This document shows positions 1-64,000 of a stretch of 64,000 bases of DNA, piece after piece. A program made the position numbers and the translations under genes. Source of the stretch: Pseudomonas sp. ACM7 (GTDB lineage Bacteria > Pseudomonadota > Gammaproteobacteria > Pseudomonadales > Pseudomonadaceae). The stretch covers positions 636,327-700,326 of the forward strand of contig NZ_CP024866.1 of NCBI RefSeq assembly GCF_004136015.1. The letters run 5' to 3'. Each line of letters begins with the position of its first letter. The stretch's first letter is position 1. The notes below the pieces were generated by a model. It made no database searches. It was not told the origin of the DNA and was given only the letters and a program-made list of their open reading frames with translations.

Positions 1-646
1 CGAACACCACGATGTCGGCGGTCAGTGCGTCTGCAAGCGACAACAGCCGCACATCCGGCAGGCCGAGTTGTTCGCCGAATGTGGCCAGCGCTTGAGCGGA
101 TTCGAGGTTTAGGTCATGAATGCCGACACTGTCGAAAGACCAATCGTCGGCGATGAACGTCTCAAGGATGTTACGGGAAATCACCCCGCCACCAATGATC
201 GACAGCCTTGGCGCGCTGCGGCTTTGGCCATTGAGCCACCAGGCGCCGAGCACCGCCGACGCCGCCGTGCGCACCGCGCTGATCAGCGCGCCTTCCAGAA
301 GGGCATAGGGATAGCCAGTGTCCGGTTCGTTGAGGATCAGCACCGCCGACGCGCGCGGAATGCCCGACTTGATGTTATCGGGATAACTGGCAATCCACTT
401 GATCCCGGAGACCGATTGATCGCCCTCGCTGTCGACGATCGCCGCCGGCAAGGCAATGATCCGGTTCGCCGGTTCCGCCGGAAAACGCAGGAAGTAACTG
501 TCGGGGTTAACGGTTTCGCCGCGTTCATGGGTCAGGTAAGTCTGCGCGACGATCTCGATGGCTTCCTGACGAAGTCCGTTGAGTATGTCCTTGACGACTG
601 CGCCGGGAACGACGTGGAACGGTTGAATCGAAGTCTGAGTGGTCAT
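1..646 (-). CDS. sbnB: SbnB-like N-((2S)-2-amino-2-carboxyethyl)-L-glutamate dehydrogenase, C-terminus cut by window edge
   Basis: Translating the minus strand from the ATG at 646 gives about 215 residues with no stop before the window edge. The protein begins MTTQTSIQPFHVVPG and contains a Rossmann segment (PRLSIIGGGVISRNIL) typical of the ornithine cyclodeaminase/mu-crystallin fold. In the Staphylococcus pathway, SbnB oxidatively cleaves N-(2-amino-2-carboxyethyl)-L-glutamate to L-2,3-diaminopropionate and 2-oxoglutarate with NAD+. The start lies 6 bases after the sbnA stop codon, so the two are almost certainly cotranscribed and act in sequence. The family call rests on the Rossmann motif, the N-terminal sequence and the SbnA neighbour. 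A plain ornithine cyclodeaminase is the main alternative. Confidence 0.8.
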   Translation of the reverse strand, partial: MTTQTSIQPFHVVPGAVVKDILNGLRQEAIEIVAQTYLTHERGETVNPDSYFLRFPAEPANRIIALPAAIVDSEGDQSVSGIKWIASYPDNIKSGIPRASAVLILNEPDTGYPYALLEGALISAVRTAASAVLGAWWLNGQSRSAPRLSIIGGGVISRNILETFIADDWSFDSVGIHDLNLESAQALATFGEQLGLPDVRLLSLADALTADIVVF

Positions 647-652
647 TGGGAA

Positions 653-1627
653 TTACGCCGAAAGTGCCAGAGCGATTTCTGGGAAAAGTGGATGCAGCGC
701 TGCTGCGCCGATGCGCTGGGAAACCCAGTCGTCGGAATAGATGGTTTCGAGGTAGCGCTCACCCATGTCCGGGGAGATCGCCACAACGACATCGTCGGAA
801 CGAATGTTCGGCGCCCATTGCTGGATACCCGCGAGGACAGTGCCGGTGGAGCCGCCGAAGAGCAGACCGTAGCGTTGCGCCAGCCAGCGGCAGACCTTGA
901 TCGTCTGTTCCTCGGGAATCGACAGGAAGTCGTGAATACCGGACGGCTCGAATATCTCCGGCAGGCGGCTGGTGCCGAGCCCCGGAATATGGCGCGTACC
1001 CCCCGGTAGACCAAACGTGACCGAGCCGACGGTATCGACGGCGATGACTTTGGTGTGCGGATGATGTTCGGCGAAGTAGTTCTTGCAGCCCATCAGCGTG
1101 CCGGTCGTACCAGCGCCGACAAACAAGTAATCCACGTGTGGAAACTTATGGGCAATGGACCTGGACGTCGCTTGATAGTGGGCGAAGGGGTTGGTCGGAT
1201 TCTTGTATTGATTGAGCCAGATGTAGTCCGGGTTTTGCGCGACCATTTGCTCGATCAAACGAATGCGCGAATTAAGGTAGCCGCCGTTCTCGTCACGCTG
1301 ATCAACCATGATCATCTCGGCACCCAGTGCCTGCATGAGCTTTCTGTTCGGCGCAGAAATATTGGGGTCGATCACACAGACAAACTTGTAACCCTTGGCG
1401 GCGCAGACCATGGCCAGCGCGACCCCCAGATTCCCCGACGAAGATTCGACCAGCCGAGTTTTATGGGTAATCCGGCCCTGGTTTTCCAGATCCGTAACGA
1501 GGGCGTGGGCGGTTTTGAGTTTTATTGATCCGGCAGGATTCAGTCCTTCGATTTTCAGTTGGATCGTTGCGCTGCAAAGATCCCCAATCTGCACATAACT
1601 ATCTTCATTGATAAGTTGCTTGATCAT
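653..1627 (-). CDS. sbnA: SbnA-like N-(2-amino-2-carboxyethyl)-L-glutamate synthase
   Basis: This 324-residue protein is a fold-type II PLP enzyme of the cysteine synthase family. The lysine of NPAGSIKLKTA (about residue 36) is the expected Schiff-base residue, SSSGNLGVALA is the phosphate or substrate loop, and GAGTTGTL is the PLP-phosphate loop. SbnA enzymes condense O-phospho-L-serine with L-glutamate, the first step to L-2,3-diaminopropionate. I chose the ATG at 1627 (MIKQLINEDSYV) over an upstream in-frame start because it aligns with the usual family N-terminus. It heads an operon with sbnB 6 bases downstream. No PvdS box is visible upstream, so it does not look like part of the pyoverdine regulon. 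The acceptor pathway lies outside the window. Confidence 0.85.
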   Translation of the reverse strand: MIKQLINEDSYVQIGDLCSATIQLKIEGLNPAGSIKLKTAHALVTDLENQGRITHKTRLVESSSGNLGVALAMVCAAKGYKFVCVIDPNISAPNRKLMQALGAEMIMVDQRDENGGYLNSRIRLIEQMVAQNPDYIWLNQYKNPTNPFAHYQATSRSIAHKFPHVDYLFVGAGTTGTLMGCKNYFAEHHPHTKVIAVDTVGSVTFGLPGGTRHIPGLGTSRLPEIFEPSGIHDFLSIPEEQTIKVCRWLAQRYGLLFGGSTGTVLAGIQQWAPNIRSDDVVVAISPDMGERYLETIYSDDWVSQRIGAAALHPLFPEIALALSA

Positions 1628-2019
1628 ACGTCGTCCGTTTCGTCTCTTATGCCGGGCGCACGGGGGCGCCAGCATTCATCCTGGAATGTCTGAAAAGCAG
1701 TAAAAGCAGTTCGCCTGTTGGGTTTGCTTTCAGATTTTTTAGCTGGACAGGAAGTGACCTTGCGGTGGACGCCGATCTATTCAAAAAATCAGGTATTACG
1801 CTCTGCCGACTGTAAGCGTCGAGCGTGTTGCGGGGCGCAAAGTAGAGCCATTCATTGGCTCGCCAAGGCTTGTAGAAATACTGGCGAATTTTCCTACGCG
1901 GGGAGAGATACAGATTTCGGGTTTTTTCCAGTACAGCTGAGGTTGGGGTGTATCCCCCGGTGCAGCCGGGGATACTCGTGTCCATTCCCAAAGGCATCGC
2001 GCCCCAGTGGGATTAAACG
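1628..2019. other. Intergenic region between the hybrid kinase gene and sbnA
   Basis: I see no convincing coding sequence in these 392 bases. They should hold the sbnA promoter on the minus strand. Near the kinase end there is a GC-rich inverted repeat (see 1951-1977). No TAAAT-N16-CGT iron-starvation box and no REP element was found. Confidence 0.5.
1951..1977. terminator. Hairpin after the hybrid kinase gene
   Basis: GTATCCCCCGG and CCGGGGATAC form a stem around a short TGCA-type loop, about 45 bases past the kinase stop codon. No T-run follows on the minus strand, so it may be a weak or factor-assisted terminator, or an RNA-stabilising hairpin. Confidence 0.35.
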
Positions 2020-5000
2020 TCAGTCTCTCTTGAGGCTCTGATCCAGGCGTGCCATGGCGTGTTGCAATTGATCGACGGCCTCGTCGATCAACGTCGCGCG
2101 CCCTTCGGCGCAGGCACGTTCCAGATGTTCGCAGCACTCGATCAAACGTTTTGCACGAACCATCCGCGCACCGCCTTTGATGCGGTGCGCCAGGTCTTGC
2201 AGCCGGTGACGATTGCCACTGACGTGCGCTGCAAGCAGATCATCGCGATCGTAGCGATTGGTCTCGGTCAGTTCGCGCAACAACTGATTGATCAGCGTCC
2301 GGTCTTCACCGACGTAGAGCTCCAGGCCGGTCAAGTCGATCTCGAACGTTGCTTGCTCTTCAACCGGCGCTGGCGGCTCATTCACAAATCGGGACGCCAG
2401 CCAGGCACTCAAATCTGCCAGCCGGATCGGTTTGAACAGACAGTCGTCCATGCCCGCTTCAAGGCAACGGATCTTTTCCTCCGGCTGCGCATTGGCGCTA
2501 AACCCAAGAATCAGCGTGGGTGGCAAGCCATTAGCGCGCTCTTCATCGCGTATCGCACCCGCCAATTCATAACCATTGACCACCGGCATGTTGCAATCGG
2601 TGATGACCAAATCGAGCTCATGCTCGCGCCACTTCGCAAGACCACGCTCGCCATCCTCAACCTCCAGCACCTGATGCCCCAGGTAGCTCAGCTGCCGTGA
2701 GAGCAACAATCGATTGGCCGGGTAATCGTCGACCACCAGAATCGTCAGCAGCCGAGTGGCCACCTGCAATCCGGTATCGGCCCACTCGCTGGCGGTCAAC
2801 GGTTTCAACGCAATCAGATCAAAGCTGATGTCGACCTGCGTACCCAGTCCGAGGACGCTGTCGAACTGCAATCGGCCGCCCATCATTTCGCTCAGAGTGC
2901 GGCTGATCACCAGTCCCAGACCGGAGCCATTGTGGCCTGACTGCTGGCTGTTACCGGCCTGCACGAACGGGCTGAACAGTCGTTGCTGATCGACCACACT
3001 GACACCGATGCCGCTGTCCTCAATACGCACACTGACTGCCAGATGCCCCGACACACCGGGCTCTACTCGCAGTGTCAGACTCACCTCACCTTCACGGGTG
3101 AACTTGATCGCGTTGCTCAGCAGATTGGACAACACCTGCTTGAAGCGCGTGGGGTCGACTAACACGTCACGATCGCTGTGTTCGGCCAATTCGACCCGCC
3201 ACTGCAAGTTCTTCTGCCGTGCCAGGCCTTCGAAAACCCGGCACACCGACTCCACCAGCGTGCGTAGATTGGCCCGCTCAGGGGTCAGCGACAAATGTCC
3301 GGACTCGATGCGGGCGATGTCCAGAATGTCGCCGATCAACGCCAGCAATTGCTGCGCGGCATTGGATGCCACTTCGATGGCGGAGCGATCAGTGAAGCCC
3401 TCTTCCGCTCGCTTCAGCGCCAGTTCGAGCATGCCGATCAGGGCATTCATCGGTGTGCGGATTTCATGACTCATGGTCGCCAGAAAGGTGGTCTTGGCGC
3501 GGTTGGCATCGTCGGCGGCGTTCTTGGCATCCTGCAATTGCCCGAGCAGTTGTTGGCGTTGAGTGATCTGCCGACGCTGCCAGGCAATCCAGGCCAGTGC
3601 GAGCAACAGCAAGGCGCCCGCAGCGGCAAACGCCTGGAGAATGCCTAGGCGATGACGCAGCCAGTAGCTGTCATCGACCACCACATCATTGCTCCAGCGG
3701 GCTAACAGCTCATCCATCTCCCGGGGCGAAATGCTCAGCAGTGCCTTGTTCAGAATCGAGTGCAACTCCAGCGCACCATGGCTGGTGGCCAGAGCGATAC
3801 GCGCCGGCTCATCACCCACGGTGCTGCTGATCCGCAGACGCTCGCGGTATTGCCGGGTGATCAGATACCTAGCCACGATCAATGAGCTGACTACCCCGTC
3901 GGCCTGGCCCTTGATCACCCATTCCATACCCTGCGCCGGACTCTGCACTTCGACCAGACGTACATTGGGCGCCCGAGCGCGGATGAACCCGAGCAACGGA
4001 TGACCGCGATAAATCGCCAGGCGTTTACCGGCCATATCATCCAGGGTCCTGGGGCTTCCCGGGGTGGTCGCACTGACCAGTACAAACGGATTGTTCAAGT
4101 AGGCCCGAGTGAAACGCAGATCGACTTCGCGTTCGATACCGGGCGTGACCACCGGCAACACGTCGATCTTGCCGTCCTTGAGTTGCTGGATCTGCTGATC
4201 GAGGGAGTTACCCCGCTGCACCTTGAAGGTCAAGCCGCTGCGCTGGCTGATCAGCGTCAGCAATTGCGCGGTCAACCCGCTGAGTTGTCCCTGTGCATCG
4301 TAAAAAGTCAGCGGCGCAAAGCTCTCGACGGCACCTACTTCCACCGTCGGATGTTGATCCAGCCAACGTTGTTCACTGGCGCTCAAACGAACTCGCTCTT
4401 GACCCGCCATGTTGGCTCTGCCGGCACTCCAGCGCTGCTCGATGGCCGTGCGCTGATCCATGGGAATCGCCGCCAGCGCCTTATCGACAATGCTCTTCAG
4501 ACGTGGGTTGCCCCGGCTCAAGGCAAAGCCGAACGGATTGGCGTCCAGGCCGGAAGGCCCCACCAGGCGTACGTTACTGAGGTAGTTGTTATTGATGAGG
4601 TAATTGGCGCTGATGAAGTCCCCGAGGTACACATCATCCTGCCCGAACGCCACCGCCCCGATCGCGTCGAGTGCCGAGGGGTAGCGTTGCAAGCTCGCAT
4701 CGGGATAGAAGGCTTCGACAGTCTGCGCCTGCAGATAGTCATCGACCATGGCGATGCGTTTGCCAGCGAGGTCGACGGGCATCCAGTCGTCCACGCGGGT
4801 AACCAGCATCGGCTGATCTTCGGCATAGGCGCTGGATCGGGTCAGCTCGGGGTCAGCCGCCTCGAAGTTGTTGGACGTACCGAGCAGGTCCAGTTCATCG
4901 CCTTTGAGCGCATCCATGGCCGCCTCGCGCGTGCGATAACGAAGCACGTCGATTTTTACGTGCAGCAGTTGCCCCAACAGTGCGGCATAGTCTGCGGTGA

Positions 5001-5238
5001 TACCTTCCAGCTCATCAACGTTACGCGTGATCTCGAACGGCGGGTAGTCCGGCCCCGACACCCCGAGGCGCAAGACTCGTTTGCCACGCAACCACTGCCA
5101 GTCTTTTTCATCCAGCTGGACCTGATAACCCTCCACCGCGGAACGTCCCAGCACATGCAAAAGCTTTGGCTCATCGGCCGCCGTCACCGGTGCTCCCAGT
5201 CCACAGAACAGCAACAGAGCCCACAAACAATCGCGCAT
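2020..5238 (-). CDS. BvgS/EvgS-like hybrid sensor histidine kinase with two periplasmic binding domains
   Basis: About 1072 residues from the ATG at 5238. A GTG at 5250, touching the previous stop, is an alternative start. Order of parts: signal peptide (MRDCLWALLLFCGLGAPVTA), two bacterial solute-binding family 3 domains (about 35-270 and 285-520), one membrane helix near 540-560, a HisKA domain with the histidine in HEIRTPMNA (about 590), HATPase (NLLSNAIKFT, DSGIGV, GSGLGL), a receiver (ILVVDDYPAN; phosphoacceptor in VITDCNMP near 880) and a C-terminal Hpt domain (AHRIKGGARM, near 1018). There is little room for a PAS domain between the helix and HisKA, unlike BvgS. It lies immediately after the LuxR-type regulator gene and should phosphorylate it by His-Asp-His-Asp relay. 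The ligand is unknown. Confidence 0.9.
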   Translation of the reverse strand: MRDCLWALLLFCGLGAPVTAADEPKLLHVLGRSAVEGYQVQLDEKDWQWLRGKRVLRLGVSGPDYPPFEITRNVDELEGITADYAALLGQLLHVKIDVLRYRTREAAMDALKGDELDLLGTSNNFEAADPELTRSSAYAEDQPMLVTRVDDWMPVDLAGKRIAMVDDYLQAQTVEAFYPDASLQRYPSALDAIGAVAFGQDDVYLGDFISANYLINNNYLSNVRLVGPSGLDANPFGFALSRGNPRLKSIVDKALAAIPMDQRTAIEQRWSAGRANMAGQERVRLSASEQRWLDQHPTVEVGAVESFAPLTFYDAQGQLSGLTAQLLTLISQRSGLTFKVQRGNSLDQQIQQLKDGKIDVLPVVTPGIEREVDLRFTRAYLNNPFVLVSATTPGSPRTLDDMAGKRLAIYRGHPLLGFIRARAPNVRLVEVQSPAQGMEWVIKGQADGVVSSLIVARYLITRQYRERLRISSTVGDEPARIALATSHGALELHSILNKALLSISPREMDELLARWSNDVVVDDSYWLRHRLGILQAFAAAGALLLLALAWIAWQRRQITQRQQLLGQLQDAKNAADDANRAKTTFLATMSHEIRTPMNALIGMLELALKRAEEGFTDRSAIEVASNAAQQLLALIGDILDIARIESGHLSLTPERANLRTLVESVCRVFEGLARQKNLQWRVELAEHSDRDVLVDPTRFKQVLSNLLSNAIKFTREGEVSLTLRVEPGVSGHLAVSVRIEDSGIGVSVVDQQRLFSPFVQAGNSQQSGHNGSGLGLVISRTLSEMMGGRLQFDSVLGLGTQVDISFDLIALKPLTASEWADTGLQVATRLLTILVVDDYPANRLLLSRQLSYLGHQVLEVEDGERGLAKWREHELDLVITDCNMPVVNGYELAGAIRDEERANGLPPTLILGFSANAQPEEKIRCLEAGMDDCLFKPIRLADLSAWLASRFVNEPPAPVEEQATFEIDLTGLELYVGEDRTLINQLLRELTETNRYDRDDLLAAHVSGNRHRLQDLAHRIKGGARMVRAKRLIECCEHLERACAEGRATLIDEAVDQLQHAMARLDQSLKRD

Positions 5239-5250
5239 GATCGGGCTCAC

Positions 5251-5877
5251 TCAGATCAGATGATTACGCTTGGCAAAATCCCTCAGGTACACCGCCGATT
5301 CCACATTGAGCTTTCCAACCAAACGGGTCTTGTAGGTGCTGACGGTCTTGTGACTCAAGTGCATGATTTCAGCGATCGCCTTGTTACCGATGCCCCGGGC
5401 CAGATGCTGAAAGATCGTCAGTTCCCGGTCGGAGAGTTTATCGATCATCTGTTTTTCACTCATTTGTATCGAGTTCAGCGACACCGACGCCGAGGGTAGC
5501 TGGGCGAAATAGGTGTAACCGGCCATCACGGCGTGCACGGCTCTGTGCAAGTGCTGCAAGTCATTGGACTTGGCGACATAGCCTGCGGCGCCGGCGTGCA
5601 TGCAACGATCCTGATAAAACATGGGTTCCTGGGACGTGAAGACCAGCACTCGGCAGGGCACCCCACTGGTCTTGATCCGTGCCAGTACATCCAGCCCGTC
5701 GAGCGAGGGCATCACCAGATCCAGTACCACCAGATCAGGCTTGTGCTCGCGGATCTTCGGCAAGACCTCATTACCACTCGCCGCTTCGTAAATCTGCTTG
5801 AAACCCTCCTGCACCAGTACGATTTTGACTGCGGCGCGAACCACTGGATGATCGTCCACAATCAGCACTGACTTCAT
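5251..5877 (-). CDS. LuxR/NarL-type response regulator, partner of the hybrid kinase
   Basis: 208 residues. The N-terminal receiver has the acidic pair in IVDDHPVV and the phosphoacceptor in VVLDLVMPS. The C-terminal LuxR-type helix-turn-helix contains LSDRELTIFQHLARG and HLSHKTVSTYKTRL. The ATG at 5877 follows a good GGGAG ribosome site; the longer reading to 5925 has none. The stop codon abuts the start region of the BvgS-like kinase, so the pair is cotranscribed and resembles BvgA/EvgA. Targets cannot be deduced from the sequence. Confidence 0.9.
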   Translation of the reverse strand: MKSVLIVDDHPVVRAAVKIVLVQEGFKQIYEAASGNEVLPKIREHKPDLVVLDLVMPSLDGLDVLARIKTSGVPCRVLVFTSQEPMFYQDRCMHAGAAGYVAKSNDLQHLHRAVHAVMAGYTYFAQLPSASVSLNSIQMSEKQMIDKLSDRELTIFQHLARGIGNKAIAEIMHLSHKTVSTYKTRLVGKLNVESAVYLRDFAKRNHLI

Positions 5878-5987
5878 GGCAACTCCCTGTGCAACAACAA
5901 CGACGATTGAGCAATCAATGCCCATGAGCCCGGCCCGGTTGAACGCACCGGCTGCGCAAAGACTTTTGCATGGAAAACCGGGCGCAA

Positions 5988-6401
5988 CTACCTGACAGAA
6001 ATGACAGTACCGACGAACGGTAGACGAGGGTCGATGATCGCCATCAGCCGCTCAATGGATGCCAGATCAGGCAGCGTCGCGTGGCTCACCTTGACGGTTT
6101 GTTGAACACAGGCAGGAATGGGCGGCAGTTGCGCCTGCTGACCGTCGTAGATCAATGCGTGATGAACTTGATGGTTATCGCGGAAAAAATCGAGCAGATT
6201 CAACGTTCTGTCTGCCAGCGAGGCATTGACGACCACCAGATCAAATGGCTCGCAACCGTATTCGACCAGGGTTAACAGCTCTTCAAGGCTGTGCACCGGT
6301 GCTATCCGGTAGTAGTCGAGTTGATTGAACAGTCGCTCGATCTTCATGCGGTGAAAATGCAACTCGTCAGCGATCAGGATACGTAAGGCTTTGTTCGACA
6401 A
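5988..6401 (-). CDS. Degenerate receiver-domain protein, upstream of the two-component pair
   Basis: 137 residues in a receiver-like pattern: ILIADELHFHRM in place of the acidic loop and FDLVVVNASLADR where the phosphoacceptor aspartate is normally found. There the aspartate appears to be asparagine, so it is probably not phosphorylated in the standard way. No output domain follows. It starts with TTG at 6401 behind a G-rich stretch, is about 110 bases upstream of the regulator gene on the same strand, and could be a connector or antagonist in the same circuit. The receiver-fold assignment is from pattern only. Confidence 0.65.
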   Translation of the reverse strand: MSNKALRILIADELHFHRMKIERLFNQLDYYRIAPVHSLEELLTLVEYGCEPFDLVVVNASLADRTLNLLDFFRDNHQVHHALIYDGQQAQLPPIPACVQQTVKVSHATLPDLASIERLMAIIDPRLPFVGTVISVR

Positions 6402-6531
6402 CGTGGCCCCCCAGGAGAGTGTCAGATTCGTGAGGGCGCAAGGCTACGGAAGACCCGTCGAGCTTTCTGTAGGACTTTTCCTAAAAACCAGGACGCTTCC
6501 TCCGGTGGCGGAAAGAAAATCGAAAGAACGG

Positions 6532-7248
6532 CTATTCCGTCGTACTCGGACTCCAGAACGCTTGCACCACCAACGTCGACGTTGAAATCCGCCCCACCAG
6601 TGCATCCAGTTCATCGCCATCGACCGACGTTGTCGCCAGCGTTGCTTCGATTTCGATCTCATCCGTGCCGAACGCGTGCACATCCATATCGCTCGCCGGG
6701 TAGTTGCTGCGCTCAAGCTCTGCCTCTAACAAGGCCAGTACCGCCTGTTGTTGCGAGCGCCGGGCGATCACGTACACGATGTTGGTGACTTCCGCCGAAA
6801 TCACATCCAGCGGCTGGCGGTTGATGTTGTTGACGATCGGCCGCAGCAAGGTATTGGCCGCCAGTACGAACAACGTGCCCAGCAGCGCTTCGAGCAGCAG
6901 GTCGGCACCGGCGCAGGCCCCCACCGCCGCCGAAGCCCATAGGGTGGCAGCGGTATTGAGCCCGCGGACATTGCCTTCCTCGCGCATGATCACCCCCGCA
7001 CCGAGAAAGCCGATCCCGGAGACCACGTAGGCCACCACTCGCACGGCACCTTCGGCACCACCGAGGCGGTTAGCCATGTCGACAAAGATCGCCGCCCCCA
7101 CCGCCACCAGCACATTGGTGCGCAGGCCGGCGGTACGTTGGCGGTACTGGCGCTCGAAACCGATCAGGCCGCCGAGGATGAAGGCCGCGCTGAGGCTGAC
7201 CAGGGTGTCGACCAAGGAGGTCAGGTTGATGTTGTTGATGGCTTGCAT
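6532..7248 (-). CDS. MgtC/SapB-family inner-membrane protein
   Basis: 238 residues. The first ~150 residues are hydrophobic helices with the family motifs [19 protein letters not shown] and [10 protein letters not shown], followed by a soluble C-terminal part (about 155-238) resembling the ACT-like domain of MgtC. MgtC proteins help growth in low Mg2+ and modulate the F-ATPase or other membrane targets. The ATG at 7248 has an AAGGA site upstream; the longer reading extends into a REP element and is rejected. It lies downstream of mgtA on the same strand, separated by a REP doublet, matching the common pairing of mgtC and mgtA. Confidence 0.88.
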
Positions 7249-7293
7249 AAGAAAATCCTTGAGAAATACCCGATTCCTGTGGCCAGGTGCTTT

Positions 7294-7386
7294 CCTGTGG
7301 GAGCGAGCTTGCTCGCGATGACGGCGGCACATTCACTGTCTATGTGACTGTCAGGCCGCTATCGCGAGCAAGCTCGCTCCCACAGG
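7294..7386. repeat. REP doublet (inverted pair) between mgtA and mgtC-like genes
   Basis: The GTGGGAGCGAGCTTGCTCGC element appears in direct and inverted orientation around a ~45-base spacer. The same doublet recurs at more than ten intergenic sites in this window. Confidence 0.9.
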
Positions 7387-7419
7387 AAAGCTCCCTCGCC
7401 ACAAAGGAACTGTTCGGCT

Positions 7420-10122
7420 TTATTGCCAGCCAAACCGGCGGATATAGAACCCTTTCACCGCCTGCGTCAGGCCCATGTACGCCAGCAGAATCACCGGCAG
7501 GAACACGAAGTACAGCGACGGCAGCGCCTGCAATTTGAAGTAGTGCGCCAGCGGTCCCATCGGCAGGAAGATACCGACGGCCATGATGATTCCGGTCATC
7601 ACCATCAACGGCATCGCCGCGCGGCTTTGCAGGAACGGGATTTTCGGTGTGCGGATCATGTGCACGATCAGCGTCTGGGTCAGCAGCCCGACCACGAACC
7701 AGCCGGACTGGAACAGGGTTTGATGGTCCGGGGTATTGGCGTCGAAGACGTACCACATCAAGGCAAACGTGGTGATATCGAAGATCGAGCTGATCGGTCC
7801 GAAAAACAGCATGAACCGGCCAACATCCGCTGGCTGCCAGCGCTGCGGTTTGCTCAGCATTTCTTCATCGACGTTGTCGAACGGGATGGCGATCTGCGAA
7901 ATGTCATAGAGCAGGTTCTGCACCAGCAGGTGCATCGGCAGCATCGGCAGGAACGGGATGAACGCACTGGCCACCAGCACCGAGAACACGTTGCCGAAGT
8001 TCGAGCTGGCGGTCATTTTGATGTACTTGAGCATGTTGGCGAAGGTCCGGCGCCCTTCCAGCACGCCCTCCTCCAGCACCATCAGGCTTTTCTCCAGCAG
8101 GATGATGTCCGCCGCTTCCTTGGCGATGTCGACGGCGCTGTCCACCGAAATACCGATATCGGCGGTGCGTAGCGCCGGCGCGTCGTTGATGCCATCGCCC
8201 ATGAAACCAACCACATGGCCGTTGCCCTTGAGCAAACGCACGATGCGCTCCTTGTGCGACGGCGTGAGTTTGGCGAAGACGTTGGTCGTCTCCACCGCTA
8301 TCGCCAGTTCGGCGTCGCTCATGCGCTCGATGTCGTTGCCCATCAGCAGCCCTTGTTGCTCCAGGCCGACTTCGCGGCAAATCTTCGCGGTCACCAGTTC
8401 GTTGTCACCGGTCAGCACTTTTACGGCCACGCCGTGAGCGGCCAAGGCTTTGAGGGCCGGCGCGGTGCTTTCCTTCGGTGGATCGAGAAACGCCACGTAA
8501 CCGATCAATGTCAGTTCCTGCTCATCCGCCAGGCTGTAGGTGTCGCGGCCCTCAATCATTGGCCGTGCGGCGACGGCTACGACACGAAGTCCTTCGGCGT
8601 TGAACGATGCGGTCACCTGACGAATCCGCGCCAGCAATTCATCGCTCAGTGCTTCATCGACCTCGCCATGACGCACCCGCGTGCACACCGCCAGCACTTC
8701 CTCCACCGCGCCTTTGCAGATCAGCAGGTGCGAATGATCGCGCTCGGCGACCACCACCGACATCCGCCGGCGAGTGAAGTCGAACGGGATCTCGTCGACC
8801 TTGCGAAACGCTGTGCCGACTTTCAGTTCACGGTGGATTTCCACGTGTTCGAGCACCGCCACGTCCAGCAGGTTTTTCAGGCCGGTCTGGTAGTAGCTGT
8901 TGAGGTAGGCCATTTCCAGCACGTCATCGGAGTCGTTGCCCCAGACATCGACATTGCGTGCCAGGAAGATCTTGTCCTGAGTCAGGGTGCCGGTCTTGTC
9001 GGTGCACAGCACGTCCATGGCGCCGAAGTTCTGGATCGCGTCGAGGCGTTTGACGATGACTTTTTTACGCGACAGGAACACCGCGCCCTTGGCCAGCGTC
9101 GAGGTGACAATCATCGGCAGCATTTCCGGGGTCAGGCCCACGGCAATCGATAGCGCGAACAGCAGCGCCTGGGTCCAGTCGCCCTTGGTGAAGCCGTTGA
9201 TGAACAGTACCAACGGCGCCATGACGAACATGAACCGGATGAGCAGCCAGCTGACTTTGTTGACGCCCGTCTGGAATGAAGTGGGTGCGCGATCGGTAGC
9301 GCCAACCCGCTGGGCCAGGGCGCCGAAATAGGTGTTGTTGCCCGTGGTCAGAACCACCGCCATCGCCGTGCCGGACACCACGTTGGTGCCCATGAACAGG
9401 ATGTTGTCGAGGTCGAGCGGATTGTGGGTATCGCCGTTCTGCTGGCGCGGGAATTTTTCCACCGGCATCGATTCGCCGGTCATGGCGGCCTGGCTGACGA
9501 ACAAGTCCTTGGCGTTGAGCACCCGGCAATCGGCGGGGATCATGTCACCGGCGGACAGCACGATCAGGTCGCCTGGCACCAGTTGCTTGATCGGCAGTTC
9601 GGTACGTTGCGCATCCCGACGCAACACCGTGGCGGTGTTGCTCACCATCGCCTTGAGCGCGTCGGCGGCCTGGTTGGATTTGGTTTCCTGCCAGAAGCGC
9701 AGCAATGTCGAGAGCACCACCATGGAGAAAATCACGATGGCGGCTTTCATGTCTTCGGTCAGCAAGGAGATGACCGCGAGCAAGGTCAGCAACAGGTTGA
9801 ACGGGTTTTTGTAGCAGTGCCACAAGTGGGTCCACCACGGCAGAGGCTGTTCGTGCTCGACTTCGTTGAGGCCGAATTGCACGCGCAGTGCATCGGCTTC
9901 GAGTTCGCTCAAGCCATCGGTGTGGCTACCGAGGTTGTTCAGCAGTTGGCCGGTGTCGCTGTTGGCGGCGCTCACGAGGGTTTGCGCCAGGGTGGGCGGT
10001 ACCTCGCGGCTGACCGTGGTGTCGGTGAAGTTTTCCAGCAGCGCCAGGCGACGGAAGTGTCGGGCGATGTGGCGGGTGCGCAGGAATCCGGCGAAGAATT
10101 CTTTGAGCAGGGTCAGGTTCAT
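7420..10122 (-). CDS. mgtA: Magnesium-importing P-type ATPase MgtA
   Basis: 900 residues, the usual MgtA/MgtB length. P-type features include the phosphorylation motif CTDKTGTLTQ, the TGES actuator loop (AAMTGESMPVEKF), the nucleotide-binding segment with ICKGAVEEV, and the hinge GDGINDAPALR. Membrane helices flank the cytoplasmic domains. MgtA imports Mg2+ down its electrochemical gradient at the cost of ATP when external Mg2+ is low. I chose the ATG at 10122 because GGGGGAAC lies just upstream; the annotated extension to 10191 has no site. The ~380 bases upstream contain many hairpins and perhaps a short upstream ORF, suggesting leader-based control. Confidence 0.95.
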   Translation of the reverse strand: MNLTLLKEFFAGFLRTRHIARHFRRLALLENFTDTTVSREVPPTLAQTLVSAANSDTGQLLNNLGSHTDGLSELEADALRVQFGLNEVEHEQPLPWWTHLWHCYKNPFNLLLTLLAVISLLTEDMKAAIVIFSMVVLSTLLRFWQETKSNQAADALKAMVSNTATVLRRDAQRTELPIKQLVPGDLIVLSAGDMIPADCRVLNAKDLFVSQAAMTGESMPVEKFPRQQNGDTHNPLDLDNILFMGTNVVSGTAMAVVLTTGNNTYFGALAQRVGATDRAPTSFQTGVNKVSWLLIRFMFVMAPLVLFINGFTKGDWTQALLFALSIAVGLTPEMLPMIVTSTLAKGAVFLSRKKVIVKRLDAIQNFGAMDVLCTDKTGTLTQDKIFLARNVDVWGNDSDDVLEMAYLNSYYQTGLKNLLDVAVLEHVEIHRELKVGTAFRKVDEIPFDFTRRRMSVVVAERDHSHLLICKGAVEEVLAVCTRVRHGEVDEALSDELLARIRQVTASFNAEGLRVVAVAARPMIEGRDTYSLADEQELTLIGYVAFLDPPKESTAPALKALAAHGVAVKVLTGDNELVTAKICREVGLEQQGLLMGNDIERMSDAELAIAVETTNVFAKLTPSHKERIVRLLKGNGHVVGFMGDGINDAPALRTADIGISVDSAVDIAKEAADIILLEKSLMVLEEGVLEGRRTFANMLKYIKMTASSNFGNVFSVLVASAFIPFLPMLPMHLLVQNLLYDISQIAIPFDNVDEEMLSKPQRWQPADVGRFMLFFGPISSIFDITTFALMWYVFDANTPDHQTLFQSGWFVVGLLTQTLIVHMIRTPKIPFLQSRAAMPLMVMTGIIMAVGIFLPMGPLAHYFKLQALPSLYFVFLPVILLAYMGLTQAVKGFYIRRFGWQ

Positions 10123-10138
10123 GGCAGTTCCCCCAGGG

Positions 10139-10201
10139 TCAGCCGGGAAACCGTCGAGCAGGCGTGTCGATACGCCGCGATGACGACACAAAGTCGAACA
10201 T
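10139..10201 (-). CDS. Possible 20-codon upstream ORF in the mgtA leader
   Basis: An ATG at 10201 opens a 20-codon frame ending 16 bases before the mgtA start. The peptide has four Arg and two Pro residues and ends in RRFPG. Proline- and arginine-rich leader peptides control mgtA in enteric bacteria (mgtL), which is why it is noted. No clear ribosome site precedes it, so it may be chance. Confidence 0.25.
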   Translation of the reverse strand: MFDFVSSSRRIDTPARRFPG

Positions 10202-10239
10202 CACGCACGGTTCAGCGTCGATGAGAGGGACGTCGGGAC

Positions 10240-10390
10240 ACGGACCAGGACTGGTCGCGATCGGGATGCCGCTGCTCGCTTTTCGGCGAGACAACGGCAC
10301 AAAAGACTGTGCGTTATCTTGCCGGGAAGGTGCCGGTTATCGAAACCGGCCGACTACTGTCACTCGAACAAGTACCCACTGTGGGTCTCC
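10240..10390 (-). promoter_or_regulatory. Structured 5' leader of mgtA, candidate RNA regulator
   Basis: Read on the minus strand, this stretch contains successive inverted repeats: ACCCACAGTGGGT (10374-10386), GCCGGTTTCGATAACCGGC (10332-10350), GCAC...GTGC around AGTCTTTT (10297-10312), CTCGCC GAAAA GCGAG (10274-10290) and GACCAG TC CTGGTC (10242-10255). I do not recognise an M-box or the Salmonella-type mgtA leader. A Mg2+-responsive role is inferred only from position. Confidence 0.45.
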
Positions 10391-10526
10391 GCTATTGATT
10401 GAAAACGCGCGAAGCTTACGCCCCGATTTCTGGAGAGTAAACGAAGCAAAGGCGTGTGGAGGGGGAATCGCGGGGTTCTTCAGGAAGGGTTCAGGATTCT
10501 GAATTTGTGCTGTTCTTCAGGGCCTC

Positions 10527-10600
10527 TTCGCGAGCAAGCCCGCTCCCACACTCGATCTGCGAACACAGGTCAAAATGTGGGAGCGGGCTTGCTCGCGAAG
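10527..10600. repeat. REP doublet between pvdA and the mgtA leader
   Basis: Inverted pair of the TCGCGAGCAAGCCCGCTCCC element with a ~25-base spacer, located between the pvdA stop codon and the mgtA upstream region. Confidence 0.9.
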
Positions 10601-10624
10601 GCGACTAAACAGGCGCTACATATC

Positions 10625-11962
10625 TTAGCTGGCGGTGGCTAGCAACAAATCCATCACCGAACGGCCATGCCCCCGTGCCTTGCCATGGTCATACAACGAA
10701 CCGGCAATTTCATCGGCACGGATCGGCAGGATCGACAGCAGCGTGTCGCTCAAACCATGGCTGGCCTGGCAGAAGCCCTGCATATAGATGCCGGCCTTGC
10801 AGCGCTCGTCAGTGATCAGTTTGTAATTACGGTCAACCTCGAAGTCACCCAGGTATTGTTCCAGCGGCGCCAGCAGTTTGCGGTGCATCTGGCGCTCGTA
10901 ACCGGTGGCCAGCACCACGGCGTCGTAATGACGGACGGTGACTTCACCGGTGGCGTTGTTGCGCACAGCCAACTCGATGCCGCGCTCGGTGGCGGTGGCT
11001 TTTTCGATGGTGGTCAGGGTACGGAACGCGTGGCGCGCAATGCCCGAGACTTTCTGGCGATAGAAGATGCCGTAGATGCGTTCGATCAGGTCGATGTCCA
11101 CCACCGAATAGTTGGTGTTGTGGTACTCGTTGACCAGACGCTCACGCTCGCTGCTCGCCTGCTGGAACACCAGATCAGTGAACTCCGGCGAGAACACTTC
11201 GTTGACGAACGGGCTGTCGTCCGCCGGTTTCAGGGCCGAGCCACGCAGGATCATGTCCACCTGTACCGACGGGAAGCTGTCGTTGAGGTCGATGAACGCT
11301 TCCGCCCCGCTCTGCCCGCCACCGATGATCGCGATGCTCATCGGCTGGTTGTTCACGCACGGTTGCTTGGCCATCTGCGCCAGGTACTGGGAGTGGTGGA
11401 ACACCCGGCTATCACCCTTGAGCGCCTTGAACGCTTCGGGAATGCGCGGTGTACCGCCGGCACTGACCACCACCGAGCGGGCGGTGCGAACGTGCTGCTG
11501 ACCGTGGGTATCGCGCGAGATCACCCGCAGCGCTTCGACCTGCTGGTTGTGCAGCACCGGCTCGATGGTCAGCACTTCTTCGCCATAGCGGCTCTGCGCT
11601 TCGAATTGCCCGGCGACCCAGCGCAGGTAATCGTTGTACTCCATGCGGCACGGATAAAAGGTACCCAGGTTGATGAAGTCCACCAGACGGCCGTGGTGCT
11701 TGAGGTAGTTGACGAAGGAGTAAGGGCTGGTCGGGTTGCGCAGGGTCACCAGGTCCTTGAGGAAGGAAATCTGCAACTCACTCTGGGTCACCAGGGTGTT
11801 GCCGTGCCAGCGGTAATCGGCCTGCTTGTCGAGAAACAGAACATCCAGCTCGCCCTGACTCGGCCCGCGTTCTTGCAGAGCGATGGCCAGCGCCAGGTTC
11901 GAAGGGCCGAAACCGACGCCGATCAGGTCGTGAACGATGGGCGATGCAATTGCCTGTGTCAT
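10625..11962 (-). CDS. pvdA: L-ornithine N5-monooxygenase PvdA
   Basis: 445 residues, the normal PvdA length. The N-terminal FAD-binding motif is GVGFGPSNLALAI, the NADPH-binding motif is IIGGGQSGAEAF near the middle, and ATGYERQMHRKLL is the C-terminal ATGY signature of this hydroxylase family. PvdA hydroxylates the side-chain amine of L-ornithine with O2, FAD and NADPH, supplying hydroxyornithine for the last two modules of the NRPS line. The ATG at 11962 is preceded by GAGGA. An exact TAAAT-N16-CGT iron-starvation box lies about 100 bases upstream, so transcription by PvdS under iron limitation is expected. It is followed by a REP doublet and mgtA-related sequence, so it appears monocistronic. 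Confidence 0.97.
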   Translation of the reverse strand: MTQAIASPIVHDLIGVGFGPSNLALAIALQERGPSQGELDVLFLDKQADYRWHGNTLVTQSELQISFLKDLVTLRNPTSPYSFVNYLKHHGRLVDFINLGTFYPCRMEYNDYLRWVAGQFEAQSRYGEEVLTIEPVLHNQQVEALRVISRDTHGQQHVRTARSVVVSAGGTPRIPEAFKALKGDSRVFHHSQYLAQMAKQPCVNNQPMSIAIIGGGQSGAEAFIDLNDSFPSVQVDMILRGSALKPADDSPFVNEVFSPEFTDLVFQQASSERERLVNEYHNTNYSVVDIDLIERIYGIFYRQKVSGIARHAFRTLTTIEKATATERGIELAVRNNATGEVTVRHYDAVVLATGYERQMHRKLLAPLEQYLGDFEVDRNYKLITDERCKAGIYMQGFCQASHGLSDTLLSILPIRADEIAGSLYDHGKARGHGRSVMDLLLATAS

Positions 11963-12059
11963 TTCCAGTGTCCTCTGGATGAACCCCCGAAGCAGCGGGG
12001 AGTAAGCCTAAGTGACCTGACCGGCCTTGGGCAGGACAGCAGATCGTCTGTTGAAGGGA

Positions 12060-12083
12060 ACGAGGACAATGAAAAAAAATTTA
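12060..12083 (-). promoter_or_regulatory. PvdS iron-starvation box before pvdA
   Basis: On the minus strand TAAAT (12083-12079) is followed after exactly 16 bases by CGT (12062-12060), the known PvdS promoter pattern. Confidence 0.85.
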
Positions 12084-12108
12084 ATGCAGCTTGATTGATC
12101 GGGTCGGA

Positions 12109-12591
12109 TCAATGGGCATCCCATTGCAGCATCCGCACCCGGCAATGCTTCATTGCATTGACGATGTGCTTCTCCACCAACGCGCGAGAAATACCGAGGT
12201 GTTCGGCGATCTCCGGGTGCGACAGACCTTCGATCTTGCGCAGCAGGAAACTCTCGCGGCACAACCGTGGCAATTCCGCCAATGCACGCTGGAGCATCTC
12301 CAGGCGTTGACCGTGATCGAGGCTGTGATGAGGGGATGGGGTGAAGTAGCGCTCTTCGTTGTCGAGCACTTCCAGGGATTCGACCTGACGCAGGGCATTG
12401 CGCCGATGGTCGTCGATCACCAGGTTGAGCGCGGTGCGGTACAGAAACGCCCGAGGTTGCTTGATCGGCGTGTCGCTGGAGCGCTCCAATACCCGCAGAT
12501 AAGCGTCATGCACCACATCTTCGGCCACCTGACGGTTGCCCAGCTTGGCGTTCAAAAAACACACCAGCTCGCGATAGTAGTTTTCCAACAT
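12109..12591 (-). CDS. fpvI: ECF sigma factor FpvI
   Basis: 160 residues, matching FpvI (about 159) rather than the longer PvdS (about 187). Region 2 includes RQVAEDVVHDAYLRV and FLYRTALNLVIDDHRR; region 4 includes LPRLCRESFLLRKIEGLSHPEIAEHLGIS. FpvI directs transcription of the ferripyoverdine receptor gene fpvA after signalling through FpvA and the anti-sigma factor FpvR. It sits between pvdA and pvdR exactly as in P. aeruginosa, but no fpvR-like gene is present next to it. A Fur-like site at 12685-12708 probably gives iron control. The ribosome site GGGAG is close to the ATG at 12591. Confidence 0.85.
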   Translation of the reverse strand: MLENYYRELVCFLNAKLGNRQVAEDVVHDAYLRVLERSSDTPIKQPRAFLYRTALNLVIDDHRRNALRQVESLEVLDNEERYFTPSPHHSLDHGQRLEMLQRALAELPRLCRESFLLRKIEGLSHPEIAEHLGISRALVEKHIVNAMKHCRVRMLQWDAH

Positions 12592-12684
12592 GACTCCCGG
12601 CCACAGGGGTGCGGTTTCTATCCTTGAGCCAGACCGGCGACCGCCGAAATAGGCAGTGGCACGATAGTGGCAGTTCGAGGCGCG

Positions 12685-12708
12685 TAATTTATAGTAATTC
12701 TCATATAG
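12685..12708 (-). promoter_or_regulatory. Probable Fur box before fpvI
   Basis: On the minus strand the stretch reads TATGAGAATTACTATAAATTA, a good fit to the Fur 7-1-7 pattern. It lies about 95 bases upstream of the fpvI start. Confidence 0.55.
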
Positions 12709-12770
12709 ATTTAAAGTATTGCTTCACCTTGCCTGACAAATAGTCCTGCTCGAGCACCTGCACACCCCTT

Positions 12771-12880
12771 CACCTGTAGGAGCTGTCGAGTGCAACGAGG
12801 CTGCGATCTTTTGTTCTTGCTTTTAAAAACAAGATCAAAAGATCGCAGCCTCGTTGCACTCGACAGCTCCTACACAGGTG
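12771..12880. repeat. 110-base near-perfect palindrome between fpvI and pvdR
   Basis: Two 43-45-base arms (CACCTGTAGGAGCTGTCGAG... and its complement) enclose a short T/A-rich centre that continues the symmetry (TTCTTG/CAAGAT). The arm core GTAGGAGCTG...GCGATCTTTT is a second repeat family, distinct from the GTGGGAGC REP type. It lies between the divergent fpvI and pvdR promoters. Confidence 0.85.
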
Positions 12881-12900
12881 TTACGCCATATGTCTGCGGC

Positions 12901-12924
12901 TAAATTCCACGCTGCCTTCATCGT
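12901..12924 (+). promoter_or_regulatory. PvdS iron-starvation box before pvdR
   Basis: TAAAT at 12901-12905, 16-base spacer, CGT at 12922-12924. It lies 61 bases before the pvdR start and should drive pvdR-pvdT-opmQ. Confidence 0.85.
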
Positions 12925-12985
12925 TTACAGGACAGCTCCCCGTCCCTTTGAGCGACGGGCCGATATCCATTGGCCGGAACCCTGC

Positions 12986-14158
12986 ATGAAACGTCCCCGA
13001 CAGACCCGACGCGCCCTGCTTGTAGCACTTTGTCTGATCCCCGTTATCGCCGTGGCCGCCTGGCAGATCATCCCGCCCGGCCGCGACCAGTTCGCCACCG
13101 TTCAGGTCACCCGCGCCGACATCGAAAGCAGCGTCACCGCGCTGGGTACCCTGCAACCTCGACGCTATGTCGACGTCGGTGCCCAGGCATCCGGGCAGAT
13201 CCACAAGATCCACGTGGAAGTCGGCGATGTGGTCAAGGAAGGCCAGTTGCTGGTGGAGATCGATCCGGCCACGCAACAGGCCAAACTCGACGCCGGGCGT
13301 TTCTCCATCGAAAACCTCAACGCGCAGCTGCAGGAACAACGGGCGCAGCACGACCTCGCCCGGCAGAAATTCCAGCGCCAGCAGAACCTCAAGGCCGGTG
13401 GCGCCACCCGCGAAGAAGACGTGCAGACCGCCGAGGCCGAACTGCGCGCCACCCAGGCCCGTATCGACATGTTCCAGGCGCAGATCCGCCAGGCCCAGGC
13501 CAGCCTGCGCAGCGATCAGGCGGAGCTGGGTTACACCCGAATCTATGCGCCCATGAGCGGAACCGTCGTTGCACTCGACGCCCGGGTCGGCCAGACCCTC
13601 AACGCCCAGCAACAAACGCCACTGATTCTGCGCATCGCCAAGTTGTCGCCGATGACCGTCTGGGCCGAGGTGTCGGAAGCCGACATCGGTCACGTCAAAC
13701 CCGGGATGACGGCCTGGTTCACCACCCTCAGCGGTGGCAACCGTCGCTGGAACAGCACCGTGCGGCAAATATTGCCGGTACCGCCCAAGCCGCTGGACCA
13801 GAGCAGCCAGGGCGGCGGCAGCCCGGCCAGTTCGAGCAAAAGCGGCAGCGCTCGCGTGGTGCTGTACACCGTATTGCTGGACGTCGACAACGCCGACAAC
13901 GCGCTGATGGCGGAAATGACCACGCAAGTCTTCTTCGTCGCCGAGCAGGCGAAAAACGTCCTCACCGCGCCCATCGCAGCCCTGCAAGCCGGCACTGGAG
14001 CGGACAACCAGACGGCACAAGTCGTCGCCAAAAACGGCCGCATCGAGCAACGCGACGTACGCACCGGCATCAGCGATCGCCTGCGGGTGCAGATCCTCGA
14101 CGGCTTGCAGGAAGGCGATCACCTGCTGATCGGCCCGACCGACGGGAGTGGCGGCTGA
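12986..14158 (+). CDS. pvdR: PvdR, periplasmic adaptor of the PvdRT-OpmQ efflux pump
   Basis: 390 residues of the MacA/HlyD membrane-fusion family. A short cytoplasmic start (MKRPRQTRR) is followed by one membrane helix, then a biotinyl-lipoyl-like half (PRRYVDVGAQASGQIHKI), a long alpha-helical hairpin (about 95-175, rich in Gln/Ala/Arg) and the returning half motif (YTRIYAPMSGTVVAL). It links the ABC transporter PvdT to the outer-membrane channel OpmQ. The system secretes or recycles pyoverdine in P. aeruginosa. The ATG at 12986 fits the family; the upstream extension runs into the palindrome and promoter. The stop abuts the pvdT start with no gap. A PvdS box lies upstream. Confidence 0.93.
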   Translation: MKRPRQTRRALLVALCLIPVIAVAAWQIIPPGRDQFATVQVTRADIESSVTALGTLQPRRYVDVGAQASGQIHKIHVEVGDVVKEGQLLVEIDPATQQAKLDAGRFSIENLNAQLQEQRAQHDLARQKFQRQQNLKAGGATREEDVQTAEAELRATQARIDMFQAQIRQAQASLRSDQAELGYTRIYAPMSGTVVALDARVGQTLNAQQQTPLILRIAKLSPMTVWAEVSEADIGHVKPGMTAWFTTLSGGNRRWNSTVRQILPVPPKPLDQSSQGGGSPASSSKSGSARVVLYTVLLDVDNADNALMAEMTTQVFFVAEQAKNVLTAPIAALQAGTGADNQTAQVVAKNGRIEQRDVRTGISDRLRVQILDGLQEGDHLLIGPTDGSGG

Positions 14159-16132
14159 ATGCTGACGCCCCTGATCGACCTGCAGGACATCCGCAAAGCC
14201 TACGGCGGCGGCGACTCACCGGAAGTTCACGTGTTGCGCGGCATCGACCTGTCGATTCATGCCGGGGAGTTCGTGGCGATCGTCGGTGCCTCCGGCTCCG
14301 GCAAGTCGACGCTGATGAACATCCTCGGCTGCCTCGACCGCCCGACCTCGGGCGAATACCGTTTCGCCGGGGAAAACGTCGCCGCACTCGACAGCGACGA
14401 ACTGGCCTGGCTGCGCCGCGAAGCCTTTGGCTTTGTGTTCCAGGGTTATCACCTGATCCCGTCCGGTTCGGCCCAGGAAAACGTCGAGATGCCGGCCATC
14501 TACGCAGGCTTGCCGGCCGCCGAACGCCACGCCCGCGCCGCCGCCCTGCTCGACCGCCTCGGTCTGGCCTCGCGCACCGGCAATCGTCCGCACCAGCTCT
14601 CCGGCGGCCAGCAACAACGGGTGTCCATCGCCCGCGCCTTGATGAACGGCGGCCACATCATCCTCGCCGACGAACCCACCGGCGCCCTCGACAGCCACAG
14701 CGGTGCCGAGGTCATGACCCTGCTCGACGAACTGGCAAGCCAGGGCCACGTGGTGATCCTCATTACCCACGACCGCGAAGTGGCGGCCCGGGCCAAACGC
14801 ATCATCGAAATTCGCGACGGGCTGATCATCAGCGACAGCGCCCGCGACAACCCTGAGGCACAAACTTCAGCCAACCCTGGCGCGCTGCAAGCGGTGGATC
14901 TGCGCAAGCGCCTGACCGAAGGCGCCGAAGCCACTGGCGCCTGGAAAGGCGAACTGGTCGATGCAGTGCAAGCCGCGTGGCGGGTGATGTGGATCAACCG
15001 CTTTCGCACCGCACTGACGTTGCTCGGGATCATCATCGGCGTCGCGTCGGTGGTGGTGATGCTGGCCGTCGGTGAAGGCAGCAAGCGCCAGGTGATGGCG
15101 CAAATGGGCGCGTTCGGCTCCAACATCATTTACCTCAGCGGCTCGTCGCCAAACCCGCGAACGCCGCTGGGCATCGTCACCCTGGATGACGTTGCGGCGG
15201 TGGGAAGCCTGCCGCAAGTGACACGGATCATGCCGGTCAATGGCCAGGAGGCCGGGGTGCGTTTCGGCAATCTCGACCATTTGAGTTACGTCGGCGGCAA
15301 CGACACCAATTTCCCGGCGATTTTCAACTGGCCGGTGGTGGAAGGCCGCTACTTCACCCAGGAAGATGAACGCAACGCGGCGGCAGTCGCGGTGATCGGC
15401 CACAAGGTGCGGACCAAGTTGCTCAAGGACGTCGCCAACCCGATCGGCCAGTACATCCTGATCGAGAACGTGCCGTTCCAGGTGGTCGGCGTGCTTGCCG
15501 AAAAAGGCGCCAGCTCCGGCGACTCCGACAGCGACGACCGCATCGCTATCCCCTATTCCGCTGCCAGCGTGCGGCTGTTCGGCACCCACAACCCCGAATA
15601 CGTGGCCATCGCCGCCGCCGATGCGCGCAAGGTCAAAGAGACGGAAAAAGCCATCGAGCAGTTGATGCTGCGACTGCACAACGGCAAAAAGGATTTCGAA
15701 CTGACCAACAACGCGGCGATGATCCAGGCTGAAGCACGCACGCAAAATACGCTGTCGCTGATGCTCGGCTCGATTGCCGCGATTTCGTTGCTGGTGGGCG
15801 GGATCGGTGTGATGAACATCATGCTCATGACCGTGCGCGAACGGACTCGGGAGATCGGCATCCGCATGGCCACTGGCGCCCGCCAACGGGACATCCTGCG
15901 CCAGTTCCTCACCGAAGCGGTGATGCTCTCGGTGGTCGGCGGGCTTGCCGGGATCGCCTTGGCGATGATCGTCGGCGGCGTGCTGATCCTCAGCGAAGTC
16001 GCCGTCGCGTTCTCCTTGATAGCGGTGCTCGGCGCCTTCGGCTGCGCTCTGGTCACCGGTGTTGTCTTCGGCTTCATGCCGGCCCGCAAAGCTGCCCGAC
16101 TCGACCCGGTCACGGCCCTTACCAGTGAATGA
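14159..16132 (+). CDS. pvdT: PvdT, MacB-like ABC transporter of the PvdRT-OpmQ pump
   Basis: 657 residues. The N-terminal ATPase (about 1-240) has Walker [10 protein letters not shown], signature [12 protein letters not shown] and Walker [14 protein letters not shown]. It is followed by a membrane helix near residue 285, a large periplasmic domain, and three C-terminal helices with the FtsX-type motif [17 protein letters not shown]. This is the MacB architecture, in which ATP hydrolysis drives transport of substrate from periplasm through the outer-membrane duct. The start codon directly follows the pvdR stop, and the opmQ start lies 7 bases beyond its own stop, so translation is probably coupled. 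Confidence 0.94.
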
Positions 16133-16139
16133 TCGATCT

Positions 16140-17534
16140 ATGAAGCCGCAACTCAGCCTGCTGACCCTTTGCCTGTTGCTCGGCGCGTGCGGCAGTCCCG
16201 CCCAGCGCCCGGACAGCGGCCTCCAGCCGCCCGCTGCCTGGCAATCGCCACACACTCAAAGCGCTACTCGCAGCAACCTGCAATGGTGGACGCAGTTCGG
16301 CAGCCCGGAGCTTGATCGCCTGATCGAACAGGCGCGGGTCGGCAGTTACGACCTGGCCGCCGCCATCGCTCGGGTGCGCCAGGCTCAGGCCGACACGGTG
16401 ATTGCCGGCGGCACGCTGCTGCCGGAGGTCAAGGCCGGCCTGAACGCCAATCGGCAGAAACTATTGCGCGGCAACGGCTACAGCCAGCTCAATGCCGACG
16501 GCGATAACAAGGCCGTCGATTACTTTAACGCCAACCTCAGCGCCACTTACGAAGTCGACTTCTGGGGCGGCCAACGCGCCTCCCGCGACAGTGCGCAATT
16601 AGGCTTGCAGGCCAGCGAATTCGATCAGGCAACGGTGGAGCTGACGCTGCTCAGCGGCGTGGCCAACAGCTACGCGCAAAGCTTGTCGTTGCGTGAGCAA
16701 AGTCGCATCGCCGAACTGAACCTGGCGAACGCGCAGAATGTTTTGAAACTGGTGCAGACGCGTTTTGACTCAGGCTCGGCAACCGCGCTGGAACTGGCGC
16801 AGCAGAAGAGCCTGGTCGCCGCGCAACAGCGGCAATTGCCACTGGTGCAGCAACAGGCTCAGGACGCACAGATCAGCCTTGCCGCACTGCTCGGCCGGCC
16901 GGTGCAGGAGTTGTCTTTGGGTCAGGAACGCTTTGATCAACTGGCATGGCCAACCATTGGCGCTGGCCTGCCCAGCGAGCTGATCAGTCGTCGCCCGGAC
17001 ATCGCCCGCGCCGAAGCGCAATTGGCCGCCGCACAAGCCGACGTCACCGTCGCCCGTGCCGCCATGCTGCCGGCTGTGACCCTCAGCGCAGAAATAGGCT
17101 CCGGTGCCGACCGCGCCGCCGACGTCCTGCGCAACCCCTTCTACAACCTCACCGCCGGCCTGCTCGCACCGGTCTTCAACAATGGTCGCCTGAGCGCCGA
17201 GCGCGACAAGGCCACGGCCCGTCAGGAAGAACTGCTGGAGACGTATCGCGGGGCGATCATCAATGGCTTCGCCGATGTGGAAAAAGCGTTGAACAGCATT
17301 CGCGGTCTGGACGAACAGCGGCAGTGGCAAGGTGAAGAGCTGAACCAGGCGCAAACGGCCTTCAACATTGCGCAAAGCCGTTACCAGGCCGGTGCCGAGG
17401 ACTTGCTGACGGTGCTGGAGACACAGCGCACGCTGTATGCGGCGCAGGATTTGAATGTGCAGCTGCGGTTGTCGCGGTTGCAGGCGAGTATTGCGTTGTA
17501 CAAAGCGCTCGGCGGAGGGTGGCAGGCGTTGTAA
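16140..17534 (+). CDS. opmQ: OpmQ, outer-membrane lipoprotein of the PvdRT-OpmQ pump
   Basis: 464 residues of the OprM/NodT outer-membrane efflux family. A lipoprotein signal peptide ends in LLLGAC with the modifiable cysteine near residue 17. Two repeated OEP halves follow, with typical motifs such as YEVDFWGG, LISRRPDIARAEAQLAAAQAD and YRGAIINGFADVEKALN. I chose ATG 16140 because it opens the lipoprotein signal; the upstream extension overlaps pvdT in another frame. Third gene of the pvdRT-opmQ operon, followed by a REP doublet. Confidence 0.93.
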   Translation: MKPQLSLLTLCLLLGACGSPAQRPDSGLQPPAAWQSPHTQSATRSNLQWWTQFGSPELDRLIEQARVGSYDLAAAIARVRQAQADTVIAGGTLLPEVKAGLNANRQKLLRGNGYSQLNADGDNKAVDYFNANLSATYEVDFWGGQRASRDSAQLGLQASEFDQATVELTLLSGVANSYAQSLSLREQSRIAELNLANAQNVLKLVQTRFDSGSATALELAQQKSLVAAQQRQLPLVQQQAQDAQISLAALLGRPVQELSLGQERFDQLAWPTIGAGLPSELISRRPDIARAEAQLAAAQADVTVARAAMLPAVTLSAEIGSGADRAADVLRNPFYNLTAGLLAPVFNNGRLSAERDKATARQEELLETYRGAIINGFADVEKALNSIRGLDEQRQWQGEELNQAQTAFNIAQSRYQAGAEDLLTVLETQRTLYAAQDLNVQLRLSRLQASIALYKALGGGWQAL

Positions 17535-17557
17535 TTTGCGCCGCCAGTGAATCCGCC

Positions 17558-17649
17558 ATCGCGAGCAAGCTCGCTCCCACATTTGATCAGCGCCGAATAC
17601 AAATTCTGTGTCCGCTGGAGATCAGTGTGGGAGCGAGCTTGCTCGCGAT
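17558..17649. repeat. REP doublet between convergent opmQ and pvdP
   Basis: Inverted pair of ATCGCGAGCAAGCTCGCTCC with a ~45-base spacer, filling most of the gap between two convergent genes. Confidence 0.9.
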
Positions 17650-17667
17650 TTAACGATTACTCGGTAA

Positions 17668-19287
17668 TCAAACCGGACTTTGTTTAGCCTTCAAATGCCG
17701 CGCATACCAAGGCCGCTGCGGCACCTTGCGGAACAGATCCGCCAGTTTCTTCTCGTCATCACCAAAGGTAATCCGCAACGCCAGCTTCATGGTTTCCGGG
17801 TCCATCTCCACCGATTTGCCAGTCTGCAACCCCGGCGTAGTACTGCAACCATGGGTGCTCGGGCCGAGCCACGGGTCGTCGATCTCGACCCAACGCCCAG
17901 GCGCAAACCACGCCACGCCATTGACCTCAAGCCGACTGACCTCCCCCGGATGAAAGCGCTCGTGCGCGCGGAACCAGTCTTCCAGTCGATCATCGATCCA
18001 GCCGTGAAAATGCCAGAACACCGGGTTTACATGAGACGAAAACGGGTCGCCGAGGAAGTCGTTTTCCGGCGCATACCAGCGTGCGGAAAAGTCCGCCGGA
18101 TCCCGGGCAAACGGCACGGGATGGCCATTGGATGGATCACGCGGCACCGAGGCCCAACGCATGTGCAGCCAGTCGTGCAGCCCCAATTCGACCTCTGAAC
18201 CGAACTGACCCAGGGTCAATTTCGACAGATAACGCGGATCGCGGTACTGCGATTCCCAGACCTGGAAATTGCTGTGGTAGGTCTCGGCGGTCTTGATGTC
18301 GCTGACCCATTGCGAGTATTCGGCATCGTCGTCGGCCAGCCAGGTCGGCGGCAGCGCAGTGCCGTCGTGGTTGTCGAAATAACGGGCGAACCCAACGCGA
18401 TCACGCGCCAGTTCCGGCTGTGGCAATGGGAAGTGTTGCCAGGACGGCAAGTCCTGCAGGGAGCGCGCCTTGCCTAGCATGTGCCGGTGCATGAAGAAGA
18501 AATCCACGCCTGAGCCGTTACGATCCTTGCGCGCGCCACGGGCATCACGCTCCTTGTCCCGCGGGCCAGGCTGCCAGCCAATGCCACGCAGGGCGCCGCG
18601 CTTGTCTTCGGACAGGGTGTGCCATTTGTCCCGGGAGGCATGCCAGAGCTGGTGAAACAGTCGATGCTCGGGCGAAACCAGCCAGGCCAGCAACGTCGGA
18701 TTGAGACCGCTGCGCTCGCGAGCTTCGGGGAACACGCGCTTGACGGCAATGAAGCGGTTGTCCTGGGCCGTCAACATTAACGGACGGTCCAGATTCACCA
18801 CCCGACCACTGAGAGTGCCGCTGCCAGCGTTGCCGAAACCGGCCCAGACTTCGTCCATCGCCATGCTGAATTCATAATCCGCCGAGCCGCTGGCGCTGAG
18901 CAGTCGCCAGCTCAATTGCGCCGGTTTGGCGCCGGCCAGATCGCCGAGTACCCGGTAACGGGGCGTTTCGTTCGAGCGCAAACGCTCGGCGGTGTCGAGG
19001 AACCCGCTCAGGCCGCGACCTTTGTGACCGATGTCGAGAAACACCTCCAGCCCGTCCCGTGGCAGGCCTTCGATGCCGGCGTCAGGCCCCTCGAAACGAA
19101 TCTGCCAGACACCGCGCAAGGTGTTCGCCAAGTGCTGGCCAGCAACATCCGCGACATCGAATGACGCTTCGCCGGGGGTGATCGTCGAATCCGGTTTCGT
19201 CCATTCACGATGCCCATAAAAAGCCGCAGGCACGGCGGCGCCGGTCAGCGCCAGGCCTGCCATGAACCATCGTCGAGAAATCGTCAT
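17668..19287 (-). CDS. pvdP: PvdP, tyrosinase for pyoverdine chromophore maturation
   Basis: 539 residues, close to P. aeruginosa PvdP. The N-terminus MTISRRWFMAGLALTGAAVP is a twin-arginine signal, consistent with export of a folded copper enzyme. Histidine-rich segments that fit a type 3 copper centre are FHQLWHASRDKWH, GLHDWLHMRW and FWHFHGWIDDRLEDW. The C-terminal RPWYARHLK carries a tyrosine where PvdP has its placeholder residue. PvdP oxidises the D-Tyr ring of ferribactin-type precursors in the periplasm to form the dihydroxyquinoline chromophore. I chose ATG 19287 because it starts the Tat signal behind AGGTAGGG. Divergent from pvdM, with its own PvdS box. Confidence 0.93.
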   Translation of the reverse strand: MTISRRWFMAGLALTGAAVPAAFYGHREWTKPDSTITPGEASFDVADVAGQHLANTLRGVWQIRFEGPDAGIEGLPRDGLEVFLDIGHKGRGLSGFLDTAERLRSNETPRYRVLGDLAGAKPAQLSWRLLSASGSADYEFSMAMDEVWAGFGNAGSGTLSGRVVNLDRPLMLTAQDNRFIAVKRVFPEARERSGLNPTLLAWLVSPEHRLFHQLWHASRDKWHTLSEDKRGALRGIGWQPGPRDKERDARGARKDRNGSGVDFFFMHRHMLGKARSLQDLPSWQHFPLPQPELARDRVGFARYFDNHDGTALPPTWLADDDAEYSQWVSDIKTAETYHSNFQVWESQYRDPRYLSKLTLGQFGSEVELGLHDWLHMRWASVPRDPSNGHPVPFARDPADFSARWYAPENDFLGDPFSSHVNPVFWHFHGWIDDRLEDWFRAHERFHPGEVSRLEVNGVAWFAPGRWVEIDDPWLGPSTHGCSTTPGLQTGKSVEMDPETMKLALRITFGDDEKKLADLFRKVPQRPWYARHLKAKQSPV

Positions 19288-19332
19288 TGCCCTACCTGTG
19301 TCAGCCATGAAGCAGGCTTTATCCAAGCTAGA

Positions 19333-19356
19333 ACGTTTGTTGCCCTCCGAAATTTA
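19333..19356 (-). promoter_or_regulatory. PvdS iron-starvation box before pvdP
   Basis: On the minus strand TAAAT (19356-19352), 16-base spacer, CGT (19335-19333), about 45 bases upstream of the pvdP start. Confidence 0.85.
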
Positions 19357-19364
19357 TGGTGCCT

Positions 19365-19457
19365 CGAAAAGATCGCAGCCTTCGGCAGCTACAGGTGTAC
19401 GCAGCCCCAATGTAGGAGCTGCCGAAGGTTCGGGCCGCGTTCGGACGATCTTTTCGG
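19365..19457. repeat. Inverted repeat in the pvdP-pvdM divergent region
   Basis: Arms related to CGAAAAGATCGCAGCCTTCG and its complement surround a GTAGGAGCTGCCGAAGG core. It belongs to the GTAGGAGCTG repeat family also seen at 12771-12880, and lies between the two oppositely oriented PvdS boxes. Confidence 0.7.
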
Positions 19458-19465
19458 GGGAGATC

Positions 19466-19489
19466 TAAATTTCCTGGTCGGTCACTCGT
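19466..19489 (+). promoter_or_regulatory. PvdS iron-starvation box before pvdM
   Basis: TAAAT at 19466-19470, 16-base spacer, CGT at 19487-19489. It probably drives pvdM-pvdN-pvdO. Confidence 0.85.
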
Positions 19490-19552
19490 TCTTCCCAGAT
19501 AGCAAAGGCCCCCTGTGCCTGCACCTCGACGGCGAACCTGACTGAGACGGCA

Positions 19553-20902
19553 ATGACAAAACCACGTTCGAAAAAAGCTCTTTACATCGGCCTGCCGCTG
19601 GCCCTGGCGATCAGCGCCGGTGCAGGCTTTGCGGCCTGGGATTACTGGTTCAAGGACAATCCCGGCTACCCGGTCAAGGTGATGAAACAGGCCGATGAAC
19701 TGCACGAGCGAATCCTCTCCTTCGACAGCCACGTCACCGTCCCGCTGGACTTTGGTACCGCCGGCAATGAAGCCGACAAGGACGGCACCGGGCAATTCGA
19801 CCTGGTCAAAACCGGGCGCGGACGTTTGTCCGGCGTGGCGCTGACGATCTTTGGCTGGCCGGAAATCTGGAACGGCGCCAACGCCCCGCACCGCCCAACC
19901 GCCGGTTTCGTCGACGAAGCACGGTTCGAGCAGGAAACCCGCTACAAAATCATCAGCACAATGGTTCGCGACTTCCCCAATCAGGTCGCCATCGCCTACA
20001 CCCCCGACGATTTCCGCCGCCTGCATGGCGAAGGCAAGTTCGCGATCTTCATGAGCATGCTCAACGCCTATCCGCTGGGCAACGACCTGAACGCCCTGGA
20101 CAAGTGGGCAGCCCGCGGCATGCGCATGTTCGGCTTCAGCTACGTGGGCAACAACGCCTGGGCTGACTCATCCCGGCCGTTGCCGTTTTTCAACGATTCC
20201 CGCGACGCCCTTGGCGGCCTCTCGGAGATCGGCAAGCAGGCCGTGCATCGCCTCAACGACCTCGGCGTGATCATCGACGTTTCGCAGATGTCGACCAAGG
20301 CGCTGGAGCAAGTTGCCCAGCTGAGCCGTGCGCCGATGGTCGCGTCCCACTCGGCACCACGCGGAGTGGTAGACATCCCGCGCAACCTCAGCGATCAGGA
20401 AATGCAGCTGATCAAGCACAGCGGCGGCGTGGTGCAGATTGTCGGTTTCCCGACCTACATCCGCCCGCTCAGCCAGGCCACCCAGGACAAACTCAACGCC
20501 CTGCGCGCACGCTTCGACCTGCAACCGTTGCAAGGCCTGGAAATGGCGCTGATGCCGGGGGATCCGGTGATCACCGTCTGGTCCGAACAACGCTTCGGCG
20601 AGTACGCCAGTCAGCTCTATGCCATCGTCGACGAGGAACCCAAAGCCACGCTCAAGGACTACGGCGACGCGATCGACTACGCGGTGAAGAAAATCGGCAT
20701 CGACCACGTCGGCATCAGTTCCGATTTCAACGATGGCGGCGGCCTGGACGGCTGGAAAGACGTCAGCGAGGCACGCAACGTAACGGCCGAGCTGATCAGT
20801 CGCGGCTACGGCGAAGCCGATATCGCCAAGCTCTGGGGCGGCAACTTCCTGCGGGTCTGGGACCAGGTGCAGAAGTCTTCCAAGCCTGTGGCAAAAAACT
20901 GA
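19553..20902 (+). CDS. pvdM: PvdM, dipeptidase-family pyoverdine maturation protein
   Basis: 449 residues of the membrane dipeptidase (M19) family. A short N-terminal membrane segment (YIGLPLALAISAGAGFAAWDYW) places the rest in the periplasm. Family features include FDSHVTVPLDFG near the start, VIIDVSQMSTKALEQV, VASHSAPRGVVDIPRNLSD and the C-terminal IDHVGISSDFNDGGG. PvdM is needed in the periplasm for ferribactin oxidation; its exact reaction is not a simple peptide cleavage. First gene of pvdM-pvdN-pvdO, downstream of a PvdS box and divergent from pvdP, the enzyme with which it works. Confidence 0.92.
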   Translation: MTKPRSKKALYIGLPLALAISAGAGFAAWDYWFKDNPGYPVKVMKQADELHERILSFDSHVTVPLDFGTAGNEADKDGTGQFDLVKTGRGRLSGVALTIFGWPEIWNGANAPHRPTAGFVDEARFEQETRYKIISTMVRDFPNQVAIAYTPDDFRRLHGEGKFAIFMSMLNAYPLGNDLNALDKWAARGMRMFGFSYVGNNAWADSSRPLPFFNDSRDALGGLSEIGKQAVHRLNDLGVIIDVSQMSTKALEQVAQLSRAPMVASHSAPRGVVDIPRNLSDQEMQLIKHSGGVVQIVGFPTYIRPLSQATQDKLNALRARFDLQPLQGLEMALMPGDPVITVWSEQRFGEYASQLYAIVDEEPKATLKDYGDAIDYAVKKIGIDHVGISSDFNDGGGLDGWKDVSEARNVTAELISRGYGEADIAKLWGGNFLRVWDQVQKSSKPVAKN

Positions 20903-20932
20903 TCCCCTCTTTGGCAAAAGCGAATCTTGCTC

Positions 20933-22213
20933 ATGACCAACCGTCGTTCATTCCTCAAGCAGGCCGGCATTCTCGCGGCCGGCCTGCCCCTGGGCGCTGC
21001 CGTGAACCTGCCGGCGCTGGCCGCCAATCCGGCGCCGCTGGCGAAGGATAAATGGGCGCAACTACGCCAGATGTTCAATCAGGACCCGGATTACCTGCAC
21101 TTCGCCAACTTTCTGGTGACCTCACACGCAAGACCGGTGCGTGATGCGATCGACCTGCACCGCGCCAACCTCGACCGTAACCCCGGTCGGGCCATGGACT
21201 GGGACCTGGGGGAAACCGAAAAACGCGAGCAGGAAGTGCGCGTCTGGGCCGGCCGTTACCTAAAGGCCAAGCCCGAGCAGATCGCCCTCACCGGCAGCAC
21301 CACCGAAGGCCTTTCACTGATCTACGGCGGCATTCATGTGCGCCCCGACCAGGAAATCCTCACCAGCGAACACGAACACTACGCCACGAACTATGCCCTG
21401 GCTTACCGTCAGCAAAAGGACGGCGTCAAGGTTCGCAAGCTCAAGCTGTTCGAGAACAGTCACAGCATTTCCGTGGATGAAGTGCTGGGCTCGATTGCCA
21501 AAGGCATTCGCCCCGAAACCCGAGTGCTCGGCATGACGTGGGTGCAATCGGGCAGCGGCGTCAAACTGCCGATCGGCGAAATCGGCAAACTGGTGGACGA
21601 GCAGAACCGCAATCGCGCAAAAAAGGACCGCATCCTGTATGTGGTCGACGGCGTCCATGGCTTCGGCGTCGAGGACCTCGACTTCCCCGACATGCACTGC
21701 GATTTCTTCATCGCCGGCACGCACAAATGGATGTTCGGCCCGCGCGGTACCGGGATCATCTGCGCGCGTTCGGCTGAGCTCAAGGACGTGACGCCGACTA
21801 TCCCGACGTTCTCCGAAGCCACCACCTTCTCGACCATCATGACCCCCGGCGGCTATCACAGCTTCGAACATCGCTGGGCCCTGAACGAAGCTTTCAAGCT
21901 GCACCTGGACCTGGGCAAGGCCGAGGTGCAGGCGCGCATCCACGCGCTCAATTCCTATGCAAAAAACCGCTTGCTGGAGCACCCGCAGATCGAACTGGTG
22001 ACGCCAAAGAGCCCGGACCTGTCGGCCGGTTTTACCTTCTTCCGGATCAAGGATCGCGACTGCGAAAAAGTCGTCGTCCAACTGATGGAAAACCGCGTGG
22101 TCTGCGACTCGGTGGACCGCGACGTCGGCCCGGTGATCCGCATCGCTCCCGGCCTGCTCAACACCGAAAACGATATCGACCGTTTCATGGCGCTGCTGAG
22201 CAAGATCGCGTGA
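20933..22213 (+). CDS. pvdN: PvdN, Tat-exported PLP-dependent pyoverdine-modifying enzyme
   Basis: 426 residues of the class V aminotransferase/NifS fold. The N-terminus MTNRRSFLKQAGILAAGLPLGAA is a twin-arginine signal. The PLP lysine is in GTHKWMFGPRGTG (about residue 265) and the cofactor aspartate in VVDGVHGFGVEDLD. In P. fluorescens, PvdN converts the side-chain glutamate of pyoverdine to succinamide in the periplasm. ATG 20933 is preferred over an in-frame TTG six bases upstream. It lies 30 bases after pvdM and 57 bases before pvdO. Confidence 0.94.
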   Translation: MTNRRSFLKQAGILAAGLPLGAAVNLPALAANPAPLAKDKWAQLRQMFNQDPDYLHFANFLVTSHARPVRDAIDLHRANLDRNPGRAMDWDLGETEKREQEVRVWAGRYLKAKPEQIALTGSTTEGLSLIYGGIHVRPDQEILTSEHEHYATNYALAYRQQKDGVKVRKLKLFENSHSISVDEVLGSIAKGIRPETRVLGMTWVQSGSGVKLPIGEIGKLVDEQNRNRAKKDRILYVVDGVHGFGVEDLDFPDMHCDFFIAGTHKWMFGPRGTGIICARSAELKDVTPTIPTFSEATTFSTIMTPGGYHSFEHRWALNEAFKLHLDLGKAEVQARIHALNSYAKNRLLEHPQIELVTPKSPDLSAGFTFFRIKDRDCEKVVVQLMENRVVCDSVDRDVGPVIRIAPGLLNTENDIDRFMALLSKIA

Positions 22214-22221
22214 TGCTGAAC

Positions 22222-22243
22222 CCTGTGGGAGCGAGCGTGACAC
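22222..22243. repeat. Truncated single REP copy between pvdN and pvdO
   Basis: CCTGTGGGAGCGAGC is present but the rest of the REP hairpin is replaced by GTGACACC. It appears to be a decayed singlet. Confidence 0.5.
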
Positions 22244-22270
22244 CCCGCTTTTCTTTAATCGAGATGACGC

Positions 22271-23149
22271 ATGAACAGTGATCTGTTACCCCGCCCGCTC
22301 AAGGCACTCGCCCTGACCGCCCTCATGGCCGGTCTACTGTCGACCACCGCCCAGGCGGCCGCCGCCCCGCAACCGGGCAAGGTGTTCAAGGACTGCCGAG
22401 ACTGCCCGGAAATGGTCGTGCTGCCAGCCGGCACCTTCACCATGGGCACACCGGACGATGAAGTCGGTCGCGAACCCGATGAAGGTCCGATGCATGACGT
22501 GACCTTCGCCAAGCCGTTCGCCATGAGCCGCTTCCAGGTCACCGCCGGTGAATGGGACAGCTACGTGCGCGACAGTGGTGTGACCATCGCCAATGGCGAC
22601 ACCCGGCCGGGCCGCGAGTGCGTCGCCAGCAAGCCGCGCTATCCGCAAAGTCCGCGTCAGCCAGCGGTGTGCATGAACTTCGACGACGTGAAGAACTACG
22701 TCGCCTGGCTGTCGAAAAAAACCGGGCAGACGTACCGCATGGTCAGCGAGGCCCAACGCGAATATGCCGCGCGTGGCGGCAGCAAAGGGCCGTTCCCCTT
22801 CCCGTTCGATGAGGGCAAGGAATACAGCATCAGCAAACACGCCAACACCTATGGCCCGGCGGACGGTTACAGCTTCAGCTCGCCAGTGGGCAGCTACCCA
22901 CCGAACGCCTTTGGCATGTACGACATGCACGGCAACGTCTACGAATGGGTCGAGGACTGCGAACACCCTGATTACGTCGGTGCCCCCACCGATGGCAGCG
23001 CCTGGGTCGAGCCTAAATGCGAAGCCGTGCGGATTCGCGGTAACGACTGGGGCGAAGCGCCGGTGTTCTCGCGCTCCGGCAACCGCAACAGCCAGTACCC
23101 GCAAGAGCGCGGCGACTGGATGGGGTTCCGCATCGTGCGCGATCTCTAA
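22271..23149 (+). CDS. pvdO: PvdO, formylglycine-generating-enzyme-like pyoverdine maturation protein
   Basis: 292 residues: signal peptide (LTALMAGLLSTTAQAAAAP) then one FGE-sulfatase domain with VLPAGTFTMGTP, RFQVTAGEWDSYV, YRMVSEAQREYAARGG, MYDMHGNVYEWVEDC and the C-terminal MGFRIVRDL. PvdO acts in the periplasm in the last oxidation that yields the fluorescent pyoverdine chromophore. Third gene of the pvdM-pvdN-pvdO group and followed by a REP doublet. In P. aeruginosa pvdF would come next, but there is no such gene here before pvdE. Confidence 0.93.
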   Translation: MNSDLLPRPLKALALTALMAGLLSTTAQAAAAPQPGKVFKDCRDCPEMVVLPAGTFTMGTPDDEVGREPDEGPMHDVTFAKPFAMSRFQVTAGEWDSYVRDSGVTIANGDTRPGRECVASKPRYPQSPRQPAVCMNFDDVKNYVAWLSKKTGQTYRMVSEAQREYAARGGSKGPFPFPFDEGKEYSISKHANTYGPADGYSFSSPVGSYPPNAFGMYDMHGNVYEWVEDCEHPDYVGAPTDGSAWVEPKCEAVRIRGNDWGEAPVFSRSGNRNSQYPQERGDWMGFRIVRDL

Positions 23150-23163
23150 GACACACCCCCAAT

Positions 23164-23258
23164 CCTGTGGGAGCGAGCTTGCTCGCGATGACTGCATCAC
23201 TGTCGATAGATATGTCGACTGTCAGTCCGCTATCGCGAGCAAGCTCGCTCCCACAGGG
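23164..23258. repeat. REP doublet between pvdO and pvdE
   Basis: CCTGTGGGAGCGAGCTTGCT and its inverted copy around a ~40-base spacer. Confidence 0.9.
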
Positions 23259-23299
23259 TCATGTGTTTGAGTCGCGATCGCCGCCAGTCGGCGCCCTTC

Positions 23300-23323
23300 T
23301 AAATTAAGCCTTCCACCAGACGT
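23300..23323 (+). promoter_or_regulatory. PvdS iron-starvation box before pvdE
   Basis: TAAAT at 23300-23304, 16-base spacer, CGT at 23321-23323, 43 bases before the pvdE start. Confidence 0.85.
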
Positions 23324-23365
23324 TCTACAGGGTATCTGCCTTTACGACCCAAGGAACTGTCTTCC

Positions 23366-25015
23366 ATGACCCAGCCTACCCGTGGCGCCATCGGCGAATT
23401 GTTCGCCCTGTTGAAACCCTTTCGGCTCATCGTCGCCGCGTCCATTTTCCTGGGCATGGTCGGCGGCCTGAGCGTCACGGTATTGCTGGCGACCATCAAC
23501 AACGCCCTGCATTCGGACACCGGCCTGACCCAAGGCGTCGTCGCCCTGTTCGCCGGCCTGTGCCTGCTGGCACTGGCCAGTTCGATCTGCTCGGACATCG
23601 GCACCAACTATGTCGGCCAGCACATCATCGCCAAACTGCGTAAACAGCTGGGCGAGAAAGTCCTGTCGGCGCCGATCGAACAGATCGAGCGCTATCGCAG
23701 CCACCGTCTGATCCCGGTGCTGACCCACGACGTCGACACCATCAGCGACTTCGCTTTCGCCTTCGCGCCGCTGGCCATTTCCGTCACCGTGACCTTGGGC
23801 TGCATGGGCTACCTGGCCATTCTGTCGTGGCCGATGTTCCTGATCATGGTCGCCGCCATCCTGATCGGCACAGCGATTCAGGCCTACGCCCAGAGCAAAG
23901 GGGTGCAGGGTTTCATGGCCGCCCGAGAGGCCGAAGATGAACTGCAAAAGCACTACAACGCGATTGCCGAAGGTGCCAAGGAATTGCGCATTCATCGCCC
24001 ACGCCGCCAGCGCATGTTCGTCTCGGGCATCAAGGCCACGGCCGAGTTCATCTGCAACACCCAGGTGCGTTCGATCAATACGTTCGTGATTGCCAAGACC
24101 TTCGGCTCGATGCTGTTCTTCGTGGTCATCGGCCTGGCCCTCGCGCTGCAAACCTTCTGGCCGAGCGCCGACAAAACCGTGATGAGCGGTTTCGTGCTGG
24201 TGCTGCTTTATATGAAAGGCCCGCTGGAGCATTTGATCAGCACCTTGCCGATCGTCAGCCGCGCGCAGATCGCCTTCCGCCGCATCGCCGAACTGTCGGA
24301 GCAGTTTTCCACCCCCGAACCTCATCTGCTGCTCAGCGATAAAGGCAACGTCAAGCAAGCGGTGCACGAACTGAAACTGGCCGATGTACGTTTCAGCTTC
24401 CCGGCTGCCGAAGGTGCTGCACCGTTCCAGCTCGGGCCGGTGAACCTGACGATCAAGCAAGGCGACATCACTTTTATTGTCGGCGAGAACGGTTGCGGCA
24501 AGACCACGCTGATCAAACTCCTGCTCGGCCTGTACACACCACAACAGGGCGAAATCCGCGTCAACGGCGAGGCGATCGACGCGCAGAACCGCGATGACTA
24601 TCGCCAGTTGTTCACCACGATTTTTGCCGACTATTACCTGTTCGACGACGTGGTCCAGGGCGATACGCACATCCCCGAAGACGCCAACAAATACCTGCAA
24701 CGGCTGGAGATCGCGCACAAGGTCAGCGTCAAGGACGGCAACTTCACCACCACCGACCTCTCCACCGGCCAGCGCAAACGCCTGGCCCTGGTCAATGCCT
24801 GGCTGGAGGAACGTCCAGTGCTGGTGTTCGATGAATGGGCGGCCGACCAGGACCCGACCTTCCGACGGATCTTCTACACCGAGCTGCTGCCGGACCTCAA
24901 GCTCCTGGGCAAGACCATCATCGTGATCTCCCACGATGACCGTTACTTCGACGTGGCGGACCAACTGGTGCGTATGGAAAGCGGACGGGTCGTCACCGAA
25001 CTGGCCCCTGCCTGA
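23366..25015 (+). CDS. pvdE: PvdE, ABC exporter of the pyoverdine precursor
   Basis: 549 residues of the cyclic-peptide/SyrD-type half transporter. Six membrane helices occupy roughly residues 15-310. The ATPase domain has Walker A VGENGCGKTT, signature STGQRKRLALVNA and Walker B VLVFDEWAADQDP. In it, aspartate-glutamate is followed by tryptophan, as usual for this family. PvdE moves acylated ferribactin from cytoplasm to periplasm, where PvdQ, PvdM, PvdN, PvdO and PvdP act. The start follows AAGGAACTG. A PvdS box lies upstream and a REP doublet downstream, so it is probably a single-gene transcript. Confidence 0.95.
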   Translation: MTQPTRGAIGELFALLKPFRLIVAASIFLGMVGGLSVTVLLATINNALHSDTGLTQGVVALFAGLCLLALASSICSDIGTNYVGQHIIAKLRKQLGEKVLSAPIEQIERYRSHRLIPVLTHDVDTISDFAFAFAPLAISVTVTLGCMGYLAILSWPMFLIMVAAILIGTAIQAYAQSKGVQGFMAAREAEDELQKHYNAIAEGAKELRIHRPRRQRMFVSGIKATAEFICNTQVRSINTFVIAKTFGSMLFFVVIGLALALQTFWPSADKTVMSGFVLVLLYMKGPLEHLISTLPIVSRAQIAFRRIAELSEQFSTPEPHLLLSDKGNVKQAVHELKLADVRFSFPAAEGAAPFQLGPVNLTIKQGDITFIVGENGCGKTTLIKLLLGLYTPQQGEIRVNGEAIDAQNRDDYRQLFTTIFADYYLFDDVVQGDTHIPEDANKYLQRLEIAHKVSVKDGNFTTTDLSTGQRKRLALVNAWLEERPVLVFDEWAADQDPTFRRIFYTELLPDLKLLGKTIIVISHDDRYFDVADQLVRMESGRVVTELAPA

Positions 25016-25042
25016 TCGGCGTTTCATACCCGCTTGCGCGGA

Positions 25043-25150
25043 CCTGTGGGAGCGAGCTTGCTCGCGATGGGGCCATCACATCCAACATTGATGGCGACTG
25101 ATCCAACGTCATCGTCGGATCGCCGCCCGGAGCAAGCTCGCTCCCACAGG
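25043..25150. repeat. REP doublet with variant right arm between pvdE and fpvA
   Basis: The left arm is the standard GTGGGAGCGAGCTTGCTCGC. The right arm reads CGGATCGCCGCCCGGAGCAAGCTCGCTCC, in which GCCGCCCGGAGC replaces TCGCGAGC. Confidence 0.85.
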
Positions 25151-25220
25151 TTCTGTGCACTTTTACTTCTTCGAAATTTATTTTCCCGGTTTCTTTCCGG
25201 TTTTACGTTCGTGCTGCGTC

Positions 25221-25240
25221 TAATAATCATTCCTATTAAC
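25221..25240 (+). promoter_or_regulatory. Probable Fur box before fpvA
   Basis: TAATAATCATTCCTATTAAC resembles the Fur consensus and lies 41 bases before the fpvA start. Confidence 0.5.
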
Positions 25241-25280
25241 AAAACTCTGCACAACACTTTTTCAGGAGCTCAGGTAAGTA

Positions 25281-27758
25281 ATGCGACCTCAAACACGCCG
25301 CACACCTCTCGCGCTGGCCGTACAGCGCCCGACTTTGCATCGCACCCTGTTCACTAGCGTACTGCTGACCGCCACCTTGCTGGGGAGCTCGATGGCCAAT
25401 GCTGCACCTGTAAAAGTGAACATTGCAGGTCAATCGCTTTCCAACGCGCTGACCGAACTGGGCATGCAGACCAACCTGCAAATCCTCTACAGCCCGGATC
25501 AGGTTGCAGGGATCAAGTCTCGCGCGGTGTCCGGTTCACTGGAACCGTCCGATGCCCTCGCCGCCCTGCTGAAAGGCACTGGTATTTCGTTCCAGATCAG
25601 TGGTAATACCGTCACCCTGGTGTCCGGCGGCGGCTCGAGCCTGCAACTGGGCGCGACCACCATTTCCGGCCAGGCCCTGGGCCTGACCACTGAAGACACC
25701 GGTTCCTACACCACCGGCGCCACCACCACCGCGACCAAACTGCCGCTGACCCTTCGCGAAACACCGCAATCGGTGACCGTGGTGACGCGTCAGCAAATGG
25801 ACGATCGCGGCGCCAAGAGCGTCGGCGACGTATTGCGCAACACCCCCGGCATCACGGCGCAGAAGTACGACAGTGACCGTACCGAGTTTTCCGCCCGTGG
25901 CTTTGCCATCACCAACTTTCAGTACGATGGCGTCAACATCCCGTACGACGGCGTTTACGGTGAAAACCCTAACAACAGCGACGACGCCGCCAGCCTCGAT
26001 CGCGTCGAAGTCATCAAAGGCGCCACCGGCCTGATGACCGGCGCGGGCGACCCGTCTGCCACCGTCAACCTGGTGCGCAAGAAACCGACCAAGGACTTCA
26101 AGGCATCGGTCAGCGCCACCGCTGGCTCCTGGGACAACTACCGCACCGAAGGCGACATCTCCGGTTCGCTGAACGATTCCGGCAGCGTGCGCGGCCACTT
26201 CGTCGGTGCCTTGCAGGACAAAGATTCGTACATCGATCATTACAGCCAGAAGAAAGACCTGTACTACGGCATCCTCGAAGCTGACCTGACCGATGACACC
26301 CTGTTGACCCTGGGCGTCGACAAGTCCAGTGCCACCCCGCGCGGCAGTTCCTGGACCGGTAACGCGCCGTACTTCACCGACGGTGGCCGCACCGACTTCT
26401 CTCGCAGTTTCAACCCGGGTGCCGACTGGAGCCGTCGTGATTTCGACAGCACCACTTACTTCGCATCGCTGGAGCAAGCGCTGGCCAATGACTGGAAATT
26501 CAAGGCCAGCTTCGACCAGAAAACCACCGATCATGACACCCGACTGGCCTCGGCCAGCGGGGGTTCTGCGGACCGCGCCACGGGCGAAGGCAATTTCCTT
26601 TACTGGGGGCGCTGGGAAGGTCATCGCGTGCAGAACACGGCTGACGTGAACGTCTCCGGTCCGTTCTCACTGGGCGGTCGCGAGCATGAACTGGTAGCCG
26701 GCTTCATGGCATCGCACTCGCGCCAGACCGGCGCAACGTACGACACCAGCGCCTTCGAACTGGTGCCGGGCAGCATCTATGACTGGAACGGTAGCCTGCC
26801 GAAACAGGACTTCCCGAAAAACGGCAAGTACGAACGCACCCAGAGCCAGAACGGTCTTTACCTGGCCACGCGCCTGCGTCCGACCGACGACCTGTCGTTC
26901 ATCCTCGGCAGCCGTCTGAGCACCTTCAAATACAACGAAGACTACTCGTACTATCCGGGCGGCACCCTCACCGACACTCAGGCCAGCTACAAGGAACACG
27001 GCGTTGTCACGCCTTACGCCGGTGTGGTCTATGACCTGGACGATACCTATTCGGTCTACGCCAGCTACACCAAGATCTACCAGCCTCAGATCAACAAGGA
27101 CATCAACGGTGCGACCCTGGCACCGGTCGAAGGCGACAGCTACGAAACCGGCCTGAAAGCGGCCTACTTCGAAGGCAAACTGAACGCCAGCCTGGCATTC
27201 TTCCGCATTGAGCAGGACAACGTCGCTCAATCGGTCGGCACCGATGTGAATACCGGCGATGGCATTTTCAAAGCCACCGACGGCGCCACCACCAACGGTG
27301 TGGAACTGGAACTGGCCGGCGAACTGGCACAGGACTGGAACGTGTCTGCCGGCTACACCTACGCCCGCACCCGTGACAAGGACGAACAACGCATCTTCGG
27401 TTTCCCGCTGGCCACCAGCAAACCGGAACACGTGATTCGTACGTTCACCACCTACCGTCTGCCCGGCGCGCTGGACCAGTTCACCGTCGGTGGCGGTGTC
27501 AGCTGGCAGAGCGCGTTTTACGGCCAGAGCTACAGCCCCAACGTGGGCGGTGGCGAGGGCGGCAGCACCTCTCTCAAACAAGGCGGCTACACCCTCGTGG
27601 ACCTGATGACCCGTTATCAGTACGACGAACACCTGAGCTTCACCGCCAATGCCTACAACATCTTCGACAAGAAGTACCTGACGGGCCTGGGCAACTTCGG
27701 CACCACGTTCTACGGCGAGCCGCGTAACCTGCAGATCACCGCGAAGTATGATTTCTGA
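25281..27758 (+). CDS. fpvA: FpvA, TonB-dependent ferripyoverdine receptor and signal transducer
   Basis: 825 residues. A signal peptide ends near ANAA (residue ~41), followed by an STN signalling domain (about 45-125, VNIAGQSLSNALTELGMQTN). Next come the TonB box region, the plug (about 145-290, RETPQSVTVVTRQQMDDRG and RVEVIKGATGLMTGAGDPSA) and a 22-strand barrel that ends in the outer-membrane targeting aromatic (TAKYDF). The STN domain indicates cell-surface signalling through FpvR to FpvI and PvdS. The gene is on the plus strand, downstream of pvdE and convergent with the esterase and NRPS genes. A Fur-like site lies upstream and a clear terminator downstream. Binding specificity should match the peptide made by the adjacent NRPSs. 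Confidence 0.94.
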   Translation: MRPQTRRTPLALAVQRPTLHRTLFTSVLLTATLLGSSMANAAPVKVNIAGQSLSNALTELGMQTNLQILYSPDQVAGIKSRAVSGSLEPSDALAALLKGTGISFQISGNTVTLVSGGGSSLQLGATTISGQALGLTTEDTGSYTTGATTTATKLPLTLRETPQSVTVVTRQQMDDRGAKSVGDVLRNTPGITAQKYDSDRTEFSARGFAITNFQYDGVNIPYDGVYGENPNNSDDAASLDRVEVIKGATGLMTGAGDPSATVNLVRKKPTKDFKASVSATAGSWDNYRTEGDISGSLNDSGSVRGHFVGALQDKDSYIDHYSQKKDLYYGILEADLTDDTLLTLGVDKSSATPRGSSWTGNAPYFTDGGRTDFSRSFNPGADWSRRDFDSTTYFASLEQALANDWKFKASFDQKTTDHDTRLASASGGSADRATGEGNFLYWGRWEGHRVQNTADVNVSGPFSLGGREHELVAGFMASHSRQTGATYDTSAFELVPGSIYDWNGSLPKQDFPKNGKYERTQSQNGLYLATRLRPTDDLSFILGSRLSTFKYNEDYSYYPGGTLTDTQASYKEHGVVTPYAGVVYDLDDTYSVYASYTKIYQPQINKDINGATLAPVEGDSYETGLKAAYFEGKLNASLAFFRIEQDNVAQSVGTDVNTGDGIFKATDGATTNGVELELAGELAQDWNVSAGYTYARTRDKDEQRIFGFPLATSKPEHVIRTFTTYRLPGALDQFTVGGGVSWQSAFYGQSYSPNVGGGEGGSTSLKQGGYTLVDLMTRYQYDEHLSFTANAYNIFDKKYLTGLGNFGTTFYGEPRNLQITAKYDF

Positions 27759-27781
27759 GTGGCTGAGCTGAAATGAAAAAT

Positions 27782-27812
27782 GCCCGTATCGTGAGATGCG
27801 GGCTTTTTTTTT
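27782..27812 (+). terminator. Rho-independent terminator of fpvA
   Basis: GCCCGTATC GTG AGATGCGGGC forms a stem-loop followed by a run of eight or nine T, 24 bases after the fpvA stop. Confidence 0.9.
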
Positions 27813-27846
27813 ATGGCTGTGAGATTTGTGTCGACTGTGATGCCGT

Positions 27847-27956
27847 CATCGCGAGCAAGCTCGCTCCCACAGTGGATCTGTGGTGGATACAAAACCTGCG
27901 TACGACCGAGATCAAATGTGGGAGCGGCGGTGCGACGATTCGACTTGCTCGCGAAG
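27847..27956. repeat. REP doublet with an interrupted right arm after fpvA
   Basis: The left arm is intact (ATCGCGAGCAAGCTCGCTCC). The right arm GTGGGAGCGG...CTTGCTCGCG is split by about 16 extra bases (CGGTGCGACGATTCGA). Confidence 0.75.
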
Positions 27957-28006
27957 AACGATGACACGGTGGTGCTGGCTAGTCTGGATCATTCCCAGAC
28001 TTCAGA

Positions 28007-28963
28007 TCAAAGCCGCGAACGCACCCACTCCGCCACTTCCGCATGAATCCCCTCAACCTCCCCCAACAACCCCGCCATGCGCAAAAAGTCATGGGTCATC
28101 CCAGGCTGTTCCAGCAACGTCACCTCATTCCCGGCAACACACAGCCGCTCGGCATACGCCACCCCTTCGTCATGCAACGGATCATGCCCCGCCAGATACA
28201 CCAACGCCGGCGCCACACCCGAAAGATCCTCCGCCAGCAACGGCGAGCACCGCCAATCAGCCAGATCCTGCGGCGTGCGCCCGTAATGCGCATAGAACCA
28301 ATCCAGCGTCGGCGTCTCCAGCAAATAACCCTCGGCGAAATCCCGATGCGACGCGCGCTTGGTCGTGGCATCCGTCACCGGGTACACCAACAATTGCGCC
28401 TTCGGTTTCAACGCCAGTTCCTCAGGTTCACGCACGGCCATGATCGACAACACCGTCGCCAGCGTCGCACCCACGCTATCACCGGCCACGGCCACTCGCG
28501 TTGCGTCCAGGCCATGTGCCGCGCCCTCGCGCACCAGCCAGTTCCCCGCATCGCAGGCATCCTGCAACGGCGTCGGGAACCGCCATTCCGGGGCCAGACG
28601 ATAATCCACCGTCAACAAGGCAAAACCGCCTTGGGAGGCCAGCCGCCGACACAACGCATCATGGGAATCGAGACTGCCGACCACATACCCGCCGCCATGG
28701 AAATACAACACCACCGGTTGCAGCCCATCGACCGATTGCCCGTTGCGATACACCCTTGCCGACAGGCTGTGGCCATCTCGCGCGGCGATGGTGAAGTCCT
28801 CGCAGGCAACGCTGTCCAGCGGCACATCGAGAAACCCCGACGACGCTTCGAAATCGAGCCGCGCCTGTTGCGGCGACTGTTCATGCATCGCGCGACTTTT
28901 ACCGGTCACCCGGCCGAACTCGGCGAGTTCTAGTAATGCTTCAAGTTCTGGCAACACAGCCAT
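28007..28963 (-). CDS. Alpha/beta hydrolase (HSL/arylacetamide deacetylase-like esterase)
   Basis: 318 residues. The oxyanion motif HGGGYVVGS and the nucleophile elbow GDSVGATLA identify the hormone-sensitive lipase type; the catalytic aspartate is likely in AGHDPLHDEG and the histidine in GMTHDFLRM. It should hydrolyse short-chain esters, substrate unknown. ATG 28963 follows AAGGATTCG. It lies downstream of the terminal NRPS on the same strand but is separated by a REP doublet, and no PvdS box is seen, so a role in pyoverdine is unproven. Confidence 0.85.
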   Translation of the reverse strand: MAVLPELEALLELAEFGRVTGKSRAMHEQSPQQARLDFEASSGFLDVPLDSVACEDFTIAARDGHSLSARVYRNGQSVDGLQPVVLYFHGGGYVVGSLDSHDALCRRLASQGGFALLTVDYRLAPEWRFPTPLQDACDAGNWLVREGAAHGLDATRVAVAGDSVGATLATVLSIMAVREPEELALKPKAQLLVYPVTDATTKRASHRDFAEGYLLETPTLDWFYAHYGRTPQDLADWRCSPLLAEDLSGVAPALVYLAGHDPLHDEGVAYAERLCVAGNEVTLLEQPGMTHDFLRMAGLLGEVEGIHAEVAEWVRSRL

Positions 28964-29030
28964 GGGACGAATCCTTCTACACAAAGAGGTCAAAAATCGG
29001 GCAATACACAATTTTGAAACGAGCGAGAAT

Positions 29031-29126
29031 CCTGTGGGAGCGGGCTTGCTCGCGAAGAGGCAATCTCAGGCGACATTGATGTTGCCTGATACAGCGCTTT
29101 CGCGAGCAAGCCCGCTCCCACAGGGG
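29031..29126. repeat. REP doublet at the 3' end of the NRPS operon
   Basis: CCTGTGGGAGCGGGCTTGCT and its inverted copy end one base before the stop codon of the terminal NRPS gene. It may protect or terminate the very long transcript. Confidence 0.9.
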
Positions 29127-29127
29127 G

Positions 29128-40889
<11,762 letters not shown>

Positions 40890-40890
<1 letters not shown>

Positions 40891-43800
40891 CAGTTGATCT
40901 CCATCTCGTCGAGAAGCGACTCAAGCGCATCAAGACGTGCATCGTTGTCAGCCGGGGCGTGTTGCCCGGCCATGGCGGCATAAGCCTGAAGGTCGGTGGA
41001 TTCGAACAGCGCGCGCAACGGCAGCTCGATGCCCAGTTCCAGTTCCACGCGGGCACTGGCCTGGGCGGCGAGCAGCGAGTGCCCGCCCAATTCAAAGAAG
41101 TTGTCGCGTCGGCCGATCTGCGCCACGCCCAGCACGCTGGCCCAGATATCTGCCAGTTGCCGTTCGAGGTCGCCTTCGGGGGCTTCGAACGGGCGCTGCC
41201 ATTCCTGCGCGTCAGGCACCGGCAAGGCCTTGCGGTCGAGCTTGCCGTTGCCGGTCAACGGCAAGGCATCCAGCAGCAGCCAGTGGCTCGGCACCATGTA
41301 GTCCGGCAGATCCACCTTGAGCGCGGCGCGCAAGTTGTCGCGCCAGGCGATTGGATCATGCGGGGTTTGCTCGGCGACCACGTAGGCGCACAGTTGCGGA
41401 CCGCCATCGCCGGTATGCACGCTCAACACGGCTTGGCGCACGCCCGGTTGCGCCAGCAGCGCGGCTTCGATTTCACCCAGTTCGATGCGGAAGCCACGGA
41501 TCTTCACTTGCTGGTCAATCCGCCCGAGGTAATCGATGCTGCCGTCGGCACGCTGGCGGGCCAGGTCGCCGCTGCGATAAAGGCGTTGCGACGCATCGAA
41601 TGGGCTCGGAACGAAGCGCTCGGCAGTCAGGCCGAAACGCCCGTGATAACCACGGGCCAAACCAGCGCCGGCGATGTACAACTCGCCCGCCACACCCACC
41701 GGCACCGGTTGCAATTGACTGTCGAGCAAGTACCAGCGCAGGTCGCGGATCGGCAAGCCGATCGGGCTTTTGGCCTTGCTGTCGAGGTCGGCCAGGCGGA
41801 TCGCACGGTAGGTCACGTGCACCGTGGTTTCGGTGATGCCGTACATGTTGACCAGGGTTGGCTGTTGGTCGCCGAAGCGCTCGAACCATGGACGCAGGCT
41901 CGCGACTTCCAACGCTTCGCCACCGAAAATCACCTGACGCAGCGCCAGTTTTCGCTCGCTGGCGCATGCAATCGGCAACAACTGGCGGAACGCAGTCGGG
42001 GTCTGGTTCAACACCGTCACGCCTTCATCACAGAGCAAGCGATGGAACTCTTGCGGCTCGCGGCTGATGTAATACGGCACGATCACCAGACGCCCGCCAG
42101 TGCACAGCGAGCCCAACAGCTCCCACACCGAGAAGTCGAACGCGTAGGAGTGGAATAGCGTCCAGACATCGTCCGGGTCGAAGTTGAACTCGGCAGCGGT
42201 GGCCGTGAGCAGACGCCCGACGTTGCCATGACTGAGCAATGCGCCCTTCGGCCGACCGGTGGAACCGGAGGTGTAGATGACGTAGGCGAGGTTTTCCGCG
42301 GTGGCTAGCGCTGGCAAGTTGTCGTCGCTGAAGGCCTCCAGTTGCAACGACTCCAGGCTCAGCACTTGCACGCCGTCGCGGGCCGGCAAGCCATCGATCA
42401 AGTGTTGTTGGGTCAGCAGCAACGTGATGCCGCTGTCTTCGATCATGTAGCTCAAGCGCTCGGCCGGGTATTGCGGGTCGAGCGGTACATAGGCGCCACC
42501 GGCCTTGAGAATCGCCAGCAACCCGACCACCAGCGGCATCGCCCGTTCGGTGGCGATGCCAACCCGGACTTCGGGGCCGACGCCCTGTTCACGCAGTTTG
42601 CGCGCCAGCCGGTTGGCCTGAGCGTTGAGCGCGGCGTAGGTCAGTTGCTCGCCTTCGTAGACCAGTGCGATTGCGTTCGGCCGTTGTGCGGCTTGAACTT
42701 CGAACAAGTCGTGCAAGGTTGGCGACGGCGGTTGCGCCTGGAACGTCGGGTTCCAGTGCTGGATCAACGCATCGCGTTGTGTTGCTTTGAGCAATGGCAG
42801 TTCGGCGACGCGCTGTTGCGGATCTTCGACCACCGCTCGCAGCAGGTTCAGCCACTGCTCGGCGAGGCGGTTCATGGACGCCTCGTCGTACAGGTCAGTG
42901 GCGTAGGTCAGGCTGGCGTCCAGCGTTTCGCCCTGCTCCTGAGTATCCAGCACCAGATCGAATTGCGTGGTGTGTTGCTGCCAGTGCAGACGCTCGACCT
43001 GCAAGTCGGCGACGCTGCGCTCAACGCTCGCGCCCAGTTGTTGCTGGTGGTTGTAGAGCACCTGGAACAATGGGCTGTGATTGAGGCTGCGGTCGGGCTG
43101 CAAGGCGTCGACCAACTGCTCGAACGGCAAGTCCTGGTTAGCCTGCGCGCCCAATGCAATCTGTTTGACCTGTTGCAGCAAGGTGCTGAAGGACTGCTGA
43201 CCATCGATCTCGGCACGCAGCACTTGAGTGTTGATGAAGAAGCCGATCAGGCCTTCGGTTTCCAGACGCGAACGCCCGGCGCTCGGCACGCCGACGCTGA
43301 TGCGGGGCTGCCCGCTCTGGCGATGCAGCAAGGCCTGGAAACTCGCCAGCAACAGCATGAACAACGTCACTTGTTGCTCCTGGGCACGTTCACGCAAACC
43401 GACCAACAACTCGCGATCAACGTTCAGCACCAGGCTGGCGCCGCGCTCGGTGCGACGGGCCGAACGGGTCAGTTCACTCGGCAATTCCAGCGGTGTCTGG
43501 CTGCCAGCCAGTTGCTCGCTCCACCACGTCAGTTGGCGTGCGCCCTCGCCTGCTTCCAGCCAGTCGCGCTGCCAACGGGCGTAGTCGCTGTAGTTCACCG
43601 GCAGACTCGACAGGTTCGCAGCCTTGCCTTCGACGGCAGCCTGATACAGCGCGCTGAATTCATCGACCATGACCTGCATCGACCAGCCATCGGCAGCGAT
43701 GTGGTGCACGGTGAGCACCAGCACGTGTTCGTCGGTGTTCACTTGCAGCAGCAACACGCGCCATAGCGGACCGTTGCGCAGGTCGAACGGACGGGCGATT

Positions 43801-44110
43801 TCTTCGGCTACGGCATTGTCGGTCGACGACTGATCGAGTGTGCGTTCATCCAGTTGCAACGCCAGATTGTCGTGCAGCACCGGACGCGCCTGTTGGCCGT
43901 CCTGTTCGAAGGTTGTGAGCAGGGTTTGGTGACGGGCCTGCAATTGCGCAAAGGCTTCGCGCAGGGCTTCGCGGTTCAGCGAGCCCTTGAGGCGTAGCGC
44001 GGCGGGAATGTTGTAGGCCGAGCTTTGTGGGTCCAGCTGCCAGAGAATCCATTGGCGCTGTTGGGCGTAAGACAGGATCTGCGGCTGACCGACCGTTGCA
44101 CGTTGCAGCA
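40890..44110 (-). other. NRPS module 3: C(LCL)-A(Thr)-T
   Basis: Pocket residues D-F-W-N-I-G-M-V-H, read from FDFSVWELL, LNQTPTAF, VIFGGEAL and NMYGITETTVH, match the standard threonine code exactly. The carrier is FELGGHSLL, the L-type form, and no E domain follows. Confidence 0.88.
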
Positions 44111-47100
44111 CCGGTTGGTCGCTGACGTTCGCCAGTGCTGCACGCTCGGCAAATTCCGCCAGATTCGCGGCGGAGAACAGGCTGCTCACCGACAGTTCTA
44201 GCTGCAATTGCTGACGCACCCGAGAGATCACCTGAAGCACCAGCAACGAGTGCCCGCCCAGTTCGAAGAAGTTGTCGTCACGTCCCACGCGTTCGACCTG
44301 CAACACGTCCTGCCAGATCAGTGCGAGTTGCGTTTCCAGCCCTTCGGCGGGGGTCACGAATTCGCGTTTCGCATCGCCCGCTTCAGCACACGGCAGGGCT
44401 TTGCGGTCGAGTTTGCCGTTGTTGTTGAGCGGCAGTTTGGCCAGCAGGATCAGGTGATTCGGCACCATGTATTCCGGCAACGACTGACGCAGAACGGCTT
44501 TGAGTCCTTCCAGATATTCGGCCTGAGAAACCATCGCGCCGCTGGCCACGACATACGCCACCAGTTGCGTGCCGTCCTGAGCGATGACCGCCGCTTCGCG
44601 CACGTCCTCACGGGCTTGCAGGCAGGCTTCGATCTCGCCCATTTCAATGCGGAAACCGCGAATCTTCACTTGATGGTCGATGCGACCGACGTATTCCAGA
44701 TTCCCGTCAGCGTTGTAGCGCGCCAGATCGCCGCTGCGGTACAGCCGCACGCCCGGTTCACGGGCGAACGGGTCCGGCAGGAAGCGTTCAGCGGTCAGCG
44801 CCGGGCGGTCGAAGTAGCTCTGAGCGAGGCTGGCCGGCGCGCCGATGCACAGTTCACCGACGCCACCGTTGGGCAACAACTGACCGGCCGCGTCCAGCAC
44901 ATACAGCGCGCGACCGGCGATGGCTCGTCCAATCGGGATGCCAAACGCGTCGCTGGCATCTTCGAGATGGCATTCATGAATGCTGGACACCACAGTCGCC
45001 TCGGTCGGGCCGTAGGTGTTGAGCAAACGCACGTGGCTCAAACCGGCCTGATGCCACAAACGCAGACCTTCGACCGACATTGCTTCGCCGCCGACGTGAA
45101 CCTGGCGCAAATCACCCAAGTTGCGCACCACACCGCTCGCACATTCCCGGGCCAGCAAATACCAGTAAGCGGCCGGCAAGTCCGCTACTGTCACGCCTTG
45201 CTGGACGATTTCGACGGCGAGGCGGCCGGCGTCCCACACATCGTCGCCGCGCATGATCAACGCCGCACCGACACACAGCGCCGGGAAGCACTGCTCGACG
45301 AAACCATCGAAACTGAAGGTCGCGAACTGCAACACACGGTCCGACGCCAACAGCACCGAATAGTCGGCGGCGGTCTGGCAGAACTCGCGCAGCGCGGCAT
45401 GGGCGATGGCCACGCCTTTGGGTTGGCCGGTGGAACCGGAGGTGTAGATGATGTAGGCCAGGTCGTCGGCGAGCGCGTGGTTTTGCGGATCGCTGTCGGA
45501 GTAGCCGACGTTGTCTTCGAGGCTGAGACGTAGCACGCCTGGCACGTCTTCCAGCAGACCGGACTCGCACAGCAGCACGTCGAGGCGGCTGTCGTCGATC
45601 ATGTAGGCCAGGCGTTCAGCCGGGTATTTCGGGTCCAAAGGCACATAAGCCGCGCCGGTTTTGAGCACCGCCAGCAGGCTGATGATCAGTTGCGGACCAC
45701 GCTTCAGCGCCAGACCGACGCGCTTGCCGGGACCGGCGCCGTTTTCAATCAGACGATGGGCCAGACGGTTGGCCTGCGCGTTCAGTTGACCGTAGCTCAG
45801 GGATTGACCGTCGACCTGCAACGCCATCGCGTCTGGGGTAGCGGCGGCCTGAGCCGCGATTTGTTCGTGCGCCAAAAGTGCTGTGGATAACTCAACTGCC
45901 GCCGGTTGGCTGACAGAGAGCACCGTATTTTTTCCGGCCTCATCGAGTAACTCCAGCGTGCCCAATGCCGCGTCCGGCAGCGCCACCAACTGCACCAGCA
46001 GGTGCTGCAAACTGGCCGACAACTCAGCGACCTGCGCCGCACTGAACCGCGCCGCGTCATAGCTGAAGTCCAGGCTAAGGCCTTCGCCCAGTTCGATGCC
46101 CAAGGTCAGCGGATAGTGCGTGCGCTCGTGGTTGTGCAGGTTGCCGAACGACAACCCGGCCGGCGCGCCCTGTTTCAGCGCCTCGGCCACCGGGAAGTTT
46201 TCGAACACCAGCAGGCTGTCGAACAGCGCCGAACCCTGCTGCCCCGCCCAGCCCTGAATGTCGTAAAGCGGCACGTGCTCGAACTCGCGCATCGCCAGGT
46301 TCAGCCCTTGCAACTCGCCCAGCCATTGACTGACGGTTTGATCCGGCTTCATCGCGCACACCAGCGGCAGTGTGTTGATGAACAAGCCGAGCTGCTCTTC
46401 GATCCCCGGCAGCGGCGCCGAACGCCCGGCCACGGTGGCACCGAACACCACGCAATCCTGACCGGTGTAGCGTTGCAGCAACAGGCTCCAGGCCGCTTGC
46501 AGCAAGGTGTTGAGGGTGACCTTCTGCTGACGGGCGAACTCGGCCAGACGCTGGGTCGCACGGCTGTCGAGTGCGACGCGATATTCCTCGCTGCCCTCGG
46601 CGCCTACCGGTGGCCGCAACGCTTCGGCCAGCAACGTTGGCGCTTGCAGCGGCGCCAATGACGCTTTCCAGAACTGCTCGCCCGCGGCAGCCGATTGCTG
46701 CTGCAACCAGCCCAGATAATCGCGGTATTGCCCGGTCGGTGCCGGCAGCGATTGCCCGGCGGCGTAGTGCTGGATCACTTCGGCCAGCAACTGCGCGTTG
46801 CTCCAGCCGTCCATCAAAATGTGGTGGCTGGTGTAGATCAGGTGCCAGTCATTGGCGCCCGTGCGGACGAGGTTCAAGCGGAACAGCGGCGCGGTGCCCA
46901 GTGCAAAACCCTGGGCGCGTTCGGCGTCGGCCAGCGCATCGGTGTCGGTCGCTGCAAGCACTTCAAGCGGCAACGCGACGTTGCGGACAATTGCCTGATG
47001 CGCGGTGTCGAGGCCTTGCCAGTGGAAGCTGCTGCGCAGGATGTCGTGACGCTCCAGCGCGGTTTGCCAGGCTTGGGCGAATCGCTGCGGATCGAGGTCT

Positions 47101-50100
47101 TGAATGTCGAGGCGCAGCTGACTGATGTAGGCGCCGACTTCGGGTTCGTAGAGGGTGTGGAACAGCATGCCCTGCTGCATCGGCGACAGTGGATAAAGGT
47201 CTTCGAGGGTCGAAACAGCAACCGGCAGTGCATCGAGTTGCGCCTGACTGATGCGCGCCAACGGGAAGTCCGACGGTGTGGCTTGCGGCACTTCAACGGC
47301 ACAGCAGTGATCGATCAGCGCGTTGAGTTCCAGCGCGTAATCGTCCGCCAGACGCTGAATCGTCGCGGTGTCGAACATCTCACGGCTGAAGCCCCAGCTC
47401 AGCGACAACTCGCCGCCATAGACCTGGCCTTCGACCGTCAGCCAGTTGCCCAGCGGTGCCGATGGATCCTGCGCCACGCCGTTGCCTTCGGTGGACGGCA
47501 CAAACATCGCGGCATCGTCGAACTGGCGGTCGAACTGGCCCAGATAGTTGAAGGTGATGCGCGGTTGCGGCAACGCCGCCAGTTCGGCGCGAATCTCCGG
47601 TGTGCCGAGGTAGCGCAGCGCGCCATAGCCGAGGCCTTTGTCCGGCACTGCGCGCAGTTGTTCCTTGATGGTTTTGATCGACGCCGATAGATCGGCGCAC
47701 GGCATCAGATTGACCGGGAACAGGCTGGTAAACCAACCGACGGTACGGGTCAGGTCGATGCCGTCGAACAGGTCTTCGCGACCATGGCCTTCAAGCTGAA
47801 TCAGCGTGCTGCCCTGCCCGCTCCAGCGGCAAACCGCCCGCGCCAGGGCGGTCAGCAGCAGGTCGTTGACCTGGGTGCGATAGGCCGCCGGGGCCTGTTG
47901 CAGTAGTTTGCGGGTTTGCTCGGCGTCGAGTTTGAGTTCGAATTTGTGTTCGAAGCGGTTTTCCAGCGCACCGTTCGGGTGGTCGCATGGCAGATCGTTC
48001 GGTGCGTCGCGCAGTTGGGTTTGCCAGTGACCGAGGCTGTTTTCAAAGGCTGGAAGATGAGCTTGCAGACGGGCAACCCAAAGTTGATAGGTGCTGGTTT
48101 TCGCCATCGAAGCATGGCTGCCGCTATAGAACTGCTGAAGATCTTCCAGCAGCACGCGCCAGGACACACCGTCCACCGCCAGGTGATGAATGACCAACAG
48201 CAAACGCTCGGTACCGTCGGCCATCGAGACCAGCAGCGCGCGCATCAGCGGGCCATTTTGCAAATCGAGACTGCGCTGGGCTTCGTCGCACAGGGCGTTG
48301 AGTTCTTCGACCGATTGTGCCTGACGCTGCCACAACACCGACTCCGTGGTCGGCGCTGCGTAGGCTTGCTGCCAACCTTCAGCGGTCTGTTCGTATCGCA
48401 GACGCAAGCTGTCGTGATGGGTCAGTAATTGTTCTAAAGCGCGATCCAGCGCAGCACCGTTCAACGCCTCACGCGGCACCAGCAGCAGCGACTGGTTCCA
48501 GTGCTGACGTTCGGGGATCGCTTGCTCGAAGAACCACTGTTGCACCGGCGCCAACGCCACCGCGCCAACCGCTGGACCTTGATCGATCAACGGTTGCTCC
48601 CCGTTGCGGGCGGCCTGGGCCAGGCTGCGAATGGTCTGGTGCTGAAACAGGTCTTTGGGGCTCAACACGATCCCGGCCTGACGCGCACGGCTGACCACTT
48701 GCATGGAAACGATGGAGTCGCCGCCCAGTTCGAAGAAGTTGTCTTCAAGACCCACATTTTCGATGGCCAACACGTCCTGCCAGATCGCGGCCAGGGATTT
48801 TTCCATCTCCGTGCGCGGCGCGACGTGTTCGCGTTGTTGCTGCGAGCCGTCAATCGCCGGCAAGGCCTTGCGGTCGAGTTTGCCGTTGGGGGTCAGCGGC
48901 AGGAGTTCGAGGAACAGCAAAAACGCCGGGACCATGTAGTCCGGCAGATGCTGACGCAGTGCAGCTTTCAGGGTTTCACGCAGAGTCGTTTGAGCATCGA
49001 CATCTTCCAGCAATGCCGGATCGGCCGGCACGATGTACGCGACCAGTTGCTGACCGTTGACACCGTCCTGCGCCAGCACCGCCAGTTCGCGCACAGTGTC
49101 CTGCTGCAACAACCGCGCTTCGATTTCACCGAGTTCGATACGGAAGCCACGGACCTTGACCTGATGGTCGATGCGCCCGACGTATTGCAACGTACCGTCG
49201 GCCTGATAACGGGTCAGGTCGCCGGTGCGGTACAGGCGCTCGCCATTGCTGGAAAACGGGTTTGGCACATACTTTTCGGCGGTCATGCCCGGACGCGCCA
49301 GGTAACCGCGGGTGATGCCGGCGCCTGACAGGAACAGCTCGGCGAACACGCCTTGCGGCACCGGTTGCAGATCAGCATCGAGCAAATAGCTGGCGGTGTG
49401 TTTGAGTGGCCGGCCGATGTTTGCGCGGCCACCGGCCTCGCGGCGGGTCCAGGTCGAATAGGTGGTGTCTTCCGACGGACCGTACAAATCGTAGACATGC
49501 TCGACCGTCGACTGCTGATACAGCGCGTCCACCAGGCTCTGCTTCAACGGCTCGCCGGCGAGGTTGATGATGCGCACGCTCGGCGGGATCTGCCTGTCGC
49601 GCTGCAAGGCATTGATCGCCGACGGCACGGTGTTGATCAGACGCACCTGATCCCGGGCCGGCAGCTGCGGTAATTCCAGGGCATTGCGGGCGATGATCAC
49701 CGAGCCGCCACTGGCCAGGGTGACAAACAGTTCCCACACCGACAGGTCGAAACACACCGACGTCGAGGCCAGCACCCCTTGAATGTCTTCGCGGCTGTAG
49801 ACCGATTTCGACCAGTCGATCAGCGCCAGCACGTTGCGATGGGCAATGGCCACGCCTTTGGGTTTGCCGGTGGAGCCGGAGGTGTAGATCACGTAGGCGA
49901 GGTTATCCGGCGTGACGCGGGTCACCGGCGCGCTGCCTGGGTAAGCGGCCCACGCTCTATCGTCCATCAGCAACACTTGGGTGTCGGCGGTGACGGTCAA
50001 TGTTGCGGCGACAGCTTGCTCGGTCAGCAGCACCAGGGCGCGGCTGTCTTCGAGCATGTAGGCAACACGTTCGGCCGGGTAGTCCGGGTCCAGTGGCACG

Positions 50101-51878
50101 TAAGCACCACCGGCCTTGAGTACCGCGAGCAACGCGACCAACAAACTGTCGGAACGCTGCATCGCCACGCCGACCCGGACTTCCGGGCCGACACCCAATT
50201 CGATCAGCCTGTGGGCCAGGCGATTGGCCTGATTGTCGAGCTCGGCGTAAGTCAGCTGCTTCGTGGCAAAGGTCACCGCCAACGCAGTCGGGTTCGCGGC
50301 GACTTGCTGGCTGATCAGCTCATGAATGCACAAGGTCTGCGGGAAGCTTTCGTCAGCGCGATTCCAGTCATGCACGATGCGCTGGTATTCGGCGCTCTCC
50401 AGCAGCGGCAAATCACTGATGCGTTGCTGCGAATCACCGACCATGCCCTGCAGCAAATGCGTCCAGTGCTGCGCCATGCGCGCGATGGTCGCGGCGTCGA
50501 ACAGGTCGTTGGCGTAGGTCAGCGCGGCGTGCAGCTTGCCGCGCTTTTCATTGGTGTTGAGGTCATAAGTATCGAGGGTCAGATCAAACTGGGTGGTGCG
50601 CCCTTCCCACTCGATCACGCCCAGCGCCAGACCGGACGCGGTGCTGACCGTGGAAATGTCCGCGACTTGCGGCTGGTGGTTGTACATCACCTGGAACAGC
50701 GGCGTGTGGCTGAGGCTGCGCTCCAGTTTCAGCGCCTCGACCAGGCGCTCGAACGGCAAATCCTGATGGGCCTGGGCACCGAGGGCGGTTTCCTTGATGG
50801 CGCGCAGCAGGTCGTCGACGCGGGTCTGGCCGTCGAGCTGGGTGCGCAGCACCTGGGTGTTGACGAAGAAGCCGATCAGGCCTTCGATCTCGGCGCGGTT
50901 GCGGTTGGCGATCGGCACGCCGACGCGAATGTCGATCTGCCCGGTGTAACGGTGCAGCAGCGCGTTGAAGGCGCCGAGCAACAGCATGAACAGGGTGATG
51001 TTGTGTTTCTGCGCCGTGGCCCGCAGTTGTTCGGCCAACTGACCGTCGACGGCGAACTCGTAACGGGTGCCGCGATAGCTCGGCATCGCCGGGCGCGGAT
51101 GATCGGCAGGCAGTTCCAGCACCGGGTGCTCGTCGCCCAGTTGCGTCTGCCAGTAGTCGAGTTGACGCGCCTGCTCGCCGGCCTCCAGCCATCGGCGTTG
51201 CCACAACGCGTAGTCGCTGTACTGGATCGGCAATGGCGCGAGTTGCGGTTGTGCGCCCGCTTCAAAGGCGTCGTAGCAGCGGATGAACTCGTCGATCAGC
51301 ACGTTCATCGACCAGCCATCGGAAACGATGTGGTGCAAGGTCAGCAAGAGGACGTGTTCCTGCTCGGCGAGTTTGAGCAAGGTGACGCGCAGCAATGGGC
51401 CGGTTACCAGATCAAACGGCAGCACCGATTGCTGCTCGGCCGCTTGGGCGACTGCTTGCTCGCGTTCAATGACCGGCAACGCGCTGAAATCCACCTGATC
51501 GATGATCAGCGGCGCGCTGGCCGGTACTTGCAGCAACGTGTCGTCGGCCTGGCGCTGGAACACGGTGCGCAGGGTTTCGTGACGTTCAACGAGGCTGGCG
51601 AACGCTTGCTCCAGCGCTGACAGGTTCAAACGTCCGGTCAGACGCACCGCGCCCGGCAGGTTGTATGCGCCGCTGTGCGGGTCCAGCTGCCAGAGAAACC
51701 ACATGCGCTGCTGGGCGTACGACAACGCCTGGCGATCGTCGGCTTCGACGCCGGCAGGAATGGGAAACCGGGCGAAATCAACGCCTTCCTTTTGCAAGGC
51801 CGCAAGGAACATCTGGCGCTTTTCCAGGGGCAACCCGATAAACCGGCGAGCAAGTTTCAAGGAGTCTTCAGCATTCAT
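40890..51878 (-). CDS. pvdI: Pyoverdine NRPS receiving the chain from PvdL (C-A-T-E-C-A-T-C-A-T)
   Basis: 3662 residues, three modules. Approximate order: C 45-480, A 520-960, T ~1051, E 1095-1530, C (DCL) 1555-1985, A 2010-2460, T ~2541, C (LCL) 2595-3030, A 3050-3500, T ~3596. Pockets predict Ala, Lys and Thr, with the first epimerised. The first C domain has the LCL-type start SYAQQRMWFLWQLDPHSG, consistent with accepting the L-diaminobutyrate end of the PvdL product. There is no loading module or terminal TE; the chain passes to the next protein, whose start codon overlaps this stop. A variant iron-starvation box lies 55-77 bases upstream. The symbol is positional: pvdI or pvdJ could be used. 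Confidence 0.92.
44140..47260 (-). other. NRPS module 2: C(DCL)-A(Lys)-T
   Basis: Pocket residues D-G-E-D-H-G-T-V-V, read from FDGFVEQCF, VADLPAAY, VHVGGEAM and NTYGPTEATVV, fit the lysine code known from pyoverdine synthetases. The carrier is GGHSLL and no epimerase follows, so L-Lys is expected. The C domain opens DLYPLSPMQQGMLFH. Confidence 0.75.
47275..51878 (-). other. NRPS module 1: C(LCL)-A(Ala-like)-T-E
   Basis: Pocket residues D-L-W-N-N-A-L-T-Y, read from FDLSVWELF, LINTVPSA, INLAGEPL and DLYGPSEDTTY, resemble the alternative alanine code (DLFNNALTY) with W in third place. A small residue, most likely Ala, is predicted. GGDSI carrier and an E domain (HHLAVDGVSWRVL) give the D form. 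Confidence 0.6.
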
Positions 51879-51932
51879 TTCTTAGCATCCGGATCAGTGG
51901 CGGGAAGCACAAAGGCACGTCGTCCCTATAAA

Positions 51933-51955
51933 ACGAATGCAGACCGGAAAAATTA
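51933..51955 (-). promoter_or_regulatory. Variant iron-starvation box before the NRPS operon
   Basis: On the minus strand TAATT (51955-51951), 15-base spacer, CGT (51935-51933). It differs from the exact boxes elsewhere in sequence and spacing. An overlapping Fur-like stretch AATGAGAACAAGTATCA lies at 51959-51975. Confidence 0.45.
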
Positions 51956-51958
51956 GCG

Positions 51959-51975
51959 AATGAGAACAAGTATCA
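51959..51975. promoter_or_regulatory. Fur-like site upstream of the NRPS operon
   Basis: AATGAGAACAAGTATCA partly matches the Fur consensus. It is weaker than the fpvI and fpvA sites. Confidence 0.3.
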
Positions 51976-52016
51976 GAAAGGAGGGGTATGGCGAGGATAG
52001 TGAGGTGACCCATGAC

Positions 52017-52127
52017 CCCTGTGTGCGAGCTTGCTCGCGATAGGGCCATGACAGGCGACATAGATGTTGACTATCCGGCCGCCATCGTCGGAACGCCGCC
52101 CGGAGCAAGCTCGCTCCCACAGGGGGT
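52017..52127. repeat. REP doublet with variant arm between the thioesterase and NRPS genes
   Basis: The left arm has GTGTGCGAGC in place of GTGGGAGCGAGC. The right arm carries the GCCGCCCGGAGC variant also seen at 25111-25150 and 61893-61930. Confidence 0.8.
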
Positions 52128-52142
52128 GAGTGATGTTCGGGT

Positions 52143-52877
52143 TTAGCTGACCGCCATCAACCCATGCCGCCGATGATGAACGTCCAGCTGATCCTTGATC
52201 ACCCGCAACACCTTGGCTTCGTGCTCGTGGATAAAGAAGTGTCCGCCAGCGAGCATGTCCACCGAAAAGCTACCGTGGGTTTCCTTGCTCCAACCGATCA
52301 ACTGTTCGGTGGTGGCGCGATCAGCCTTGCCGCCGAGCGCGTGAACCGGGCACTTGAGCAAGGGACGCTGCTGCGGCTCGAAGCGCCCGCATAGGAGAAA
52401 GTCCGCACGCAGGACCGGCAGCGTCAGGCTCATCAGCTCTTCGTTGGCCAGCACCTCTTCACTGGTGCCGTTGAGGGTGCGCAATTGTTCGATCAGTTCG
52501 GCATCGGTTTTGGGCTCGGCGAAACCCCGATCGTAGTCGGCACGCAGGGTCGGTGCGGCGGTGCCCGAAGCGAACAGCGCCACCGGTTCCGGGCAGCCGA
52601 GCGAGCGAAACGCATGGGCCATCTCACAGGCGAGCAACGCGCCAAGGCTATGGCCAAACAGCGCATACGGCGCCTTGAGCGTGGCTTTTTGTTCTTGCGC
52701 CAGTTGCAGCGCCAAGCGTCGCATGTCGGTGTGCAAGGGTTCGCCAAACCGGGCGCCACGCCCCGGAAGTTCCACGGGTTGCAGCTTGAGCCACTCCGGC
52801 AGTTTGCGTCGCCAGCGGCTATAGACCATGGCACTCGCGCCCGAATAGGGCAGGCAGAGCAATGTCAGCTGGGTCAC
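52143..52877 (-). CDS. pvdG: Type II thioesterase of the pyoverdine NRPS (PvdG-like)
   Basis: 244 residues of the GrsT/RifR thioesterase family: LCLPYSGASAMVYSRWR near the start, PVELPGRGARFGEP, the nucleophile in FGHSLGALLA (about residue 95) and the catalytic histidine in LAGGHFFIHEH. Such enzymes clear misprimed carrier proteins. It begins with GTG at 52877 behind GAGGTAAACCCG. It precedes the NRPS operon on the same strand with a REP doublet between, and has its own TAATT-N16-CGT box. In P. aeruginosa, pvdG sits with pvdL and pvdS instead, so its position here may indicate a different linkage. Confidence 0.82.
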   Translation of the reverse strand: MTQLTLLCLPYSGASAMVYSRWRRKLPEWLKLQPVELPGRGARFGEPLHTDMRRLALQLAQEQKATLKAPYALFGHSLGALLACEMAHAFRSLGCPEPVALFASGTAAPTLRADYDRGFAEPKTDAELIEQLRTLNGTSEEVLANEELMSLTLPVLRADFLLCGRFEPQQRPLLKCPVHALGGKADRATTEQLIGWSKETHGSFSVDMLAGGHFFIHEHEAKVLRVIKDQLDVHHRRHGLMAVS

Positions 52878-52910
52878 CGGGTTTACCTCGAAAAGTTGTC
52901 TGTTAAGAGA

Positions 52911-52934
52911 ACGGATGAGGTCGGTCTTGAATTA
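52911..52934 (-). promoter_or_regulatory. Variant iron-starvation box before the thioesterase gene
   Basis: On the minus strand TAATT (52934-52930), 16-base spacer, CGT (52913-52911), about 35 bases before the GTG start. Only the fourth base of TAAAT differs. Confidence 0.6.
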
Positions 52935-52946
52935 GTCGAAGATCCA

Positions 52947-53040
52947 AATGTGGGAGCGGGCTTGCTCGCGAATGCGGTGTGTCAGTCAACGTTGATGTTG
53001 TTTGACCCACCGCATTCGCGAGCAAGCCCGCTCCCACATT
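52947..53040. repeat. REP doublet between the thioesterase and MFS genes
   Basis: AATGTGGGAGCGGGCTTGCT and its complement form long 33-base arms that also include the flanking CACCGCATT, around a ~28-base centre. Confidence 0.9.
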
Positions 53041-53046
53041 TATTCA

Positions 53047-54219
53047 TCATTTCAAGTGGCGGAAGCTTTGCACCGCCGATCCGAGGACCACGGCACCAGC
53101 CGCAATCGCCACCCAGAACCCGCTACGCGCTCCAAATGCATCCACCAGCCACCCGGAACTGGCCGCACCAATCGCCACACCAATGCTCAACCCGGTCACC
53201 AGCCAGGTCAGGCCTTCAGTGAGTTTGGCCGGCGGCACGATGCGCTCCACCAACGCCATCGCCACAATCAGCGTCGGCGCAAAGAACAACCCGGCGACGA
53301 ACACCGCCAGCGACAGCCCGAGAATGTTCGTTGCCAGCAGCAACGGCAGCGTGGTCACCGCCGTCGCCACCCCGCCGTACAGGAACAGTTGCGGCAACGG
53401 CAGTTTCGAGCGCAACGCCCCGAACGCCAAACCGGCCAGGCACGAACCGATGGCATACACCGACAACACAATGCTCGCCGCCGCCGGCTGGCCCTGCTGC
53501 TGGGCGAACGCCACGCTGACCACATCCACCACGCCGACGATGGTGCCCATGGCGACCATCAACAGCATCAGTAACTGAATCTCGCTGGAACGAATGATCG
53601 AGGCCTGATGATGGTCTTCATGAGGATGAATCGCCGGCTCGGTGTCACGTTGCAGCACAAACGCCGTCACCCCGATCGCCAGCATCAGCAACGCCGCCAA
53701 CGGCCCGGCCTCGGGGAATGCCACCACGCACAACCCCACTGACAGTGGCGGCCCGACAATAAAACAGACCTCGTCCAGCACTGACTCCAGCGCATAAGCG
53801 GTTTGCAGCGCTGGCTGGCCGCGATACACCTCGGTCCAGCGCGCCCGCACCATCGCCGACATGCTCGGCATGCAACCGGCTAACGCTGCGAACACAAATA
53901 ACGTCCACTGCGGCGCCTGCAAGCGAGTGCAAAGCAACACCAGCAACAACGCCCCGCCACCGATCAGTGCCGACACCGGCAAGATCCGACGCTGCCCGAA
54001 ACGGTCCACCAGCCGCGAAACCTGCGGCGCACAAAACGCCGTGGCCAGGGCAAACGTCGCCGTCACGGCGCCGGCCAGTCCATAGCCACCCTGCAATTGC
54101 GAGAGCATGGTGATCAGGCCGATGCCGGTCATGGAAATCGGCATGCGCGCGATCATCCCGGCCAGCACAAAAGCGCTGCTGCCTGGGGCTTTGAACAGTT
54201 CGCGGTAGGGGTTTGCCAT
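53047..54219 (-). CDS. MFS transporter
   Basis: 390 residues with about twelve hydrophobic segments and the MFS loop motif RLVDRFGQRRILPVSA between helices 2 and 3. A central charged loop contains HPHEDHHQ. Substrate is unknown; sugar-efflux and drug-efflux families share this form. The ATG at 54219 is preferred to the upstream in-frame start because the hydrophobic core begins just after it. It lies beside the pyoverdine genes but has no PvdS box, so membership in the regulon is doubtful. Confidence 0.85.
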   Translation of the reverse strand: MANPYRELFKAPGSSAFVLAGMIARMPISMTGIGLITMLSQLQGGYGLAGAVTATFALATAFCAPQVSRLVDRFGQRRILPVSALIGGGALLLVLLCTRLQAPQWTLFVFAALAGCMPSMSAMVRARWTEVYRGQPALQTAYALESVLDEVCFIVGPPLSVGLCVVAFPEAGPLAALLMLAIGVTAFVLQRDTEPAIHPHEDHHQASIIRSSEIQLLMLLMVAMGTIVGVVDVVSVAFAQQQGQPAAASIVLSVYAIGSCLAGLAFGALRSKLPLPQLFLYGGVATAVTTLPLLLATNILGLSLAVFVAGLFFAPTLIVAMALVERIVPPAKLTEGLTWLVTGLSIGVAIGAASSGWLVDAFGARSGFWVAIAAGAVVLGSAVQSFRHLK

Positions 54220-54302
54220 GGTTCGGGGTCTCAACAAGGGCCTGCAAGTTGCCATAAACGCTGACAGAGGGGATAGCGGCTAATTGTTGGTTGAATGTGA
54301 AG

Positions 54303-54406
54303 GCCCCTTCGCGAGCAAGCCCGCTCCCACATGGGTTCTCGGCCATGCATAAAATTTGTGTACACCAAAAATCTATTGTGGGAGCGGGCTTGCTCGCGAA
54401 GGGGCC
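54303..54406. repeat. REP doublet between the divergent MFS and GH15 genes
   Basis: CCCCTTCGCGAGCAAGCCCG and its inverted copy with a ~50-base spacer. Confidence 0.9.
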
Positions 54407-54554
54407 CGCAGAGACGACCCCCTTTTCCGCCAAATGAACTCTCTACCGCTCAAACCAGTCAGCTAGTTAAGCCCTTTACTCGAGGCCTTAATCCTCATGC
54501 AGATTTCCCTCGCCCAACAAGTAGCCCTGAGCCTTTATCCGGAGTTTCACGGCA

Positions 54555-56381
54555 ATGGCTGATCATCATCCCGAACGACAAAGCGCTATCGATGCCCACG
54601 GCATCATCGGCGACATGCGCAGCGCGGCACTGGTCAATGACAAGGGCAGCGTGGATTTTTTCTGCTGGCCGGAATTCGACAGTCCGTCGATCTTCTGCTC
54701 GCTGCTGGACACGCCCGAGGCCGGGATTTTCCAACTGTCACCGGATTTACCCGACGCTCGCCGCGAGCAGATTTACCTGCCTGACACCAATGTGCTGCAA
54801 ACCCGTTGGCTCAGCGACCGCGCAGTCGTCGAAGTCACCGACCTGCTGCCCATCGGCGACAGCGAAGATGCCACGCCGGTGCTGATGCGCCGGGTTCGTG
54901 TAGTCAGCGGCCAGGCAACGTTTCACATGCGCTGCGCCGTGCGCCATGACTACGCTCGCGCCAAGACCCGCGCACGCATGGATGAAAAGGACGTGACCTT
55001 CGAGGCCGCCAATCAGCCGTCCCTGCGCCTGTCTTCGGACCAGGTTCTACGTATCGACGGCCATGCGGCAGTCGCCGAATTCACCCTCGAACAGGACCAG
55101 AGCGCCGAATTCATGCTTGGCGGTATCGACGATCCGCGATTCAAGGAAGGCGCCGCCACCATCTGCCTGGAACGGACCCTGAAGTTCTGGCGCGACTGGA
55201 TCGGCCAATCCAACTATCGCGGCCGCTGGCGGGAGATGGTCAATCGCTCGGCCCTGGCGTTGAAGCTGCTGACCTCGCGCAAACACGGCGCGATCCTCGC
55301 CGCCGCCACGTTCGGCCTGCCGGAAACGCCTGGCGGCGTGCGCAACTGGGACTACCGCTACACGTGGATCCGCGACGCCTCGTTCACCGTCTATGCGTTC
55401 ATGCGCCTGGGCTTCGTTCAGGAAGCCAATGATTACATGCGCTGGTTGCGCGGGCGGGTCAGCGATTGCCACGGAAAACCGATGAAACTGAACATCCTCT
55501 ATGCCATCGATGGCCGCCAGGAATTGCCGGAAACCGAACTCTCGCACCTCTCCGGTCATGGCGACGCGACACCGGTACGGATCGGCAATCAGGCTTACGA
55601 CCAGGTCCAACTCGACATCTTCGGCGAACTGATGGACGCGGTGTACCTGGTCAACAAATACGGTGACGCCATCTCCCATGAAGGCTGGAAACACGCTGTG
55701 GAGGTGGTCGATCAGGTCTGTGAAACCTGGGAGCAAAAGGACGTCGGCATCTGGGAAATGCGCGGCGAGCAGCATCACTTCCTGCACTCGCGGCTGATGT
55801 GCTGGGTCGCACTGGACCGGGCCATTCGCCTCGCCTCAAAACGCTCACTGCCCGCCCCGTTCGCCCGCTGGGACCAGACCCGACAGGCGATCTACGCTGA
55901 CATCTGGGAAAACTTCTGGAACGAAGAACGCGGGCACTTCGTCCAGTACATCGGCGGTACCGCGCTGGATGGCTCGATGCTGCTGATGCCGCTGGTGCGC
56001 TTCGTCAGCGCCAAAGACCCGCGCTGGCTCGCGACCCTCGACGCCATCGAAAAGAACCTGGTACGCGACGGCATGGTTTACCGCTATCGCAATGACGACA
56101 CCCGAATCGACGGCCTCGACGGCACCGAAGGCGCCTTCGCCGCGTGCTCATTCTGGTACGTCGAATGCCTGGCCCGCGCCGGCCGGGTGGAAAAGGCGCA
56201 TCTGGAATTTGAACAGTTGCTGAGGTACGCCAACCCACTGGGGTTGTACGCCGAAGAGTTCGACAGCCATGCGCGGCATCTGGGGAATACGCCGCAAGCG
56301 CTGACGCATTTGGCACTGATCAGTGCGGCCAGTTTCCTGGATCGGAAATTGAGTGGGGAGAAGAGTTTCTGGCAGCCGTGA
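54555..56381 (+). CDS. Glycoside hydrolase family 15 protein (glucoamylase/trehalase-like)
   Basis: 608 residues. The N-terminal beta-sandwich (about 1-220, IIGDMRSAALVNDKGSVDFFCWP) is followed by the (alpha/alpha)6 barrel (about 230-600) with GVRNWDYRYTWIRDASFT and GTEGAFAACSFWYVECL typical of bacterial GH15. No signal peptide is seen, so it acts in the cytoplasm on an alpha-glucan or trehalose-type substrate. The ATG follows GGAG. Divergent from the MFS gene. No partner glucan genes are visible. Confidence 0.9.
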   Translation: MADHHPERQSAIDAHGIIGDMRSAALVNDKGSVDFFCWPEFDSPSIFCSLLDTPEAGIFQLSPDLPDARREQIYLPDTNVLQTRWLSDRAVVEVTDLLPIGDSEDATPVLMRRVRVVSGQATFHMRCAVRHDYARAKTRARMDEKDVTFEAANQPSLRLSSDQVLRIDGHAAVAEFTLEQDQSAEFMLGGIDDPRFKEGAATICLERTLKFWRDWIGQSNYRGRWREMVNRSALALKLLTSRKHGAILAAATFGLPETPGGVRNWDYRYTWIRDASFTVYAFMRLGFVQEANDYMRWLRGRVSDCHGKPMKLNILYAIDGRQELPETELSHLSGHGDATPVRIGNQAYDQVQLDIFGELMDAVYLVNKYGDAISHEGWKHAVEVVDQVCETWEQKDVGIWEMRGEQHHFLHSRLMCWVALDRAIRLASKRSLPAPFARWDQTRQAIYADIWENFWNEERGHFVQYIGGTALDGSMLLMPLVRFVSAKDPRWLATLDAIEKNLVRDGMVYRYRNDDTRIDGLDGTEGAFAACSFWYVECLARAGRVEKAHLEFEQLLRYANPLGLYAEEFDSHARHLGNTPQALTHLALISAASFLDRKLSGEKSFWQP

Positions 56382-56549
56382 GAGCACCTCGCCACAGGTT
56401 TGTGTAGCCCGAAGTCCTGCACTGCTTAAACAAAACCTGCATCCACCGCCGGAAAATCCTTTGTTGCCAGCCGTTACATCCATCCCTACCATCCACCGTC
56501 AACGGGTACAGCGGAGCTGTCCAACAAAACCCGAATTCAAGGAACCAGA

Positions 56550-56939
56550 ATGACCCAGCGCATCCACCGCAGCATCGACGCCCCACTCCGGTCAGGTCTG
56601 AACCGGGATGAATTGTGGGAAGGCCAGGACAAGGGCCTGATCAAATGCTGGGAGATCGGCCGCCAACGCGCCGCCCGTTTCCCCGAACTCGCCCAACGCT
56701 GCCTTGCCGGCGAACTTCCGGTGCTGGGCTGGAAAGGTGGCGTCAGCCGCAGCCTGAAGAAACTCGAAAAATACGGATCCCTCAAGTACCTCGCTCAGTG
56801 GCAAGGGTTACGCGGGGAAGATCTGGATGTTGATTTGGGTGAAGAACGGGCGTTGACCTGTTCGCGGACCAACATGGTGGTGACGTTTACGCCGGATCGG
56901 TCGAAGTACTTCAATCAAGTGGCGGAAGTGGAAGTCTAG
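56550..56939 (+). CDS. Hypothetical protein, 129 residues
   Basis: Starts at ATG 56550 behind AAGGAACCAG. Basic and hydrophilic, with no signal peptide or membrane helix. Notable segments are RDELWEGQDKGLIKCWEIGRQ and KKLEKYGSLKYLAQW. I do not recognise a family. Codon use resembles its neighbours, and the good ribosome site makes it a real gene. It lies between the GH15 and hydrolase genes on the same strand, 34 bases before the latter. Confidence 0.7.
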   Translation: MTQRIHRSIDAPLRSGLNRDELWEGQDKGLIKCWEIGRQRAARFPELAQRCLAGELPVLGWKGGVSRSLKKLEKYGSLKYLAQWQGLRGEDLDVDLGEERALTCSRTNMVVTFTPDRSKYFNQVAEVEV

Positions 56940-56973
56940 GAATTAGGCAAATACAACCTCTCTGGAGTATCGA

Positions 56974-57876
56974 ATGAACAATGAAGCGCTGATCCACTTC
57001 ACCCAAACTCCAGGTTTGTCGCTCGCCTATGAAGAACACGGCCCCACCACCGGCGAAGCCGTCATCCTCCTCCACGGCTTCCCCTACTCCCCCCGCGCCT
57101 ACGACGAAATCGCCCCGACCCTCGCCGCCAAGGGCTACCGCGTCATCGTCCCGTACCTGCGCGGTTACGGCCCGACCCGTTTCAACCACCCCGACACCCT
57201 GCGCTCCGGACAACAAGCCGCCCTCGCTCAGGATTTGCTGGAGCTGATGGATGCGCTGGCGATTAAACAAGCTGCCCTGTGCGGCTACGACTGGGGCGGT
57301 CGGGCGGCGTGCATCGTGGCGGCGCTATGGCCCGAGCGGGTTCGTTGCCTGGTGACCGGCGACGGTTACAACCTTCAGGACATTCCCCATTCCACCGAAC
57401 CGTTGGACCCGGAAACCGAGCACCGCCTCTGGTATCAGTACTACTTCCACACGCCACGCGGCGTCGAAGGCCTGACGAAAAATCGCCGGGCCTTGTGCGA
57501 ACTGCTCTGGAAGTTGTGGTCACCCACCTGGACCAAAGGCCCTGAGTTGTATCCGTCAAGTGCACCGGCCTTCGATAATCCGGATTTCGTCGAGGTGGTG
57601 ATTCACTCCTACCGCCACCGGTTCATGTACGCGCCCGGCGACCCGGCGCTGGAGTGGATCGAAGAAGCGCTGACCCGACAGCCGCCGATCAGCGTACCGA
57701 CGATTTCCCTGTGCGGTGCCGACGATGGCGTCGGACCGACACCGGAGATAGACGAAGACATCACCCATTTCACCGGGTGTTATGAGCGGCGAGTGTTGGC
57801 GGGCGTCGGGCATAACATTCCCGAAGAAGCGCCCGAGGCAACGCTCAGAGCGTTACTGGATCTGCTGGAGGGCTGA
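56974..57876 (+). CDS. Alpha/beta hydrolase (haloalkane dehalogenase/epoxide hydrolase-like)
   Basis: 300 residues. HGFPYSPRAYDEIAPTL with the HG oxyanion loop, LRGYGPTRF, and the nucleophile elbow GYDWGGRAA with aspartate (about residue 106) in place of serine point to the epoxide hydrolase/dehalogenase branch. The catalytic histidine is likely in GVGHNIPEEAPE near the C-terminus. Substrate unknown. It converges with the GlxA-type regulator gene, overlapping it by 32 bases. Confidence 0.85.
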   Translation: MNNEALIHFTQTPGLSLAYEEHGPTTGEAVILLHGFPYSPRAYDEIAPTLAAKGYRVIVPYLRGYGPTRFNHPDTLRSGQQAALAQDLLELMDALAIKQAALCGYDWGGRAACIVAALWPERVRCLVTGDGYNLQDIPHSTEPLDPETEHRLWYQYYFHTPRGVEGLTKNRRALCELLWKLWSPTWTKGPELYPSSAPAFDNPDFVEVVIHSYRHRFMYAPGDPALEWIEEALTRQPPISVPTISLCGADDGVGPTPEIDEDITHFTGCYERRVLAGVGHNIPEEAPEATLRALLDLLEG

Positions 57877-58828
57877 CGCTGAAACGCTCGCGATAGGCCT
57901 GCGGGGTCACGCCCATGGCCCGCAGAAAGCTGCGTCGAAGCGTCTCTTCGCTGCCGAAACCGCATTGCACCGCCACCCGTTTGATCGGCACGCCGGTATC
58001 GCTGAGCAAACGTCGGGCGGTCTCGACCCGAATCAGTTCGATGGCCCGGGCCGGAGTCTGGCCGGTGTCAGCGCGGTAATGGCGGACGAAGCTGCGTTCG
58101 CTCATGCCGGCCTGCAAGGCCAGGGTCGGGATGCCCAAGTCCTTGGTGAGGTTTTCACTGATCCAGGCATGAAGTTCGTCGAAACGGTTGCCTTCCTTTT
58201 GCAAAGAAAGGGTGACGCTGAACTGCGACTGGCCGCCGGGGCGTTTCAGGAACACTACCAGTTGCCGCGCGACTTCCAGGGCCATCGTGCGGCCAAGATC
58301 TTCTTCGACCATGGCCAGCGCAAGGTCGATGCCAGCGGTGACCCCGGCCGAGGTCCAGACCGGGCCGTCATTGATGAAAATCGGATTGGGCTCAACCTGC
58401 AGCCGCGGATGCTGCTGCGCCAACTGCTCGCAACGAGTCCAGTGAGTGACCACCCGCCGGCCATCGAGCCAGCCGCTGGCCGCCAGCAAAAATGCCCCGG
58501 TGCACACCGACGATACTCGCCGACACCCCGTCGCGTGTTCACGTACCCACGCCACCAGCGGTTCGTCTTGCGCCGCGTCGTAAACGCCCCAGCCACCGGC
58601 AATGATCAAGGTGTCACTACCCTCTTCAGGCAACGGCTCGGCCAACAGCGCCAGCCCCGCCGACGACATCACCGCCCCGCCACCGCTGGCAATCACCGAC
58701 GGCGCATAAGGTGGCGGAAAACCTTGCTGGCGGGAAATATCGTTGGCCGAGGCGAACACCTGCAATGGCCCGGTGACGTCGAGCAGTTGCACATTGGCAA
58801 AGGCGAGCACGTGAATGGTTTTCGGCAT
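57845..58828 (-). CDS. GlxA-family transcriptional regulator (DJ-1/PfpI plus AraC HTH)
   Basis: 327 residues. The N-terminal half (about 1-190) is a class I glutamine amidotransferase-like domain with VSSVCTGAFLLAASG. The C-terminal half carries two AraC-type helix-turn-helix units (IPTLALQAGMSERSFVRHYRADTG and IKRVAVQCGFGSEETLRRSF). Such proteins are transcription activators, often of the gene divergent to them, which here encodes an isonitrile hydratase of the same DJ-1 superfamily. I chose ATG 58828 (MPKTIHVLAFANV). Confidence 0.9.
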   Translation of the reverse strand: MPKTIHVLAFANVQLLDVTGPLQVFASANDISRQQGFPPPYAPSVIASGGGAVMSSAGLALLAEPLPEEGSDTLIIAGGWGVYDAAQDEPLVAWVREHATGCRRVSSVCTGAFLLAASGWLDGRRVVTHWTRCEQLAQQHPRLQVEPNPIFINDGPVWTSAGVTAGIDLALAMVEEDLGRTMALEVARQLVVFLKRPGGQSQFSVTLSLQKEGNRFDELHAWISENLTKDLGIPTLALQAGMSERSFVRHYRADTGQTPARAIELIRVETARRLLSDTGVPIKRVAVQCGFGSEETLRRSFLRAMGVTPQAYRERFSVSPPADPVTL

Positions 58829-58918
58829 GATTGGCGTAATTCGTGGGGTTATTGGCGTATACGCCAAATCCTACGAGCCTAAAGTGAAGTCGTCCACCCA
58901 CTTCATGAGAAAAATGCC

Positions 58919-59614
58919 ATGGCGTTGCAGATCGGTTTTCTGTTGTTTCCACAGGTTCAGCAACTGGACCTCACCGGCCCTTACGACGTACTGGCCTCGC
59001 TGCCGGACGTGAAGGTGCATTTGATCTGGAAGGACCTGATGCCCGTTACCGCAAGCACGGGCCTGGTGCTGAAACCGACCACCACGTTCGACGATTGCCC
59101 GCAGCTGGATGTCATCTGCATTCCCGGCGGCAGTGGCGTCGGGCCGTTGATGGAAGATGAAGAGACGCTGGCCTTCATCAAGGAGCAAGCCGCCAAAGCG
59201 CGTTACGTCACGTCGGTGTGTACCGGCGCGCTGGTGCTCGGTGCGGCGGGTCTGCTGAAGGGTAAACGCGCCACCACTCACTGGGCTTATCACGAATTGC
59301 TGGTGCCTTTGGGGGCGATCCCGGTAAAGGATCGGGTGGTGCGCGACGGCAATCTTCTAACCGGTGGCGGGATCACCGCGGGCATCGATTTTGCCCTGAC
59401 CCTGGCCGCGGAGCTGTTCGATAAGGACACGGCAGAGCTGGTGCAGTTGCAGCTCGAATACGCCCCGGCACCGCCGTTTACGTCGGGCAGTCCTGAGACG
59501 GCTCCGGTCAGTGTGCTGGAGGAAGCCCGCAAACGTGCCGCCGGGTCATTGAAACTGCGCTCGGAAATCACCGAGCGTGTAGCGGCGAAACTCGACCGGG
59601 CGTCAGTACGTTGA
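58919..59614 (+). CDS. inhA: Isonitrile hydratase (DJ-1/PfpI superfamily)
   Basis: 231 residues. It matches the residues reported for Pseudomonas isonitrile hydratase: Asp17 in QLDLTGP, Cys101-Thr102 in TSVCTGALV. The enzyme hydrates isonitriles to N-substituted formamides in the cytoplasm. It is divergent from the GlxA-type regulator gene with a 90-base shared gap. The natural isonitrile source is unknown. Confidence 0.88.
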   Translation: MALQIGFLLFPQVQQLDLTGPYDVLASLPDVKVHLIWKDLMPVTASTGLVLKPTTTFDDCPQLDVICIPGGSGVGPLMEDEETLAFIKEQAAKARYVTSVCTGALVLGAAGLLKGKRATTHWAYHELLVPLGAIPVKDRVVRDGNLLTGGGITAGIDFALTLAAELFDKDTAELVQLQLEYAPAPPFTSGSPETAPVSVLEEARKRAAGSLKLRSEITERVAAKLDRASVR

Positions 59615-59670
59615 TCCATTCCTCGGCGCAGCCAGCGGCCGACTGCATCGAGGACTTTCCATCGCCCACA

Positions 59671-59693
59671 AAAAAACCCGCCTAAGCGGGTTT
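59671..59693 (-). terminator. Terminator of RsmX-like copy 2
   Basis: AACCCGC TTA GGCGGGTT stem-loop followed by seven T on the minus strand. Confidence 0.85.
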
Positions 59694-59783
59694 CTCAAGA
59701 CCATTGCGACATCCTGTCAGCAGCCATCCGGGCCTATGGTCGATCATCCGTGATCCTGAGTGCATCCTGCGACTCAGTTGATG
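59671..59783 (-). ncRNA. rsmX: RsmX-like regulatory RNA, second copy
   Basis: On the minus strand a ~113-base region carries five GGA motifs, four in hairpin loops: GCAGGATGC inside CUGAGU/ACUCAG, GATCACGGATGATC, GCCCGGATGGC and GACAGGATGTC. A conserved long-range GACCAU/AUGGUC pairing encloses the last two. It ends in a terminator AAACCCGCTTAGGCGGGTTT followed by a T-run (59671-59693). A TAATCT -10-like box lies at 59789-59794 and a TGTAAG half-site at 59839-59844. These are the marks of Gac/Rsm sRNAs that titrate CsrA/RsmA. Ends are estimated. Confidence 0.8.
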
Positions 59784-59788
59784 GAGCC

Positions 59789-59844
59789 AGATTAAACACA
59801 TCGGTGACGCATCAAAAGACGACATACCCGTCAACGGGTGTAAG
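59789..59844 (-). promoter_or_regulatory. Promoter and GacA half-site of RsmX-like copy 2
   Basis: TAATCT at 59794-59789 (minus strand) and the CTTACA half of the GacA upstream activating sequence (TGTAAG on the plus strand, 59839-59844), 44 bases apart. The second half-site is poorly conserved. Confidence 0.5.
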
Positions 59845-59883
59845 CCTTTGGCCACTCGAGTCCTGAAGCGAATTTCAGCAGGC

Positions 59884-59910
59884 GAAAAAAAACCCGCCGA
59901 AGCGGGTTTT
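59884..59910 (-). terminator. Terminator of RsmX-like copy 1
   Basis: AACCCGC TTCG GCGGGTT stem with a stable tetraloop and an eight-T tail on the minus strand. Confidence 0.9.
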
Positions 59911-60000
59911 CCCAAGACCATTACGACTCCCTGTCGGCAGCGATTCCTTGCTTATGGTCGATCATCCATGATCCCGAGCACTTCCTGTGCTTCGGTTGAT
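59884..60000 (-). ncRNA. rsmX: RsmX-like regulatory RNA, first copy
   Basis: On the minus strand a ~117-base region with five GGA motifs. Perfect hairpins are AGCAC-AGGAA-GUGCU, GAUCA-UGGA-UGAUC and CGAC-AGGGA-GUCG, with AGC-AAGGAAUC-GCU as a looser fourth. The GACCAU/AUGGUC closing pair is conserved with copy 2, and it ends in AACCCGCTTCGGCGGGTT plus eight T. The helices are kept while their sequences differ between copies, which argues for selection on structure. Ends are estimated from the -10-like box at 60007-60012. Confidence 0.82.
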
Positions 60001-60006
60001 GAGGCT

Positions 60007-60062
60007 AGATTACGCTTCGGATCCAATCCGCAATAGAAGACATAGCTACCATCGCGTGTAAG
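60007..60062 (-). promoter_or_regulatory. Promoter and GacA half-site of RsmX-like copy 1
   Basis: TAATCT at 60012-60007 and CTTACA (TGTAAG on the plus strand, 60057-60062), separated by 44 bases as in copy 2. On the plus strand TGTAAG-ACATTC-GCTATA loosely fits TGTAAG-N6-CTTACA. Confidence 0.5.
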
Positions 60063-60152
60063 ACATTCGCTATACCAGCCCTTCCGAAAACCCTTAGGTC
60101 ACTCAGGTATTACGCATAGAGGCCGTTTCAGCCAAGGTTAGACAGGCAGCCA

Positions 60153-60641
60153 TCACTCTTCCTGACGCTCGCGCGCCTTGGCACTGACTTTGAGAAACTC
60201 TTCGATGTTGTTCATCTGTTCATCCCAACCGCGGCTGTCCATGCGGAACGCCTTGAGCCGGCGCGTCTGAGGGATGTGATCGAAACCGGACTCGGTGACC
60301 TTGAGTAACGTGCCTTCAACCATGTCTTCGAGCTCGAACTTCACCAGCGTGGTGGGTTCCAGGGAGTAATCGAGCTCAGGCTCCACGGCATACGGGTGCC
60401 AGCGAAACGAAAACACCCGTTCGGGTTCGACCCGCTCCACCAGTACGTTCCACATTAAGTGTTCATAACCCGGGTACGTAATCTGCCCCTGGGTCCATTC
60501 ACCGGCGACAAAACGCTTGCCCTCCAGCGCCACGCCAAACCACTGTCCGAAGGCTTCGGCATTGGCCAGCACACGCCAGACCTGCGAGCGCGGCGTTTTG
60601 AGCAGGATCTTCCTTTCGATGCGATCTGATGCTGGATTCAT
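60153..60641 (-). CDS. SRPBCC (AHSA1/START-like) protein
   Basis: 162 residues with the typical start IERKILLKTPRSQVWRVLANAEAFGQWFG, the central VERVEPERVFSFRWHP and the C-terminal GWDEQMNNIEEFL. The fold binds hydrophobic ligands; the specific ligand is unknown. The ATG at 60641 follows a strong AGGAGGTGAC site. Genes of this type are often next to an ArsR-type regulator, but none is present here. Confidence 0.85.
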   Translation of the reverse strand: MNPASDRIERKILLKTPRSQVWRVLANAEAFGQWFGVALEGKRFVAGEWTQGQITYPGYEHLMWNVLVERVEPERVFSFRWHPYAVEPELDYSLEPTTLVKFELEDMVEGTLLKVTESGFDHIPQTRRLKAFRMDSRGWDEQMNNIEEFLKVSAKARERQEE

Positions 60642-60798
60642 AAGTCACCTCCTGTACTGAACAGTAGGCCTGTAAGACCACAAGACCAACCCTAAAGTTG
60701 TATCAATCGGGTATCGCAATCAACCCTGTACGAAATATTCAGCTGCATTTCCAAGTGTAACTGCTGGTTTGAAAACAAAACGAGTAGACCGAAACTGC

Positions 60799-60948
60799 TC
60801 GCCATTGTTGGCTGGGGCTCATTACAGTGTGCAGGGCATTCCCGACAGTTGGCTGGAGAAGTTACATTTGCGTGAAGACATCGAAGCCACGGCTGACGCT
60901 TTACTGCGGGCAGCCACCCTCACGCAATCAGGAGCACGCGATGAATAG
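60799..60948 (+). pseudogene. Remnant of the C-terminus of an ADP-ribosylglycohydrolase gene
   Basis: One plus-strand frame reads LLAGAHYSVQGIPDSWLEKL followed by REDIEATADALL and a stop at 60946-60948. This resembles the final helices of the DraG/ADP-ribosylglycohydrolase family (AGAxYGxxGIPxxWxxKL). The preceding frame carries AIVG in a shifted phase and nothing upstream encodes the rest. The remnant ends inside the first codons of the GFA gene. Confidence 0.5.
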
Positions 60949-61426
60949 CCTGCATGGCAGCTGTTTGTGTAAAGCCATCGAATACGAAGTCGATAGCCTC
61001 GACATGCCCATCAGTCATTGTCACTGCCAAACCTGTCGCAAGGCACACGCTGCGGCATTCGCCTCGACAGCCGGGGTCATGCGTGAACATTTTCGCTGGA
61101 CCAAAGGTCAGGGCCATCTGAATAGCTACGAATCGTCGCCGGGCAAGCTTCGGTATTTCTGTTCGGTTTGCGGTTCACACTTGATGGCTGAGCGCCTGGT
61201 CCAACCCCACGTCATTGTTCGTGTGGCGACATTGGACGATGACCCGAAAATGACGCCGCAAGCGCATATCTGGACGTCACATGATGTGCCGTGGCTCAAA
61301 TACGACTCGATCGAAAATTACCCTGAATGGCAGGCAAAGCCAGGCCAATACGTAGCGCTACACTGCCCCCAACTTTCCACGTCAAAGCGAGAATCCCCAT
61401 GCACCCACGCTTTCTTCTGGCACTGA
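60941..61426 (+). CDS. GFA-family (glutathione-dependent formaldehyde-activating-like) protein
   Basis: 161 residues. Zinc-binding cysteines are in GSCLCKAIEYE, ISHCHCQTCRKAH and YFCSVCGSHL, the standard Mss4-like/GFA pattern. The ATG at 60941 follows AGGAG; a longer upstream reading overlaps the pseudogene remnant. Function in this family is usually unknown despite the name. Its 3' end overlaps the next gene by 28 bases. Confidence 0.85.
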   Translation: MNSLHGSCLCKAIEYEVDSLDMPISHCHCQTCRKAHAAAFASTAGVMREHFRWTKGQGHLNSYESSPGKLRYFCSVCGSHLMAERLVQPHVIVRVATLDDDPKMTPQAHIWTSHDVPWLKYDSIENYPEWQAKPGQYVALHCPQLSTSKRESPCTHAFFWH

Positions 61427-61800
61427 CGCCTCTGCTGTTCACTACCGCTGCTTATGCGGTGGACTGCGACAACGCCGCCGATCAGGCGACGATGAATCAG
61501 TGCGCGGCGCAGCAGCACAAGACGGCGGACAAGGAGTTGAATGCGCTTTACCAGCAGATCAACGAGCGCTTGAAGAGCAACCCCGAAAGCAAAAAGCTGC
61601 TGATCGGGGCGCAGCGTTCGTGGATTGCGTTTTGGGATGCCGAGTGCAAGTTCTCGAGCGTCGGAGTGGAAGGCGGGAGTGTGTATCCGCTGATCTACAG
61701 CAACTGTGTTACTGAGTTGACCAAGGCACGGGTGGAGACTTTCAAGAATTATTTGAAGTGTCAGGAGGGGGATTTGACTTGTCCGGTGCCTGGGGCTTGA
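61399..61800 (+). CDS. LprI-like (DUF1311) secreted protein
   Basis: 133 residues. Signal peptide MHPRFLLALTPLLFTTAAYA, then CDNAADQATMNQCAAQQHKTADKELNALYQQI with conserved cysteines, and RSWIAFWDAECKF, as in lysozyme-inhibitor LprI-type proteins. It should be periplasmic. The start lies inside the end of the GFA gene; the choice rests on the signal peptide. Confidence 0.8.
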   Translation: MHPRFLLALTPLLFTTAAYAVDCDNAADQATMNQCAAQQHKTADKELNALYQQINERLKSNPESKKLLIGAQRSWIAFWDAECKFSSVGVEGGSVYPLIYSNCVTELTKARVETFKNYLKCQEGDLTCPVPGA

Positions 61801-61823
61801 TGATTCAGTGCTTGTAAGGGCCT

Positions 61824-61930
61824 CATCGCGAGCAAGCTCGCTCCCACAGTGGTTTTCGGTCATACACAAATTGTGTGTTCACCGACGACCTACTGTGGGA
61901 GCGGGCTTGCTCCGGGCGGCGATCCGACGA
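61824..61930. repeat. REP doublet with variant arm between the LprI-like and amine dehydrogenase genes
   Basis: Left arm ATCGCGAGCAAGCTCGCTCC; right arm GTGGGAGCGGGCTTGCTCCG followed by GGCGGCGATCCGAC, the same variant as at 25111-25150 and 52085-52127. Confidence 0.85.
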
Positions 61931-61953
61931 AGGCGCCAGTTCAGGCACCGAGG

Positions 61954-63072
61954 TTATCGAACAAATATCTGCGCGGTGGTGATCGCCATATCCCCACCCG
62001 GCAACTTGATGCTGCCAATCTGCTTCATGCTCTCGGGATCAAAGATCGCCACATCGTTAAACGTCCCCGCCAGATAAATCTTGCTGCCGTCCTTGTTGAA
62101 CGAAATGCAGTAGTAGGAATGATCCAGCGTCGCCGCCTGGAGCATTTTCTTCTCCTTGATGTCGTACTTCGCCAAACGGTTGAGCACGCCAAACATCAGG
62201 TTCGGGTCCTTCGGTGAGCGCATGCCGCTGAAGTAGATTTCCGTCAGCGGGCCGAAGTCGGTGGTTTCGGTCTTGCCGGTTTTCAGGTCGATGCTGAACA
62301 GCCCATAGAGGTACTCGGCGGTCAACGGGTCCTGATTCTTGTCCTTGAATTTCGCGGCGGTGTAGAGCAGCGAGAAGTCATGGCGATAAGTCTGCTGGTT
62401 CCACACGTAAAGCACGTCCGGTGCGCTGTAGCCCGGGCGTTTCCAATGACGGCTGGGGATCAGCACGTCGAACTTGCCGGTTTTCACATCGACCTTGTAG
62501 ACGTCCGCCCCCGCCACATACAGCGTGCCGTCGTCACCGCTCTGCATGATCGTCAATTGCCGTGGCGCCGGGAAACTGCGCACGGGTTTGGCGTCCATGC
62601 CGGCGTCGGTGGCGTAAACATCAAGCCGAGGCTGCTGCACTTCATAACGGTCGTTGAGCATCAACGTCGGGTTGGCGATGGTGAACAACTCCTTACCGTC
62701 GTGGCTGAGGGTGAAGGCGAACATGGACCTCGCTTTCTCCCCCGGTTTCTGGGTGATGCTGGCGTGGAACACCTGTTTACAGCTGTCGAGTTCGACGCCA
62801 TAGACATCCGCGTAGTGGTTGTTCAGCACGTAAGCGGTCTTGCGGTCCGGCGACAACTGCACGGTGCCGGGACCGAAGGCATCCGGCATTTTGCAGGTCT
62901 TGAACAAGGTGTCGGTGACCACGTCGATGACGTGCAGGTTGTTCGGGTAATTGGTGGTCAACATGTACTCGTGACCATCTTGTAGAGCAGTGTTTTCATC
63001 GGCCAGAACAGTGAGCGAACACACGCTCAGGACGGCGAACGCGGTCAGGCCGCAGGCTTTGATGCGATGCAT
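61954..63072 (-). CDS. qhpB: Quinohemoprotein amine dehydrogenase beta subunit
   Basis: 372 residues. Signal peptide (LTAFAVLSVCSLTVLADE) followed by a seven-bladed beta-propeller with repeats such as TTNYPNNLHVIDVVTDT, GTVQLSPDRKTAYVLNN and SKIYLAGTFNDVAIFDPESM. The beta subunit packs with the diheme alpha and quinone-bearing gamma subunits in the periplasm. The enzyme oxidises primary amines to aldehydes and ammonia. ATG 63072 follows AAGGATTCC. It is the last gene of the qhpD-qhpC-qhpB order on the minus strand; the Pseudomonas name is peaD. Confidence 0.9.
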   Translation of the reverse strand: MHRIKACGLTAFAVLSVCSLTVLADENTALQDGHEYMLTTNYPNNLHVIDVVTDTLFKTCKMPDAFGPGTVQLSPDRKTAYVLNNHYADVYGVELDSCKQVFHASITQKPGEKARSMFAFTLSHDGKELFTIANPTLMLNDRYEVQQPRLDVYATDAGMDAKPVRSFPAPRQLTIMQSGDDGTLYVAGADVYKVDVKTGKFDVLIPSRHWKRPGYSAPDVLYVWNQQTYRHDFSLLYTAAKFKDKNQDPLTAEYLYGLFSIDLKTGKTETTDFGPLTEIYFSGMRSPKDPNLMFGVLNRLAKYDIKEKKMLQAATLDHSYYCISFNKDGSKIYLAGTFNDVAIFDPESMKQIGSIKLPGGDMAITTAQIFVR

Positions 63073-63097
63073 GCTGGAATCCTTCTTCTCTGTCCGA

Positions 63098-63421
63098 TTA
63101 CTTGTCTTTTGGAAAGACAGTCCCGAGGTTGCGCCAGTTTTCATTGGACGCCTGGGCATCCTTGTTCCAGTCCGGGTAGGTGCTCATCATGTCGGGCACC
63201 TGGGCCGGCCACCAGCAAGGGTCGGAGCAGCCGTAAAGGTCGGCTTCCATCGGCTGGCACAGCGACGACACACCGCCAAACGCATCGATTTCCCAACCCG
63301 GGTCGGTGGTCGAGGCGCAGCCAGCGACGGAACTCATCGCCACCACTTCTTCGATGCGGTTTTCGCCCGCGGCCTCATCGAGTTTCAGCGCTTTATTATT
63401 GATTGCCTTGAGATGTTTCAT
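63098..63421 (-). CDS. qhpC: Quinohemoprotein amine dehydrogenase gamma subunit (CTQ precursor)
   Basis: 107 residues, the expected size. A leader of about 28 residues (ending near EEVVAMS) precedes a cysteine-rich core with [40 protein letters not shown]. These hold the cysteines for thioether cross-links and the Cys-Trp pair for cysteine tryptophylquinone. The radical SAM protein encoded just upstream forms the cross-links. The start is one base after the stop codon of that gene (TGATATG arrangement). Confidence 0.92.
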
Positions 63422-63422
63422 A

Positions 63423-64000
63423 TCAGTGAGCCTTGCGCGGAGTGATGTAGCTGCTGATAAACGCAGGGTTGTGGGCCATGATCCGGGTGTAGACCTCGAT
63501 GCCGAAGTCGACCCAGTCACGCATCAGTTCGCAGTAGTGATAGGTCGGGTGGGTCGGGTCGCCGTAACGGGCATAGCTCTCGTGGTAGCAGCCGCCGGAG
63601 CAGAGATTGCGGATCTGGCAGTCTTCGCAGCCGGTGTTGGTGCGGTCCAGGCGCTGGGACAGGAAGTCGTTCAACTCGACCTGTTTCACCCCACTGTGGA
63701 CGTTGCCGAAGGTCGGTAGGCTCGAGCCGGTAAAGCGGTGGCACAGGTTCAATTCACCCTTGTGATCCACCGCCAGCATCTTCAGACCCGCACCGCAGGG
63801 CAGGGCTTTTTTGTGGCCTTCGTGGATGTCGGTGATCAGCTGGTGCAGGTTGGAGAAACCGATGTTGCGGTGCTCCAGCGCCGCTTCCAGATAACGCCGG
63901 CCGAGTTTCTTCATGTTGGCGAAGACTTCGATCAGCTCGTCGCTGGACAGGTTGAAGGTGCTGATGTCGCCGGAGGTCACCGGTGCAAAGCCAACCTCGG
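63423..64000 (-). CDS. qhpD: Radical SAM maturase of quinohemoprotein amine dehydrogenase, N-terminus cut by window edge
   Basis: Only the C-terminal ~192 residues are present; the frame is open to the right edge. Cysteine motifs of the SPASM region are visible: [24 protein letters not shown], then [18 protein letters not shown] and YHYC. These bind auxiliary Fe-S clusters. QhpD (PeaB) forms the Cys-Asp/Glu thioether cross-links in the gamma subunit. The CX3CX2C motif of the SAM cluster lies outside the window. Confidence 0.9.

Follow-up and report, generated by a model that had tools for sequence, protein, structure and literature searches.

A tandem pair of rsmX-type Gac/Rsm regulatory RNA genes in Pseudomonas sp. 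ACM7

The window, which is the whole stretch of 64,000 nucleotides of Pseudomonas sp. ACM7 DNA that was analyzed, contains two genes for small RNAs of the RsmX family, positioned between the genes of an SRPBCC-domain protein and of a DJ-1/PfpI family protein (Table 1). Both RNA genes are on the minus strand and are arranged head-to-tail, as a preliminary description made from the sequence alone had proposed (the matches to the Rfam covariance model RF02144 run from 60000 to 59887 and from 59782 to 59671). The same description placed the copies about 215 bases apart, which is close to the distance between their starts (218 bases) and does not apply to the gap between them (104 bases). The lengths it proposed, about 113 and 117 bases, are corrected by the model matches to 114 and 112 bases.

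Table 1. Positions of the features of the tandem rsmX locus in the window
Feature	Position	Strand	Remarks
rsmX copy 1 (rsmX-1 type)	59887..60000	minus	114 nt; Rfam RF02144, 101 bits, model 1-114; 6 GGA
rsmX copy 2 (rsmX-2 type)	59671..59782	minus	112 nt; Rfam RF02144, 93.9 bits, model 1-114; 5 GGA
Terminator hairpin and U tract, copy 1	59887..59909	minus	Rfam structure line; fold; helix 6
Terminator hairpin and U tract, copy 2	59671..59693	minus	Rfam structure line; fold; helix 6
-10-like box TAATCT, copy 1	60007..60012	minus	ends 6 nt before RNA model start
-10-like box TAATCT, copy 2	59789..59794	minus	ends 6 nt before RNA model start
GacA-type upstream activating site, copy 1	60057..60074	minus	TATAGCGAATGTCTTACA; sequence-based, predicted
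GacA-type upstream site, copy 2	59839..59856	minus	AGTGGCCAAAGGCTTACA; left half different; sequence-based, predicted
AHSA1/SRPBCC-domain protein gene	60153..60641	minus	PF08327, 7.3e-12; upstream, co-directional; synteny anchor
DJ-1/PfpI family protein gene	58919..59614	plus	PF01965, 7.6e-32; downstream, convergent; synteny anchor

The assignment of the pair to the RsmX type is supported by the covariance model, which matches both copies across its whole length of 114 positions; the scores, 101 bits for copy 1 and 93.9 bits for copy 2, greatly exceed the gathering score of 56 bits. At the gathering thresholds, the two rsmX genes are the sole matches in the 64 kb window. A scan of positions 50000-64000 against Rfam at lax thresholds gave four other matches, all of them below gathering. 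Copy 1 and copy 2 agree in 93 of 114 aligned columns (81.6% identity); the 80-base regions upstream of them are 62.2% identical (51/82). The genome of ACM7, a single contig of 6.6 Mb, contains two rsmX genes according to a genome-wide scan with the model. A third candidate, a 54-base match at G000:C1:1001917-1001970 with 32.9 bits, stayed below the gathering score upon rescanning and was missed at an E-value of 1e-5 by a profile of related copies; it is therefore taken to be a chance match. A phage origin was looked for in a collection of phage sequences only, in which the region 59600-60200 has no match.

The two RNAs are predicted to fold better than most sequences of the same dinucleotide composition. 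The z scores against dinucleotide shuffles are -3.34 for copy 1 and -3.71 for copy 2, and one of 200 shuffles of copy 1 and none of 200 of copy 2 fold as well. Five GGA motifs had been counted in each copy; this number is correct for copy 2, and copy 1 has six. The motifs are found mostly in hairpin loops, as previously noted: in each copy, the structure lines assign four of them to loops and another to the point where helices 1 and 2 meet. The strong terminators noted at the same time are clear both in the family alignment and in the folds of the two copies. A simple terminator scan listed neither of them; we read this as the effect of a stem continuing into the T tract, but the scan gives the terminators no positive support.

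Both copies fold into the first hairpin, where there are two true paired changes (C-G to U-A and A-U to G-C). The stems AGCAC/GUGCU and CUGAGU/ACUCAG, which had been treated as equivalents, consist of different base pairs. In the register of the family, copy 2 breaks two pairs of this hairpin and folds slightly shifted. The closing sequences GACCAU/AUGGUC are present in both copies of the window as described, but they are not universal among the relatives: they occur in 27 of 40 first copies of pairs, in 31 of 39 single copies and in 28 of 29 window-type second copies. None of the 11 second copies of the P. brassicacearum type has them.

The structure was also compared with an alignment of 78 sequences, 68 of which are distinct. 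Among the 68 distinct relatives, 92.5% of the cells agree with the pairing of the Rfam structure, versus 28-43% when it is slid along the alignment. Because this structure is that of the family model, it has an advantage in the slide control, and the alignment is imperfect for the P. brassicacearum-type second copies. Helix 6 of the terminator is paired in 100% of the cells of the 68 distinct sequences, and seven of its eight pairs never vary. The covariation score is 0.097 compared to 0.066 for shuffled alignments, with none of 500 shuffles as high, and the cells changed on both sides number 45 compared to 16.9. The base pairs in which both sides change (6 versus 5.8 shuffled; 332 of 500 shuffles as high) and the further pair types (17 versus 16.2; 203 of 500) show no excess. 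The support from covariation is moderate, because the numbers of pairs with changes are no higher than in the shuffled alignments.

The -10-like box TAATCT named in the preliminary description is present in front of both copies. GacA-type upstream sites have the consensus TGTAAGN6CTTACA, and a TGTAAG/CTTACA half-site had been described 44 bases upstream of the box. The half CTTACA is indeed found at exactly 44 bases in both copies, whereas TGTAAG is absent. The left halves read TATAGC in copy 1 and AGTGGC in copy 2, agreeing with TGTAAG at three and two of the six positions, respectively, and the right half alone is intact. Two instances of the exact combination CTTACA-N44-TAATCT are found in the window, and 100 shuffles gave none. 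When the model start is used as a stand-in for the transcription start, CTTACA lies 56 bases upstream in both rsmX copies, nearly the distance seen for rsmY (57 bases). The copy 1 site resembles TATAGCGAAACGCTTACA, a query site given in PMC7911923. A simple scan for sigma-70-type promoters found none; we read this as a sign of weak -35 elements, and here too the scan gives the pair no positive support.

Two further candidate elements are located in these promoter regions. The simple scan lists a terminator-like hairpin with a T run on the minus strand within the promoter region of copy 2 (59818-59832; 0.3 expected in shuffles). In both copies, a TATGTCNTCT-like element lies downstream of the CTTACA half-site and ahead of the -10 box (59817-59826 and 60035-60044, minus strand) and is largely kept in the relatives; it could be the site of a further regulator.

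The partners of a Gac/Rsm system are encoded elsewhere in the genome. There are one rsmY gene (125.8 bits), one rsmZ gene (134.6 bits), three genes of the CsrA family and one GacA/UvrY-type regulator above the curated cut-off (316.2 bits, cut-off 280). A genome-wide scan for the palindrome with up to two mismatches gave 62 sites per strand, fewer than the 98 sites of a control pattern. The sole perfect site, TGTAAGN6CTTACA, precedes rsmY and ends 57 bases upstream of it, and one of the three sites with one mismatch lies 170 bases before rsmZ.

The relatives of the locus are the best 80 of 159 loci that encode a homolog of the SRPBCC protein, a non-random set chosen by similarity in which L074 and L075 represent one isolate. 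Pseudomonas sp. UYIF39, Irchel s3h14 and AL03, P. fluorescens H24 and P. mandelii OWC5 are among the nearest. In all 80 loci, rsmX is found downstream of the SRPBCC gene at a distance of 82-925 bases, which is within 400 bases in 69 of them. The DJ-1/PfpI neighbor is present in 65 of the 80, within 260 bases of the last rsmX in 55 and more than 1 kb away in 10. Two copies of rsmX are found in 38 loci, three in one and a single copy in 41. The contigs of three loci (L037, L064 and L074) end 0-113 bases past the single copy; with these counted out, 39 of the 77 uncut loci have at least two copies and 38 have one. When the 900 bases that follow the single copy in these 38 loci were searched for traces of another copy, one match with an E-value of 2.7 was obtained, and reversed controls gave three. 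Throughout the genus, rsmX matches are present in 336 of 398 genomes at E<=0.001 and above the cut-off in 234 of the 398. At least 19 genomes have two rsmX matches within 700 bases on a contig, as counted by eye among the matches listed.

Pairs have TATAGC as the left half of the upstream site in 32 of their 40 first copies; the same six bases are found in 32 of 39 single copies and in 8 of the 11 second copies of the P. brassicacearum type. Among the second copies of the window's type, AATGGT is found in 18 of 29 and TATAGC in none. The consensus of their sites is aaTGGtCAA.gGCTTACaC, and only one of the nine columns that come after it attains 70%.

A quick tree of the copies (164 rows, three rows dropped) places copy 2 of the window with other second copies, 34 rows being on that side of the branch (SH-aLRT 90, not starred); a starred set (97) consists of 15 of these rows, among them that of the window. 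Copy 1 is found among the first copies of the nearest relatives together with one single copy (SH-aLRT 86, no starred set), and its grouping with first copies appears less firm than that of copy 2 with second copies. Because the copies group by type, the duplication would predate the species. The pair thus looks older than the species of the window's clade, which includes strains named P. mandelii and P. frederiksbergensis, and it looks not to have been homogenized. The second copies of the P. brassicacearum/corrugata type form a group of their own (11 rows, SH-aLRT 100). The quick tree splits the two kinds of second copies, and a constraint that unites all 45 is not rejected, with an AU p value of 0.627 and a log-likelihood that is 7.42 higher. 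The pairs may derive from a single old duplication with later losses or from duplications that took place independently. Pairs with a distance of about 290-314 bases, L004-L012 among them, occupy a separate part of the tree, and our guess is that these genomes are relatives of P. syringae. The tandem rsmX-3 and rsmX-4 genes of the P. syringae pathovars are reportedly described in Moll et al. 2010.

The tandem arrangement is already published in relatives of ACM7, and the pair in the window is a further example, an ordinary one because of this earlier description. According to PMC7911923, rsmX-2 of P. brassicacearum NFM421 is in tandem with rsmX-1 and was characterized by Northern blot and 5' RACE. 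Its transcript is present in the wild type and absent from a gacA mutant, and its overexpression rescues the gacA phenotypes. The same paper lists tandem rsmX genes in P. fluorescens F113 (predicted), P. stutzeri and three P. syringae pathovars. The copies in NFM421 and F113 are 108-111 nt long and their starts are about 211-213 bases apart, compared to 218 in the window. In NFM421 each copy has a GacA-type upstream site and six GGA motifs, compared to six and five motifs in the window, and the identity between the copies is given as 75% versus 81.6% (PMC7911923). The fetched loci of the P. brassicacearum/corrugata type are situated downstream of the same SRPBCC gene as the window pair. Their 11 second copies, however, score lower against the family model (66.9-74 bits) and have TATAGC in 8 of 11 cases, whereas copy 2 of the window scores 93.9 bits and has AGTGGC. 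The rsmX-3 and rsmX-4 genes of P. syringae also form a tandem, with a distance of about 292 bases in DC3000, and the pathovars have five rsmX genes per genome (PMC7911923), whereas ACM7 has two. The rsmX RNA of P. protegens CHA0 belongs to the same family, is activated through GacA and sequesters RsmA and RsmE, but it is encoded by one copy instead of two (PMC7366521 and PMC7911923).

The analyses above show the genes, their predicted structure and promoter geometry, and the genes of the expected partners; they also show how far the duplication has spread and its relative age. With these observations, the pair almost certainly represents two rsmX paralogs that belong to the Gac/Rsm system; each would be activated by GacA and give RNAs that sequester proteins of the RsmA/CsrA family. 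The Gac/Rsm function that had been proposed from the sequence is supported by the Rfam scores, the partner genes in the genome and the published tandem of NFM421 (PMC7911923). Judging by the upstream sites and by that work, phosphorylated GacA would activate each copy at its own promoter. Each copy would then give rise to a separate RNA of about 112-114 nt, which ends at its own terminator. The RNAs would display their GGA motifs, mostly in hairpin loops, and would bind and sequester the RsmA/CsrA-family proteins, for which the genome has three genes; this is the general mechanism of Rsm RNAs (PMC7366521 and PMC2375449). Sequestration would relieve the translational repression of the target mRNAs. 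The second copy would raise the dosage of RsmX and may add a slightly different response. We infer that both copies are transcribed in ACM7, that they depend on GacA and that their RNAs bind RsmA.

Some of the observations would agree with copy 1 working alone under Gac and copy 2, its upstream site weakened, being a duplicate in decay. In copy 2 the right half-site alone is kept, with AGTGGC in place of TATAGC, and a terminator-like site lies within its promoter region. Furthermore, 38 of the 77 uncut loci have a single copy, and the remnants found after it are no better than the reversed controls. Nevertheless, copy 2 has kept a score of 93.9 bits, five GGA motifs, the TAATCT box, the 44-base spacing and the terminator. 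The sequences GACCAU/AUGGUC are held by 28 of the 29 second copies of the same type, and the upstream site is conserved among them, which speaks against decay, since decay would not yield conservation. In P. brassicacearum, rsmX-2 is functional (PMC7911923). Decay of copy 2 is therefore considered very unlikely.

A recent local duplication or an assembly repeat without biological meaning is hardly credible. Direct repeats can be assembly artefacts, and the contigs of L037, L064 and L074 end at or shortly past the first copy, but the copies and their upstream regions have diverged (81.6% and 62.2% identity), the pair is found in many separately assembled genomes, and the copies group mainly by type rather than by genome; this divergence and spread refute it. 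An RsmY-type or other GGA-rich identity is refuted by the scores and has practically no chance of being correct, as the weak matches to the RsmY model (41.1 bits for copy 2 and 30.9 bits for copy 1) are below its threshold of 57 and far below the RsmX scores of 93.9 and 101, and a strong rsmY (125.8 bits) is present elsewhere in the genome.

The tandem rsmX pair is real, correctly identified and probably functional. It is one well-supported locus more for a known theme in Pseudomonas, in which sponge RNAs of the Gac/Rsm system are amplified. Since the locus is common to related species that have one copy and related species that have two, gene dosage and the regulatory divergence of sister sponge RNAs are testable in this setting. 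The altered left half of copy 2, which is shared within the clade, may be a new detail; no report of this difference was found among the titles and abstracts listed by literature searches, which does not establish its absence from print. There is some chance, although a rather small one, that this changed and conserved left half, with which copy 2 has been kept in the window's clade, goes with a differing response to GacA or with an input from a second regulator. If true, this would mean a regulatory split between near-identical sponge RNAs.

Several other features of the related loci were observed. Pseudomonas sp. ANT_J12 has three rsmX genes in a row (L062:4405-5097), and the 80 bases preceding the third one have no CTTACA site and look like a different, repeat-like stretch. 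The first rsmX is separated from the SRPBCC gene by more than 800 bases in 11 loci (L041, L043, L046, L048, L049, L052, L053, L054, L062, L081 and L093) and by less than 400 bases in the other 69. The window has no rRNA at the gathering thresholds. In 13 loci (L074, L075, L078, L082, L085, L099, L100, L101, L103, L106, L108, L109 and L112), an rRNA operon ends upstream of the SRPBCC gene (with 5S and, in some of these loci, 23S as well), and L074 and L075 have five copies of 5S in a row.
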